DNA of 41,171 nt, from assembly GCA_020722345.1 (NCBI GenBank), contig DYKZ01000003.1, positions 1-41,171 of the forward strand. Reading direction: 5' to 3'. Positions 1 through 41,171 of the stretch are shown here, one piece after another (the stretch's first letter is position 1; every line of letters begins with the position of its first letter). The translations under genes were made by a program, and so were the position numbers. This DNA comes from Anaerolinea thermophila (GTDB lineage: Bacteria; Chloroflexota; Anaerolineae; Anaerolineales; Villigracilaceae). Below the pieces are notes generated by a model, which was given only the letters and a program-made list of their open reading frames with translations, did no database searches and was not told where the DNA came from.

Positions 1-1
1 C

Positions 2-154
2 GTGGCCGCACCGATGGCGTTCTTCCCGTTCAGCGGCGCGAAGGAAAGTTTCTTTGGCGACATGCACGGTCAGAGCATGGACGCGGTGGAGTTCTTTACG
101 CAGAAGAAGGTCGTCATCGAGCGCTGGCCGAAGGAATGGTCGCGCAAGTTCTAG
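2..154 (+). CDS. mmsA: C-terminus of CoA-acylating methylmalonate-semialdehyde dehydrogenase-like aldehyde dehydrogenase (5' truncated by window edge)
   Basis: Open frame from base 2: [50 protein letters not shown], matching the FPFSGxKxSFFGDxHxxGxxxVxFFTxxKxVxxRW tail of MMSDH. Confidence 0.75.
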
Positions 155-175
155 CAAATCGGCAATCTCCAACAG

Positions 176-207
176 CCCGGCGAACTGTCTCGCCGGGTTT
201 CTTTTTG
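176..207 (+). terminator. Rho-independent terminator after mmsA-like CDS
   Basis: CCCGGCGA-ACTGTC-TCGCCGGG hairpin followed by TTTCTTTTT. Confidence 0.75.
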
Positions 208-308
208 GTATCACACCCAAGACATGATAATTGTCACTTGTAATTTGTTAGAAAACAATTAAATTAACGCATAGTATTAACCGAAAGATACAAAAAAGAA
301 CTCTAGAT

Positions 309-785
309 ATGTACGAAATCGACAATACAGACTTGCAAATCCTTGACCTTCTGATGGAAGATGGCCGCATGTCTGCGGCCAAAATTGCCCGTCGCGTGGG
401 AGATATTTCGGAGCGGGTTGTCCGCTATCGCATCGAGCGCATGGTCAAGGAGGGGTTGATTAAGGTCAGTGCCATCGCCAATCCAAGAAAATTCGGGTAT
501 ACGATCGTGGCGGATGTTGTCATCGAGGTAGAGCCGGCGCACATCCAGGATGTTGCTGAGAGGTTGATGCAGCACGACTGCGTAAGTTATGTGGCGTGTT
601 CTATCGGGGAGCGCGATGTTTCGGCGCAGGTGGTGGGTCGTAATACAGAAGAAGTGTATCGCTTTTCCACTGAAGTGATCGGCAAGATGGCAGGCGTCCG
701 GAAAACGACTACCTCCATCGTGCCGATTGTGATGAAGGACGTTTACCAGTGGCGCATCCCGCGCAGGGATGCAGGAACAGGATGA
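309..785 (+). CDS. Lrp/AsnC-family transcriptional regulator
   Basis: IDNTDLQILDLLMEDGRMSAAKIARRVGDISERVVRYRIERMVKEGLI HTH followed by an AsnC/RAM-like ligand domain. Confidence 0.9.
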   Translation: MYEIDNTDLQILDLLMEDGRMSAAKIARRVGDISERVVRYRIERMVKEGLIKVSAIANPRKFGYTIVADVVIEVEPAHIQDVAERLMQHDCVSYVACSIGERDVSAQVVGRNTEEVYRFSTEVIGKMAGVRKTTTSIVPIVMKDVYQWRIPRRDAGTG

Positions 786-868
786 CGGTCCGTGAGCGTG
801 CGCTGGCCATGGAAAAGGCCAGGAAATCCTATCAATTACCTTAATCCAAATTTTCAAGCCGAGGAGAA

Positions 869-2227
869 ATGCCTACAGATTTAAAACATGCACTCGAATA
901 TTCAGAGAAATGGCTCGGAATTATCAAGCAGGAGCGCGTCCCGGAAGATGTCGGCAAATGGATTATCGAGGAGTCGAAGTACAACTTTGCCGAACACTTC
1001 AACAAAGGCTGGCTCGAATACCGCAAGTCGGTGACCGAGGCTGGGCAGTGGGCAGCCACCGAGTGGACCGGCCGCGGCGCCATCTTCGAGGATGTCCTGG
1101 GCCGCAAGTACATTGATTTCCTTGGCGGCTATGGCATGATGGATCACGGCTGGAGTCACCCGGACGTGGTGGAGGCAGTGGCGGCGCAATTGAAACGCAC
1201 CCCTATGCCCAGCCAGGAGTTGATTGATCCGTTGCGCGGCGTTCTGGCGCGCCTGATTGCCGACATCGCCCCGGGCAACATCAAGTACTCGTTCTTTGTC
1301 GCCAGCGGCACCGAGGCTATCGAGGGCGCCATCAAACTGGCGAAGATGTACACCAAGAAGCCGGCCTTCATTGTTGGCGTCAAGGCCTTTCACGGCAAGA
1401 CGATGGGCTCGCTCTCAATGGTGGGCAAGGCCGATTACCGCCAGCCGCTTGGCGTGCTCTACGGCGGGCCGGTTTATCACGTTCCTTTTGGGGATGCTGA
1501 TGCCGTCGAGCGCCAATTGGATATCTGTGACAAGGTTGGCATTGGCGTGGCGGGCGTGCTCTTTGAGCCAATCCAGGGCGAGGCGGGTGGCATTGTTCCG
1601 CCGGACGACTTCTGGCCGCGCATTCGCGAGGCGACGAAGAAATACGGCGCCCTGCTCATTGCAGACGAAGTCCAAACCGGTCTTGGCCGGACCGGGAAAC
1701 TGTGGGGCGTGGACCACTGGGGCGTGGAGCCCGACATCATCGCCGTGGCCAAGTCGCTGGGCGGCGGCGTGATGCCGATCGGCACTTTCTGTTCCACCGA
1801 AGAGATCTGGCAGTGCATGATGTACCCGAACCCGTTCATCCATACCACCACCACGGGCGGTGGCGCGTTGGCTTGCTCGGCAGCCATTGCTGCCATCCAC
1901 GTGACCCTGCGCGAAAAACTTTGGGAAGTGGCGGCGGAAAAGGGCGAGTACATCCTGTCGAAGATCAAGGCGCTGGCGGAGAAGTACCCGCAAGTTTATA
2001 AGAGCGTGACCGGAAAAGGCTTGCTCATCGGAATGCACTTCCAAACTCCGGAGATTGGCTATAAAGTTGCGGCAGGCTTGTTCAAACGCGGTGTGCTGGT
2101 GGCCGGGACGCTCATCAGCGCGCAGACGGTTCGCATAGAACCGCCTCTCATTATAAGCAACGAACAGATTGATTCTGCGTTGGATCGGTTGGAAGATACC
2201 TTAAAAACCGTAAATAGGAGTCTGTAA
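869..2227 (+). CDS. patA: Class-III PLP aminotransferase, putrescine aminotransferase-like
   Basis: Close to remembered E. coli PatA/YgjG motifs: GFLEYRKSVT-like N-term, LGGxG, SQELxDPLR, KYSFF..SGTE, AFHGK, EPIQGEGG-like, DEVQTGxGRTGK, LGGGVMPIG, NPFxHTTTxGG, LVAGTL..A.T.RIEPPL. Confidence 0.85.
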   Translation: MPTDLKHALEYSEKWLGIIKQERVPEDVGKWIIEESKYNFAEHFNKGWLEYRKSVTEAGQWAATEWTGRGAIFEDVLGRKYIDFLGGYGMMDHGWSHPDVVEAVAAQLKRTPMPSQELIDPLRGVLARLIADIAPGNIKYSFFVASGTEAIEGAIKLAKMYTKKPAFIVGVKAFHGKTMGSLSMVGKADYRQPLGVLYGGPVYHVPFGDADAVERQLDICDKVGIGVAGVLFEPIQGEAGGIVPPDDFWPRIREATKKYGALLIADEVQTGLGRTGKLWGVDHWGVEPDIIAVAKSLGGGVMPIGTFCSTEEIWQCMMYPNPFIHTTTTGGGALACSAAIAAIHVTLREKLWEVAAEKGEYILSKIKALAEKYPQVYKSVTGKGLLIGMHFQTPEIGYKVAAGLFKRGVLVAGTLISAQTVRIEPPLIISNEQIDSALDRLEDTLKTVNRSL

Positions 2228-3363
2228 TGGACGAATTTGCTGTTGAGATGCGCGATGTGGTGAAAATTTTTCCGACGCCGGAAGGTGGCGAGGTGGCGGC
2301 TGTCAATCACGTAACATTGCAGATAAAACATGGAGAATTCTTCTCCATGCTGGGGCCTTCGGGTTGCGGAAAAACCACCTCGCTGCGCATGATGGCGGGT
2401 TTTGAATGGCCCACCGAGGGAGAAATCTTCATTGATGGCGCAGCAATGGGTCGCACCCCGCCTTATTTGCGCCCAATTAATACTGTCTTTCAAAGCTACG
2501 CTCTCTTTCAACATATGTCCGTTTTTCAGAATGTGGCTTTTGGCCTCGAAATGGAACATGTTCCGAAAAAAGAAATCGAACATCGCGTCGGGGCTGCCCT
2601 GGAGATGGTGAAATTGTCAGGAATGAGTCGCCGCAAGCCAAAACAGTTATCAGGAGGCCAACAGCAGCGCGTGGCCCTGGCGCGCGCTCTTATCAAGCGT
2701 CCCGCGGTACTATTACTAGATGAACCTCTTGGCGCGCTTGATTTGAAATTACGCAAAGAAATGCAACTGGAACTGAAAGCACTCCAGAAGGAAGTTGGTA
2801 TCACATTCGTCTATGTGACTCATGACCAGGAAGAGGCTCTGACAATGTCCGACCGGATTGCGGTAATGAGCCAGGGAAAGGTATTACAGATCGGTACTCC
2901 GGTTGAAATTTACGAACGCCCCAATTGTCGTTTTGTAGCCGATTTCATAGGTGAAACGAATTTCTTGAAAGGCAAAGTCAAAAAAATAGAAAGAGGTTTG
3001 CTCACGGTAGAATTGCCGGATTTCTCGCAAGAGATCAAAGGCATGGGGCATGAAAATCTTGCGGTTGGGCAGGATGTCTCTGTATCTATCCGCCCGGAAA
3101 AAATCCGTTTGGAAGATGATAATAATACTACTGCTGTTGAAGAAGATAAGGATAACATTTTACGTGGAAAAGTATTGGCAACGGCATATGTAGGCTCTGA
3201 TACTCGCATCATCGTTGATATTGGACATGATATTCATATGGTAGTTTGGGAACAGAACAACATCTCCACATTGGACCCACAAGCGTATTACGTTGCAGAT
3301 GATAAAGTGTTGGTTCACTTGCCGTTTGAAAACACCCTTGTGTTACCGGAAGGTGTCGCATGA
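2227..3363 (+). CDS. potA: Spermidine/putrescine ABC transporter ATP-binding protein
   Basis: Walker A GPSGCGKTT, signature LSGGQQQRVALARAL, Walker B VLLLDEPLGALD, C-terminal TOBE region; followed by two permeases and PotD-like SBP. Confidence 0.92.
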   Translation: MDEFAVEMRDVVKIFPTPEGGEVAAVNHVTLQIKHGEFFSMLGPSGCGKTTSLRMMAGFEWPTEGEIFIDGAAMGRTPPYLRPINTVFQSYALFQHMSVFQNVAFGLEMEHVPKKEIEHRVGAALEMVKLSGMSRRKPKQLSGGQQQRVALARALIKRPAVLLLDEPLGALDLKLRKEMQLELKALQKEVGITFVYVTHDQEEALTMSDRIAVMSQGKVLQIGTPVEIYERPNCRFVADFIGETNFLKGKVKKIERGLLTVELPDFSQEIKGMGHENLAVGQDVSVSIRPEKIRLEDDNNTTAVEEDKDNILRGKVLATAYVGSDTRIIVDIGHDIHMVVWEQNNISTLDPQAYYVADDKVLVHLPFENTLVLPEGVA

Positions 3364-4265
3364 GCACCGATAAACCCGAACTCAAGCGAAAGCATTCGTT
3401 GGCGCATATCCTGCGCGAGAATTCTGCCGTTCAGGGGATTGCTTTGATATCACCGACAGCCATATATATGCTGATATTCATCGTCCTGCCGATGATACTG
3501 GTCGCTGTGCTGAGTTTTATGTCTCGGGGAACTTATGGCAATGTGGTCTATGAGTTTAATTTCCAGAACTACGTTCGCCTTGTTGATCCACTATACTTTC
3601 GGATATTGCTCTATTCGCTCGGCGTAGGATTGGCCACGATGGTGTTTACTATTATGATTGGCTATCCTCTGGCTTACTTTATCGCCCGTTCACCGGCTCG
3701 GAAACGTTCATTTTATCTTTTCTTGATCTTATTGCCATTCTGGACCAATTTCATCATTCGGATTTACGCATGGATAATGATTTTGCGCACACAAGGATTA
3801 TTGAACACAGTCTTGCTCGACCTGGGCTTGATCCAAGATCCGCTGGAGATACTTTATACACCAACTGCGGTGTTAATCGGTATGGTGTATGAATTCCTGC
3901 CTTTCATGGTTCTCCCATTGTACACATCGTTGGAGAAGATCGAAAATGCTCAAATGGAGGCGGCCGCTGACTTAGGAGCCCGTCCTTGGAAGGTTTTCTT
4001 ACGAGTAACACTGCCTCTAAGTGTCCCCGGTATGATTGCCGGTTCGATCCTGGTATTCATCCCTGCCATGGGCATGTTTGTGGTTCCCGATTTAATGGGC
4101 GGAGCAAAGACAGTATTGGTAGGAAACGTCATTCGTAATCAGTTCTTGACTTCGCGCGATTGGCCTTTCGGAGCAGCGGCCTCGATGTTGTTGATGATTT
4201 TGACACTTGCCTTTACACTATATTACACCCGCAAGGCTGGCTTCGGGGAGGAGTTGTTGGTATGA
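3360..4265 (+). CDS. potB: Spermidine/putrescine ABC transporter permease PotB-type
   Basis: Multi-TM protein with EAAxDLGARPWKVFLRVTLPLSVPGMIAG motif; ATGA overlap with potA. Confidence 0.9.
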   Translation: MSTDKPELKRKHSLAHILRENSAVQGIALISPTAIYMLIFIVLPMILVAVLSFMSRGTYGNVVYEFNFQNYVRLVDPLYFRILLYSLGVGLATMVFTIMIGYPLAYFIARSPARKRSFYLFLILLPFWTNFIIRIYAWIMILRTQGLLNTVLLDLGLIQDPLEILYTPTAVLIGMVYEFLPFMVLPLYTSLEKIENAQMEAAADLGARPWKVFLRVTLPLSVPGMIAGSILVFIPAMGMFVVPDLMGGAKTVLVGNVIRNQFLTSRDWPFGAAASMLLMILTLAFTLYYTRKAGFGEELLV

Positions 4266-5041
4266 GCGAGAAAAAACCCGCCCTGTGGTTGCGCATCTTT
4301 TCATTCCTGGTTTATTTGTATTTCTACCTGCCCATCCTGATCTTGATCGTTTTCTCCTTTAACACGCAGAAACTCAATGTTCGTTGGGAGGGATTTACCC
4401 TGAAATGGTATGAGGTTTTATTTAATGACTCGAATGTCATGTTGGCAACGCGCAACACTTTAATAATAGCCTTTATTTCAACGCTCGTTGCAACAGTGAT
4501 TGGGACGATGGCGGCCCTGGCCCTGCAACGTTATCGCTTTCCAGGATATACCTTGATCGAATCGATACTATACATACCGGTCATAATTCCGGAAGTGGTC
4601 ATGGGTATCTCGTTGCTGGCTTTTTTTGCCCTGATAAAGTTTCAATTGGGATTGGTCACGATTACAATATCACATATTGCCTTCAATATTCCTTTTGTGA
4701 CATTGGTAGTCCGGGCACGATTGCACGGTTTCGACAAGTCTATTGAAGAGGCCTCAATGGATTTAGGCGCCAATGAACTCACCACTTTCTGGCGTGTAAC
4801 GCTGCCGACTATCATGCCGGGTGTATTGTCAGGCGCGATGCTGGCGTTTACACTCTCGCTGGACGATTATGTAATTACGTATTTTTCCGCCGGCCCGGGT
4901 GCGACAACTCTCCCGTTGCGTGTCTTCTCGATGGTCCGTTTTGCGGTGACGCCGGAAGTAAATGCCCTGTCCACATTATGGGTGTTGACCGTATTGGTAA
5001 TTCTATTGATAAGCCAGGTTGTGCAGAAACGCCAAACATAG
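4262..5041 (+). CDS. potC: Spermidine/putrescine ABC transporter permease PotC-type
   Basis: EEASMDLGANELTTFWRVTLPTIMPGVLSGAMLAFTLSLDDYVITYF motif; start set at 4262 (ATGA overlap with potB) rather than the ORF-track start 4160. Confidence 0.9.
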   Translation: MSEKKPALWLRIFSFLVYLYFYLPILILIVFSFNTQKLNVRWEGFTLKWYEVLFNDSNVMLATRNTLIIAFISTLVATVIGTMAALALQRYRFPGYTLIESILYIPVIIPEVVMGISLLAFFALIKFQLGLVTITISHIAFNIPFVTLVVRARLHGFDKSIEEASMDLGANELTTFWRVTLPTIMPGVLSGAMLAFTLSLDDYVITYFSAGPGATTLPLRVFSMVRFAVTPEVNALSTLWVLTVLVILLISQVVQKRQT

Positions 5042-5124
5042 GATTGGCCTTAACCGCCCGGCCGCAATTGTAGGCATATCGGGTGGAGGCAAAAAATAAA
5101 AAATATTGAAAAGGAGAAAAAATA

Positions 5125-6192
5125 ATGAACAAGTACAAATTGTTTGCCCTGGGTCTGACGCTGTCTATTCTGTTGGCAGCCTGCGGAGGCGGGGGTCCAG
5201 CCTCCGACAACGTGTTGAACCTGTATGCCTGGTCAGAGTATGTACCACAACAATTGTTGGACAACTTTACAGAGCAGACCGGCATCGAGGTCAACTACGA
5301 TACCTATTCGTCCAACGAAGAACTCATGGCGAAATTACAGGCCGGTGCATCGGGTTATGATGTGGTCATCCCCAGCGATTACACGGTGACGATCATGATC
5401 AACCAGGGGCTATTAGAGCCTCTCGACAAAACGCAGATTTCTAACTTTTCGAATATATTCGATACTCTAACAGGCCTTTCGTACGACCCCCAAAATGATT
5501 ACACAGTTCCCTGGCAGTGGGGCACCTCTTGCCTGGTTGTAGATACCGGTAAAGTCACAAGACCGATTACTAAATGGGCCGACTTGTGGGACCCCGAATT
5601 CGAGGGCAAGGTGGTGTTACTGGATGACGAGCGCGAAGTTCTTGGCATGGTTTTGAGCGTCTTGGGTTATGATAAAAACTCAACCGACCCCCAGCAACTG
5701 GAGGAGGCCAAGCAAAAATTGCTCGAACTCATGCCGAACGTCAAGTTATTCGACAGCGACAGTCCAAAGACCGCTCTCCTGGCGGGTGAAGTCTGGCTGG
5801 GACAAACCTGGAATGGCGAGGCCGCTCTGGCTCACATGGAAAATCCGGACATTCAATACATTATCCCGGAAGAGGGCTGTACCGTGTGGTATGACAATCT
5901 CGCCATTCCGAAGGATGCCCCGCATTACAATGCCGCGATGCAATTCATCAACTTCGTGCTGGACCCGCAAGAGAGCATCTTGATTACGTATGAGTTCCCA
6001 TATTCGAACCCAAACCGGGCCGCTTTGGAACTTCTGCAAACGGAAGACCCACAGGCCTATGACGCTTACATGAACTTCCCCGCGACCAACCCATCGGCTG
6101 ACGACATGTCACGGCTTAAGATGATCCAGGATGTCGGCGATGCGACCGCCCTGTGGGACCGGATTTGGACTGAAGTCAAAGGCGGCGAATAA
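5125..6192 (+). CDS. potD: Spermidine/putrescine-binding lipoprotein PotD-type
   Basis: Lipobox LLAAC; NVLNLYAWSEYVPQQLLDNFTEQTGIEVNYDTYSSNEELMAKL is typical of the PotD/PotF family; RBS aaaaggag upstream. Confidence 0.9.
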   Translation: MNKYKLFALGLTLSILLAACGGGGPASDNVLNLYAWSEYVPQQLLDNFTEQTGIEVNYDTYSSNEELMAKLQAGASGYDVVIPSDYTVTIMINQGLLEPLDKTQISNFSNIFDTLTGLSYDPQNDYTVPWQWGTSCLVVDTGKVTRPITKWADLWDPEFEGKVVLLDDEREVLGMVLSVLGYDKNSTDPQQLEEAKQKLLELMPNVKLFDSDSPKTALLAGEVWLGQTWNGEAALAHMENPDIQYIIPEEGCTVWYDNLAIPKDAPHYNAAMQFINFVLDPQESILITYEFPYSNPNRAALELLQTEDPQAYDAYMNFPATNPSADDMSRLKMIQDVGDATALWDRIWTEVKGGE

Positions 6193-6216
6193 AACTGCTT
6201 GTTTAGCCGCTAACAA

Positions 6217-6255
6217 TTCATGGTGAGGCGAGGTCTTGTCTTGCCTCACCATGAA
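6217..6255. other. Inverted repeat downstream of potD
   Basis: TTCATGGTGAGGC ... GCCTCACCATGAA, 13-bp perfect arms, no T-tract. Confidence 0.7.
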
Positions 6256-6401
6256 GTAGAAATTATCTACATTTGCTTCTTGCGTAGATCTCTGGATCTG
6301 TCGCTATTGGTGTCTTGGTTTGTGCGACGTTTCGATCCAGATAGTTTACGATGCCCTTTGATTATTACCGATCCAGGCAGGATCGCTCAAGGAGAACCTA
6401 A

Positions 6402-7610
6402 ATGAAAATATTGCTTGTTGGTGTTGGCGGGGTTGGGGAGGCCATTGCGGTAATTGCCAAAGACCGCCCATGGGTAGAGAAAATTGTCCTTTCAGACTAC
6501 AACCGCGGACGGATTAAAGAAGTTCAGGAACGACTCGGTGACCCGGAGCGGTTTCCAGCCGAATGGGTTGATGCCAATAAACAAGAACAAATTGAGGCGT
6601 TGGCTGCCAAATATAAGGTTGACCTCATCATGAATGCCTGCGACCCTCTCTATAATGTGCCCATCTTCGATGCGGCTTACAACGCCGGTTGCATGTACAT
6701 GGACATGGCAATGACCCTTTCCGCGCCTCACCCGGAGAAGCCGCATGAGAAATGTGGCGTGAAATTGGGTGATTACCAGTTCGAACGCGCCAAAGACTGG
6801 GAGAAGAAAGGACTGCTCGCTATCGTTGGCCTCGGCGTGGAGCCCGGCATGGCGGACGTGTTTGCCCGCTATGCACAGGATTACCTTTTCGATGAAATTG
6901 ACGAGATTGGCATCCGCGACGGCGCCAACATAGAGGTCAAAGGTTATGATTTCGCTCCGAATTTCTCTATCTGGACTACCATTGAAGAATGCCTAAATCC
7001 ACCGGTCATCTGGGAAAAGGACAAGGGCTGGTTTACTACTCCGCCGTTCTCCGAGCCGGAGGTGTTCGAATTCCCGGAAGGAATTGGCAAGATCGAGGTC
7101 GTGAACGTGGAACATGAAGAGGTGCTTCTCGTGCCGCGCTGGGTCAAATGCAAACGCGTCACTTTCAAATACGGCCTGGGAGATCAATTCATTGGTATCC
7201 TCAAAACCTTGCACATGTTGGGCCTGGATAATAAGGAACCGATCAAAGTCAAGGATGTGATGGTTGCTCCGCGCGACGTTGTGGCGGCCTGCCTGCCCGA
7301 CCCCGCCCACCTGGGCGACCGGATGTTTGGTAAAACCTGCGCCGGCACATGGGTAAAGGGCAAGAGGGACGGCCAGGAAAAGCAGGTCTATCTCTACCAG
7401 GTGGCCGATAACGAGGCGTGCATGAAGAAATTTGGCTGCCAGGCCGTGGTGGCGCAGACAGCTTTCAACGCCGTCATCGGCATGGACTTGCTCGAGCATG
7501 GCATCTGGAAGGGCGTTGGTGTGCTTGGCCCGGAAGCCTTCGATCCGGCTCCGTTCATGAACAAGATGGCCGAATACGGCTTCCCTTATGGTATTCGGGA
7601 GATCAAGTGA
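6402..7610 (+). CDS. Saccharopine dehydrogenase-like NAD(P)-binding protein
   Basis: N-terminal Rossmann motif MKILLVGVGGVGEAIA, length 402 aa, saccharopine DH/carboxynorspermidine synthase-type layout (VGLGVEPGMADVFARYA). Confidence 0.75.
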   Translation: MKILLVGVGGVGEAIAVIAKDRPWVEKIVLSDYNRGRIKEVQERLGDPERFPAEWVDANKQEQIEALAAKYKVDLIMNACDPLYNVPIFDAAYNAGCMYMDMAMTLSAPHPEKPHEKCGVKLGDYQFERAKDWEKKGLLAIVGLGVEPGMADVFARYAQDYLFDEIDEIGIRDGANIEVKGYDFAPNFSIWTTIEECLNPPVIWEKDKGWFTTPPFSEPEVFEFPEGIGKIEVVNVEHEEVLLVPRWVKCKRVTFKYGLGDQFIGILKTLHMLGLDNKEPIKVKDVMVAPRDVVAACLPDPAHLGDRMFGKTCAGTWVKGKRDGQEKQVYLYQVADNEACMKKFGCQAVVAQTAFNAVIGMDLLEHGIWKGVGVLGPEAFDPAPFMNKMAEYGFPYGIREIK

Positions 7611-7645
7611 ACATACTCTGACCGTTTCAGGAGAAGGAGGCTCTT

Positions 7646-9559
7646 ATGCCTTACGGTTACCACGGAAAAATCCTGCATGTTGACCTGACTACCGGCGAAA
7701 TAGAGGTCGAGACTCCGCCCGAATCATTCTATCGGACCTACATGGGCGGCTCGGCCATGGCGATGACTTACATCCTGCGCGAGGTCCCGAAAGGCGCCGA
7801 TCCGCTCGGACCGGCAAACCTGCTCACCGTTTTCCCCAGCGTGGTCACCGGGGCGAGCATTGCCGGGCAAAGCCGCATCAGCGTCAACGCCAAATCCCCG
7901 ATGAGCGGAGCGATTGGCGACTCGCAGGCGGGAGGTTTCTTCCCGGCCGAGCTCAAGTTCGCCGGGTACGACGGCGTGGTCTTCCGCGGCCAGTCGCCAA
8001 AGTGGGTCTACCTGACCATCCTCAACGGTGAAGCCCGGCTCCACGACGCCTCCCACCTGCTCGGCAAAGTCACCGGCGAAGTGGACGCCCTCCTCAAACA
8101 GGAAGTCGGCGATCCCAAGGCCGAGGTCATGCAGATCGGCCCGGCGGCCGAGAAAGGTGTCCGCTTCTCTGGCATCGTCAGCATGGCCAACCGCTTGAAC
8201 GGACGCACCGGGATGGGGCTGGTCATGGCAAGCAAAAGACTCAAGGCCATTGTCGTGCGCGGCAAGCAAAAACCGCAAGTGGCCGACCCCAAAGCCCTGG
8301 CTGCACTGAACAAGACTGGGACCCAATGGATTCCCACCAATCCCGATGTGGATGGCTTGGGGAAACTCGGTACGGCCAGCGTCGTCATGCCGCAAAACTC
8401 GTTTGGCACCCTGCCAACTCGCAACTACACCGAAGGCCAGTTCGAGCATGCCGAAGCCATCAGCGGCGAGAAGATGGCCGAAACCATCCTCAAAGAGCGC
8501 GATACCTGTTATGCCTGCACCGTCCGCTGCAAGCGCGTGGTGGAAATTACCGAAGGAAAATACAAGGTTGATCCGGTCTATGGCGGTGCAGAATATGAAA
8601 CCATCGCTACCTTCGGTTCCTATTGCGGCGTCGGCGACCTGGCGGCCATCTCGATGGCGCACCAAATCTGCGACATGTACGGCGTGGACACCATTTCATG
8701 CGGTGCGACGATTGCTTTTGCCATGGAGTGTTTCGAAAAGGGCATCATCACCAAAGAGGATACCGGCGGTATCGAACTACGTTTTGGCAACGCCGAGGCC
8801 ATGCTGGAGGTGTTGAACCAAATCGTGACGAAGAGCGGCAAACTTGGCCCGATCCTGGCTGAGGGTTCGGCGCGTGCCGCCCAGGTCTGGGGCAAGGGCG
8901 CCGACGAGTGCCTGATTACCGTGAAAAACGAGGAAGCCCCGGCGCACATGCCGCAGGCCAAACGATCCCTGGCGCTTATCTACGCGGTCAATCCCTTTGG
9001 CGCCGACCACCAGTCCAGCGAGCATGACTGGATGTACGAGCAGGGCATGGCCTCTGACCTCTACCTGGGGAGATTGGCCACCATGGGACTCACCAACCCG
9101 CCCGAACAGATGTCGCTGGGCGAGGAGAAGGTGAAGTTCGCGTATTTCGGACAGGCATTCTACAGCATGATGGATAGTCTGGATCTCTGCCAGTTCGTCT
9201 GGGGCCCAGCCTGGTGCCTGTTCGGCCCGGTCGAGACGGTCGGGATGGTCAAAGCCGTGACCGGTTGGAATGTAACCCTCGACGAACTCATTGCAGTTGG
9301 CATCCGCCGCATCAACCTGATGCGCACCTTCAACGCCCGCGAAGGGTTCACCCGTAAAGAGGATTCCCTGCCAGAGAAATTCTTCAAGCCGCTGGGCGGC
9401 ACTGGACCGACAGCCGGGATTGCCGTTGGCAGGGAAGAATTCGAGAACGCGCTTAACCTGTATTACCAATTACACGGCTGGACAGAAAACGGCGTCCCCA
9501 CGACGGCGGCGTTGGAAAGATCGGGCATCGAATGGGCGGCGGAATACCTGACTGCGTGA
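7646..9559 (+). CDS. Aldehyde:ferredoxin oxidoreductase family (tungsten-type) AOR1
   Basis: GRTGMGLVMASKRLKAIVVRG, Fe-S motif C-x2-C-x3-C (CYACTVRC), AQVWGKGADE, GADHQSSEHD, C-terminal SLDLCQF Cys; RBS aggagaaggagg. Confidence 0.9.
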   Translation: MPYGYHGKILHVDLTTGEIEVETPPESFYRTYMGGSAMAMTYILREVPKGADPLGPANLLTVFPSVVTGASIAGQSRISVNAKSPMSGAIGDSQAGGFFPAELKFAGYDGVVFRGQSPKWVYLTILNGEARLHDASHLLGKVTGEVDALLKQEVGDPKAEVMQIGPAAEKGVRFSGIVSMANRLNGRTGMGLVMASKRLKAIVVRGKQKPQVADPKALAALNKTGTQWIPTNPDVDGLGKLGTASVVMPQNSFGTLPTRNYTEGQFEHAEAISGEKMAETILKERDTCYACTVRCKRVVEITEGKYKVDPVYGGAEYETIATFGSYCGVGDLAAISMAHQICDMYGVDTISCGATIAFAMECFEKGIITKEDTGGIELRFGNAEAMLEVLNQIVTKSGKLGPILAEGSARAAQVWGKGADECLITVKNEEAPAHMPQAKRSLALIYAVNPFGADHQSSEHDWMYEQGMASDLYLGRLATMGLTNPPEQMSLGEEKVKFAYFGQAFYSMMDSLDLCQFVWGPAWCLFGPVETVGMVKAVTGWNVTLDELIAVGIRRINLMRTFNAREGFTRKEDSLPEKFFKPLGGTGPTAGIAVGREEFENALNLYYQLHGWTENGVPTTAALERSGIEWAAEYLTA

Positions 9560-9568
9560 CAAAATACA

Positions 9569-9592
9569 CGGGGAGGGGTCACCCCTCCCCGT
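9569..9592 (+). terminator. Strong intercistronic hairpin after AOR1 (no T-tract)
   Basis: ACGGGGAGGGG-TCA-CCCCTCCCCGT, 11-bp perfect stem. Confidence 0.5.
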
Positions 9593-9701
9593 AAACTTCC
9601 CTCGCTGAGCAGACTTGCAAGTGATTTGAAAACGGGCATTACAATGATCATGGGCGCATTGCTTGATCGTTTTCCTCTTTTTTATCAACAAAGGTGCATC
9701 T

Positions 9702-10973
9702 ATGTCTCTCTACGAAGAAAACTTTTCCCACATGTCTCCCGTCTGGACGCACATTTTCCCCATTCAGAGCAATCGCGCTGAGGGGTGTTACATCTACGCC
9801 GACGACGGGAAGAAATATCTCGACTTCACTTGCGGCATCGGCGTGACCAATACCGGCCACTGCCACCCGAAGGTGGTGGAAGCCATCCGCGAGCAGGCTG
9901 GCCTTTTCCTGCACGCCCAGGCCAATATCGTCGTCCACAAGCCGATGATGGAACTCATCGCCGAACTTCGGACGATTGTCAACCCGGCCATTGACGGCTT
10001 CTTCTTCAGCAACTCCGGCGCCGAGGCGCTGGAGGGCGCGGTCAAATTGGCGCGCGCTGCCACGGGAAAGCCGAACATCATTGTCTTCAGCGGTTCGTTC
10101 CATGGCCGCACCGCCGGGACGATGGCGTTGACCACCTCCAAGACCATCTACCGGTCAGGCTTCCAGCCTCTGCCGGCGGGCGTGTTCGTTGCTCCATATC
10201 CGTATGCTTACAAACTTGGTATGAGTGAAGAGAAAACGACAGAGTATTGCCTCGCTGCGCTGGAGGAACTCCTGCTCTCTCAGACCTCGCCCGCCGAGAC
10301 CGCCGCCATCCTGATCGAGCCGGAACTGGGCGAGGGCGGCTATGTTGTCCCACCCGCTGCGTTCATGCAAGGGTTACGCCAATTGTGCGACAGGCATGGC
10401 CTCCTGCTCATCTTCGACGAAGTCCAGTCGGGTTTTGGCCGGACCGGGAAGTGGTTCGCCCAGGAACATTTCGGCGTCACCCCCGACATCATGACCGTTG
10501 CCAAGGGCATCGCCTCGGGCCTGCCGCTCTCAGGCGTCTTCAGCCGCCTTGACCTGATGAAGAAGTGGCAGACCGGCTCCCACGGCGGGACGTACGGCGG
10601 CAACGCCCTGGCCTGCGCGGCCGCTGTGGCCACCATTCGCGCCATGCGGGAGGAGGATATGCCCGGAAACGCGGCCCGGCGCGGGGTCCAGTTAACGAGC
10701 GGGCTGCGCAAATTCCAGAAGGAATATCCCATCATCGGCGACGTACGCGGCCTTGGCCTGATGATCGGCACCGAGTTCACCGTGAACGGCAAACCGGCCG
10801 ACAAGTCCATTGTCAAGAATGTCATCCACGCCTGCCAAGAACGCGGCCTGCTCCTGCTCTCTTGCGGTACCTACGATAACGTTATCCGCTGGATCCCGCC
10901 GCTCATCGTTACCGAAGAACAGATCAATGATGCCCTGCGCATTTTTGGCGAGTCTTTGGAGGAGGCCCTCTAA
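9702..10973 (+). CDS. gabT: Class-III PLP aminotransferase, 4-aminobutyrate aminotransferase-like
   Basis: YLDFTCGIGVTNTGHCHPKVVEAI, NSGAEALEGAVKLAR, GSFHGRTAGTMALTTSK, FDEVQSGFGRTGKWFA, GGTYGGNALACAAA; start at 9702 with aaaggtg upstream. Confidence 0.8.
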   Translation: MSLYEENFSHMSPVWTHIFPIQSNRAEGCYIYADDGKKYLDFTCGIGVTNTGHCHPKVVEAIREQAGLFLHAQANIVVHKPMMELIAELRTIVNPAIDGFFFSNSGAEALEGAVKLARAATGKPNIIVFSGSFHGRTAGTMALTTSKTIYRSGFQPLPAGVFVAPYPYAYKLGMSEEKTTEYCLAALEELLLSQTSPAETAAILIEPELGEGGYVVPPAAFMQGLRQLCDRHGLLLIFDEVQSGFGRTGKWFAQEHFGVTPDIMTVAKGIASGLPLSGVFSRLDLMKKWQTGSHGGTYGGNALACAAAVATIRAMREEDMPGNAARRGVQLTSGLRKFQKEYPIIGDVRGLGLMIGTEFTVNGKPADKSIVKNVIHACQERGLLLLSCGTYDNVIRWIPPLIVTEEQINDALRIFGESLEEAL

Positions 10974-11055
10974 CAGACAGTGGACGTGGGTGGAGCGCTT
11001 GTCCGCCGCCTACACAGGAGGGCGCCGTTGAATTTGCCAACGCAAGGAGAAAACC

Positions 11056-12786
11056 ATGCCTGAAGTTAAAACCTACGAGTCGAAAGTTTGGCGCGTCAAC
11101 GTTCGCACTCAGACCCTGAACCTGGGACCTGTTCCCGAGACTTGGGAGCGGCTTGGCGGACGCGGCTTGATCGCGCGCATCTTGCTCGACGAAGTTCCAC
11201 CGGAATGCGAACCGCTTGGTCCAAGAAACAAACTCCTCTTCTGCCCCGGCCTGCTGGTGGGACATATGCTCTCTTCCTGCGACAGAATCTCGGTTGGCGG
11301 CAAAAGCCCTCTGACCGGAGGCGTCAAAGAGTCCAATGCCGGCGGTACGACCGGCATGCAGTTGACTTTGCTGGGAATCAAGGCTTTGATCATTGAGGAT
11401 CAACCGACAAAACCCGGCTGGTGGGTTCTGCATCTCTCAACGCAAGGGGCTCGCTTCGACCCGGCTAATGATGTTGTAGGCCTAGGTGTGTATGATGCGG
11501 CTGCTAAACTTATTGAAAAATATGGAGAGAAAGTCGCCATTGCTCTGATTGGCCCTGGCGGCGAGATGAAACTGCAAGTGGCAGGCATTCAAAATCTGGA
11601 TAAGGATAAGGTTCCTTCCCGTATTGCCGGGCGTGGCGGCTTGGGTGCAGTGATGGGGTCCAAGGGCTTAAAGGCCATCGTGATTGACGCATCTGGTGGT
11701 CAAAAACCTGCCATTCAAGACCCTGAGGCTTTCAAAGAGGCTCAAAAGGCTTTTACCAAAGCCCTGACGGAACACCCTCAGACGCACACTTATCACGACT
11801 ATGGCACAGCGGCAATGGTGCAAATGTGTCAGACCTTTGGCTCGCTGCCCACCCGCAACTTTTCGTCTGGTCAATTTGAGCATGCAGATACCCTCTCCGG
11901 CGAGTACCTGCGCGATACGATTTTGCAGCGTGGCGGTGTTTCCAAGCCCAATCATCCCTGCATGCCGGGCTGCGCCATCCAGTGTTCCAACGTTTATGGC
12001 AGCGAAGACGGTCAACAGGTGCTGGTTTCACCCATAGAGTACGAGACCATCGGCTTAATGGGTTCGAATTTGGGGATCGGCAGCCTGGATGTGGTTGCAA
12101 AGTTGAACCGCGCTGTGAATGACCTTGGCCTGGATACCATTGATATTGGCGCTGCTCTTGGTGTGGCTGCCGAAGCCGGTTTGATGGAGTGGGGGGATGG
12201 CGAGCGTGCTCTGGAGTTGATTGACGAGATTCGGCGCAACACCCCCCTAGGACGCATTCTGGGCAATGGCGCCGCTATGGCCGGCAAGGTGCTTGGGATT
12301 GAGCGTGTGCCGGTGTCCAAAAACCAGGCGATGGCGGCATATGAGCCGCGCGCCATCAAAGGAACAGGAGTCACTTACGCCACATCTCCCCAGGGCGCTG
12401 ACCATACCGCAGGCCTGACAATCCGCGATAAGATCAATCATCTTGATCCAAAAGGGCAGGTGGAATTATCGCGCGCCAAACAGATCTCCATGGCCGGTTA
12501 TGATGCGCTGGGGGCCTGTATTTTTGCAGGCTTTGGTTTTGCGGCTGCACCCGCCGGCACTATCGCCCGTTTGCTCAATGCACGCTATGGCTGGAATGTT
12601 CCCGACGATATCCTGCAGGCGCTCGGCAAGGAAACGCTTACGTTAGAGCGTGAGTTCAACCGCAGGGCCGGATTTACAGCCAAAGACGATCGCCTCCCCG
12701 AATGGATGACGCGCGAAGCCCTGCCGCCGCACAATGCAGTCTTCGATGTTCCGTCAGAAGAATTGGACAAACTTTTCGAGTGGTAG
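11056..12786 (+). CDS. Aldehyde:ferredoxin oxidoreductase family AOR2
   Basis: AGRGGLGAVMGSKGLKAIVI, Fe-S motif CMPGCAIQC (C-x3-C-x3-C), GADHTAG, DALGAC C-terminal Cys. Confidence 0.9.
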   Translation: MPEVKTYESKVWRVNVRTQTLNLGPVPETWERLGGRGLIARILLDEVPPECEPLGPRNKLLFCPGLLVGHMLSSCDRISVGGKSPLTGGVKESNAGGTTGMQLTLLGIKALIIEDQPTKPGWWVLHLSTQGARFDPANDVVGLGVYDAAAKLIEKYGEKVAIALIGPGGEMKLQVAGIQNLDKDKVPSRIAGRGGLGAVMGSKGLKAIVIDASGGQKPAIQDPEAFKEAQKAFTKALTEHPQTHTYHDYGTAAMVQMCQTFGSLPTRNFSSGQFEHADTLSGEYLRDTILQRGGVSKPNHPCMPGCAIQCSNVYGSEDGQQVLVSPIEYETIGLMGSNLGIGSLDVVAKLNRAVNDLGLDTIDIGAALGVAAEAGLMEWGDGERALELIDEIRRNTPLGRILGNGAAMAGKVLGIERVPVSKNQAMAAYEPRAIKGTGVTYATSPQGADHTAGLTIRDKINHLDPKGQVELSRAKQISMAGYDALGACIFAGFGFAAAPAGTIARLLNARYGWNVPDDILQALGKETLTLEREFNRRAGFTAKDDRLPEWMTREALPPHNAVFDVPSEELDKLFEW

Positions 12787-12801
12787 TGTGCGTTAAAGTC
12801 A

Positions 12802-12846
12802 AACGTCAAAGGCCGAACGCTCACGTTCGACCTTTGACGTTTTTTT
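12802..12846 (+). terminator. Rho-independent terminator after AOR2
   Basis: AACGTCAAAGGcCGAACG-CTCA-CGTTCGaCCTTTGACGTT followed by TTTTT. Confidence 0.85.
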
Positions 12847-12851
12847 GGCTG

Positions 12852-12924
12852 AGCCACCAAAGGGATTTGAACCCTTGACCTGGCGTTTACGAAACGTCTG
12901 CTCTACCGACTGAGCTATGGTGGC
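12852..12924 (-). tRNA. tRNA-Thr (anticodon CGT)
   Basis: Minus strand GCCACCA TA GCTC AGTCGGTA GAGC A GACGT TTCGTAA ACGCC AGGTC AAGGG TTCAAAT CCCTT TGGTGGC T: cloverleaf with one A-C mismatch in the anticodon stem. Confidence 0.92.
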
Positions 12925-13051
12925 GGGCGTAGAACGAAATGCCATTTCGTCCCACAGCGGCGGGATTATACAGCATCCCTCCCTATCCGGCAAGATTTCC
13001 GCTTGACCAACCTCCCGAAGGGTTTACAGAACGAATGATATACTTTACCTG

Positions 13052-14302
13052 ATGAACATCGCCATGCTCTCCTACCACACCTGCCCGCTGGCCACGCTGG
13101 GCGGCAAGAACACCGGCGGCATGAATGTCTACGTGCGCGACCTGACGACCACACTAGGCCGTATGGGCGTCCACGTGGACGTGTTCACCCGCTCGCAGGA
13201 CGAGCATGTGCCGCACGTGCTGCACAACCTCGGCTACGGCAACCGCGTCGTCCATGTAAAAGCCGGCCCCGAGGTCCCCCTGCCGAAACAAGGATTGGTG
13301 GAACACATCCCTGAGTTCGTGGACGGTATCCGCCGGTTTGTCGAGAGAAAGGGCATCCGCTACGACATTATCCACAGCCATTACTGGATGTCCGGTCTGG
13401 CAGCCGAGTCGCTCTCCGACCTGTGGTCTGGCGCGCCGATCCTCCAAATGTTCCACACCCTGGGAGAGATGAAGAACCGCGTGGCGCAGTCTGAGGAGGA
13501 ACGGGAGGGCGCCTACCGGCTCAATGGGGAGCGCCGCGTGATGCGGCGCGCTGACCGGATCGTTGCCGCCACCCCGGCGGAGCGCGCCCAACTGGAATGG
13601 CTCTACAAAGCGGAAGCCGGCAAGATCGTCATCATCCCGCCAGGAGTGGACACCTGCCACTTTTACCCCATCTCTGTAGATGAAGCCCGCCAGTTTGTTG
13701 ACATTCCTCCCCATGACCACATGGTGCTATTCGTAGGGCGCATCGAGCCGCTGAAAGGGTTGGCAACGTTGATCCAGGCCATGTCGTGCCTGCGCTGCAC
13801 TGAGGCGGGTGACAGGGTCTCGCTGGTGGTGATCGGCGGCGACCTAGACGCCGCCCCGGATAAGTTGAGCGCTGAAATGGCGCGCCTGCAGAAAATGTGC
13901 GACGACTTGGCAATGGGGAAACTGGTTGTCTTCCTGGGCAAGCGCGGGCAGGACACCCTCCCATATTACTACTCAGCGGCGGATGTTTTGGTGGTGCCCT
14001 CCCATTATGAATCCTTTGGCATGGTGGCGCTGGAGGCCATGGCTTGCGGCACGCCGGTCATCGCCTCGCAGGTGGGCGGCTTGGCTTTCCTAGTTCAGGA
14101 TGGCGTAACCGGTTACACCGTCCCGGCGGAGGACCACGAAGCGTTGTGCGACAAATTGAGCCTCCTCCTGGGGGATGCAGCCTTGCGCCGGCGCATGGGC
14201 GCCGCCGCGGCAAAATATGCGCAGGGGTATGATTGGGAGAAAATTGTCCTTCAAATCATAGCCGTGTACCGGGAATTGTCGAGGCAGGGCGAAACAGCCT
14301 GA
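13052..14302 (+). CDS. GT4-family glycosyltransferase, MshA-like
   Basis: YHTCPLATLGGKNTGGMNVYVRDL, HSHYWMSGLAAE, VDTCHFYP, LFVGRIEPLKGLATLI, PSHYESFGMVALEAMACGTPVIAS. Confidence 0.85.
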   Translation: MNIAMLSYHTCPLATLGGKNTGGMNVYVRDLTTTLGRMGVHVDVFTRSQDEHVPHVLHNLGYGNRVVHVKAGPEVPLPKQGLVEHIPEFVDGIRRFVERKGIRYDIIHSHYWMSGLAAESLSDLWSGAPILQMFHTLGEMKNRVAQSEEEREGAYRLNGERRVMRRADRIVAATPAERAQLEWLYKAEAGKIVIIPPGVDTCHFYPISVDEARQFVDIPPHDHMVLFVGRIEPLKGLATLIQAMSCLRCTEAGDRVSLVVIGGDLDAAPDKLSAEMARLQKMCDDLAMGKLVVFLGKRGQDTLPYYYSAADVLVVPSHYESFGMVALEAMACGTPVIASQVGGLAFLVQDGVTGYTVPAEDHEALCDKLSLLLGDAALRRRMGAAAAKYAQGYDWEKIVLQIIAVYRELSRQGETA

Positions 14303-14511
14303 TGAGATAGCCGGAACCGATTTTTTCCGGTGTTATAATAGCGGCGCAGCCAAAACAATCGTCGCAATAAATTTGGTCTGTGGATTGCTTCGGTTTTAAC
14401 CGCCCGGCAACAAGGAAGGAGGTGGTACTATTGTTGTGATTGCAGTATGCTGGAACACTCTTTCTTCTACCCAACCAATAGTTAATAAAATTCTCTTTAG
14501 GAGGAGAACGA

Positions 14512-16152
14512 ATGAAAAAGAAACTGCAAATTATGCTGGCTGTCCTCATGGTCGCGGTATTGGCCCTTTCGGCCTGCCAGCCTAAAAGCGGCGAAAAAGT
14601 GACCATCATCATCGGTGTGACCGATCAAATTGCCAGTCTCGACCCGGCGGATGCGTATGCCACCCATGACTGGGAATTGATCAAGAATATCGGCGAAGGG
14701 CTGTTGGTGTGGAAACCCGGTTCTTCAGATGAACTTGTCCCTGGCATTGCACAAGATATGCCTGAGATCTCGGAAGATGGGCTTACCTACACCCTGAAAC
14801 TCAAGCCAGGCATCAAGTTCGGTGACGGCCTGGAATTGACTGCCCCAATGTATGCTCAGCAGCTCAACCGTCTGCTGACCATTGGTCCATCCTGCCCGAA
14901 TGATGTGGCTGATACGCTCGCCATTCCTTACGTGGAAAGCATCACCGCCCCGGATGACGAAACCCTGGTCTTCCAACTTAAGGTTCCAGTCGCCTACTTC
15001 CCGCAGATCCTGGCAGATGCGCCGTATTTGCCCTCTCACCCGGACAAATTCCCGCTCACGGAATGCGTCCTCTTCCCCGAGGCCCCCATCTATGGCGTCG
15101 GCCCCTGGTTCATCAGCCAGTACACCCAGAACGAACAACTCGTGCTCGAGCCCAACCCCTATTATGAAGGGGAGCGCACCCCGCAGGTGGATCAGATCAT
15201 TATCCGCTACTTCACCGATCCGCAGACACTGGCCCTGGCTGTTCAGAATGGCGAGATTGACATCGCCTGGCGCTTCCTGGATCCCGAGTTGATTGATCAA
15301 TTGCGCGGTGTCGCCGATCTGACTGTTGGTGACATCCCTGGTGGCGCCATTCGCTACCTGATTCTGAATCACACCATGGCTCCGATGGACGATCCGAATG
15401 TGGCCAAGGCCTTCGCCGCCACCATCGATCGCGACGCCATTGTGGATACCGTCTATAAAGGCGCTGCAACGCCGCTCTTCTCAATGGACCCGCCTGGATT
15501 CCTGGGCGCTACGGATGCATTCGACACCATGTACCAGTCACCCAACATTACCCTGGCCAATGAGTTCCTGGCTGCCTCTGGCTATGATGAGAACAACAAG
15601 TGCGCCATCGAACTCTGGTACCCGCCTGACCACTACGGCGCTGCCACTGCTGCCTGGATGGAATTGATTAAGCAGCAATTGGAAGCCGCCAATTTCACGG
15701 TGGATTTGAAGGCGCAGGAGTGGAGCACTTACGTTACGGCGCTCACCGGCGGCGAATCCTACCAGGCTGGTGTGTTGGGCTGGTTCTATGACTATCCCGA
15801 TCCGTCCAACTATCTGGATCCCTTCGTGTACAACGGCGGTATGGGCACCAATGTCACCTTAGCCGCGGAAGGCAGCGACTATGGAGAGGCAATCAACGAG
15901 AAAGCCCAGCAACTGGTTGACCTGCTCGCACAGGCGGATGTGGAAACCGATATAGCCGCCCGTACGGAACTCTACCAGCAGGCTCAGGAAATCTACGCCG
16001 ACCTGGTTGTGACCGTGCCGATCATTATTTTAGGGGAACACATCACCTATCGCTCCAATATACATGGTTCGGATGCGTACGGGGCAGCCGAAACCTTGAA
16101 TATCGCCACGAACCTCGAGTTCAACTACTCGACATTGACCAAAACACCGTAG
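14512..16152 (+). CDS. ABC transporter substrate-binding lipoprotein, peptide/nickel family 5
   Basis: Lipobox LALSAC; SLDPADAYATHDWELIKNIGEGLLVW, GPWFISQYTQNEQLVLEPNPYYEGE; followed by DppBCDF-type genes. Confidence 0.9.
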   Translation: MKKKLQIMLAVLMVAVLALSACQPKSGEKVTIIIGVTDQIASLDPADAYATHDWELIKNIGEGLLVWKPGSSDELVPGIAQDMPEISEDGLTYTLKLKPGIKFGDGLELTAPMYAQQLNRLLTIGPSCPNDVADTLAIPYVESITAPDDETLVFQLKVPVAYFPQILADAPYLPSHPDKFPLTECVLFPEAPIYGVGPWFISQYTQNEQLVLEPNPYYEGERTPQVDQIIIRYFTDPQTLALAVQNGEIDIAWRFLDPELIDQLRGVADLTVGDIPGGAIRYLILNHTMAPMDDPNVAKAFAATIDRDAIVDTVYKGAATPLFSMDPPGFLGATDAFDTMYQSPNITLANEFLAASGYDENNKCAIELWYPPDHYGAATAAWMELIKQQLEAANFTVDLKAQEWSTYVTALTGGESYQAGVLGWFYDYPDPSNYLDPFVYNGGMGTNVTLAAEGSDYGEAINEKAQQLVDLLAQADVETDIAARTELYQQAQEIYADLVVTVPIIILGEHITYRSNIHGSDAYGAAETLNIATNLEFNYSTLTKTP

Positions 16153-16163
16153 CGCACAACACC

Positions 16164-16189
16164 GGGGGCGGGGTTTCCCCGCCCCCTTT
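16164..16189 (+). terminator. Intercistronic hairpin between SBP and permease genes
   Basis: GGGGGCGGGG-TTT-CCCCGCCCCC then TTTC. Confidence 0.6.
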
Positions 16190-16197
16190 CCAAAAAC

Positions 16198-17295
16198 ATG
16201 ACCCCCATATCCTTCATTTTGCTCATCATTGGCATCCCTTTGGCGCTCATGCTCCTGTATGTTTTCATCAGGGGTTCGATGGGCCTCCGCAAGTACATCC
16301 TGACTCGCATTGGGCTGACATTGCCAATGGTCTTCATTCTTGCCTCCCTGGTTTTTTTTATCATGCGAGTTTTGCCCGGCGATCCCGTACGCTCTGCCCT
16401 GGGGCCGCGTGGAACGGCAGAACAGGCCGAACACATGCGCCAAGCGCTCGGCCTGGATAAGCCCCTGATCGTCCAATATGGCATTTTCTTGAAAGATATC
16501 ATCACGTTGAATTTTGGGAATTCCATGGTAGGGGGCCACCGCCCGATCATTGACGAGATGAGCGAGCGTTTTCCGGCAACTCTGGAATTGATCGTTCCTG
16601 CCTCCATTTTGGCCCTGGCCATTGGGATCATAGGAGGGGCGCTGGCAGCCTCCAGAAGGAAGGCCGCAGCAGATTATTTCCTGCGAGTCTATTCGGTGGT
16701 CATCTATTCGCTGCCCATATTCTGGTTCGGGCTCATGCTGCAATTGTTATTTGGCATTCAACTGAAACTGCTGCCTGTGGCAGGCCGGATAGACCCGATT
16801 ATCCGCACGACCCTGGAACCTGTCACCAACATGTACTTGATCGATTCACTCATCAGCGGCAACTGGCCGGCCTTGGGGTCGGCGGTTTCCCACCTGATCC
16901 TGCCCACGATCACCCTGGGACTGGTACTGTCGGGTGTGTTCGTGCGCATGACCCGCATCAATGTCATCGAGACTCTGCAAGCCGACTACATCGCTGCGGC
17001 GCGCGCCCGCGGCATTCGGGAGAAAGTGGTGGTGTATGGTCATGCTCTGAAGAACGCAATGATCCCGGTCATTACCCTGATTGGCCTTCAGGTCGCCATT
17101 CTCCTGGCGGGGGCAGTGCTGACAGAGACCATCTTCAACTGGCCTGGCATGGGCGGTTACCTGGTGCAAAGGATATCCGCCCGCGATTACACGGCCGTAC
17201 AGAGTGTCATTGCCATGTTTGCCCTGCTGGTGGCCCTCATCAGCCTGACGGTGGACTTAATCTATTCATTACTCGATCCGCGGGTGAGGTATTAA
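16198..17295 (+). CDS. dppB: Peptide ABC transporter permease DppB-type
   Basis: PMVFILASLVFFIMRVLPGDPVRSALGP; DYIAAARARGIREKVVVYGHALKNAMIPVITLIGLQ; ETIFNWPGMGGYLVQRI. The exact start may be downstream (~16279). Confidence 0.88.
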   Translation: MTPISFILLIIGIPLALMLLYVFIRGSMGLRKYILTRIGLTLPMVFILASLVFFIMRVLPGDPVRSALGPRGTAEQAEHMRQALGLDKPLIVQYGIFLKDIITLNFGNSMVGGHRPIIDEMSERFPATLELIVPASILALAIGIIGGALAASRRKAAADYFLRVYSVVIYSLPIFWFGLMLQLLFGIQLKLLPVAGRIDPIIRTTLEPVTNMYLIDSLISGNWPALGSAVSHLILPTITLGLVLSGVFVRMTRINVIETLQADYIAAARARGIREKVVVYGHALKNAMIPVITLIGLQVAILLAGAVLTETIFNWPGMGGYLVQRISARDYTAVQSVIAMFALLVALISLTVDLIYSLLDPRVRY

Positions 17296-17297
17296 AT

Positions 17298-18581
17298 ATG
17301 CCCTCCATTGATGAAAATGGCATCGAAATCAAACAGAAAACCGAAGCCTGGAAAAGCGACCTGCAGAGGGTCGGGTTTGTTCGGCGTCTCTTCATGGCGC
17401 GCAAATGGTATGGCGCAGACTGGTGGTTTGTGGCTATCTCGGCAGTGATGGTGGCCGGCTTCATCTTTATTGCTCTCTTTCCGGGGTTGCTGGCTCCCTA
17501 CGCCTCAGATGAGATTGTTGGTACCAGTTTTCTGTCTCCCGGTGCTTACCCGGTGGTGCCGGTTCTTCTGGCGCGATCCGAGTCTTCCGCTCAAACGTTG
17601 CTTGACCTGGCTGTCCCTGAAGATAGTGAACGGCCTGTTGTGGGAGTGCTCATGGGCGGCCCGACTGCCACGGCCTTGCGTGAGCGCGCCCAGGAACTAG
17701 ACAACCAACTTGTCAGTCAGGGCAGCGACCTGCGCCTGAGGCCGCGCATCGAGCGTTACGCCACTATGGAAGAATTGCTGGAGGCTGTAGACGCCGGCGA
17801 AGTCCACGCTGCTGTGGTGGATTTGCACGAATTTGAGAAACTGGCCGCAAACTATCCCGACCTGCGGGCCGGCGATTCCATCACCGGTGAAACGGCTGCG
17901 GCTGGCGGTTTCATCATGGGAACCAACGAAATCGGCCAGGATGTTTTCAGCCGCCTGATCTGGGGCACGCGCATCGCCATCATTGTCGGCTTCTCCTCTT
18001 CGATCATCTCGTTGTTGTTTGGCTTGCCCCTTGGCTTGCTTGCCGGTTACCTCGGTGGGACGTTCGACCGCCTGCTCAGCCTCCTGATGGACAGCCTGTA
18101 TGCCTTCCCTGGACTGATCCTGGCGATTGCCATCACTGCTGTTTTGGGCCCCAGCATGTACAATGTAATCATTGCGATCTCTGTGCTTTACGTCCCCACT
18201 TATTATCGCATCGTGCGCGGGCAGACCCTGGCCGTCAAGGAGGAAGTTTACATCGAGGCAGCCAGGAGCATTGGGGCGCGCCGCTGGGAGATCCTGTGGC
18301 GTTACATTTACCCGAACGTGATCCCATCTATTGCCATCATCTTTTCGGTCAATGTGGCCGATGCTATCCTGACCGGCGCCGGCCTGTCGTTCCTGGGCCT
18401 GGGCATGCCTCCCACTATTGCGGACTGGGGCATTGACTTGGCGCGCGGCCAGCGGTTCATCCAGACGGCCTGGTGGCTGATTACCTACCCTGGCCTGGCC
18501 ATCATGTTGGTAGTCCTTGCCTTCACGATGATGGGGGAGGGGTTGATGGAAATCTATAATCCCAAGTTACGGGAGCGCTGA
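17298..18581 (+). CDS. dppC: Peptide ABC transporter permease DppC-type with a long insert after TM1
   Basis: MGTNEIGQDVFSRLIWGTRIAI; YIEAARSIGARRWEILWRYIYPNVIPSI; ILTGAGLSFLGLGMPPTIADWG; ~120 aa extra sequence between TM1 and the GTD-x2-G-RD-like motif. Confidence 0.88.
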   Translation: MPSIDENGIEIKQKTEAWKSDLQRVGFVRRLFMARKWYGADWWFVAISAVMVAGFIFIALFPGLLAPYASDEIVGTSFLSPGAYPVVPVLLARSESSAQTLLDLAVPEDSERPVVGVLMGGPTATALRERAQELDNQLVSQGSDLRLRPRIERYATMEELLEAVDAGEVHAAVVDLHEFEKLAANYPDLRAGDSITGETAAAGGFIMGTNEIGQDVFSRLIWGTRIAIIVGFSSSIISLLFGLPLGLLAGYLGGTFDRLLSLLMDSLYAFPGLILAIAITAVLGPSMYNVIIAISVLYVPTYYRIVRGQTLAVKEEVYIEAARSIGARRWEILWRYIYPNVIPSIAIIFSVNVADAILTGAGLSFLGLGMPPTIADWGIDLARGQRFIQTAWWLITYPGLAIMLVVLAFTMMGEGLMEIYNPKLRER

Positions 18582-19579
18582 TGCCTGCAGAACCGCTTTT
18601 TTCCATTCGCAATTTGACCGTCGAGTATGCTACGCGTGCCGGCGCTGTAAAGGCCGCCGAGGACGTCTCCTTCGATATCCGGCGCGAGGAAATCCTGGGA
18701 CTGGTTGGCGAGTCTGGGTGCGGAAAATCCACGCTGGGCAAAGCGCTGATGCGTCTCCATCGCACCCCGGCGCGCATTACTGGCGGCGAACTGCTCTTCG
18801 ACGGCCGCGACCTGATGAAACTGACCGAAGACGAAATGCGCGCCGTACGCGGCGCCGAGATCGGGATGGTCTTCCAGGACCCGATGACTTCCCTCAACCC
18901 GGTCCAGCGCATTATCGAGCACTTGACCGAGACGGTGCGCGCCCACGAGCCGCGAACCACTGACCAGGAAGCCCGCGAACGCGCCGCGGTCCTGGCCGAG
19001 AAACTGGGGATACGCAGTGAACGCCTGAAAGAATACCCGCACCAGATGTCCGGGGGGATGCGGCAGCGCGTGATGATCTCGCTGGCCCTGGCGCTGCGGG
19101 CGAAACTGGTCATCGCCGATGAGCCGACCACATCCCTGGATGTGATCGTGGAGGCGAAATTCCTCGACCTGCTACGCGAACTCCGCCGGGAATTCGGCCT
19201 CACCATCCTGCTCATCACGCACAACATCGGCGTAGTGGCCGAAATTGCCGACCGGGTAGCCGTCATGTATGCTGCCCGCCTGGTCGAAATTGGCGACGTG
19301 CAGGACATTTTTGCCTCTCCCAAGCACCCCTATACACAGGGACTGTTGCGCTCGGTGCCAAATATCCAGTTGGACGGCGAAAGTCTTTACAAAATGGAAG
19401 GTATGCCGCCCAATCTGCTCCATCCGCCGCGAGGTTGCCGTTTCCACCCGCGCTGCCCCTTTGCGATGGAGATATGCCGAGATTATTCTCCCGAATTACA
19501 GGCGGTGGATGGAGATCACTTTACCGCTTGCTGGCTTTATCACAAAACCACCGGGAAGGAGGGGGCGAAGAATGGCTGA
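18581..19579 (+). CDS. dppD: Peptide ABC transporter ATP-binding protein DppD-type
   Basis: [43 protein letters not shown]-terminal [21 protein letters not shown] oligopeptide extension. Confidence 0.9.
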
Positions 19580-20618
19580 AAAATTTTTCCAGGCCGCTTC
19601 CGCCAAACCTGCGGAAGCAGCCTCCGATGTCCTGGTGCGCCTCGATAATGTCCGCAAGCATTTCCCGCTCCAGAGCGGCTTCATCGCCTCGCTTCTCAGC
19701 GGGGGACACACTCCCGCGGTGAAGGCAGTGGACGGCATCAGTTTTGTAATCAAAAAAGGCGAAGTGTTCGGCCTGGCCGGCGAAAGCGGCTCCGGTAAAT
19801 CCACTGTTGGACGCCTGGTCCTGCGCCTGTATGAACCGACCTCAGGGAAAATTTTCTTCGACGGCATTGACATCTGCAAATTGCCGGAAGAGCAAATGCG
19901 CCGCCTGCGCGCCCGTATGCAACTGGTCTTCCAGGATCCGCTCGCCTCGCTCAACCCCCGCATGACCATCGGGCAGGCCATCCAGCACCCTGTCAGCATC
20001 CACCTGTCCCACTTATCGCAGGAGGAGCAGCGTGAGAAAGTGCTTCATATTCTGGAAGCGGTGGGGATGATCCCGCCGGAGTCTTATTTCGAACTCTTTC
20101 CTCATCAGATTTCCGGCGGACAGCGTCAGCGCGTTGTCCTGGCGCGCGCCCTCGTCACCGGCCCGGAACTGGTGGTGGCCGACGAGCCGATCGCCATGGC
20201 AGACGTCTCGGTACGGGCGCTCTTGCTTGACCTCATGATGCAGTTGAAGGAAAAACTCGACCTGACGTACCTCTTCATCACCCACGACCTTGCCACGGCC
20301 AAATATGTCTGCGACCGGATTGCCATCATGTACCTGGGGAAAATGTGCGAGATCGGGCCGCTGAACGAGGTGTACCAGCATTCGGCCCACCCTTATACGC
20401 GCGCCCTGCTCGAAGCCGTCCCGGTGCCGGACCCCCGACGTCGGCGCACGGAACCGATGCCGGCAGGCGAAATCCCAAGCGCTATCAACCCGCCGCCGGG
20501 CTGCCGTTTCCACCCGCGCTGTCCGCTGGCCCAGGCCAACTGTGCTGTGGACGAACCGCCCTTGCGTGAAATCCGTCCCGGCCATTTTGTGGCCTGTCAT
20601 TATGCAGAGAAGGTATGA
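19572..20618 (+). CDS. dppF: Peptide ABC transporter ATP-binding protein DppF-type
   Basis: [44 protein letters not shown]; start at 19572 overlapping the dppD stop; the ORF-track start at 19269 is upstream read-through. Confidence 0.9.
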
Positions 20619-20624
20619 ATAGCA

Positions 20625-20661
20625 CCCTCCCGCAGGCTTACAAACCTGCGGGAGGGTTTTT
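20625..20661 (+). terminator. Rho-independent terminator of the dpp operon
   Basis: CCCTCCCGCAGG-CTTACAAA-CCTGCGGGAGGG-TTTTT, 12-bp perfect stem. Confidence 0.92.
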
Positions 20662-20737
20662 ATCAGGGGCTTTGCGCCGTACTTTCAGCACGGCAATCTT
20701 TGTCGAATGGTTGAGTCCACTGCAAAAACCTTTTTAA

Positions 20738-20764
20738 ACACGAAGGACACAAAGGCAACGAAGG
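20738..20764. repeat. Three degenerate tandem 9-mers
   Basis: ACACGAAGG ACACAAAGG CAACGAAGG. Confidence 0.6.
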
Positions 20765-20820
20765 AAATTTAAGGACGCTTTGAAAATGTTGAACCACGAC
20801 GCAGATTATCTTGAATAATG

Positions 20821-21012
20821 GTAACTATTCAGGCTTAAATATGGCTGCAAAAGTTTTCAAACCACCACATATGGCGGTTAACACAATCAAGAACTATGCA
20901 AAAACTCAGAACCTTGCCAATTTTCGCAAATTTTCATCAGAAAGCATACCCATATACAGGCAAAATGTTCATTTTCACGACAAAACGCCAACATCTATGG
21001 CTGAATAGTTAC
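20821..21012. mobile_element. MITE-like element, 192 bp, perfect 12-bp TIRs and 8-bp TSD (IS66-type signature inferred)
   Basis: GTAACTATTCAG (20821-20832) ... CTGAATAGTTAC (21001-21012), flanked by identical GAATAATG at 20813-20820 and 21013-21020; no transposase inside. Confidence 0.85.
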
Positions 21013-22078
21013 GAATAATGATTTGTGATTTTGCATTTTCCTGGCAGTCTTCGCGTGCTGCGCTGTGCAACAACCTTTTTGCAGTAGAGTCATGGTTGAA
21101 CGGGCTCGGATCTGTGACCGGTGTGCTGATACGCGTTTCTGGGTAGCCGCTGCAATCGTCCGGGACCAGGATCAGGTCTGCGAGGCTGAGATAGCCGTCG
21201 GCGCAGAGCGCCTCCAGCGCGGACAGGTATTCGCGCCCGCTGACGTAGAGAGCGTTGTTGATTGCAACCAGCCAACCGCCATCGTTGATGAGCGGCCGGA
21301 CTTTGTTGATGAGACGGGCGCTGTCGGTGTTCAGGTCGAGACGGCCGTGGGGGGTGGCGGAGAAGAAGGGCGGGTCGAGGAAGACGCAATCGAAGCGTTC
21401 GCCGGAGCGTTTCATCCGGCTTACAACGGGGAAGAAATCGCCGGCAATGAAATCCGCTTTGCGGACGGGGAAGCCGTTCAGGGCGCAGGAGGTTTTGGCG
21501 AGGTGGAGGAACCGCCGGTCGAGGTCGAGTTGGACGACGCGGGCCGCGCCCCCGGCCAGGGCTGCCACCCCCAGGCTGCCGGTGTAGGCGAAGGTATTGA
21601 GCACCGACTTGCCGCGCAAATTCTCAATGGCCCATTTTCGTAAATTGCGTGTATCCAAGTACAGAGAAGTATCCTGATGAAGGACAAGTTCGAGGGCGTA
21701 CCAGACGCCGTGTTCACGAACTTTGCGGCTCAGCGCGGACCCGGCCAGCAGGAGGCCGCGGCGCTCTTCGGGCAAGGGGGAATGACGCCTCTTCAGCAGC
21801 GCGGACTCCAGCCAGGGCAGACGCGCACGCGCCAGGTCCAGAGCGGGGCGGATGGTTTCCTCCAGGTTCAGGGGCGGGTCGGCCAGGTTGAAGAGGACCA
21901 GCGTGGAGGCATAAACGTCCATCACCAGGCCAGGACATCCTTCCAGAAAGCCGTTGAAGAGCCGGAAGGCAGACTCGTGCGGCGGGTCGAAGAAGGCGGC
22001 GCGGGCGTTAAAGGCGCCTACCATCAAGGAAGCAAAGGCGTTTGTTGGCATGTCGTGCTGGGGGGAATTCCCGTGCAA
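20975..22078 (-). CDS. Class I SAM-dependent (rRNA) methyltransferase, RlmI/COG1092-like
   Basis: KSVLNTFAYTGSLGVAALAGGAARVVQLD, FDCVFLDPPFFS; N-terminal PUA-adjacent-like region; last 11 full codons and the stop lie in the MITE. Confidence 0.82.
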   Translation of the reverse strand: MHGNSPQHDMPTNAFASLMVGAFNARAAFFDPPHESAFRLFNGFLEGCPGLVMDVYASTLVLFNLADPPLNLEETIRPALDLARARLPWLESALLKRRHSPLPEERRGLLLAGSALSRKVREHGVWYALELVLHQDTSLYLDTRNLRKWAIENLRGKSVLNTFAYTGSLGVAALAGGAARVVQLDLDRRFLHLAKTSCALNGFPVRKADFIAGDFFPVVSRMKRSGERFDCVFLDPPFFSATPHGRLDLNTDSARLINKVRPLINDGGWLVAINNALYVSGREYLSALEALCADGYLSLADLILVPDDCSGYPETRISTPVTDPSPFNHDSTAKRLLHSAAREDCQENAKSQIIIRNYSAIDVGVLS

Positions 22079-22141
22079 TTGGGAAAAAGACCGGACGCGG
22101 TTAGTTCGCGTCCGATCAGTTGATTTTGGAGGTTCTGGCGC

Positions 22142-22957
22142 TTAGTACTCCTTCAACTTTACGTAAAATAAAGTACTGCCATCAATCTCCTGCGTGCGCA
22201 TTTGGAACAGGTCTTTGTAACTGGCCATCAGCCGCGAGAGTTGCCGGTGGCCATAGGTGCGCGGGTCGAAGCCGGGGTCCAGTTGGTAGAGGGCGTTGCC
22301 CATGTGGTCGAGGCGCGCCCAGCCGTCCTCGGCCTGGGCGATGTCGTAGGCCTGGCGCAGGATCGGCAGGGGATCGTTCTCGTTGTCCGTTTCGGGGGCC
22401 GGGACCGGGGGCGGGGCGCTGACCGGCGCGGCGGCCGCGCTTTCGGCCTTCTTCCTAGGCTGGCTGCGCTTCTGCGAGGCGGTGCGATGTGTCTTCTGTT
22501 CAGCCACCAGGTTTGAGGTGTAGACGAACACGTCGCAAGCGTTGACGAACGGCTTGGGCGTTTTCTTCTCGCCGATGCCCATCACGAACGTTCCGGCCTC
22601 GCGGATGCGGGTGGCGAGGCGGGTGTAGTCGCTGTCGCTGGAGACCAGGCAAAAGCCGTCCACCACGCCGGAGTGGAGCAGGTCCATGGCGTCAATAATC
22701 ATGGCGCTGTCGGTGGCGTTCTTGCCCACCGTGTAGCGGAACTGCTGCACCGGTTGGACGGCGTGGAAGTTGAGCACGTCCTTCCACTGGTTCATGCTGG
22801 AGGTGGTCCAGTCGCCGTAGATGCGGCGCACGGTCACGAGGCCGTACTTGCCGGCCTCCACCAGCATCTGCGGCAGCAGGTTGGCCTGGGCGTTGTCGCC
22901 GTCAATCAAGATGGCGATCTTGTGTCTCAAAATGGGGGCAAATTGTTCTTCTGGCAT
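22142..22957 (-). CDS. NYN-domain putative ribonuclease with C-terminal OST-HTH/LOTUS domain
   Basis: KIAILIDGDNAQANLLPQML, KNATDSAMIIDAMDLLHSGVVDGFCLVSSDSDYTRLATRIREAG (NYN/PIN acidic motifs); ILRQAYDIAQAEDGWARLDHMGNALYQLDPGFDPRTYGHRQLSRLMASYKDLFQM (LOTUS-like). Confidence 0.88.
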   Translation of the reverse strand: MPEEQFAPILRHKIAILIDGDNAQANLLPQMLVEAGKYGLVTVRRIYGDWTTSSMNQWKDVLNFHAVQPVQQFRYTVGKNATDSAMIIDAMDLLHSGVVDGFCLVSSDSDYTRLATRIREAGTFVMGIGEKKTPKPFVNACDVFVYTSNLVAEQKTHRTASQKRSQPRKKAESAAAAPVSAPPPVPAPETDNENDPLPILRQAYDIAQAEDGWARLDHMGNALYQLDPGFDPRTYGHRQLSRLMASYKDLFQMRTQEIDGSTLFYVKLKEY

Positions 22958-23042
22958 AACTCTTTCTTTCCCGCAAAGCGGATCGTTCTTGGATTTTCTA
23001 CATTATACGGTATTTTCGAGTACGGCGGATCACTAATTCGCC

Positions 23043-24407
23043 TTACCGCTCTTTGAGCGCCGAGACGGCGACCCCCAGCACGGCCACGCCCGCCGCGGCC
23101 AGGAAGCCCAGGTCCGCGCCGCGGAAGAGGGCTTCCGGCGTGTCCTGCGCCAGTTGCGTGGTGAAGATGGCTCCCGCCATGCCAATGCCCAGCACCATGC
23201 CGAAGTTGCGTGCTGTGGCCTGTACGCCGGAGGCAATCCCCTGGCGGGACTTTGGCGCGGACCCCAAGAGAGCGCTGGTGTTAGGCGCGATGAACATCCC
23301 GGTGCCGGACCCGGCCACTGCCAGCCCCAGCGCGGTCATCCATAGCCCGCTCCCAGACCCGAGGCCTGCCAGCACAAACAACCCGGCCGCCAGCACGCCC
23401 ATGCCGATCATCCCCGGCAGGCGCGACCCGATCCGGTCCGAGAGCGCCCCGCTGACCGGCGCGGCGATAGCCATGATCACCGGCTGGGCGGTCAGCAGCA
23501 TCCCGGCTTGGGCGGGATTCAGTCCGCGCCCCTGGATGAGATAGAACGGCATCAGAAATGTGATGCTGTACACGCAGATATAGTTCAAAATGGCAGCCGC
23601 CGTGGCGGTGGAGAAGAGCGGGACGCGGAACAAGTTCAGGTCGAGCATTGGGGCAGGGGAGCGGCGCTCGATGAGGATAAAAATCCCCAGCAGGAGCAGC
23701 GCCCCGGTCAGCAGGCCGAGCACGGCAGGCGAACCCCAGCCCCAGTCCGCGCCCTTATTGAGGCCGAGCATCAGGCTGGTCAGCCCGGCCAGGAAGACGA
23801 CCGCGCCGGGCACGTCGAAGCGCTGACCGCCGTCGGCAGGGGAGTCCTTTGGGATGAAGAGCAGGCTCAGGGTCAGGGCCAGCACGCCGACCGGGACGTT
23901 GATGTAGAACACCGTCCGCCAGCCGAGGGCCTGCGTCAGCCAGCCGCCCAGCGACGGGCCGACGGTCAGCCCGAGGTAGGTCATGGTGGAGGCCAGGCCA
24001 AAGGCGCGGCCGCGCTCCTGAGACGGGAAGTTCCCGGTGACGATGGCCGGGGCGTTGGAAGCCAGCATCGCCCCGCCGACCGCCTGGATAGTGCGGAAGA
24101 CGATCAGGGCGGCCGCCGAACTAGCCGCGCCGCACAGCGCCGAACTGAGCGCGAAGAGGCCGAAACCCCACACGTAGACGAATTTGTGCCCGCGCAGGTC
24201 GCCCAGGCGGCCAAAGGAGAGCATCAGGCCGCTCAAGGTCAGCAGGTAGGTGGTGACCACCCACTGGATGGCGGCCACGTCGCTCTGGAAAGCGTCGCGC
24301 ACAATGGGCAGGATGGCGTTGACGACGCTCCCGTCCAGGGCGGCCATGAAGGAGCCTGTGCCGATGGCGATGAGCACCCCCCATTTGCGGTCGAGTGTGT
24401 TGGTCAT
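23043..24407 (-). CDS. MFS transporter, DHA2/EmrB-QacA family
   Basis: MTNTLDRKWGVLIAIGTGSFMAALDGSVVNAILPIVRDAF, GGWLTQALGWRTVFYINVPVGVLAL; start set at 24407 (MTNTL), not 24566. Confidence 0.9.
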   Translation of the reverse strand: MTNTLDRKWGVLIAIGTGSFMAALDGSVVNAILPIVRDAFQSDVAAIQWVVTTYLLTLSGLMLSFGRLGDLRGHKFVYVWGFGLFALSSALCGAASSAAALIVFRTIQAVGGAMLASNAPAIVTGNFPSQERGRAFGLASTMTYLGLTVGPSLGGWLTQALGWRTVFYINVPVGVLALTLSLLFIPKDSPADGGQRFDVPGAVVFLAGLTSLMLGLNKGADWGWGSPAVLGLLTGALLLLGIFILIERRSPAPMLDLNLFRVPLFSTATAAAILNYICVYSITFLMPFYLIQGRGLNPAQAGMLLTAQPVIMAIAAPVSGALSDRIGSRLPGMIGMGVLAAGLFVLAGLGSGSGLWMTALGLAVAGSGTGMFIAPNTSALLGSAPKSRQGIASGVQATARNFGMVLGIGMAGAIFTTQLAQDTPEALFRGADLGFLAAAGVAVLGVAVSALKER

Positions 24408-24450
24408 GAAGCCTCGTTGTTTTTTGGAGTCTGGGGGCTTGCTTCCGGGA

Positions 24451-25077
24451 TTATGGGATGGGTTCGATAACCCCGATCTTGTCCGGTATCCAGCCGGGGA
24501 AACCCAGGGCGGTGCAACTCGGCGCGGCCGCGCCGGCGTTCTGACCTTCCTGGCTGATAACTTCAATCTGGACGGATGTATCCACCTGGAAGCCGGTATC
24601 CACGGTCAGTTTCAACAGCGTCTGGTTGCCTGCCGGAAGTAGCGGGATGCAGGCGGTCTTGTCCGGGTGCGCCTGGCCCTCGTCGCTGGCGGTGAGTGTG
24701 GCGCAGACGTTCGTCAGGTCGGTGAGGGTGTAGTTCTTGAGCAGAGGGTAGGCGTTGGTCACCTCGCCCATGCCGTGGGTGATGTCGAGGCTGGTGTTGC
24801 AGCCCGAGATTTCGAGCAGCAGGCTCAGGGTCACGGTTGGCGTTTCGGTGGGGGAGATGGTGAATGTGGTCGTGGGGAGTTCTGTCTCGGTCGGCAACCC
24901 GCCAGTGGGCGTGAACGTTGATGTCGGCACGAACGGGGAGGTTGGCGAGAAGATGGCCGGGGGCGGGGAGGGGATACGCGTGTTTGCTGTCTGCGTTGGG
25001 AGCACGATGTCGCCGCAGGCGGTTAGCAGCGCGAGAAGTGGAATGGCAAACAGGATGCGCTTTAGGGTGATGTCCAT
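24451..25077 (-). CDS. Hypothetical lipoprotein with Thr/Pro-rich linker
   Basis: Signal peptide with lipobox LLTAC, then PTQTANTRIPSPPPAIFSPTSPFVPTSTFTPTGG linker and a Cys-containing C-terminal domain. Confidence 0.7.
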   Translation of the reverse strand: MDITLKRILFAIPLLALLTACGDIVLPTQTANTRIPSPPPAIFSPTSPFVPTSTFTPTGGLPTETELPTTTFTISPTETPTVTLSLLLEISGCNTSLDITHGMGEVTNAYPLLKNYTLTDLTNVCATLTASDEGQAHPDKTACIPLLPAGNQTLLKLTVDTGFQVDTSVQIEVISQEGQNAGAAAPSCTALGFPGWIPDKIGVIEPIP

Positions 25078-25262
25078 GGGCTAATTGTAGTCGAATTCTG
25101 AAAGCCTTGCCGGGTAAGGAGGAGGCGAGTTTGGATGATATTTCACGGCGTTAAACCTTCTGCAGGGTGAGTGAAGTGAAGGTATGATGTCCGGATGTAG
25201 GCCATTGACCCGATTTCGTTGCCGGCAAACGAAAAGGAGACCGGCTGACGGTCTCCTGGCTG

Positions 25263-25335
25263 CGCCCCCGGCGAGGTTCGAACTCGCAGCCACTGGATTC
25301 GAAGTCCATTACTCTATCCATTGAGCTACGGGGGC
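25263..25335 (-). tRNA. tRNA-Arg (anticodon TCG)
   Basis: Minus strand GCCCCCG TA GCTC AATGGATA GAGT A ATGGA CTTCGAA TCCAG TGGCT GCGAG TTCGAAC CTCGC CGGGGGC G. Confidence 0.93.
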
Positions 25336-25385
25336 TGGCGGTAAAATTATACTCGAAAAATCCGGGCTTGCCTCTATTTAGAACG

Positions 25386-25394
25386 CATGTTATA
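25386..25394 (+). promoter_or_regulatory. Candidate -10 box for rplS
   Basis: tgtTATAATctc about 50 bp upstream of the rplS ATG; -35 not convincingly identified. Confidence 0.4.
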
Positions 25395-25442
25395 ATCTCG
25401 CCCCGCGCCGCAAGGCGGCAGATTTTTGTAAGGATGATAAAC

Positions 25443-25790
25443 ATGATTGACTTGAATAAAAATTTCAATGCTACGAAAAACCCGAATGTTCCTGACCTGA
25501 AATCAGGCGACCAGGTAAGCGTGCACGTCCGCATCAAGGAAGGCGAGCGCGAGCGCATCCAGGAGTTCAAAGGCACGATTATCCGCCTGCGCAAGGGCGG
25601 GAACAATGCCAATTTCACCGTCCGCCGCATCGCCTCCAACGGCATCGGCGTGGAGCGGACTTTCCTCCTCCACTCTCCCCGCGTGGACAAAGTAGTCGTC
25701 GAACGGCATTCGCACGTCCGCCGGGCGCAATTGTATTTCCTGCGCGGGCTGACCGGCAAGAAATCCCACCTCAAGCAGAAGTTCGATTGA
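25443..25790 (+). CDS. rplS: 50S ribosomal protein L19
   Basis: [38 protein letters not shown]...[49 protein letters not shown]. Confidence 0.97.
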
Positions 25791-25813
25791 GCCGGGTGAT
25801 CTTGGCAAAGCAA

Positions 25814-25839
25814 GGGTGCAGATTGGTCTGCGCCCTTTT
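25814..25839 (+). terminator. Rho-independent terminator after rplS
   Basis: GGGTGCAGA-TTGG-TCTGCGCCC-TTTT. Confidence 0.7.
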
Positions 25840-25851
25840 GCATTAAGGCAG

Positions 25852-26586
25852 ATGATTGTGAAAATTCCTGTAATTGGCCTGACCACCTATAACCAGAAAA
25901 ACCTGCATAAATTCCCCATTGCGGCATTGATGCACAAGTACATTTCTGCCGTTGCCGAGGCAGGCGGAGCGCCGCTGCTCATCCCTTCTGGCCTGATGCC
26001 GGAAATCCTGCGCGCCTTGTTCGACCGCCTCGACGGTATCCTTTTTACCGGCGGCGGCGATGTGGGGGTCGAGCATTACTCCGGCAGTCAGCATCCGGCC
26101 CTAAGTGGTGTTGATCCCGGGCGCGATAATCTGGAATTAAACCTTGTCCACCTTGCTCTGCAAACCCAAAAACCATTCCTGGGCATCTGCCGCGGCTTCC
26201 AGGTGATCAATGTTGCCCTGGGGGGCACGCTCTATACCCACATCCCTGACCAGCATCCGGGCGCGATCAAGCACAACTACGATTCTGGCACGGAGCGGGA
26301 ATACCTGGCCCATCCGATGGAAATCGAAAAGGGCAGCCGCCTGGGGGAGGTGTTGGGCGCGCTTCAGTTCCGGGTGAACAGCCTCCATCATCAGGGCGTC
26401 CGGCATCTTGCCCCATCTTTGAGAGCGGCCGGCTATGCTCCCGATGGATTGCTGGAAGCGCTCGAATTGCCTGCCCATCCATTTGGGATGGCTGTGCAGT
26501 GGCACCCGGAATGGCTGACCGGTTACGACCACGCCCGGCGTCTCTTCGCTGCTTTTGTGGAAGCAGCGCGCACAAAATCGGGGTAA
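25852..26586 (+). CDS. Peptidase C26 / gamma-glutamyl-gamma-aminobutyrate hydrolase-like amidotransferase (PuuD-like)
   Basis: DGILFTGGGDVGVEHY, PFLGICRGFQVINVALGGTLYTHIPDQ, VNSLHHQGV, AVQWHPEW. Confidence 0.88.
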   Translation: MIVKIPVIGLTTYNQKNLHKFPIAALMHKYISAVAEAGGAPLLIPSGLMPEILRALFDRLDGILFTGGGDVGVEHYSGSQHPALSGVDPGRDNLELNLVHLALQTQKPFLGICRGFQVINVALGGTLYTHIPDQHPGAIKHNYDSGTEREYLAHPMEIEKGSRLGEVLGALQFRVNSLHHQGVRHLAPSLRAAGYAPDGLLEALELPAHPFGMAVQWHPEWLTGYDHARRLFAAFVEAARTKSG

Positions 26587-26599
26587 AATTCCCGGCGGA

Positions 26600-27418
26600 A
26601 TGATTCCTGCGCTTGGTGTCTTCGATTCGGGTGTGGGAGGTCTTTCTGTCCTGCGCGCCATCCGGGCGCAGATGCCTGCCCAGCCAATCCTGTACTTTGC
26701 AGACCAGGGACATGTTCCCTATGGCCCGCGCCCCATGCAGGAGGTGCGGGCTTTTTCGCGGGCGATTACAGAGTTCCTGCTGGAACGTGGCGCAAAAGAG
26801 ATTGTTGTAGCCTGCAACACGGCCTCGGCGGCGGCCCTTCGCTATCTGCGCCAGACCTTCCCGGAAGTGCCGTTTGTCGGCATGGAACCGGCGGTCAAGC
26901 CGGCTGCCGAAACCACGCAGACAGGCATGGTGGGCGTCCTGGCGACACCGGCCACGTTCCAAGGGGAGTTGTACGCGTCAGTCGTGGAGCGCTTTGCCGG
27001 CGGCGTGACCTTGCTCCAGGACACCTGCCCGGGACTGGTGCAGCAGATCGAGCGCGGCGAACTGGACACGCCGGCCACGCGCGCCATCCTGGAAAATTCC
27101 CTGCGCCCAATGCTGGAGCGGGGGATTGATACCGTTGTCCTGGGCTGCACCCATTACCCGTTCGTTATTCCGCTCATCCGGCAGATTGTCGGGTCGGGGG
27201 TGCGGGTGATAGACCCGGCCCCGGCTGTGGCGCGTCAGACGGAGCGGCTGCTGGTCGCAAACGGGTGGCAGGCCTCAGGTCCAGAACGGGGCGGGGCGGA
27301 GTATTTCACCAGCGGCCGCGCCGAAAACCTGTCTTCTCTCCTGCCGTCTTTTCTGGGCGAGGAGGGAATTGTCCGAAGGGTGGATTGGGTGGGGGAAAAA
27401 ATTGTCTTGGCAGGCTGA
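26600..27418 (+). CDS. murI: Glutamate racemase
   Basis: GVFDSGVGGLSVLRAI, LYFADQGHVPYGPR, EIVVACNTASAAAL, VVLGCTHYPFV. Confidence 0.95.
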   Translation: MIPALGVFDSGVGGLSVLRAIRAQMPAQPILYFADQGHVPYGPRPMQEVRAFSRAITEFLLERGAKEIVVACNTASAAALRYLRQTFPEVPFVGMEPAVKPAAETTQTGMVGVLATPATFQGELYASVVERFAGGVTLLQDTCPGLVQQIERGELDTPATRAILENSLRPMLERGIDTVVLGCTHYPFVIPLIRQIVGSGVRVIDPAPAVARQTERLLVANGWQASGPERGGAEYFTSGRAENLSSLLPSFLGEEGIVRRVDWVGEKIVLAG

Positions 27419-27419
27419 G

Positions 27420-27914
27420 TCAGACGATATTCAGCAAAGTTTGCTTTTGTTCCACGCTCTCGCCAGGCTTGACGCGTATGCGCGCCACTTTGCCGGAGCG
27501 GGGGGCGCGCAGTTCGTTCTGCATTTTCATAGATTCCAGGATGACCAGGATTTGGCCTTTTTCCACCTGCTGGCCTTCCTCCACTTGGACGGCGACGATC
27601 AGGCCGGGCATGGGAGCCTTGAGCGTGAATTCGCCCGAAGCGGCGCCGACCAGCCCCGAGGTCCGCAGGCGCTTCTCGCGTTCGTCCATCACCCGCACGG
27701 AAAAGAACTGACCGAGCAGGAGAACTTGCAGGACATCTTCGTCGGTATAGACGTAGCCCTCGTAGGACTCGCCGTTTGCCAGCAAGGAATAGAGCGGCTG
27801 GCCGCTGACCGCCGCCAGGTCCACCTCGATGATCTCCTTGCCGAAGCGGACGTGATGCTCGTCGAGGATTTCGAGCAGGAATTCGAGGCCGTCAATTTCG
27901 GCAATGTATTTCAT
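27420..27914 (-). CDS. Biotin carboxyl carrier protein of an acyl-CoA carboxylase
   Basis: [66 protein letters not shown] (ESMKM biotinylation motif). Confidence 0.92.
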
Positions 27915-29422
27915 CGGCGCGGCCTATCGGGGCAGGCGGCCCATTTCCAGTTGGAGCGCCGGACGGGCCGGGAATAGACCTGCGAGCGGCGTTCCGTTTC
28001 CCGGTGGGCGACCAGCACGGCAAGCAGAGCGGCAATATCGAGGTAGAGTTCCCGGTTTTCGGCGGCATCTATGCTGGGGAATTGTTCCTCGACGAAGCGC
28101 GTATCGTAGTTGCCGGTCAGGAAGGGGTAGGTGGCCATCATGCTCTGGTGGAAGGGGATGTTGGTGCGCACGCCGGCGATGCGGTATTCCTCGAGGGCGC
28201 GCCGCAGGCGGACGATGGCCTGGGTGCGCGTCTCGCCCCAGACAATCAACTTGGCGATGAGCGGGTCGTAGTAGGGCGTCACTTCGTAGCCGATGTGCAC
28301 ACCCGTGTCCACCCGGACGCCGGGACCGGTGGGCATTTGTGTGAGCGTGATGCGCCCCGCTGAGGGGACGAAATTGTTGTAGGGGTCTTCGGTGTTGATG
28401 CGGCACTCGATGGCTGCTCCGCGCCAGCGAATTTCCTCCTGGCGGTGGCTGAGCGGCAGGCCGTAGGCGATGCGGATCTGTTCAGCGACGATGTCCAGGC
28501 CGGTGACCATTTCGGTGACGGGATGTTCCACCTGGAGGCGGGTGTTCATTTCCAGAAAGTAGAAGTTGCAATCGTTGTCCACCAGGAATTCGATGGTGCC
28601 AGCGTTGGTGTAATCCACTGAACGGGCGGCTTGCACGGCCACCTCGCCCATGCGGCGGCGGAGTGACTCGTTGTTCCCCAACGTCGGCGAGGGAGATTCT
28701 TCGATTAGTTTTTGGTGGCGGCGCTGGATGGAACATTCGCGCTCGCCCAGGTGGATGACGTTCCCCAACTGGTCTGCCAGGATCTGGAATTCGACGTGGT
28801 GGGCGCCCTCGACCAGTTTCTCCAGGTACACGTTGCTGTCCCCAAAAGCGGCTTCGGCTTCGCGGCGCGCCGATTGGAGCAGGTCCGGCATTTCCTCCAG
28901 GGTTTTGACTTCCCGCATGCCTTTGCCGCCGCCGCCTGCCGTAGCCTTGATGAGCAGGGGAAAACCGATCTTCGGGGCAAGGGCGAGCAGTTCCTCGTCG
29001 CGCAATGCTCCCTGTCCCTCCGTGCCGGGGACGACGGTGACGCCCGCTTTGGCGACCGTGGCGCGGGCGGCGGCCTTGTCGCCCATGGCGGCAATGGAGG
29101 AGGGTTTGGGGCCGATGAACACCAGCCCGGCGTCGGCGCAGGCAGCGGCGAAGTCGGCGCGCTCGGCCAGAAAGCCATAGCCGGGGTGGATGGCCTCTGC
29201 CCCGCATTTGCGGGCAATGTCAATGATTTTGTCACCGCGCAAGTAGGAGTCGCGCGACGGCGCCGGACCGAGGGGATAGGCTTCGTCTGCATACCGGACG
29301 TGCAGGGCCTGCCGGTCGGCTTCGGAAAAGACGGCTACCGTCTCGATGCCCAGTTCCCGGCAGGCGCGCTGGATGCGGACAGCAATTTCCCCGCGATTGG
29401 CAATCAGGATCTTCTTGAACAT
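27911..29422 (-). CDS. accC: Biotin carboxylase subunit
   Basis: [76 protein letters not shown]. Confidence 0.95.
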
Positions 29423-29450
29423 ATCGCTCTGATGTGCGTTTTACCGACTA

Positions 29451-30110
29451 TTACAGTTGCGGCGTTACGCTCAGTTCACTTTCGCCGACAAACTCACTGA
29501 AGAACAGAATTTGCAGGTGCAACTGCTCGGCAAAGAGTTGTTTCCCGGTCTCGGTCGCCAGCGGATTGTTAGCGCGATAATGCTCCAGGCGATTGATTCG
29601 TTCGCGCAGTTTGTCTGTCAGTTTTTCGTAATCGTCAATGTCTGAATAGCACCATTGCAGGATGCGGTAGGGTCCGAAGCGGTCCACGTTGTCGGCGTCG
29701 CTGACGATGTTCGCCTCCAGGGTGTTCGGGTTTTCCACGGTGACGTGCGAGGCGATGGAATAGCAGATGTTATCCACCTGCTCCGGAGCGTATCCCAGGC
29801 TGGCGAGAAATGGGCGGGCAATCTCTGCTCCGATGTTCCCGTGGTCTCGGCTGTTATCTCCCTGCACATCGAACCAGGCGATATCGTGGAGTAGGCAGGC
29901 GGCCACGACCAGTTCCGTGTCTGCGCCTTCGGCCTCGGCGATGATCTTGCCGAACTGCGCCACCCGCTGGGTGTGCTGCCAGCGGTAGTCGAAGCCGGAA
30001 AGGAAGCGTTTCAACCCTTCTTTGTCGTCGCGTTTCTTATAGGCCTCTTCGAGGTAGTTGCGGGCGAAATCGGCGATTTTCTGCAGGCGTTTGTTGGTTT
30101 CGGCGCTCAT
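29451..30110 (-). CDS. HD-domain putative phosphohydrolase
   Basis: RWQHTQRVAQFGKIIAEAEGADTELVVAACLLHDIAWFD ... DHGNIGAEIARPFL ... SDADNVDRFG. Confidence 0.88.
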   Translation of the reverse strand: MSAETNKRLQKIADFARNYLEEAYKKRDDKEGLKRFLSGFDYRWQHTQRVAQFGKIIAEAEGADTELVVAACLLHDIAWFDVQGDNSRDHGNIGAEIARPFLASLGYAPEQVDNICYSIASHVTVENPNTLEANIVSDADNVDRFGPYRILQWCYSDIDDYEKLTDKLRERINRLEHYRANNPLATETGKQLFAEQLHLQILFFSEFVGESELSVTPQL

Positions 30111-30125
30111 CTCTTTTCCTTCCTG

Positions 30126-31676
30126 TTATAGCGGGATATTCCCGTGTTTTTTGTGCGGGTTGGCATCTCGTTTGTTTTGGAGCATCTCCAGGGCATTGAT
30201 TAGCCGGGGACGTGTTTCGTGCGGTTCAATCACGTCGTCCAAGTAGCCTCGACTGGCGGCCACATAGGGATTGGCAAATTTCTCGCGGTATTCGGTGGTC
30301 AATTGCGCCTTTTGCCGGGCAGGATGTTCGGCTTTTTCCAATTCTTTGCGATAGATGATGTTCACTGCCCCGTCTGGTCCCATGACGGCGATCTCGGCGC
30401 CGGGCCAGGCCAGGTTGATGTCGCCGCGCATCTGCTTGCTCGACATGACGATGTACGCCCCGCCATAGGCTTTGCGCAGGATGACGGTCAATTTCGGAAC
30501 GGTGGCTTCGCAATACGCATACAACAGTTTGGCGCCGGAGCGGATGATGCCCTCATGCTCCTGCGCCGTGCCGGGCATGAAACCGGGCACATCCACCAGG
30601 GTCACCAGCGGCACGTTGAAACAGTCGCACGTGCGGACAAAGCGGGCGGCCTTCTCGCTGGCGTTGATGTCCAGCACGCCGGCCAGCACGGCAGGCTGGT
30701 TGGCAACGATTCCCACTGAATGGCCGCCAAGGCGGGCAAAGCCAACGACGATGTTGGGCGCGAACCCTTCCTGGATCTCAAAGAAGTCGCGGCCGTCCAC
30801 CAGTCGGCGGATGACATCTTTTACATCGTAGGGCTTGGCCGGGTCGTCTGGCACGAGGCTGTCGAGTTCCTCGTCCTGCCGCAGCGAGTCATCATCGTTG
30901 GGCAAGAAGGGCGGTTCTTCCATGTTGTTCTGCGGAAGGAAGCCAAGCAGTTTGCGGATCAGGTAGAGGGCATCCGATTCGCTGGCCGCAGCCACGTGGC
31001 AAACTCCTGACTTCTCGGCATGGACCGCCGCGCCGCCCAGTTCTTCGGCGCTGATCTGCTCGTGCGTGGCCGCTTTCACCACCTCCGGCCCGGTGACGAA
31101 CATGTTCGATGTTCCGCTCGCCATGAAAACGAAATCGGTCAGCGCTGGCGAATAAACCGCGCCCCCGGCGCAGGGTCCGAGAATGGCCGAAATCTGGGGA
31201 ACGACGCCCGAAGCCAGGGTGTTGCGCAGAAAGATGGAAGCGTATCCGACCAGCGACACAACCCCCTCCTGGATGCGCGCCCCGCCCGAGTCGTTCAAAC
31301 CAATGAGCGGCGCGCCGTTCTTCAGGGCCATATCCTGTATCTTGCAGATTTTCTCAGCGTGCGCTTCCCCCAAACTACCACCCATCACGGTGAAATCCTG
31401 GGCGTACACATAGACCAAGCGGCCTTCGATGGTGCCCCAGCCGGTGACTACGCCGTCGCCCAGGGGGGTGTTCGTGCCGGCCCCCGCCTCGCCATTGTGG
31501 CTGGCAACGAACGCGTCGATCTCGTGGAAGGAACCGCGGTCCAGCAGCAGGTCGAGGCGCTCGCGGGCAGTGAGTTTGCCTTTTTTGTGCTGGGCATCAA
31601 TCCGCTCTGCCCCGCCACCCTGCCGGGCAAGTGTGCGCATTTCACGCAGACGGCTGTTTTTCGCGTCATTGCTCAT
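30126..31676 (-). CDS. Acyl-CoA (propionyl/acetyl-CoA) carboxylase carboxyltransferase subunit
   Basis: [104 protein letters not shown]; start set at MSNDAK (31676). Confidence 0.95.
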
Positions 31677-32067
31677 GGTAGAAATTTCTGACATTTCGGG
31701 AGAATACAACCAACAACAGGAATACAAAGTAGAGGCCGTTTGCTGCCAGAACGAACAAGTTGTTGGTATGCGGTTGCTGTAGCGCCAGCCGGTCGAACCA
31801 GAACCAGGCTTCCAGCGCTAGGAAGAAACCCAGCGCCGCCCCCCAGGCCCAGGCCTTTCTCTGCCAGAGTGCCCAGGCAAAGGTGAACCCCAGACCGGCC
31901 CAGGCCGCTCCGCTAACGGCCAGGTAGAGCGGGCCGCCCGGATTCTGATAGAGGGTAAGCGTATCCCAGAAACGGATGGCGCCGGCAAAGCGAATGCAAT
32001 TCCAGATGGCGGAGACCAGGGCAAGCGCGGTCAGCAGTTGTACACCGGGGGGGCGGCGGGTTTTCAT
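31666..32067 (-). CDS. Small multi-TM membrane protein
   Basis: 133 aa with about four hydrophobic segments; stop overlaps the downstream carboxyltransferase start. Confidence 0.7.
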
Positions 32068-32076
32068 GGGTTTTTA

Positions 32077-35000
32077 CTACGGCAGGACTGAAAATTCAAC
32101 AGGAGGCATAGGAATGCCGCGTTCACCATACGAGTCTATCAGCCTGTCCCCATCAAAAACTCGCACACTCCAGCGGTAGCGGCCCGCAGCCAGCGGCTCG
32201 GCCAGTGTCAGGCGTGAGGCATCCCGATTGTCTATCTGCACGCTCAGGACAGTGCGCCAGACGCTGTCTTCTCCCGGTGAATGGATCGAATCTGGCGTGA
32301 TCAGGATGGAGTCGATGAAAACGCTATACTGGTCATCCTGACCATAAGTGCGGCTCAGGGCAAGCGTTACCGGACCGGCAGCCAGGTCAACGGTCCCGAC
32401 CGATTCCCACACCCATTCATCGAGAGCGTTGTCGTCCGTCGCGAACGGTCGCGCCTCCCCGTTGACCGAGATGAAGTTCTGCTGGTCGTTATAGCGCCGC
32501 TTATAAGACCGCACCCAGACGGCATAATCCCCGGCTTCTTCGATGTCAAGGGTAAATTCGGCTGTCCCTGACTGCCAGTTATCGAGCAGGAAGCCGTTCC
32601 CGCTAAAGTTGGTGACGAATTCGGAGGCGAAGTACCAGCCGTTACTCTGGAAAACGTCCTCGGCCTCGATCCAGTAAACGTTCGGCTGTTTCTGCTCAAT
32701 GGTCAGGAGCGCCTCCGTGCCGCTTTCGTTCGCGCTCAACCACTCGAAGACGGGCGTTTCATCAGAGGGAATCTCCGCACCGGCAGCCGGCTGGACCGGT
32801 TCCGGCGGCGGAGTCTGATAGCAGAGCGGGTTGCCGAGACTGTCTGCGTCGAGGAAATAGACATCAAAAAACTTGCCGCTGGTCACCAGGCTTGCGCCCG
32901 GATAACACTCGAGGAGGATGTTCAGGATTTGCATGCGCTCATCTTGGAGCGACAGCGCCGTCTTATCGTACACGATGGACAGGCTCTCCGCGTCCCGGTT
33001 TTGCCAGAGGGAAAGCAGGAGTTCCTCGTAGGGGACTTGCTGATAATAGTTCACGGCTTCCAGGCCGGCACCCCGCGCCCCGGCGACCGAGAAGAGGATG
33101 ACGTGGGTTTCCAATTCCACCGAGTCGTTTTGCGTGGGGAAGTACGGATAAAGTACGAGAGATGTATCTGCGGCGGCTGCCGCGCTGAGATCGGCCAGTT
33201 CGCGGCGTTTGAGGCGCTCCTCCGGATCGCCGATGCGGTTGGTAAAGACGAAGTAATCGCCGGCGAGGATGGTCAGCAGGGCGGCGGCCAGCACCGGCGC
33301 GGCGAGGCGCATCTTCTGGCCGTCGAGCCAGGTGCGCGCCGCGCCGAAGAACACCCATAGCCCCATCGCGCCCCAGATGACCAGCGGGGCGAGGCTAGTG
33401 TAAAGCACGCGCGGCCACACCGATCCCAGCAGGAGAGGGCCGGGGAGTACGTTAATCAGGAACCAGAGCGGAATGAAAACGAAGAACGGGCGGCGCAGGT
33501 TGAGCAGGTTATAGACCAGCCCGACGACTACGAAGGGCAGGAGGAGTTGATTGACGAACGAACCGTTCCAGCGCAGGAGGGAATCATCCAGCGAGACAGA
33601 CACAAAGATTGTCTTCAGGAGCAACCCGATGTTGTTTAGAATGAAACCCAGCGGCCCCAACATCCCATTTTCGGCGGCTTGATCTAGCCAGCCGAAGTGA
33701 TAACCGTGCCGCGCGCGTAGGTACTGATGGGTAAATGTCAGGTATATCAGCAGGATAGGCCACAGGACGAGAAGAAGGCGCGGCAGCCATTGGCGCAGGT
33801 TTGCCTGCCGCTTCCTGATTTCAGAAACGGCCGCGCCAATCAGGAAGACCAGCGCCAGCCCGACCGTGGGGTAGAAGGTTTCGTAGGTCAACATGCCCAG
33901 CGCCAGCAGGATGCCCGCTACCTGGAACTGCCAGGTCTTCTTCTGCTGGAGCGCCAGCAGGAGGAAATACAACCCGGCCATCATCCAGGCTTCCAGGGTG
34001 GTGTTGTGCAGCGCCTGGTGGCTGGCGTTGAGTTCAACGTAGGAGAAGGCATACAGCGCAGCCGCTAACAGCGCAGCCGGCGGGCTGGCTGTCAGCCGCC
34101 GTACGAGCAGGTACAGGAAGATGACCGCCGCAATACTGAGCGTTGCGCTCTCGATGCGCGCCGAAAGGAAGTTCAACCCGAACAAGCGCAGGAAGCCCGC
34201 CCGCACCCAGAAATCTACCGGCAGGGGCTTGTAGTGCATGGTTGCAAAGTCGCCGATATCCTCCCGCAGGATGACCGAAAACCAGGCCTGCGCCGTCCAC
34301 TTGGTTTCGTCCGCTTCCAGGCCGTAGACGCGGTAGCCCAGATCGTAGAAGCGGCTGAAGATGACTACCGCCAGGAGCAGCAGCCCGATGGCAATCTCCG
34401 CGCGCGGGGCAAGGCGCACTTGGTTGGTCAGCGTTCCCTTCCACTTGGGATGCAGGCGCGCCCAAACGATCAGCGCCGCGGCGCACGCCGCGTAGAAGAT
34501 TGTCCCGACAATGAAGTTATTCTGCGAAAGGAAAATCTGCGCCAGCGCCGCCGCGCCAACAGAAGCCAGCAGCAGTATCGGGGCGGGGATTTGCAGATCG
34601 GGGACAGTCACATGCCAGCCTTCCGACAAGCGCAGGGAAGGCAGATGAATGTGCAGGTAAAGGTCGCGTCCCTCGCGGCTGCTGGTAGTGCGGGTCTGAA
34701 CTCTGAACCGCCGCGGCCTTGGGCCGGACTCCGGCGCGTCCGCCGTGAAGACTTGGGAGGCCCATTCAGGCGGTTCGGCGGGCGTCTCCGACGGAACGCG
34801 CCGCGCCGGGACCTGTTCGCCGGCCCCCGTTTCGGAGGCTTCCACCTCCGCCTGGGCGGCCGCGACCGGCGCGTTGATCCAGCCGGCCAGCGCCTGGATG
34901 GGGCGCGGCAGGCGTCGGGTCCAGGCGGCGGGCAGAAAGGCCGCCAGCCCGAAGAGTAGGAGCAGACTCCCAAGCAGGATCAGCAGCGGCGGGCGCAGGT

Positions 35001-37143
35001 ACGATTCTGCCAGCACTTCCCCGATGGAACGGTCGCGCTCGAAGGTGAATGGCGTGTTCAGCCCGGCTGAGAGCAACGGGATTCCGTCCGGGTTGTAGAA
35101 GTCGCGTTTTATGAATTGCCCATCCCAGACTTGCGTCAGGAGGCTCTCGATCTCGTCGGCCAGGCCGGGCGGGTAGAAGAGGATATATTTTTCGGCTGTC
35201 GCGTAGGCCTGCGGGTCGGCGCGGAATTGCTCGAAGGAGATGGCTTCGTAGGAGACCTCCGGCCTGAATTCGTCGGCGATATAGGGCCGGACAAGGTCCA
35301 CTTCGCTCTGGTTCTGGTAGATGTAAACCAGCGTTTCGTCTGTCGCGTACAGACTGGCCCAGGAGATGATCTGGTCGGGTTGGGGATGGTAACGGCTAGG
35401 CATGAGGACGAAGTAGTCGTAGATGCCGCCCAGCGAGAGGATTGTGATGAGGATGCCTAGCACAATGGTCTTCCAGCGTCCCAGGCCGCGGACGGCGGCC
35501 GCGCAGGCGTTGGCGAGGACGTTCGCGCCGAGGCCGGCGAGCAGTGCTAGCAGGGGGATGATGTTGACCATGTGGGTGTGGCGCGGCGGGACGGTGTTGA
35601 GGACGCTCAGCCCAAAGATGATGACCAGGAACCACAACGCCATCAGCAGGCCGCGTGGTTCTTTAAGCCGCTTGAGCATCACTCCGAATCCGAGCAGGTA
35701 GAAAATAACGCCGACTGTCCCCGTCAGCGGAAAGGCGATGAAATGTTCCGAGATGAGCCAGGGCTTCTGGAAGATGAGCAGGGTGCGGAGGAGGCCGCGG
35801 ACGAGCAGGATGAAATAGATTTGCGGATTGTAGAAAAGTTCGTTCCCGCCGAGTTCGAAGAAGGGCGCGACGGCGGTAAGTTCTTCGTCAGAGTAGAAAA
35901 GCCGCCCGTTGAAGGTGTTGAAAAAGACGCTTTCGAAGACTTTGAAGCCCATTCCCTCCGAGTCGTAGATGTTGCCGTAGGCAAAGTACGGGCCGGCAAC
36001 CAGGGCAGCGCCAACGAGCAGGAGGAAGACGGCCAGGGCGGCAGGGCGGAATTTCAACCGCCGGGCAAGCCAGAGGACTGCGATGAACAGCAGGGCAATA
36101 ACGATGGCCATGCGCGCCGCAAAGTAGGTGTAGAAACCAAACCCGGCGGCGCACCCTGCCAGGAACAAATAGAAGATACTGTATCGCTGGATGCCGGTAT
36201 AGAGCCAATAGAAGGTCAGCGTGGTGATGAACAGGGCCTGGATGTTGTTGTAACCCAGCCGGGCAAAGGCCAGGAAATAGGGGCTGAAGGCCAGGGCAAA
36301 ACTGCTGGCGATGGCTGTCTTGCGGTCAAAGGCGTCGCGCGCCAGCAGGTAGAGCGGAAAGATTGTCAGCGCGCCGGAAAGCACCGAGCCGAAGCGCCAG
36401 CCCCACAGGTCCAGGCCAAAGACTTTCAGCGCCGCGGCCTGCCCGATGGAACTCAGCACCGGGAAGGTGTAGACTCCGTTGGCGAAGACCGGCGGCTGGA
36501 ACTGCCCGTTGGCAATGTCGCGCGCCGCGGTCCAGAACGAACCCTCGTCGCCCATCAGCATATCCGGGAGTCCTTGCAGACGGTACGCGCCGACGAGCAG
36601 GCTGAGGAGGAACAACCCCAGCATCCACAGCAGGTCGCTGCGGCTCAGGCGGGGCGAAAGGTCCACCTGCCGCTTGTAATCCCAGGCCGCCGCGGCCGCC
36701 AGCGCCAGGGCTGGGGCGGCCAGCCACTCGGCGATCATCAGGTCGTAATAATCCAGGCGGTTGATCTGCCAGATCAGGGCTGCAAAAATGCCCCCTGCTC
36801 CGGCCAGCCAGGGCCAGAGCGAGCGGAGGGGTCGCAGGGTAATGAATATTTCGCCAGGCGGGGGCGTCTCGGCTGGGACCAGCCGCAAATTCCGCAGCGA
36901 GAGATAGAGCAGCGCCGCTCCCGCAGCCAGGTACGGCAGGCCGTTCAGCACATTGTCAATGGTAGGGATGGCGAGGTGGATTTCATTCGTTAGCCAGAGG
37001 GCCAATTTTGTCGGCGGCGCAGACGGAATAGTGTCGTTGGCAATCCGCATTTGCCCGACAATCAGCAGCGCCAGCCCCATCAAGGCGGCAAGCCAGCGGA
37101 GGTTGAGCCATTCCAGTTTTTTTGCGAAGTTGGTTTGCGGCAT
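32077..37143 (-). CDS. Giant double GT39-like (PMT/ArnT-type) membrane glycosyltransferase with C-terminal carbohydrate-binding-like module
   Basis: 1688-aa ORF with many TM segments. Two GT-C acidic loops: MLMGDEGSFWTAARDIANGQ (N-half) and YGLEADETKWTAQAWF (C-half). C-terminal IEAEDVFQSNGWYF...WQSGTAEFTLDIEEAGDYAVWVRSYKRR...VDLAAGPVTLALSRTYG...FIDSILITPD resembles a CBM6/35-type fold. Confidence 0.85.
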   Translation of the reverse strand: MPQTNFAKKLEWLNLRWLAALMGLALLIVGQMRIANDTIPSAPPTKLALWLTNEIHLAIPTIDNVLNGLPYLAAGAALLYLSLRNLRLVPAETPPPGEIFITLRPLRSLWPWLAGAGGIFAALIWQINRLDYYDLMIAEWLAAPALALAAAAAWDYKRQVDLSPRLSRSDLLWMLGLFLLSLLVGAYRLQGLPDMLMGDEGSFWTAARDIANGQFQPPVFANGVYTFPVLSSIGQAAALKVFGLDLWGWRFGSVLSGALTIFPLYLLARDAFDRKTAIASSFALAFSPYFLAFARLGYNNIQALFITTLTFYWLYTGIQRYSIFYLFLAGCAAGFGFYTYFAARMAIVIALLFIAVLWLARRLKFRPAALAVFLLLVGAALVAGPYFAYGNIYDSEGMGFKVFESVFFNTFNGRLFYSDEELTAVAPFFELGGNELFYNPQIYFILLVRGLLRTLLIFQKPWLISEHFIAFPLTGTVGVIFYLLGFGVMLKRLKEPRGLLMALWFLVIIFGLSVLNTVPPRHTHMVNIIPLLALLAGLGANVLANACAAAVRGLGRWKTIVLGILITILSLGGIYDYFVLMPSRYHPQPDQIISWASLYATDETLVYIYQNQSEVDLVRPYIADEFRPEVSYEAISFEQFRADPQAYATAEKYILFYPPGLADEIESLLTQVWDGQFIKRDFYNPDGIPLLSAGLNTPFTFERDRSIGEVLAESYLRPPLLILLGSLLLLFGLAAFLPAAWTRRLPRPIQALAGWINAPVAAAQAEVEASETGAGEQVPARRVPSETPAEPPEWASQVFTADAPESGPRPRRFRVQTRTTSSREGRDLYLHIHLPSLRLSEGWHVTVPDLQIPAPILLLASVGAAALAQIFLSQNNFIVGTIFYAACAAALIVWARLHPKWKGTLTNQVRLAPRAEIAIGLLLLAVVIFSRFYDLGYRVYGLEADETKWTAQAWFSVILREDIGDFATMHYKPLPVDFWVRAGFLRLFGLNFLSARIESATLSIAAVIFLYLLVRRLTASPPAALLAAALYAFSYVELNASHQALHNTTLEAWMMAGLYFLLLALQQKKTWQFQVAGILLALGMLTYETFYPTVGLALVFLIGAAVSEIRKRQANLRQWLPRLLLVLWPILLIYLTFTHQYLRARHGYHFGWLDQAAENGMLGPLGFILNNIGLLLKTIFVSVSLDDSLLRWNGSFVNQLLLPFVVVGLVYNLLNLRRPFFVFIPLWFLINVLPGPLLLGSVWPRVLYTSLAPLVIWGAMGLWVFFGAARTWLDGQKMRLAAPVLAAALLTILAGDYFVFTNRIGDPEERLKRRELADLSAAAAADTSLVLYPYFPTQNDSVELETHVILFSVAGARGAGLEAVNYYQQVPYEELLLSLWQNRDAESLSIVYDKTALSLQDERMQILNILLECYPGASLVTSGKFFDVYFLDADSLGNPLCYQTPPPEPVQPAAGAEIPSDETPVFEWLSANESGTEALLTIEQKQPNVYWIEAEDVFQSNGWYFASEFVTNFSGNGFLLDNWQSGTAEFTLDIEEAGDYAVWVRSYKRRYNDQQNFISVNGEARPFATDDNALDEWVWESVGTVDLAAGPVTLALSRTYGQDDQYSVFIDSILITPDSIHSPGEDSVWRTVLSVQIDNRDASRLTLAEPLAAGRYRWSVRVFDGDRLIDSYGERGIPMPPVEFSVLP

Positions 37144-37202
37144 ATTTGCAGGCGGTAACCTTGGATGGCGGGATTATACAACAGATGGGGGATGGGCGTC
37201 GG

Positions 37203-37208
37203 TTATAA
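37203..37208 (+). promoter_or_regulatory. Candidate -10 box upstream of the 37274 gene
   Basis: ggTTATAATttg in the divergent intergenic region (37144-37273); followed by AACGCCG-TTCTT-CGGCGTT hairpin at 37219-37237. Confidence 0.4.
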
Positions 37209-37273
37209 TTTGGCTATGAACGCCGTTCTTCGGCGTTATCAGCGCCTTGTTTCAGTTTGGAGTATGGTGACCC

Positions 37274-38737
37274 ATGAAAAGGCTTTCCTTCCCTTTGCGG
37301 ATTTTCCTGCTGGCGCTGGCGCTGCGGCTCGCGCCGGTGATTGCCCTGCGGACGATGGGCATTGGCCTGGACGATATGTTCCAGTACGATATGCTGGCGC
37401 GCTCGCTGGCGCTGGGAAACGGCTACCGCTGGTATGCCTGGGAAGACTTGCAAATGCTGGAGCCGTATGTGGATTTTGACTTAACCAGTGTGGAGTATGA
37501 TCCGGTGCGCGGCGTGCCGACCTCGTTCCGGGCGCCGCTCTACCCGGCTTTTCTGGCGCTGGTGTACCTGGTTGCCGGAACGGGAACGGGGCGGTTCTTT
37601 GCGGCCCGCCTGGCGCAGACTCTGCTCGGCGCGGCGCTCGCCCCGCTGACCTGGGCGGCAGCGCGTGTTTTGCTGCCCGGCGACTCGGCGGAGGCGTCTC
37701 GGCGGCGGGAGCGGGCGGCGGCCGCGGCGGCCTGGGTCGTGGCCTGTTACCCGCTCCTGCTCCTCTATCCATTTGGGCTGGGGACCGAGAATCTCTTTTT
37801 CCCACTGGTGCTTCTCTCGCTCCTGTTCCTGCTCAAAGCGGCAGATAAGTCATTGCTGGTTAATTTCCTCCTTTCCGGCTTTTTCCTCGGCTTGGCGGCT
37901 CTGACGCGTTCCATCATCCTGCCGTTTGCCGGTCTGGCGGTTCTATGGGCGTGGTTCATCCTGAAGCAGAGAAAAGGCGCTCTCGCCGCGGCGCTGGTTT
38001 TCCTGGCGCTGATTTCTCCCTGGGTGGTGCGAAATTCCCTGCTCCATCACAAGTTGACCAGCATAGAAACCTCGATGGGCTACAACCTCTACGTGGGGTA
38101 CCATCCGCAGAGCAATGGCTCGTTTACCTTTGGCCCCTCGTTCGACCTGATCCCGATCCTGGATGACGCCGAACGCGACCGCCTCGGGACGGAGAAGGCG
38201 CTGGAGTTTATCCAGGACGATCCGGGGCGCTTTCTGCCGCTGGCGCTCAACCGCCTGGGATTCTTCTTTGGGCTGGAGAAGCGTGTGCTGGTGTATTTCT
38301 ATGCCAACAATTTCTTGGGCTACATCCCGCCCCTGCCGCTGGCGATGATTTCGCTGGTCATATTCCTGCCGTTTGTGGCGGTGGCCGCCTCTGCGCCGGT
38401 GGGGCTGGCGCTCCTGCGGGCGGGACCGAAGACGGGTCTGGTGTGGTTGCTGCTGGGGGCGTATCTCCTCCCGCATGTTCTCATCCTGTCCGAGGACCGT
38501 TTCCACCTGGCTCTTGTGCCGCTGTTAGCCATCCTGGCCGCGCACGCCTGGAGCGGAGGCCGGAGCGCGCTCCGGGAACGGTGGGCAGGTTCACGGTCTG
38601 GGAAGGCGGCGCTGGCCCTGGCGGGGATGGCTGTCCTGCTGCTGCTCGCCAACTGGGGCTGGGAACTGTGGCGCGATTGGGATAAACTCACCCAACTATT
38701 TGGTCCGAACGGCAACACACTCTATCCTCCTTACTGA
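37274..38737 (+). CDS. GT39-like (ArnT/PMT-type) membrane glycosyltransferase
   Basis: Multi-TM protein with MGIGLDDMFQYDMLARSLALGNGYRWYAW acidic loop after TM1; LTRSIILPFAGLAVLWAW. Confidence 0.8.
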   Translation: MKRLSFPLRIFLLALALRLAPVIALRTMGIGLDDMFQYDMLARSLALGNGYRWYAWEDLQMLEPYVDFDLTSVEYDPVRGVPTSFRAPLYPAFLALVYLVAGTGTGRFFAARLAQTLLGAALAPLTWAAARVLLPGDSAEASRRRERAAAAAAWVVACYPLLLLYPFGLGTENLFFPLVLLSLLFLLKAADKSLLVNFLLSGFFLGLAALTRSIILPFAGLAVLWAWFILKQRKGALAAALVFLALISPWVVRNSLLHHKLTSIETSMGYNLYVGYHPQSNGSFTFGPSFDLIPILDDAERDRLGTEKALEFIQDDPGRFLPLALNRLGFFFGLEKRVLVYFYANNFLGYIPPLPLAMISLVIFLPFVAVAASAPVGLALLRAGPKTGLVWLLLGAYLLPHVLILSEDRFHLALVPLLAILAAHAWSGGRSALRERWAGSRSGKAALALAGMAVLLLLANWGWELWRDWDKLTQLFGPNGNTLYPPY

Positions 38738-38746
38738 TGAGGCGAC

Positions 38747-39409
38747 ATGAAGAAACTCTTTGGAGAGCGGCTGCGCCTGGATTGGAAAATTGCCCTGCTG
38801 ACCATCGTCAGTACTCTTTTGCTGATGATGGATCACTATCACTATCCCTTGCTGCCATGGACGAAATGGTTCCCGGCCTGGGAAGCAAGCGGCCTTTCGA
38901 TGAAAGTTCTTGACCGGACCTTGCTATACTTTGTCATCCCCATGTTCTTTGTGCTGGTCGTTTTTCGCGAGAACCCGAAGAAGTACGGTTTCACCTTCGG
39001 CGACTGGAAGGCCGGGATTGCCATCACCTTGGGCGGGATCATCCTTATCGCGCCGGTCCTTTGGCTGGTGAGCCGCGGCGACGCGTCCATGCAGGATTAC
39101 TACAAGTCACAAGTCTCCGGCCTGCCGTGGAATACCTTCCTGGACCTGTTTGGCTGAGAATTCATCTTTCGCGGCTGGCTGCTCTTTGGCTATGGGCGCA
39201 AGTTCGGCGCGGAAGCCCTGTGGCTGCAAGCCGTCCCGTTTGCGCTGGCGCACATCGGCAAACCCGAAGTGGAGACTCTCTCCACTATTTTCGGCGGTTT
39301 CGCCTTCGGCTGGGTGGCCTGGCGGACGAAATCGTTCGTTTACCCGCTGCTGATCCACTGGTTCGTGGCATCGTTCACCATTCTGGTCGCGGCAGGCGCG
39401 ATTGGCTGA
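38747..39409 (+). pseudogene. CPBP-family intramembrane metalloprotease interrupted by one in-frame TGA (39155-39157)
   Basis: Frame continues uninterrupted after the TGA: FG*EFIFRGWLLFGYGRKFGAEALWLQAVPFALAHIGKPEVETLSTIFGGFAFGWVAWRTKSFVYPLLIHWFVASFTILVAAGAIG*. 221 codons including the internal TGA and the terminal stop. Confidence 0.8.
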
Positions 39410-39460
39410 TTTTATTATTCGACCGGTGCGGAAAGAGGATTTCCCGTGGAATGAGGTTTT

Positions 39461-39994
39461 ATGAATGCCAAAATTTTTCTTTACATTGCTTATGGCGTCT
39501 TGATCGGCCTGCTGGCCGCGGCGGTCATCTGGCTGGCGGCCGCGCCGCCGCGCGGTGAGCCGGTTGCATTGCTCCCGACGCCCACCCCGGGGAACATTAC
39601 AGTCTACGTCAGCGGGGCGGTGCAGACCCCTGGCGTTTATTCCCTCCCCGCCGGCAGCCGCATTGAGGATGCTGTGCTGGCGGCGGGCGGTTTTGCTCTG
39701 GGGGCCGAGCAGGACCGGATCAACCTGGCCTCCCTGCTCGAAGACGGCCAGCAGGTTGACGTGCCGGGTGTGGTCAGCAGCAGCCACGTCAATGCCGGAC
39801 GGGTGAATATCAACACGGCCAGCGTCGAGGAATTGGACGCCCTGCCTTCGATTGGCCCGACCACGGCGCAGGCGATTGTTGACTATCGCCTGCAAAACGG
39901 GAATTTCACCGCCATCGAAGACATCAAGAACGTCCCCGGCATTGGGCCTGCCACGTATGAGCAAATCAAAGATTACATCACGGTTGGGCAGTAA
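39461..39994 (+). CDS. comEA: ComEA-like protein: TM anchor, SLBB domain and helix-hairpin-helix DNA-binding domain
   Basis: NITVYVSGAVQTPGVYSLPAGSRIEDAVLAAGGF (SLBB) and VNINTASVEELDALPSIGPTTAQAIVDYRLQNGNFTAIEDIKNVPGIGPATYEQIKDYI (HhH). Confidence 0.92.
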   Translation: MNAKIFLYIAYGVLIGLLAAAVIWLAAAPPRGEPVALLPTPTPGNITVYVSGAVQTPGVYSLPAGSRIEDAVLAAGGFALGAEQDRINLASLLEDGQQVDVPGVVSSSHVNAGRVNINTASVEELDALPSIGPTTAQAIVDYRLQNGNFTAIEDIKNVPGIGPATYEQIKDYITVGQ

Positions 39995-39996
39995 TC

Positions 39997-40557
39997 ATGT
40001 CAAATGAGCATTTCAACCTGATTGCCCGTTTCTATGACGAAGCCGCGCAATTCACGCTGGATGAGTCCCTTCTGCGCGCCCTCGAACTGCCTGCGGACGG
40101 CCTGCTGCTCGACGCGGGCGGCGGGACCGGACGCGTGGCCGCTGCCCTGCGTGGCCACGTGGCCGGAGTGGTCGTTGCGGACGTATCCTCTGGGATGATG
40201 AAGTATGCCCGCGCCAAGAACCTGGCCTGTGTCTATGCTCCGGTCGAGATGCTGCCGTTTGCTTCCGTGACTTTCGCGCGGGTTTTCATGCTGGACGCGT
40301 TCCATCATGTCCACAGCCAGGAGTGGACGGCAAGCGAGTTGTTCCGCGTTCTCGCCCCTGGCGGCGTCCTCCTCGTCGTCGAGCCGGACATCCACAAGTT
40401 CGCGGTCAAGTTGATCGCGCTGGGAGAAAAACTGCTACTGATGCGCAGCCGCTTCCTGGATGGAGCGCAGATAGCCGCCTTGTTCTCGGCAGCGGGAGGA
40501 GAAGTGCAGGTCGAATACCGCCAGGCCAATGTGTGGGTGAAGGTTAAAAAACGATAA
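39997..40557 (+). CDS. Class I SAM-dependent methyltransferase
   Basis: GLLLDAGGGTGRVAAALRGHVAGVVVADVSSGMMKYARAK, FMLDAFHHVHSQEWTASELFRVLAPGGVLLVVEPD. Confidence 0.88.
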   Translation: MSNEHFNLIARFYDEAAQFTLDESLLRALELPADGLLLDAGGGTGRVAAALRGHVAGVVVADVSSGMMKYARAKNLACVYAPVEMLPFASVTFARVFMLDAFHHVHSQEWTASELFRVLAPGGVLLVVEPDIHKFAVKLIALGEKLLLMRSRFLDGAQIAALFSAAGGEVQVEYRQANVWVKVKKR

Positions 40558-40627
40558 TCAAAATGTAATAAACCCCGTTTTCTTCTTGTGCTAGAATGAT
40601 TTAATAAATTAATCAAAGGAGAGAAAC

Positions 40628-40864
40628 ATGGACGAGGAGAAAAAGAAGTTAAAGAGGATGGCAACCTGGACGATTACCGTCTTTGCTGCTGTTTTCGCCA
40701 TTACTTTTGCCGTTCTCTGGCTGGTGAATTATCCCCTCAGCGCGAACGGGATAGACGCCATTGGGAACGTCTTTGCCACCGGCTGGCCGATCTTTCTCGC
40801 AGACCTGGTGCTTTGCCTTCTGGTCTATGGAGGCTACTCGCTGTACCTCAACAAGAATAAATAG
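40628..40864 (+). CDS. Small two-TM membrane protein
   Basis: 78 aa with two hydrophobic stretches; RBS aaaggagag upstream; putative -10 TAGAAT at ~40592. Confidence 0.65.
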   Translation: MDEEKKKLKRMATWTITVFAAVFAITFAVLWLVNYPLSANGIDAIGNVFATGWPIFLADLVLCLLVYGGYSLYLNKNK

Positions 40865-40880
40865 AGACAACCACCTATCT

Positions 40881-40914
40881 GGACTGGCGGAAGGAGGACG
40901 CCAGTCCATTTTAT
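40881..40914. terminator. Hairpin terminator between convergent genes
   Basis: GGACTGGCG-GAAGGAGGA-CGCCAGTCC-ATTTTATT. Confidence 0.75.
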
Positions 40915-40931
40915 TGTCCCCACCTTCGGCG

Positions 40932-41171
40932 TCAAAGAGTGACGACCTTCCCGGCGCGCGTCTGCGCTTCGAGGATATCGCCCATGCCGCCAATGATGCC
41001 GGCCTTCACCTTCTCTGTCAGTCCAAAGTAATCCAGGCAGGTGGAGCAGATAATCAACTGCACGCCCTTTGCTTCGAGGGCGTGCAGTTTTTCCAGCACA
41101 GGGGAGTTCTCCACAACATCCCGAAAGAATTGACAAGGATGACCGTATCTTTTATTCTTCCTCCAGGATTG
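40932..41171 (-). CDS. DsrE/YedF-like protein (5' truncated by window edge)
   Basis: Frame open to the right edge: QSWRKNKRYGHPCQFFRDVVENSPVLEKLHALEAKGVQLIICSTCLDYFGLTEKVKAGIIGGMGDILEAQTRAGKVVTL*; resembles the DsrE-type ALExKGVxxxxCxTCLDYxGL segment. Confidence 0.7.
   Translation of the reverse strand, partial: QSWRKNKRYGHPCQFFRDVVENSPVLEKLHALEAKGVQLIICSTCLDYFGLTEKVKAGIIGGMGDILEAQTRAGKVVTL

Follow-up and report, generated by a model that had tools for sequence, protein, structure and literature searches.

The window, by which we mean the whole stretch of 41,171 nt analysed, covers positions 1 to 41,171 of the forward strand of contig DYKZ01000003.1 in the Anaerolinea thermophila assembly GCA_020722345.1 (GTDB lineage Bacteria; Chloroflexota; Anaerolineae; Anaerolineales; Villigracilaceae), its position 1 being the first base of the contig. 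The genes at this end follow one another on the + strand in the order given below, from the tail of a dehydrogenase gene to a terminator.

1..154, + strand: C-terminus of an MMSDH-type dehydrogenase truncated at the contig edge (from homologues in family genomes)
174..199, + strand: intrinsic-terminator-like hairpin after MMSDH (z -4.1)
309..785, + strand: Lrp/AsnC-family regulator (Pfam HTH_AsnC-type and AsnC_trans_reg)
869..2227, + strand: PatA-like class-III (putrescine) aminotransferase (PRK11522, PDB 4uox)
2227..3363, + strand: PotA, polyamine ABC transporter ATPase (TIGR01187, 378.9 bits, above the cut-off of 355.6)
3360..4265, + strand: PotB permease (PRK09497, 302.6 bits, cut-off 348)
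4262..5041, + strand: PotC permease (PRK09500, 284.6 bits, cut-off 326)
5125..6192, + strand: predicted PotD polyamine-binding lipoprotein (PRK09501, 273.4 bits; PDB 8y5h, 1pot)
6402..7610, + strand: SDH, predicted carboxyspermidine-dehydrogenase-like protein of the saccharopine dehydrogenase family (PDB 4ina, 4rl6, 8deb)
7646..9559, + strand: AOR1, enzyme of the aldehyde:ferredoxin oxidoreductase (AOR) family, proposed aminoaldehyde oxidase (Pfam AFOR_N, AFOR_C)
9568..9593, no strand assigned: strong GC hairpin between AOR1 and GabT, without a T-run on the + strand
9702..10973, + strand: GabT-like class-III aminotransferase (PRK08117, 545.5 bits, cut-off 574; PDB PuuE, GabT)
11056..12786, + strand: AOR2, second enzyme of the AOR family, proposed to oxidise a semialdehyde (Pfam AFOR_N, AFOR_C)
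12797..12846 (in 12796-12850), + strand: strong intrinsic terminator with T-run (-28.1 kcal/mol, z -6.7)

All genes listed in an earlier note on this DNA were recovered on the + strand at the positions given there, as was the strong terminator closing the cluster, beyond which a tRNA-Thr lies on the opposite strand. The cluster does not start at 869, as had been stated, given the regulator at 309-785 and the MMSDH C-terminus in bases 1-154. Because of the hairpins at 174-199 and 9568-9593, one transcript for the whole cluster is not established.

An ATPase, two permeases and a binding protein of the polyamine transporter subfamily stand in one run. PotB, PotC and PotD each have their own model as top match, in all three cases below cut-off, and the top structural matches of PotD are spermidine/putrescine-binding proteins. 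The PotC reading frame opens at 4160 with a probable start at 4262, and that of the GabT-like protein opens at 9663 with a probable start at 9702. The closest solved structure for the PatA-like protein is PatA itself, and its score against the putrescine aminotransferase model (568.9 bits) falls just below the cut-off of 612; for both aminotransferases, family and structure matches fit while scores stay below the equivalog cut-offs.

AOR1 and AOR2 each exceed the cut-offs of both Pfam domains, and the four cysteines that ligate the Fe-S cluster, like the active-site Glu and His, are invariant across 114 AOR1 and 49 AOR2 homologues. They share these features with known AORs (P. furiosus 1aor; 9mqx; 8c0z; 9g7j), from which they differ in their constant association with polyamine genes and, in the case of AOR2, in being shorter (576 residues) with a CX3CX3C motif instead of CX2CX3C. 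Assignment to GAPOR, FOR or BamB was rejected, as top matches are of the AOR type and the GAPOR model gives 26 bits where its cut-off is 1300; with general AORs as closest solved relatives, placement in a clade with a specific unrelated substrate, which the earlier note had named as a possible refutation, was not found. In a FastTree phylogeny of 120 AORs the cluster-linked AOR1s are strongly grouped (9 changes versus 29 in shuffles), although they do not form one clade, and AOR1-like genes also occur in Anaerolineae lacking polyamine genes, which counts against a polyamine function. MoaA and MoeA, for the molybdopterin cofactor whose genes had been set as a further check, are present in the genome. 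Use of tungsten and ferredoxin by the two enzymes would be expected from their family alone. PBP_like_2 proteins are present and do not identify a tungstate transporter; no Rnf component was found above cut-off in the search, the match to RnfC being sub-threshold.

The block is conserved over the Anaerolineales: SDH precedes AOR1 in 51 of 60 informative loci, and GabT follows it in 68 of 72. The gene order, whose conservation in relatives had also been set as a check, is kept in dozens of genomes of this order, and since the same arrangement recurs so often it lies far beyond chance. The cluster is common to many uncultured Anaerolineales, and this wider occurrence rules out conservation confined to near relatives. 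What had been described as fixed aminotransferase-AOR pairs is more variable: an additional aminotransferase often stands between GabT and AOR2 in the relatives' loci, and AOR2 is missing from 18 of 58 informative loci. A conserved, polyamine-linked AOR cluster in the Anaerolineae therefore stands, while the fixed pairs do not; nor does a complete absence of aldehyde dehydrogenases, since MMSDH belongs to the cluster in relatives. The narrower statement that no PatD/GabD-type gene lies inside was borne out: the window's cluster holds no NAD(P)-dependent PatD or GabD, and genome-wide no intact ALDH-superfamily gene, PatD/GabD-like or other, was found apart from the contig-cut MMSDH.

In some relatives the AORs are replaced. 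Among 13 family genomes holding the cluster, searched with a protein query, 11 possess both AOR1 and AOR2 and no close aminobutyraldehyde dehydrogenase; the other two (G111 and G148) lack both AORs and are the only ones with close aminobutyraldehyde dehydrogenases, carrying two such enzymes, at 80-100% identity and with 686 and 690 bits against a curated cut-off of 615. By label shuffling, so perfect a split would be expected once in 78. G111 and G148 belong to two genera, both of which also hold AOR-containing genomes. In G148, which has two aminobutyraldehyde dehydrogenases in its cassette and retains one unrelated AOR, such an enzyme sits between SDH and GabT, the slot taken elsewhere by AOR1. 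At two further loci (L144, L161) AOR2 is missing beside GabT and a CoA-acylating aldehyde dehydrogenase is found there instead. This pattern supports a role of the AORs in polyamine catabolism, and the occurrence of agmatine deiminase in the clusters of three relatives, with putrescine carbamoyltransferase beside it in L048, also speaks for a polyamine pathway.

We therefore weigh foremost, at a probability of roughly 0.65, polyamine catabolism of the PatA/GabT type in which, judging from sequence comparisons, AOR-family enzymes would have replaced the NAD-linked aldehyde dehydrogenases. PotABCD would take up putrescine and/or spermidine, PatA would transaminate putrescine to 4-aminobutanal, AOR1 would oxidise the aminoaldehyde to GABA, GabT would transaminate GABA to succinic semialdehyde, and AOR2 would probably oxidise the latter to succinate, with electrons from the AORs passing to ferredoxin as in their family. 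Beside the observed gene content, conservation and replacement pattern, all of the substrates, the metal and the electron acceptor are what we infer, and gene neighbourhood cannot assign particular aldehydes to AOR1 as against AOR2. The PatA-PatD-GabT-GabD route of Escherichia coli resembles the window's cluster in its class-III aminotransferases, here PatA-like and GabT-like, and in its Pot transporter, and the relatives G111 and G148 use aminobutyraldehyde dehydrogenases. The window's cluster differs in having AOR1 and AOR2 at the points where the pathway would call for PatD and GabD, and the E. coli pathway offers no position for SDH or MMSDH. The four-step putrescine scheme of the earlier note leaves SDH unexplained. 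Breaking down putrescine alone would require neither SDH nor MMSDH, so a broader range of substrates is probable.

MMSDH is of the CoA-acylating methylmalonate/malonate-semialdehyde dehydrogenase type: over 50 residues the remnant is 88-94% identical to the C-termini of full-length MMSDHs in 12 family genomes, one of which scores 558 bits against TIGR01722, above the cut-off of 448. Its probable substrate would be malonic semialdehyde arising from a C3 amine; SDH, using NAD(P), would probably act at a C-N bond of a polyamine. The nearest solved relatives of SDH are carboxyspermidine dehydrogenases (8deb; PMC10413350), which it resembles over its whole length and in the equivalents of His228-Glu229-Glu230 and Glu188, retained in 79 of 79 homologues. 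It departs from the characterised enzyme in that Ser144 is mostly Ala and IWT replaces the NPE motif; its sole NCBIfam match, carboxynorspermidine synthase, reaches 203 bits against a cut-off of 800. The decarboxylase partner NspC was not found above cut-off in 16 genomes and gave zero match in the window's own, so that a biosynthetic carboxyspermidine dehydrogenase, despite the retained catalytic residues, is not our leading idea.

These features bring in a tentative alternative, which we consider possible though doubtful: a previously undescribed, ferredoxin-linked route from spermidine to acetyl-CoA and succinate. SDH may run in reverse, cleaving spermidine with NAD(P)+ to putrescine and 3-aminopropanal; AOR1 would oxidise both aminoaldehydes, the beta-alanine formed would be transaminated, MMSDH may finish the C3 arm to acetyl-CoA, and the putrescine half would reach succinate with AOR2 oxidising succinic semialdehyde. 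The nearest solved relatives and retained catalytic residues of SDH, the missing NspC, the MMSDH within the conserved cluster, the additional aminotransferases and the two aminobutyraldehyde dehydrogenases of G148 speak for this route. The altered Ser144 and NPE motif speak against it, as do the solitary SDHs of other families and the retention of SDH in three relatives' clusters with agmatine deiminase (AguA) and no Pot genes in view (L048, L099, L126). We know of no NAD(P)-dependent spermidine-cleaving enzyme in the saccharopine dehydrogenase-type family of SDH.

The agmatine deiminase pathway, represented in these three clusters by AguA and in L048 also by putrescine carbamoyltransferase, is missing from the window's own cluster. 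A less probable reading is that another amine or omega-amino acid (agmatine- or lysine-derived, cadaverine, beta-alanine) is degraded, with polyamines minor and the AORs acting on other semialdehydes. Transporters do differ among loci (Pot genes, SSF symporters, AA_permease_2 permeases), distant lysine-6-dehydrogenase-like SDHs adjoin AOR1 homologues in other families, and the aminotransferases miss their equivalog cut-offs; against this stand PotA above its cut-off, the close match of PotD to polyamine-binding proteins, the aminobutyraldehyde dehydrogenase replacement, and both agmatine-pathway enzymes of L048 scoring above cut-off. Least probable is that the AORs, which are broad-substrate enzymes and of which the genome has two more, detoxify aldehydes in general or reduce acids and only happen to lie in a polyamine operon, whose aldehydes are oxidised by enzymes encoded elsewhere. 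Against this, no ALDH candidate was found elsewhere in the genome, adjacency to GabT is tight, and the genomes that have lost AOR1 and AOR2 are those that have gained aminobutyraldehyde dehydrogenases.

Known polyamine breakdown proceeds through NAD-linked dehydrogenases or amine oxidases. A literature search on AORs with putrescine or polyamines, with most subscription journals and preprints outside its range, returned no matching description. Were AORs to carry out these steps, aldehyde oxidation would conserve its free energy as reduced ferredoxin rather than NADH. This would be relevant to energy-limited anaerobes, since a widespread nitrogen compound might then serve them as a source of high-energy electrons; it would also provide physiological substrates for two AOR subfamilies of the Anaerolineales, and the proposal makes a clear biochemical prediction for one branch of the saccharopine dehydrogenase family. 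The spermidine route, if true, would mean that polyamine use also gives low-potential electrons. Anaerolineales occur in groundwater, sediment and wastewater.

The earlier note, which read positions 869-12786 as a candidate polyamine catabolic cluster, was right in its gene list, every named gene being present on the forward strand; the left end it had set has to be moved, since the contig edge truncates the cluster there. The order is as follows:

1-154, + strand: C-terminus of a dehydrogenase of the CoA-acylating methylmalonate/malonate-semialdehyde type (MMSDH), truncated by the contig edge; a terminator follows
309-785, + strand: Lrp regulator
869-2227, + strand: PatA-like class-III aminotransferase
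2227-6192, + strand: PotABCD, polyamine ABC transporter
6402-7610, + strand: saccharopine-dehydrogenase-family protein (SDH)
7646-9559, + strand: AOR1, aldehyde:ferredoxin-oxidoreductase family
9702-10973, + strand: GabT-like class-III aminotransferase
11056-12786, + strand: AOR2, same family as AOR1; a strong terminator follows

The window begins at the start of contig C287 of its assembly (3.07 Mb, 398 contigs, completeness 97.9%), and the N-terminal part of the MMSDH was not found elsewhere in that assembly; the nearest relative, locus L098 (AOR1 88% identity), possesses the missing left end. Between AOR1 and GabT lies a very stable GC hairpin (9568-9593) with no + strand T-run, which may separate or stabilise transcripts.

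The cluster is conserved among relatives. Across 298 sampled genomes of the class, an SDH ortholog of 68-80% identity occurs in 22 besides the window's own, with the next homologue at 53% and all others at or below 32%; within the family it is found in 12 of the 13 other sampled genomes and was not found in G164. Over stretches of up to 20 kb, the block in relatives comprises an aminotransferase, MMSDH, PatA, PotABCD, a second Lrp, SDH, a sodium symporter in some loci, AOR1, GabT, in many cases one more aminotransferase, and AOR2; the glycosyltransferase that also lies in the window comes next. Among loci with a contig that extends far enough, the SDH ortholog lies upstream of AOR1 in 51/60 and GabT downstream in 68/72, with PatA in 41/51, AOR2 in 40/58, MMSDH in 29/48, at least three Pot genes in 27/51 and the symporter in 15/51. 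Scanning about 85,000 prokaryote species with an AOR1 alignment yielded 525 relatives, the best 80 of which carry Chloroflexota or Anaerolineales-type titles, one of them naming Villigracilaceae. Lrp and PotBCD (3360-6192) of the window are 60-69% identical to L040, a locus from a different family, and ~40-55% to most same-family genomes, whereas the similarity of SDH and AOR1 tracks the family, which may mean that transporter and regulator were exchanged.

A polyamine substrate is indicated by PotA, which passes its curated cut-off, by polyamine models and structures as best matches of PotB, PotC, PotD and PatA, and by locus L048 of another family, where the order is Lrp, PatA, putrescine carbamoyltransferase, agmatine deiminase (both enzymes above cut-off), symporter, SDH and AOR1; agmatine deiminase recurs in L099 and L126. 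Loci lacking Pot genes have SSF symporters or AA_permease_2 permeases in their place. The proposed logic is that of the E. coli PatA-PatD-GabT-GabD route, but with the dehydrogenases exchanged for AORs, and with SDH added. This exchange and SDH would be the new part of an otherwise known pathway; our literature search found no paper connecting aldehyde ferredoxin oxidoreductase with polyamine degradation.

AOR1 probably oxidises an aminoaldehyde, judging from genomes that have aminobutyraldehyde dehydrogenases instead. Between SDH and GabT, the position of AOR1 in other genomes, G148 carries two of these, scoring 686 and 690 bits (cut-off 615), together with a lactaldehyde-dehydrogenase-like gene. 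Whole-genome searches of the family recovered the dehydrogenase at 80-100% identity only in G148 and G111, exactly the two genomes that have the cluster and lack both AORs. Both AORs are present in the other 11, among them the window's genome; dehydrogenase homologues in these reach only 35-38%, and the window's genome has none at the search threshold. Label shuffling gives so perfect a split among 13 genomes a chance of 1 in 78; the evidence is correlative and comes from a small sample. Loss of the cofactor does not simply account for it, because G148 and G111 each belong to a genus that also contains AOR-bearing genomes, and G148 retains one unrelated AOR.

AOR2, which follows GabT directly or after another aminotransferase, may act on succinic semialdehyde. 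Where it is absent from L144 and L161, a CoA-acylating aldehyde dehydrogenase directly follows GabT, scoring 524 and 541 bits in the model for acylating sulfoacetaldehyde dehydrogenase (cut-off 600), and G034, with no close AOR2, has a lactaldehyde-dehydrogenase-like gene between GabT and AOR1. The case is weaker than for AOR1, since no substitute gene was found in the remaining loci without AOR2. Between GabT and AOR2, L112 has an inserted gene resembling a nickel-dependent malate racemase (LarAH6, 493.6 bits, cut-off 500), and L175 an ORF of similar size.

Both AORs contain both AFOR domains, and the four cluster cysteines and the active-site Glu and His do not vary across 114 AOR1 and 49 AOR2 homologues. 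Among solved structures, AORs of the 1aor, 9mqx, 8c0z and 9g7j type come nearest to them, with FOR, WOR5 and BamB ranking behind; the genome carries MoaA and two MoeA-type genes. Use of tungsten and ferredoxin is inferred from the family, and the substrates given here are proposed ones. In a tree of 120 AORs the cluster-linked ones are grouped far more than in shuffles (9 changes versus 29) but do not form one clade. In other Anaerolineae families, AOR1 homologues at 55-60% identity keep company with a distant SDH-family protein, class-III aminotransferases and Pot genes (L067-L070, L088, L089), or with MMSDH in place of the Pot genes (L094); in these loci the homologue directly adjoins the SDH, which is lysine-6-dehydrogenase-like, and the aminotransferases. 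AOR1-like genes without Pot, class-III aminotransferase or SDH-family neighbours also exist.

An ALDH-superfamily search of the window's genome matched a single scrap with three stops (G000:C179:16614-16814, L186), in a search that did not list the window's own MMSDH (~50 residues), so that fragments can escape it, and with ~2% of the genome missing. Within these limits, the organism seems to rely on AORs to handle these aldehydes. The scrap adjoins a third AOR gene (in L058) and may be what is left of a dehydrogenase at a site where an AOR has persisted.

The nearest solved relatives of SDH (4ina, 4rl6, 8deb) are carboxyspermidine dehydrogenases or presumed members. Equivalents of the proposed catalytic residues of that enzyme, His228, Glu229, Glu230 and Glu188 (PMC10413350), are kept in 79/79 homologues. 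Two other features of the characterised enzyme differ: Ala mostly replaces its Ser144, and IWT takes the place of its NPE motif. The decarboxylase partner was searched for and is absent. Acting catabolically, SDH would convert spermidine to putrescine and 3-aminopropanal, and MMSDH would turn malonic semialdehyde into acetyl-CoA; such cleavage could account jointly for SDH, MMSDH and the several aminotransferases. A purely spermidine role sits poorly with the agmatine-type clusters, which retain SDH.

Elsewhere in the window, oligopeptide-type ABC transporter genes (SBP_bac_5, two permeases, ATPase; 14512-20618, + strand) lie behind the glycosyltransferase, and the - strand carries acyl-CoA carboxylase genes (biotin carboxylase and carboxyltransferase; 27911-31727) and a gene for a protein of 1688 residues that contains two membrane regions of PMT type (mannosyltransferase-like; 32077-37143).
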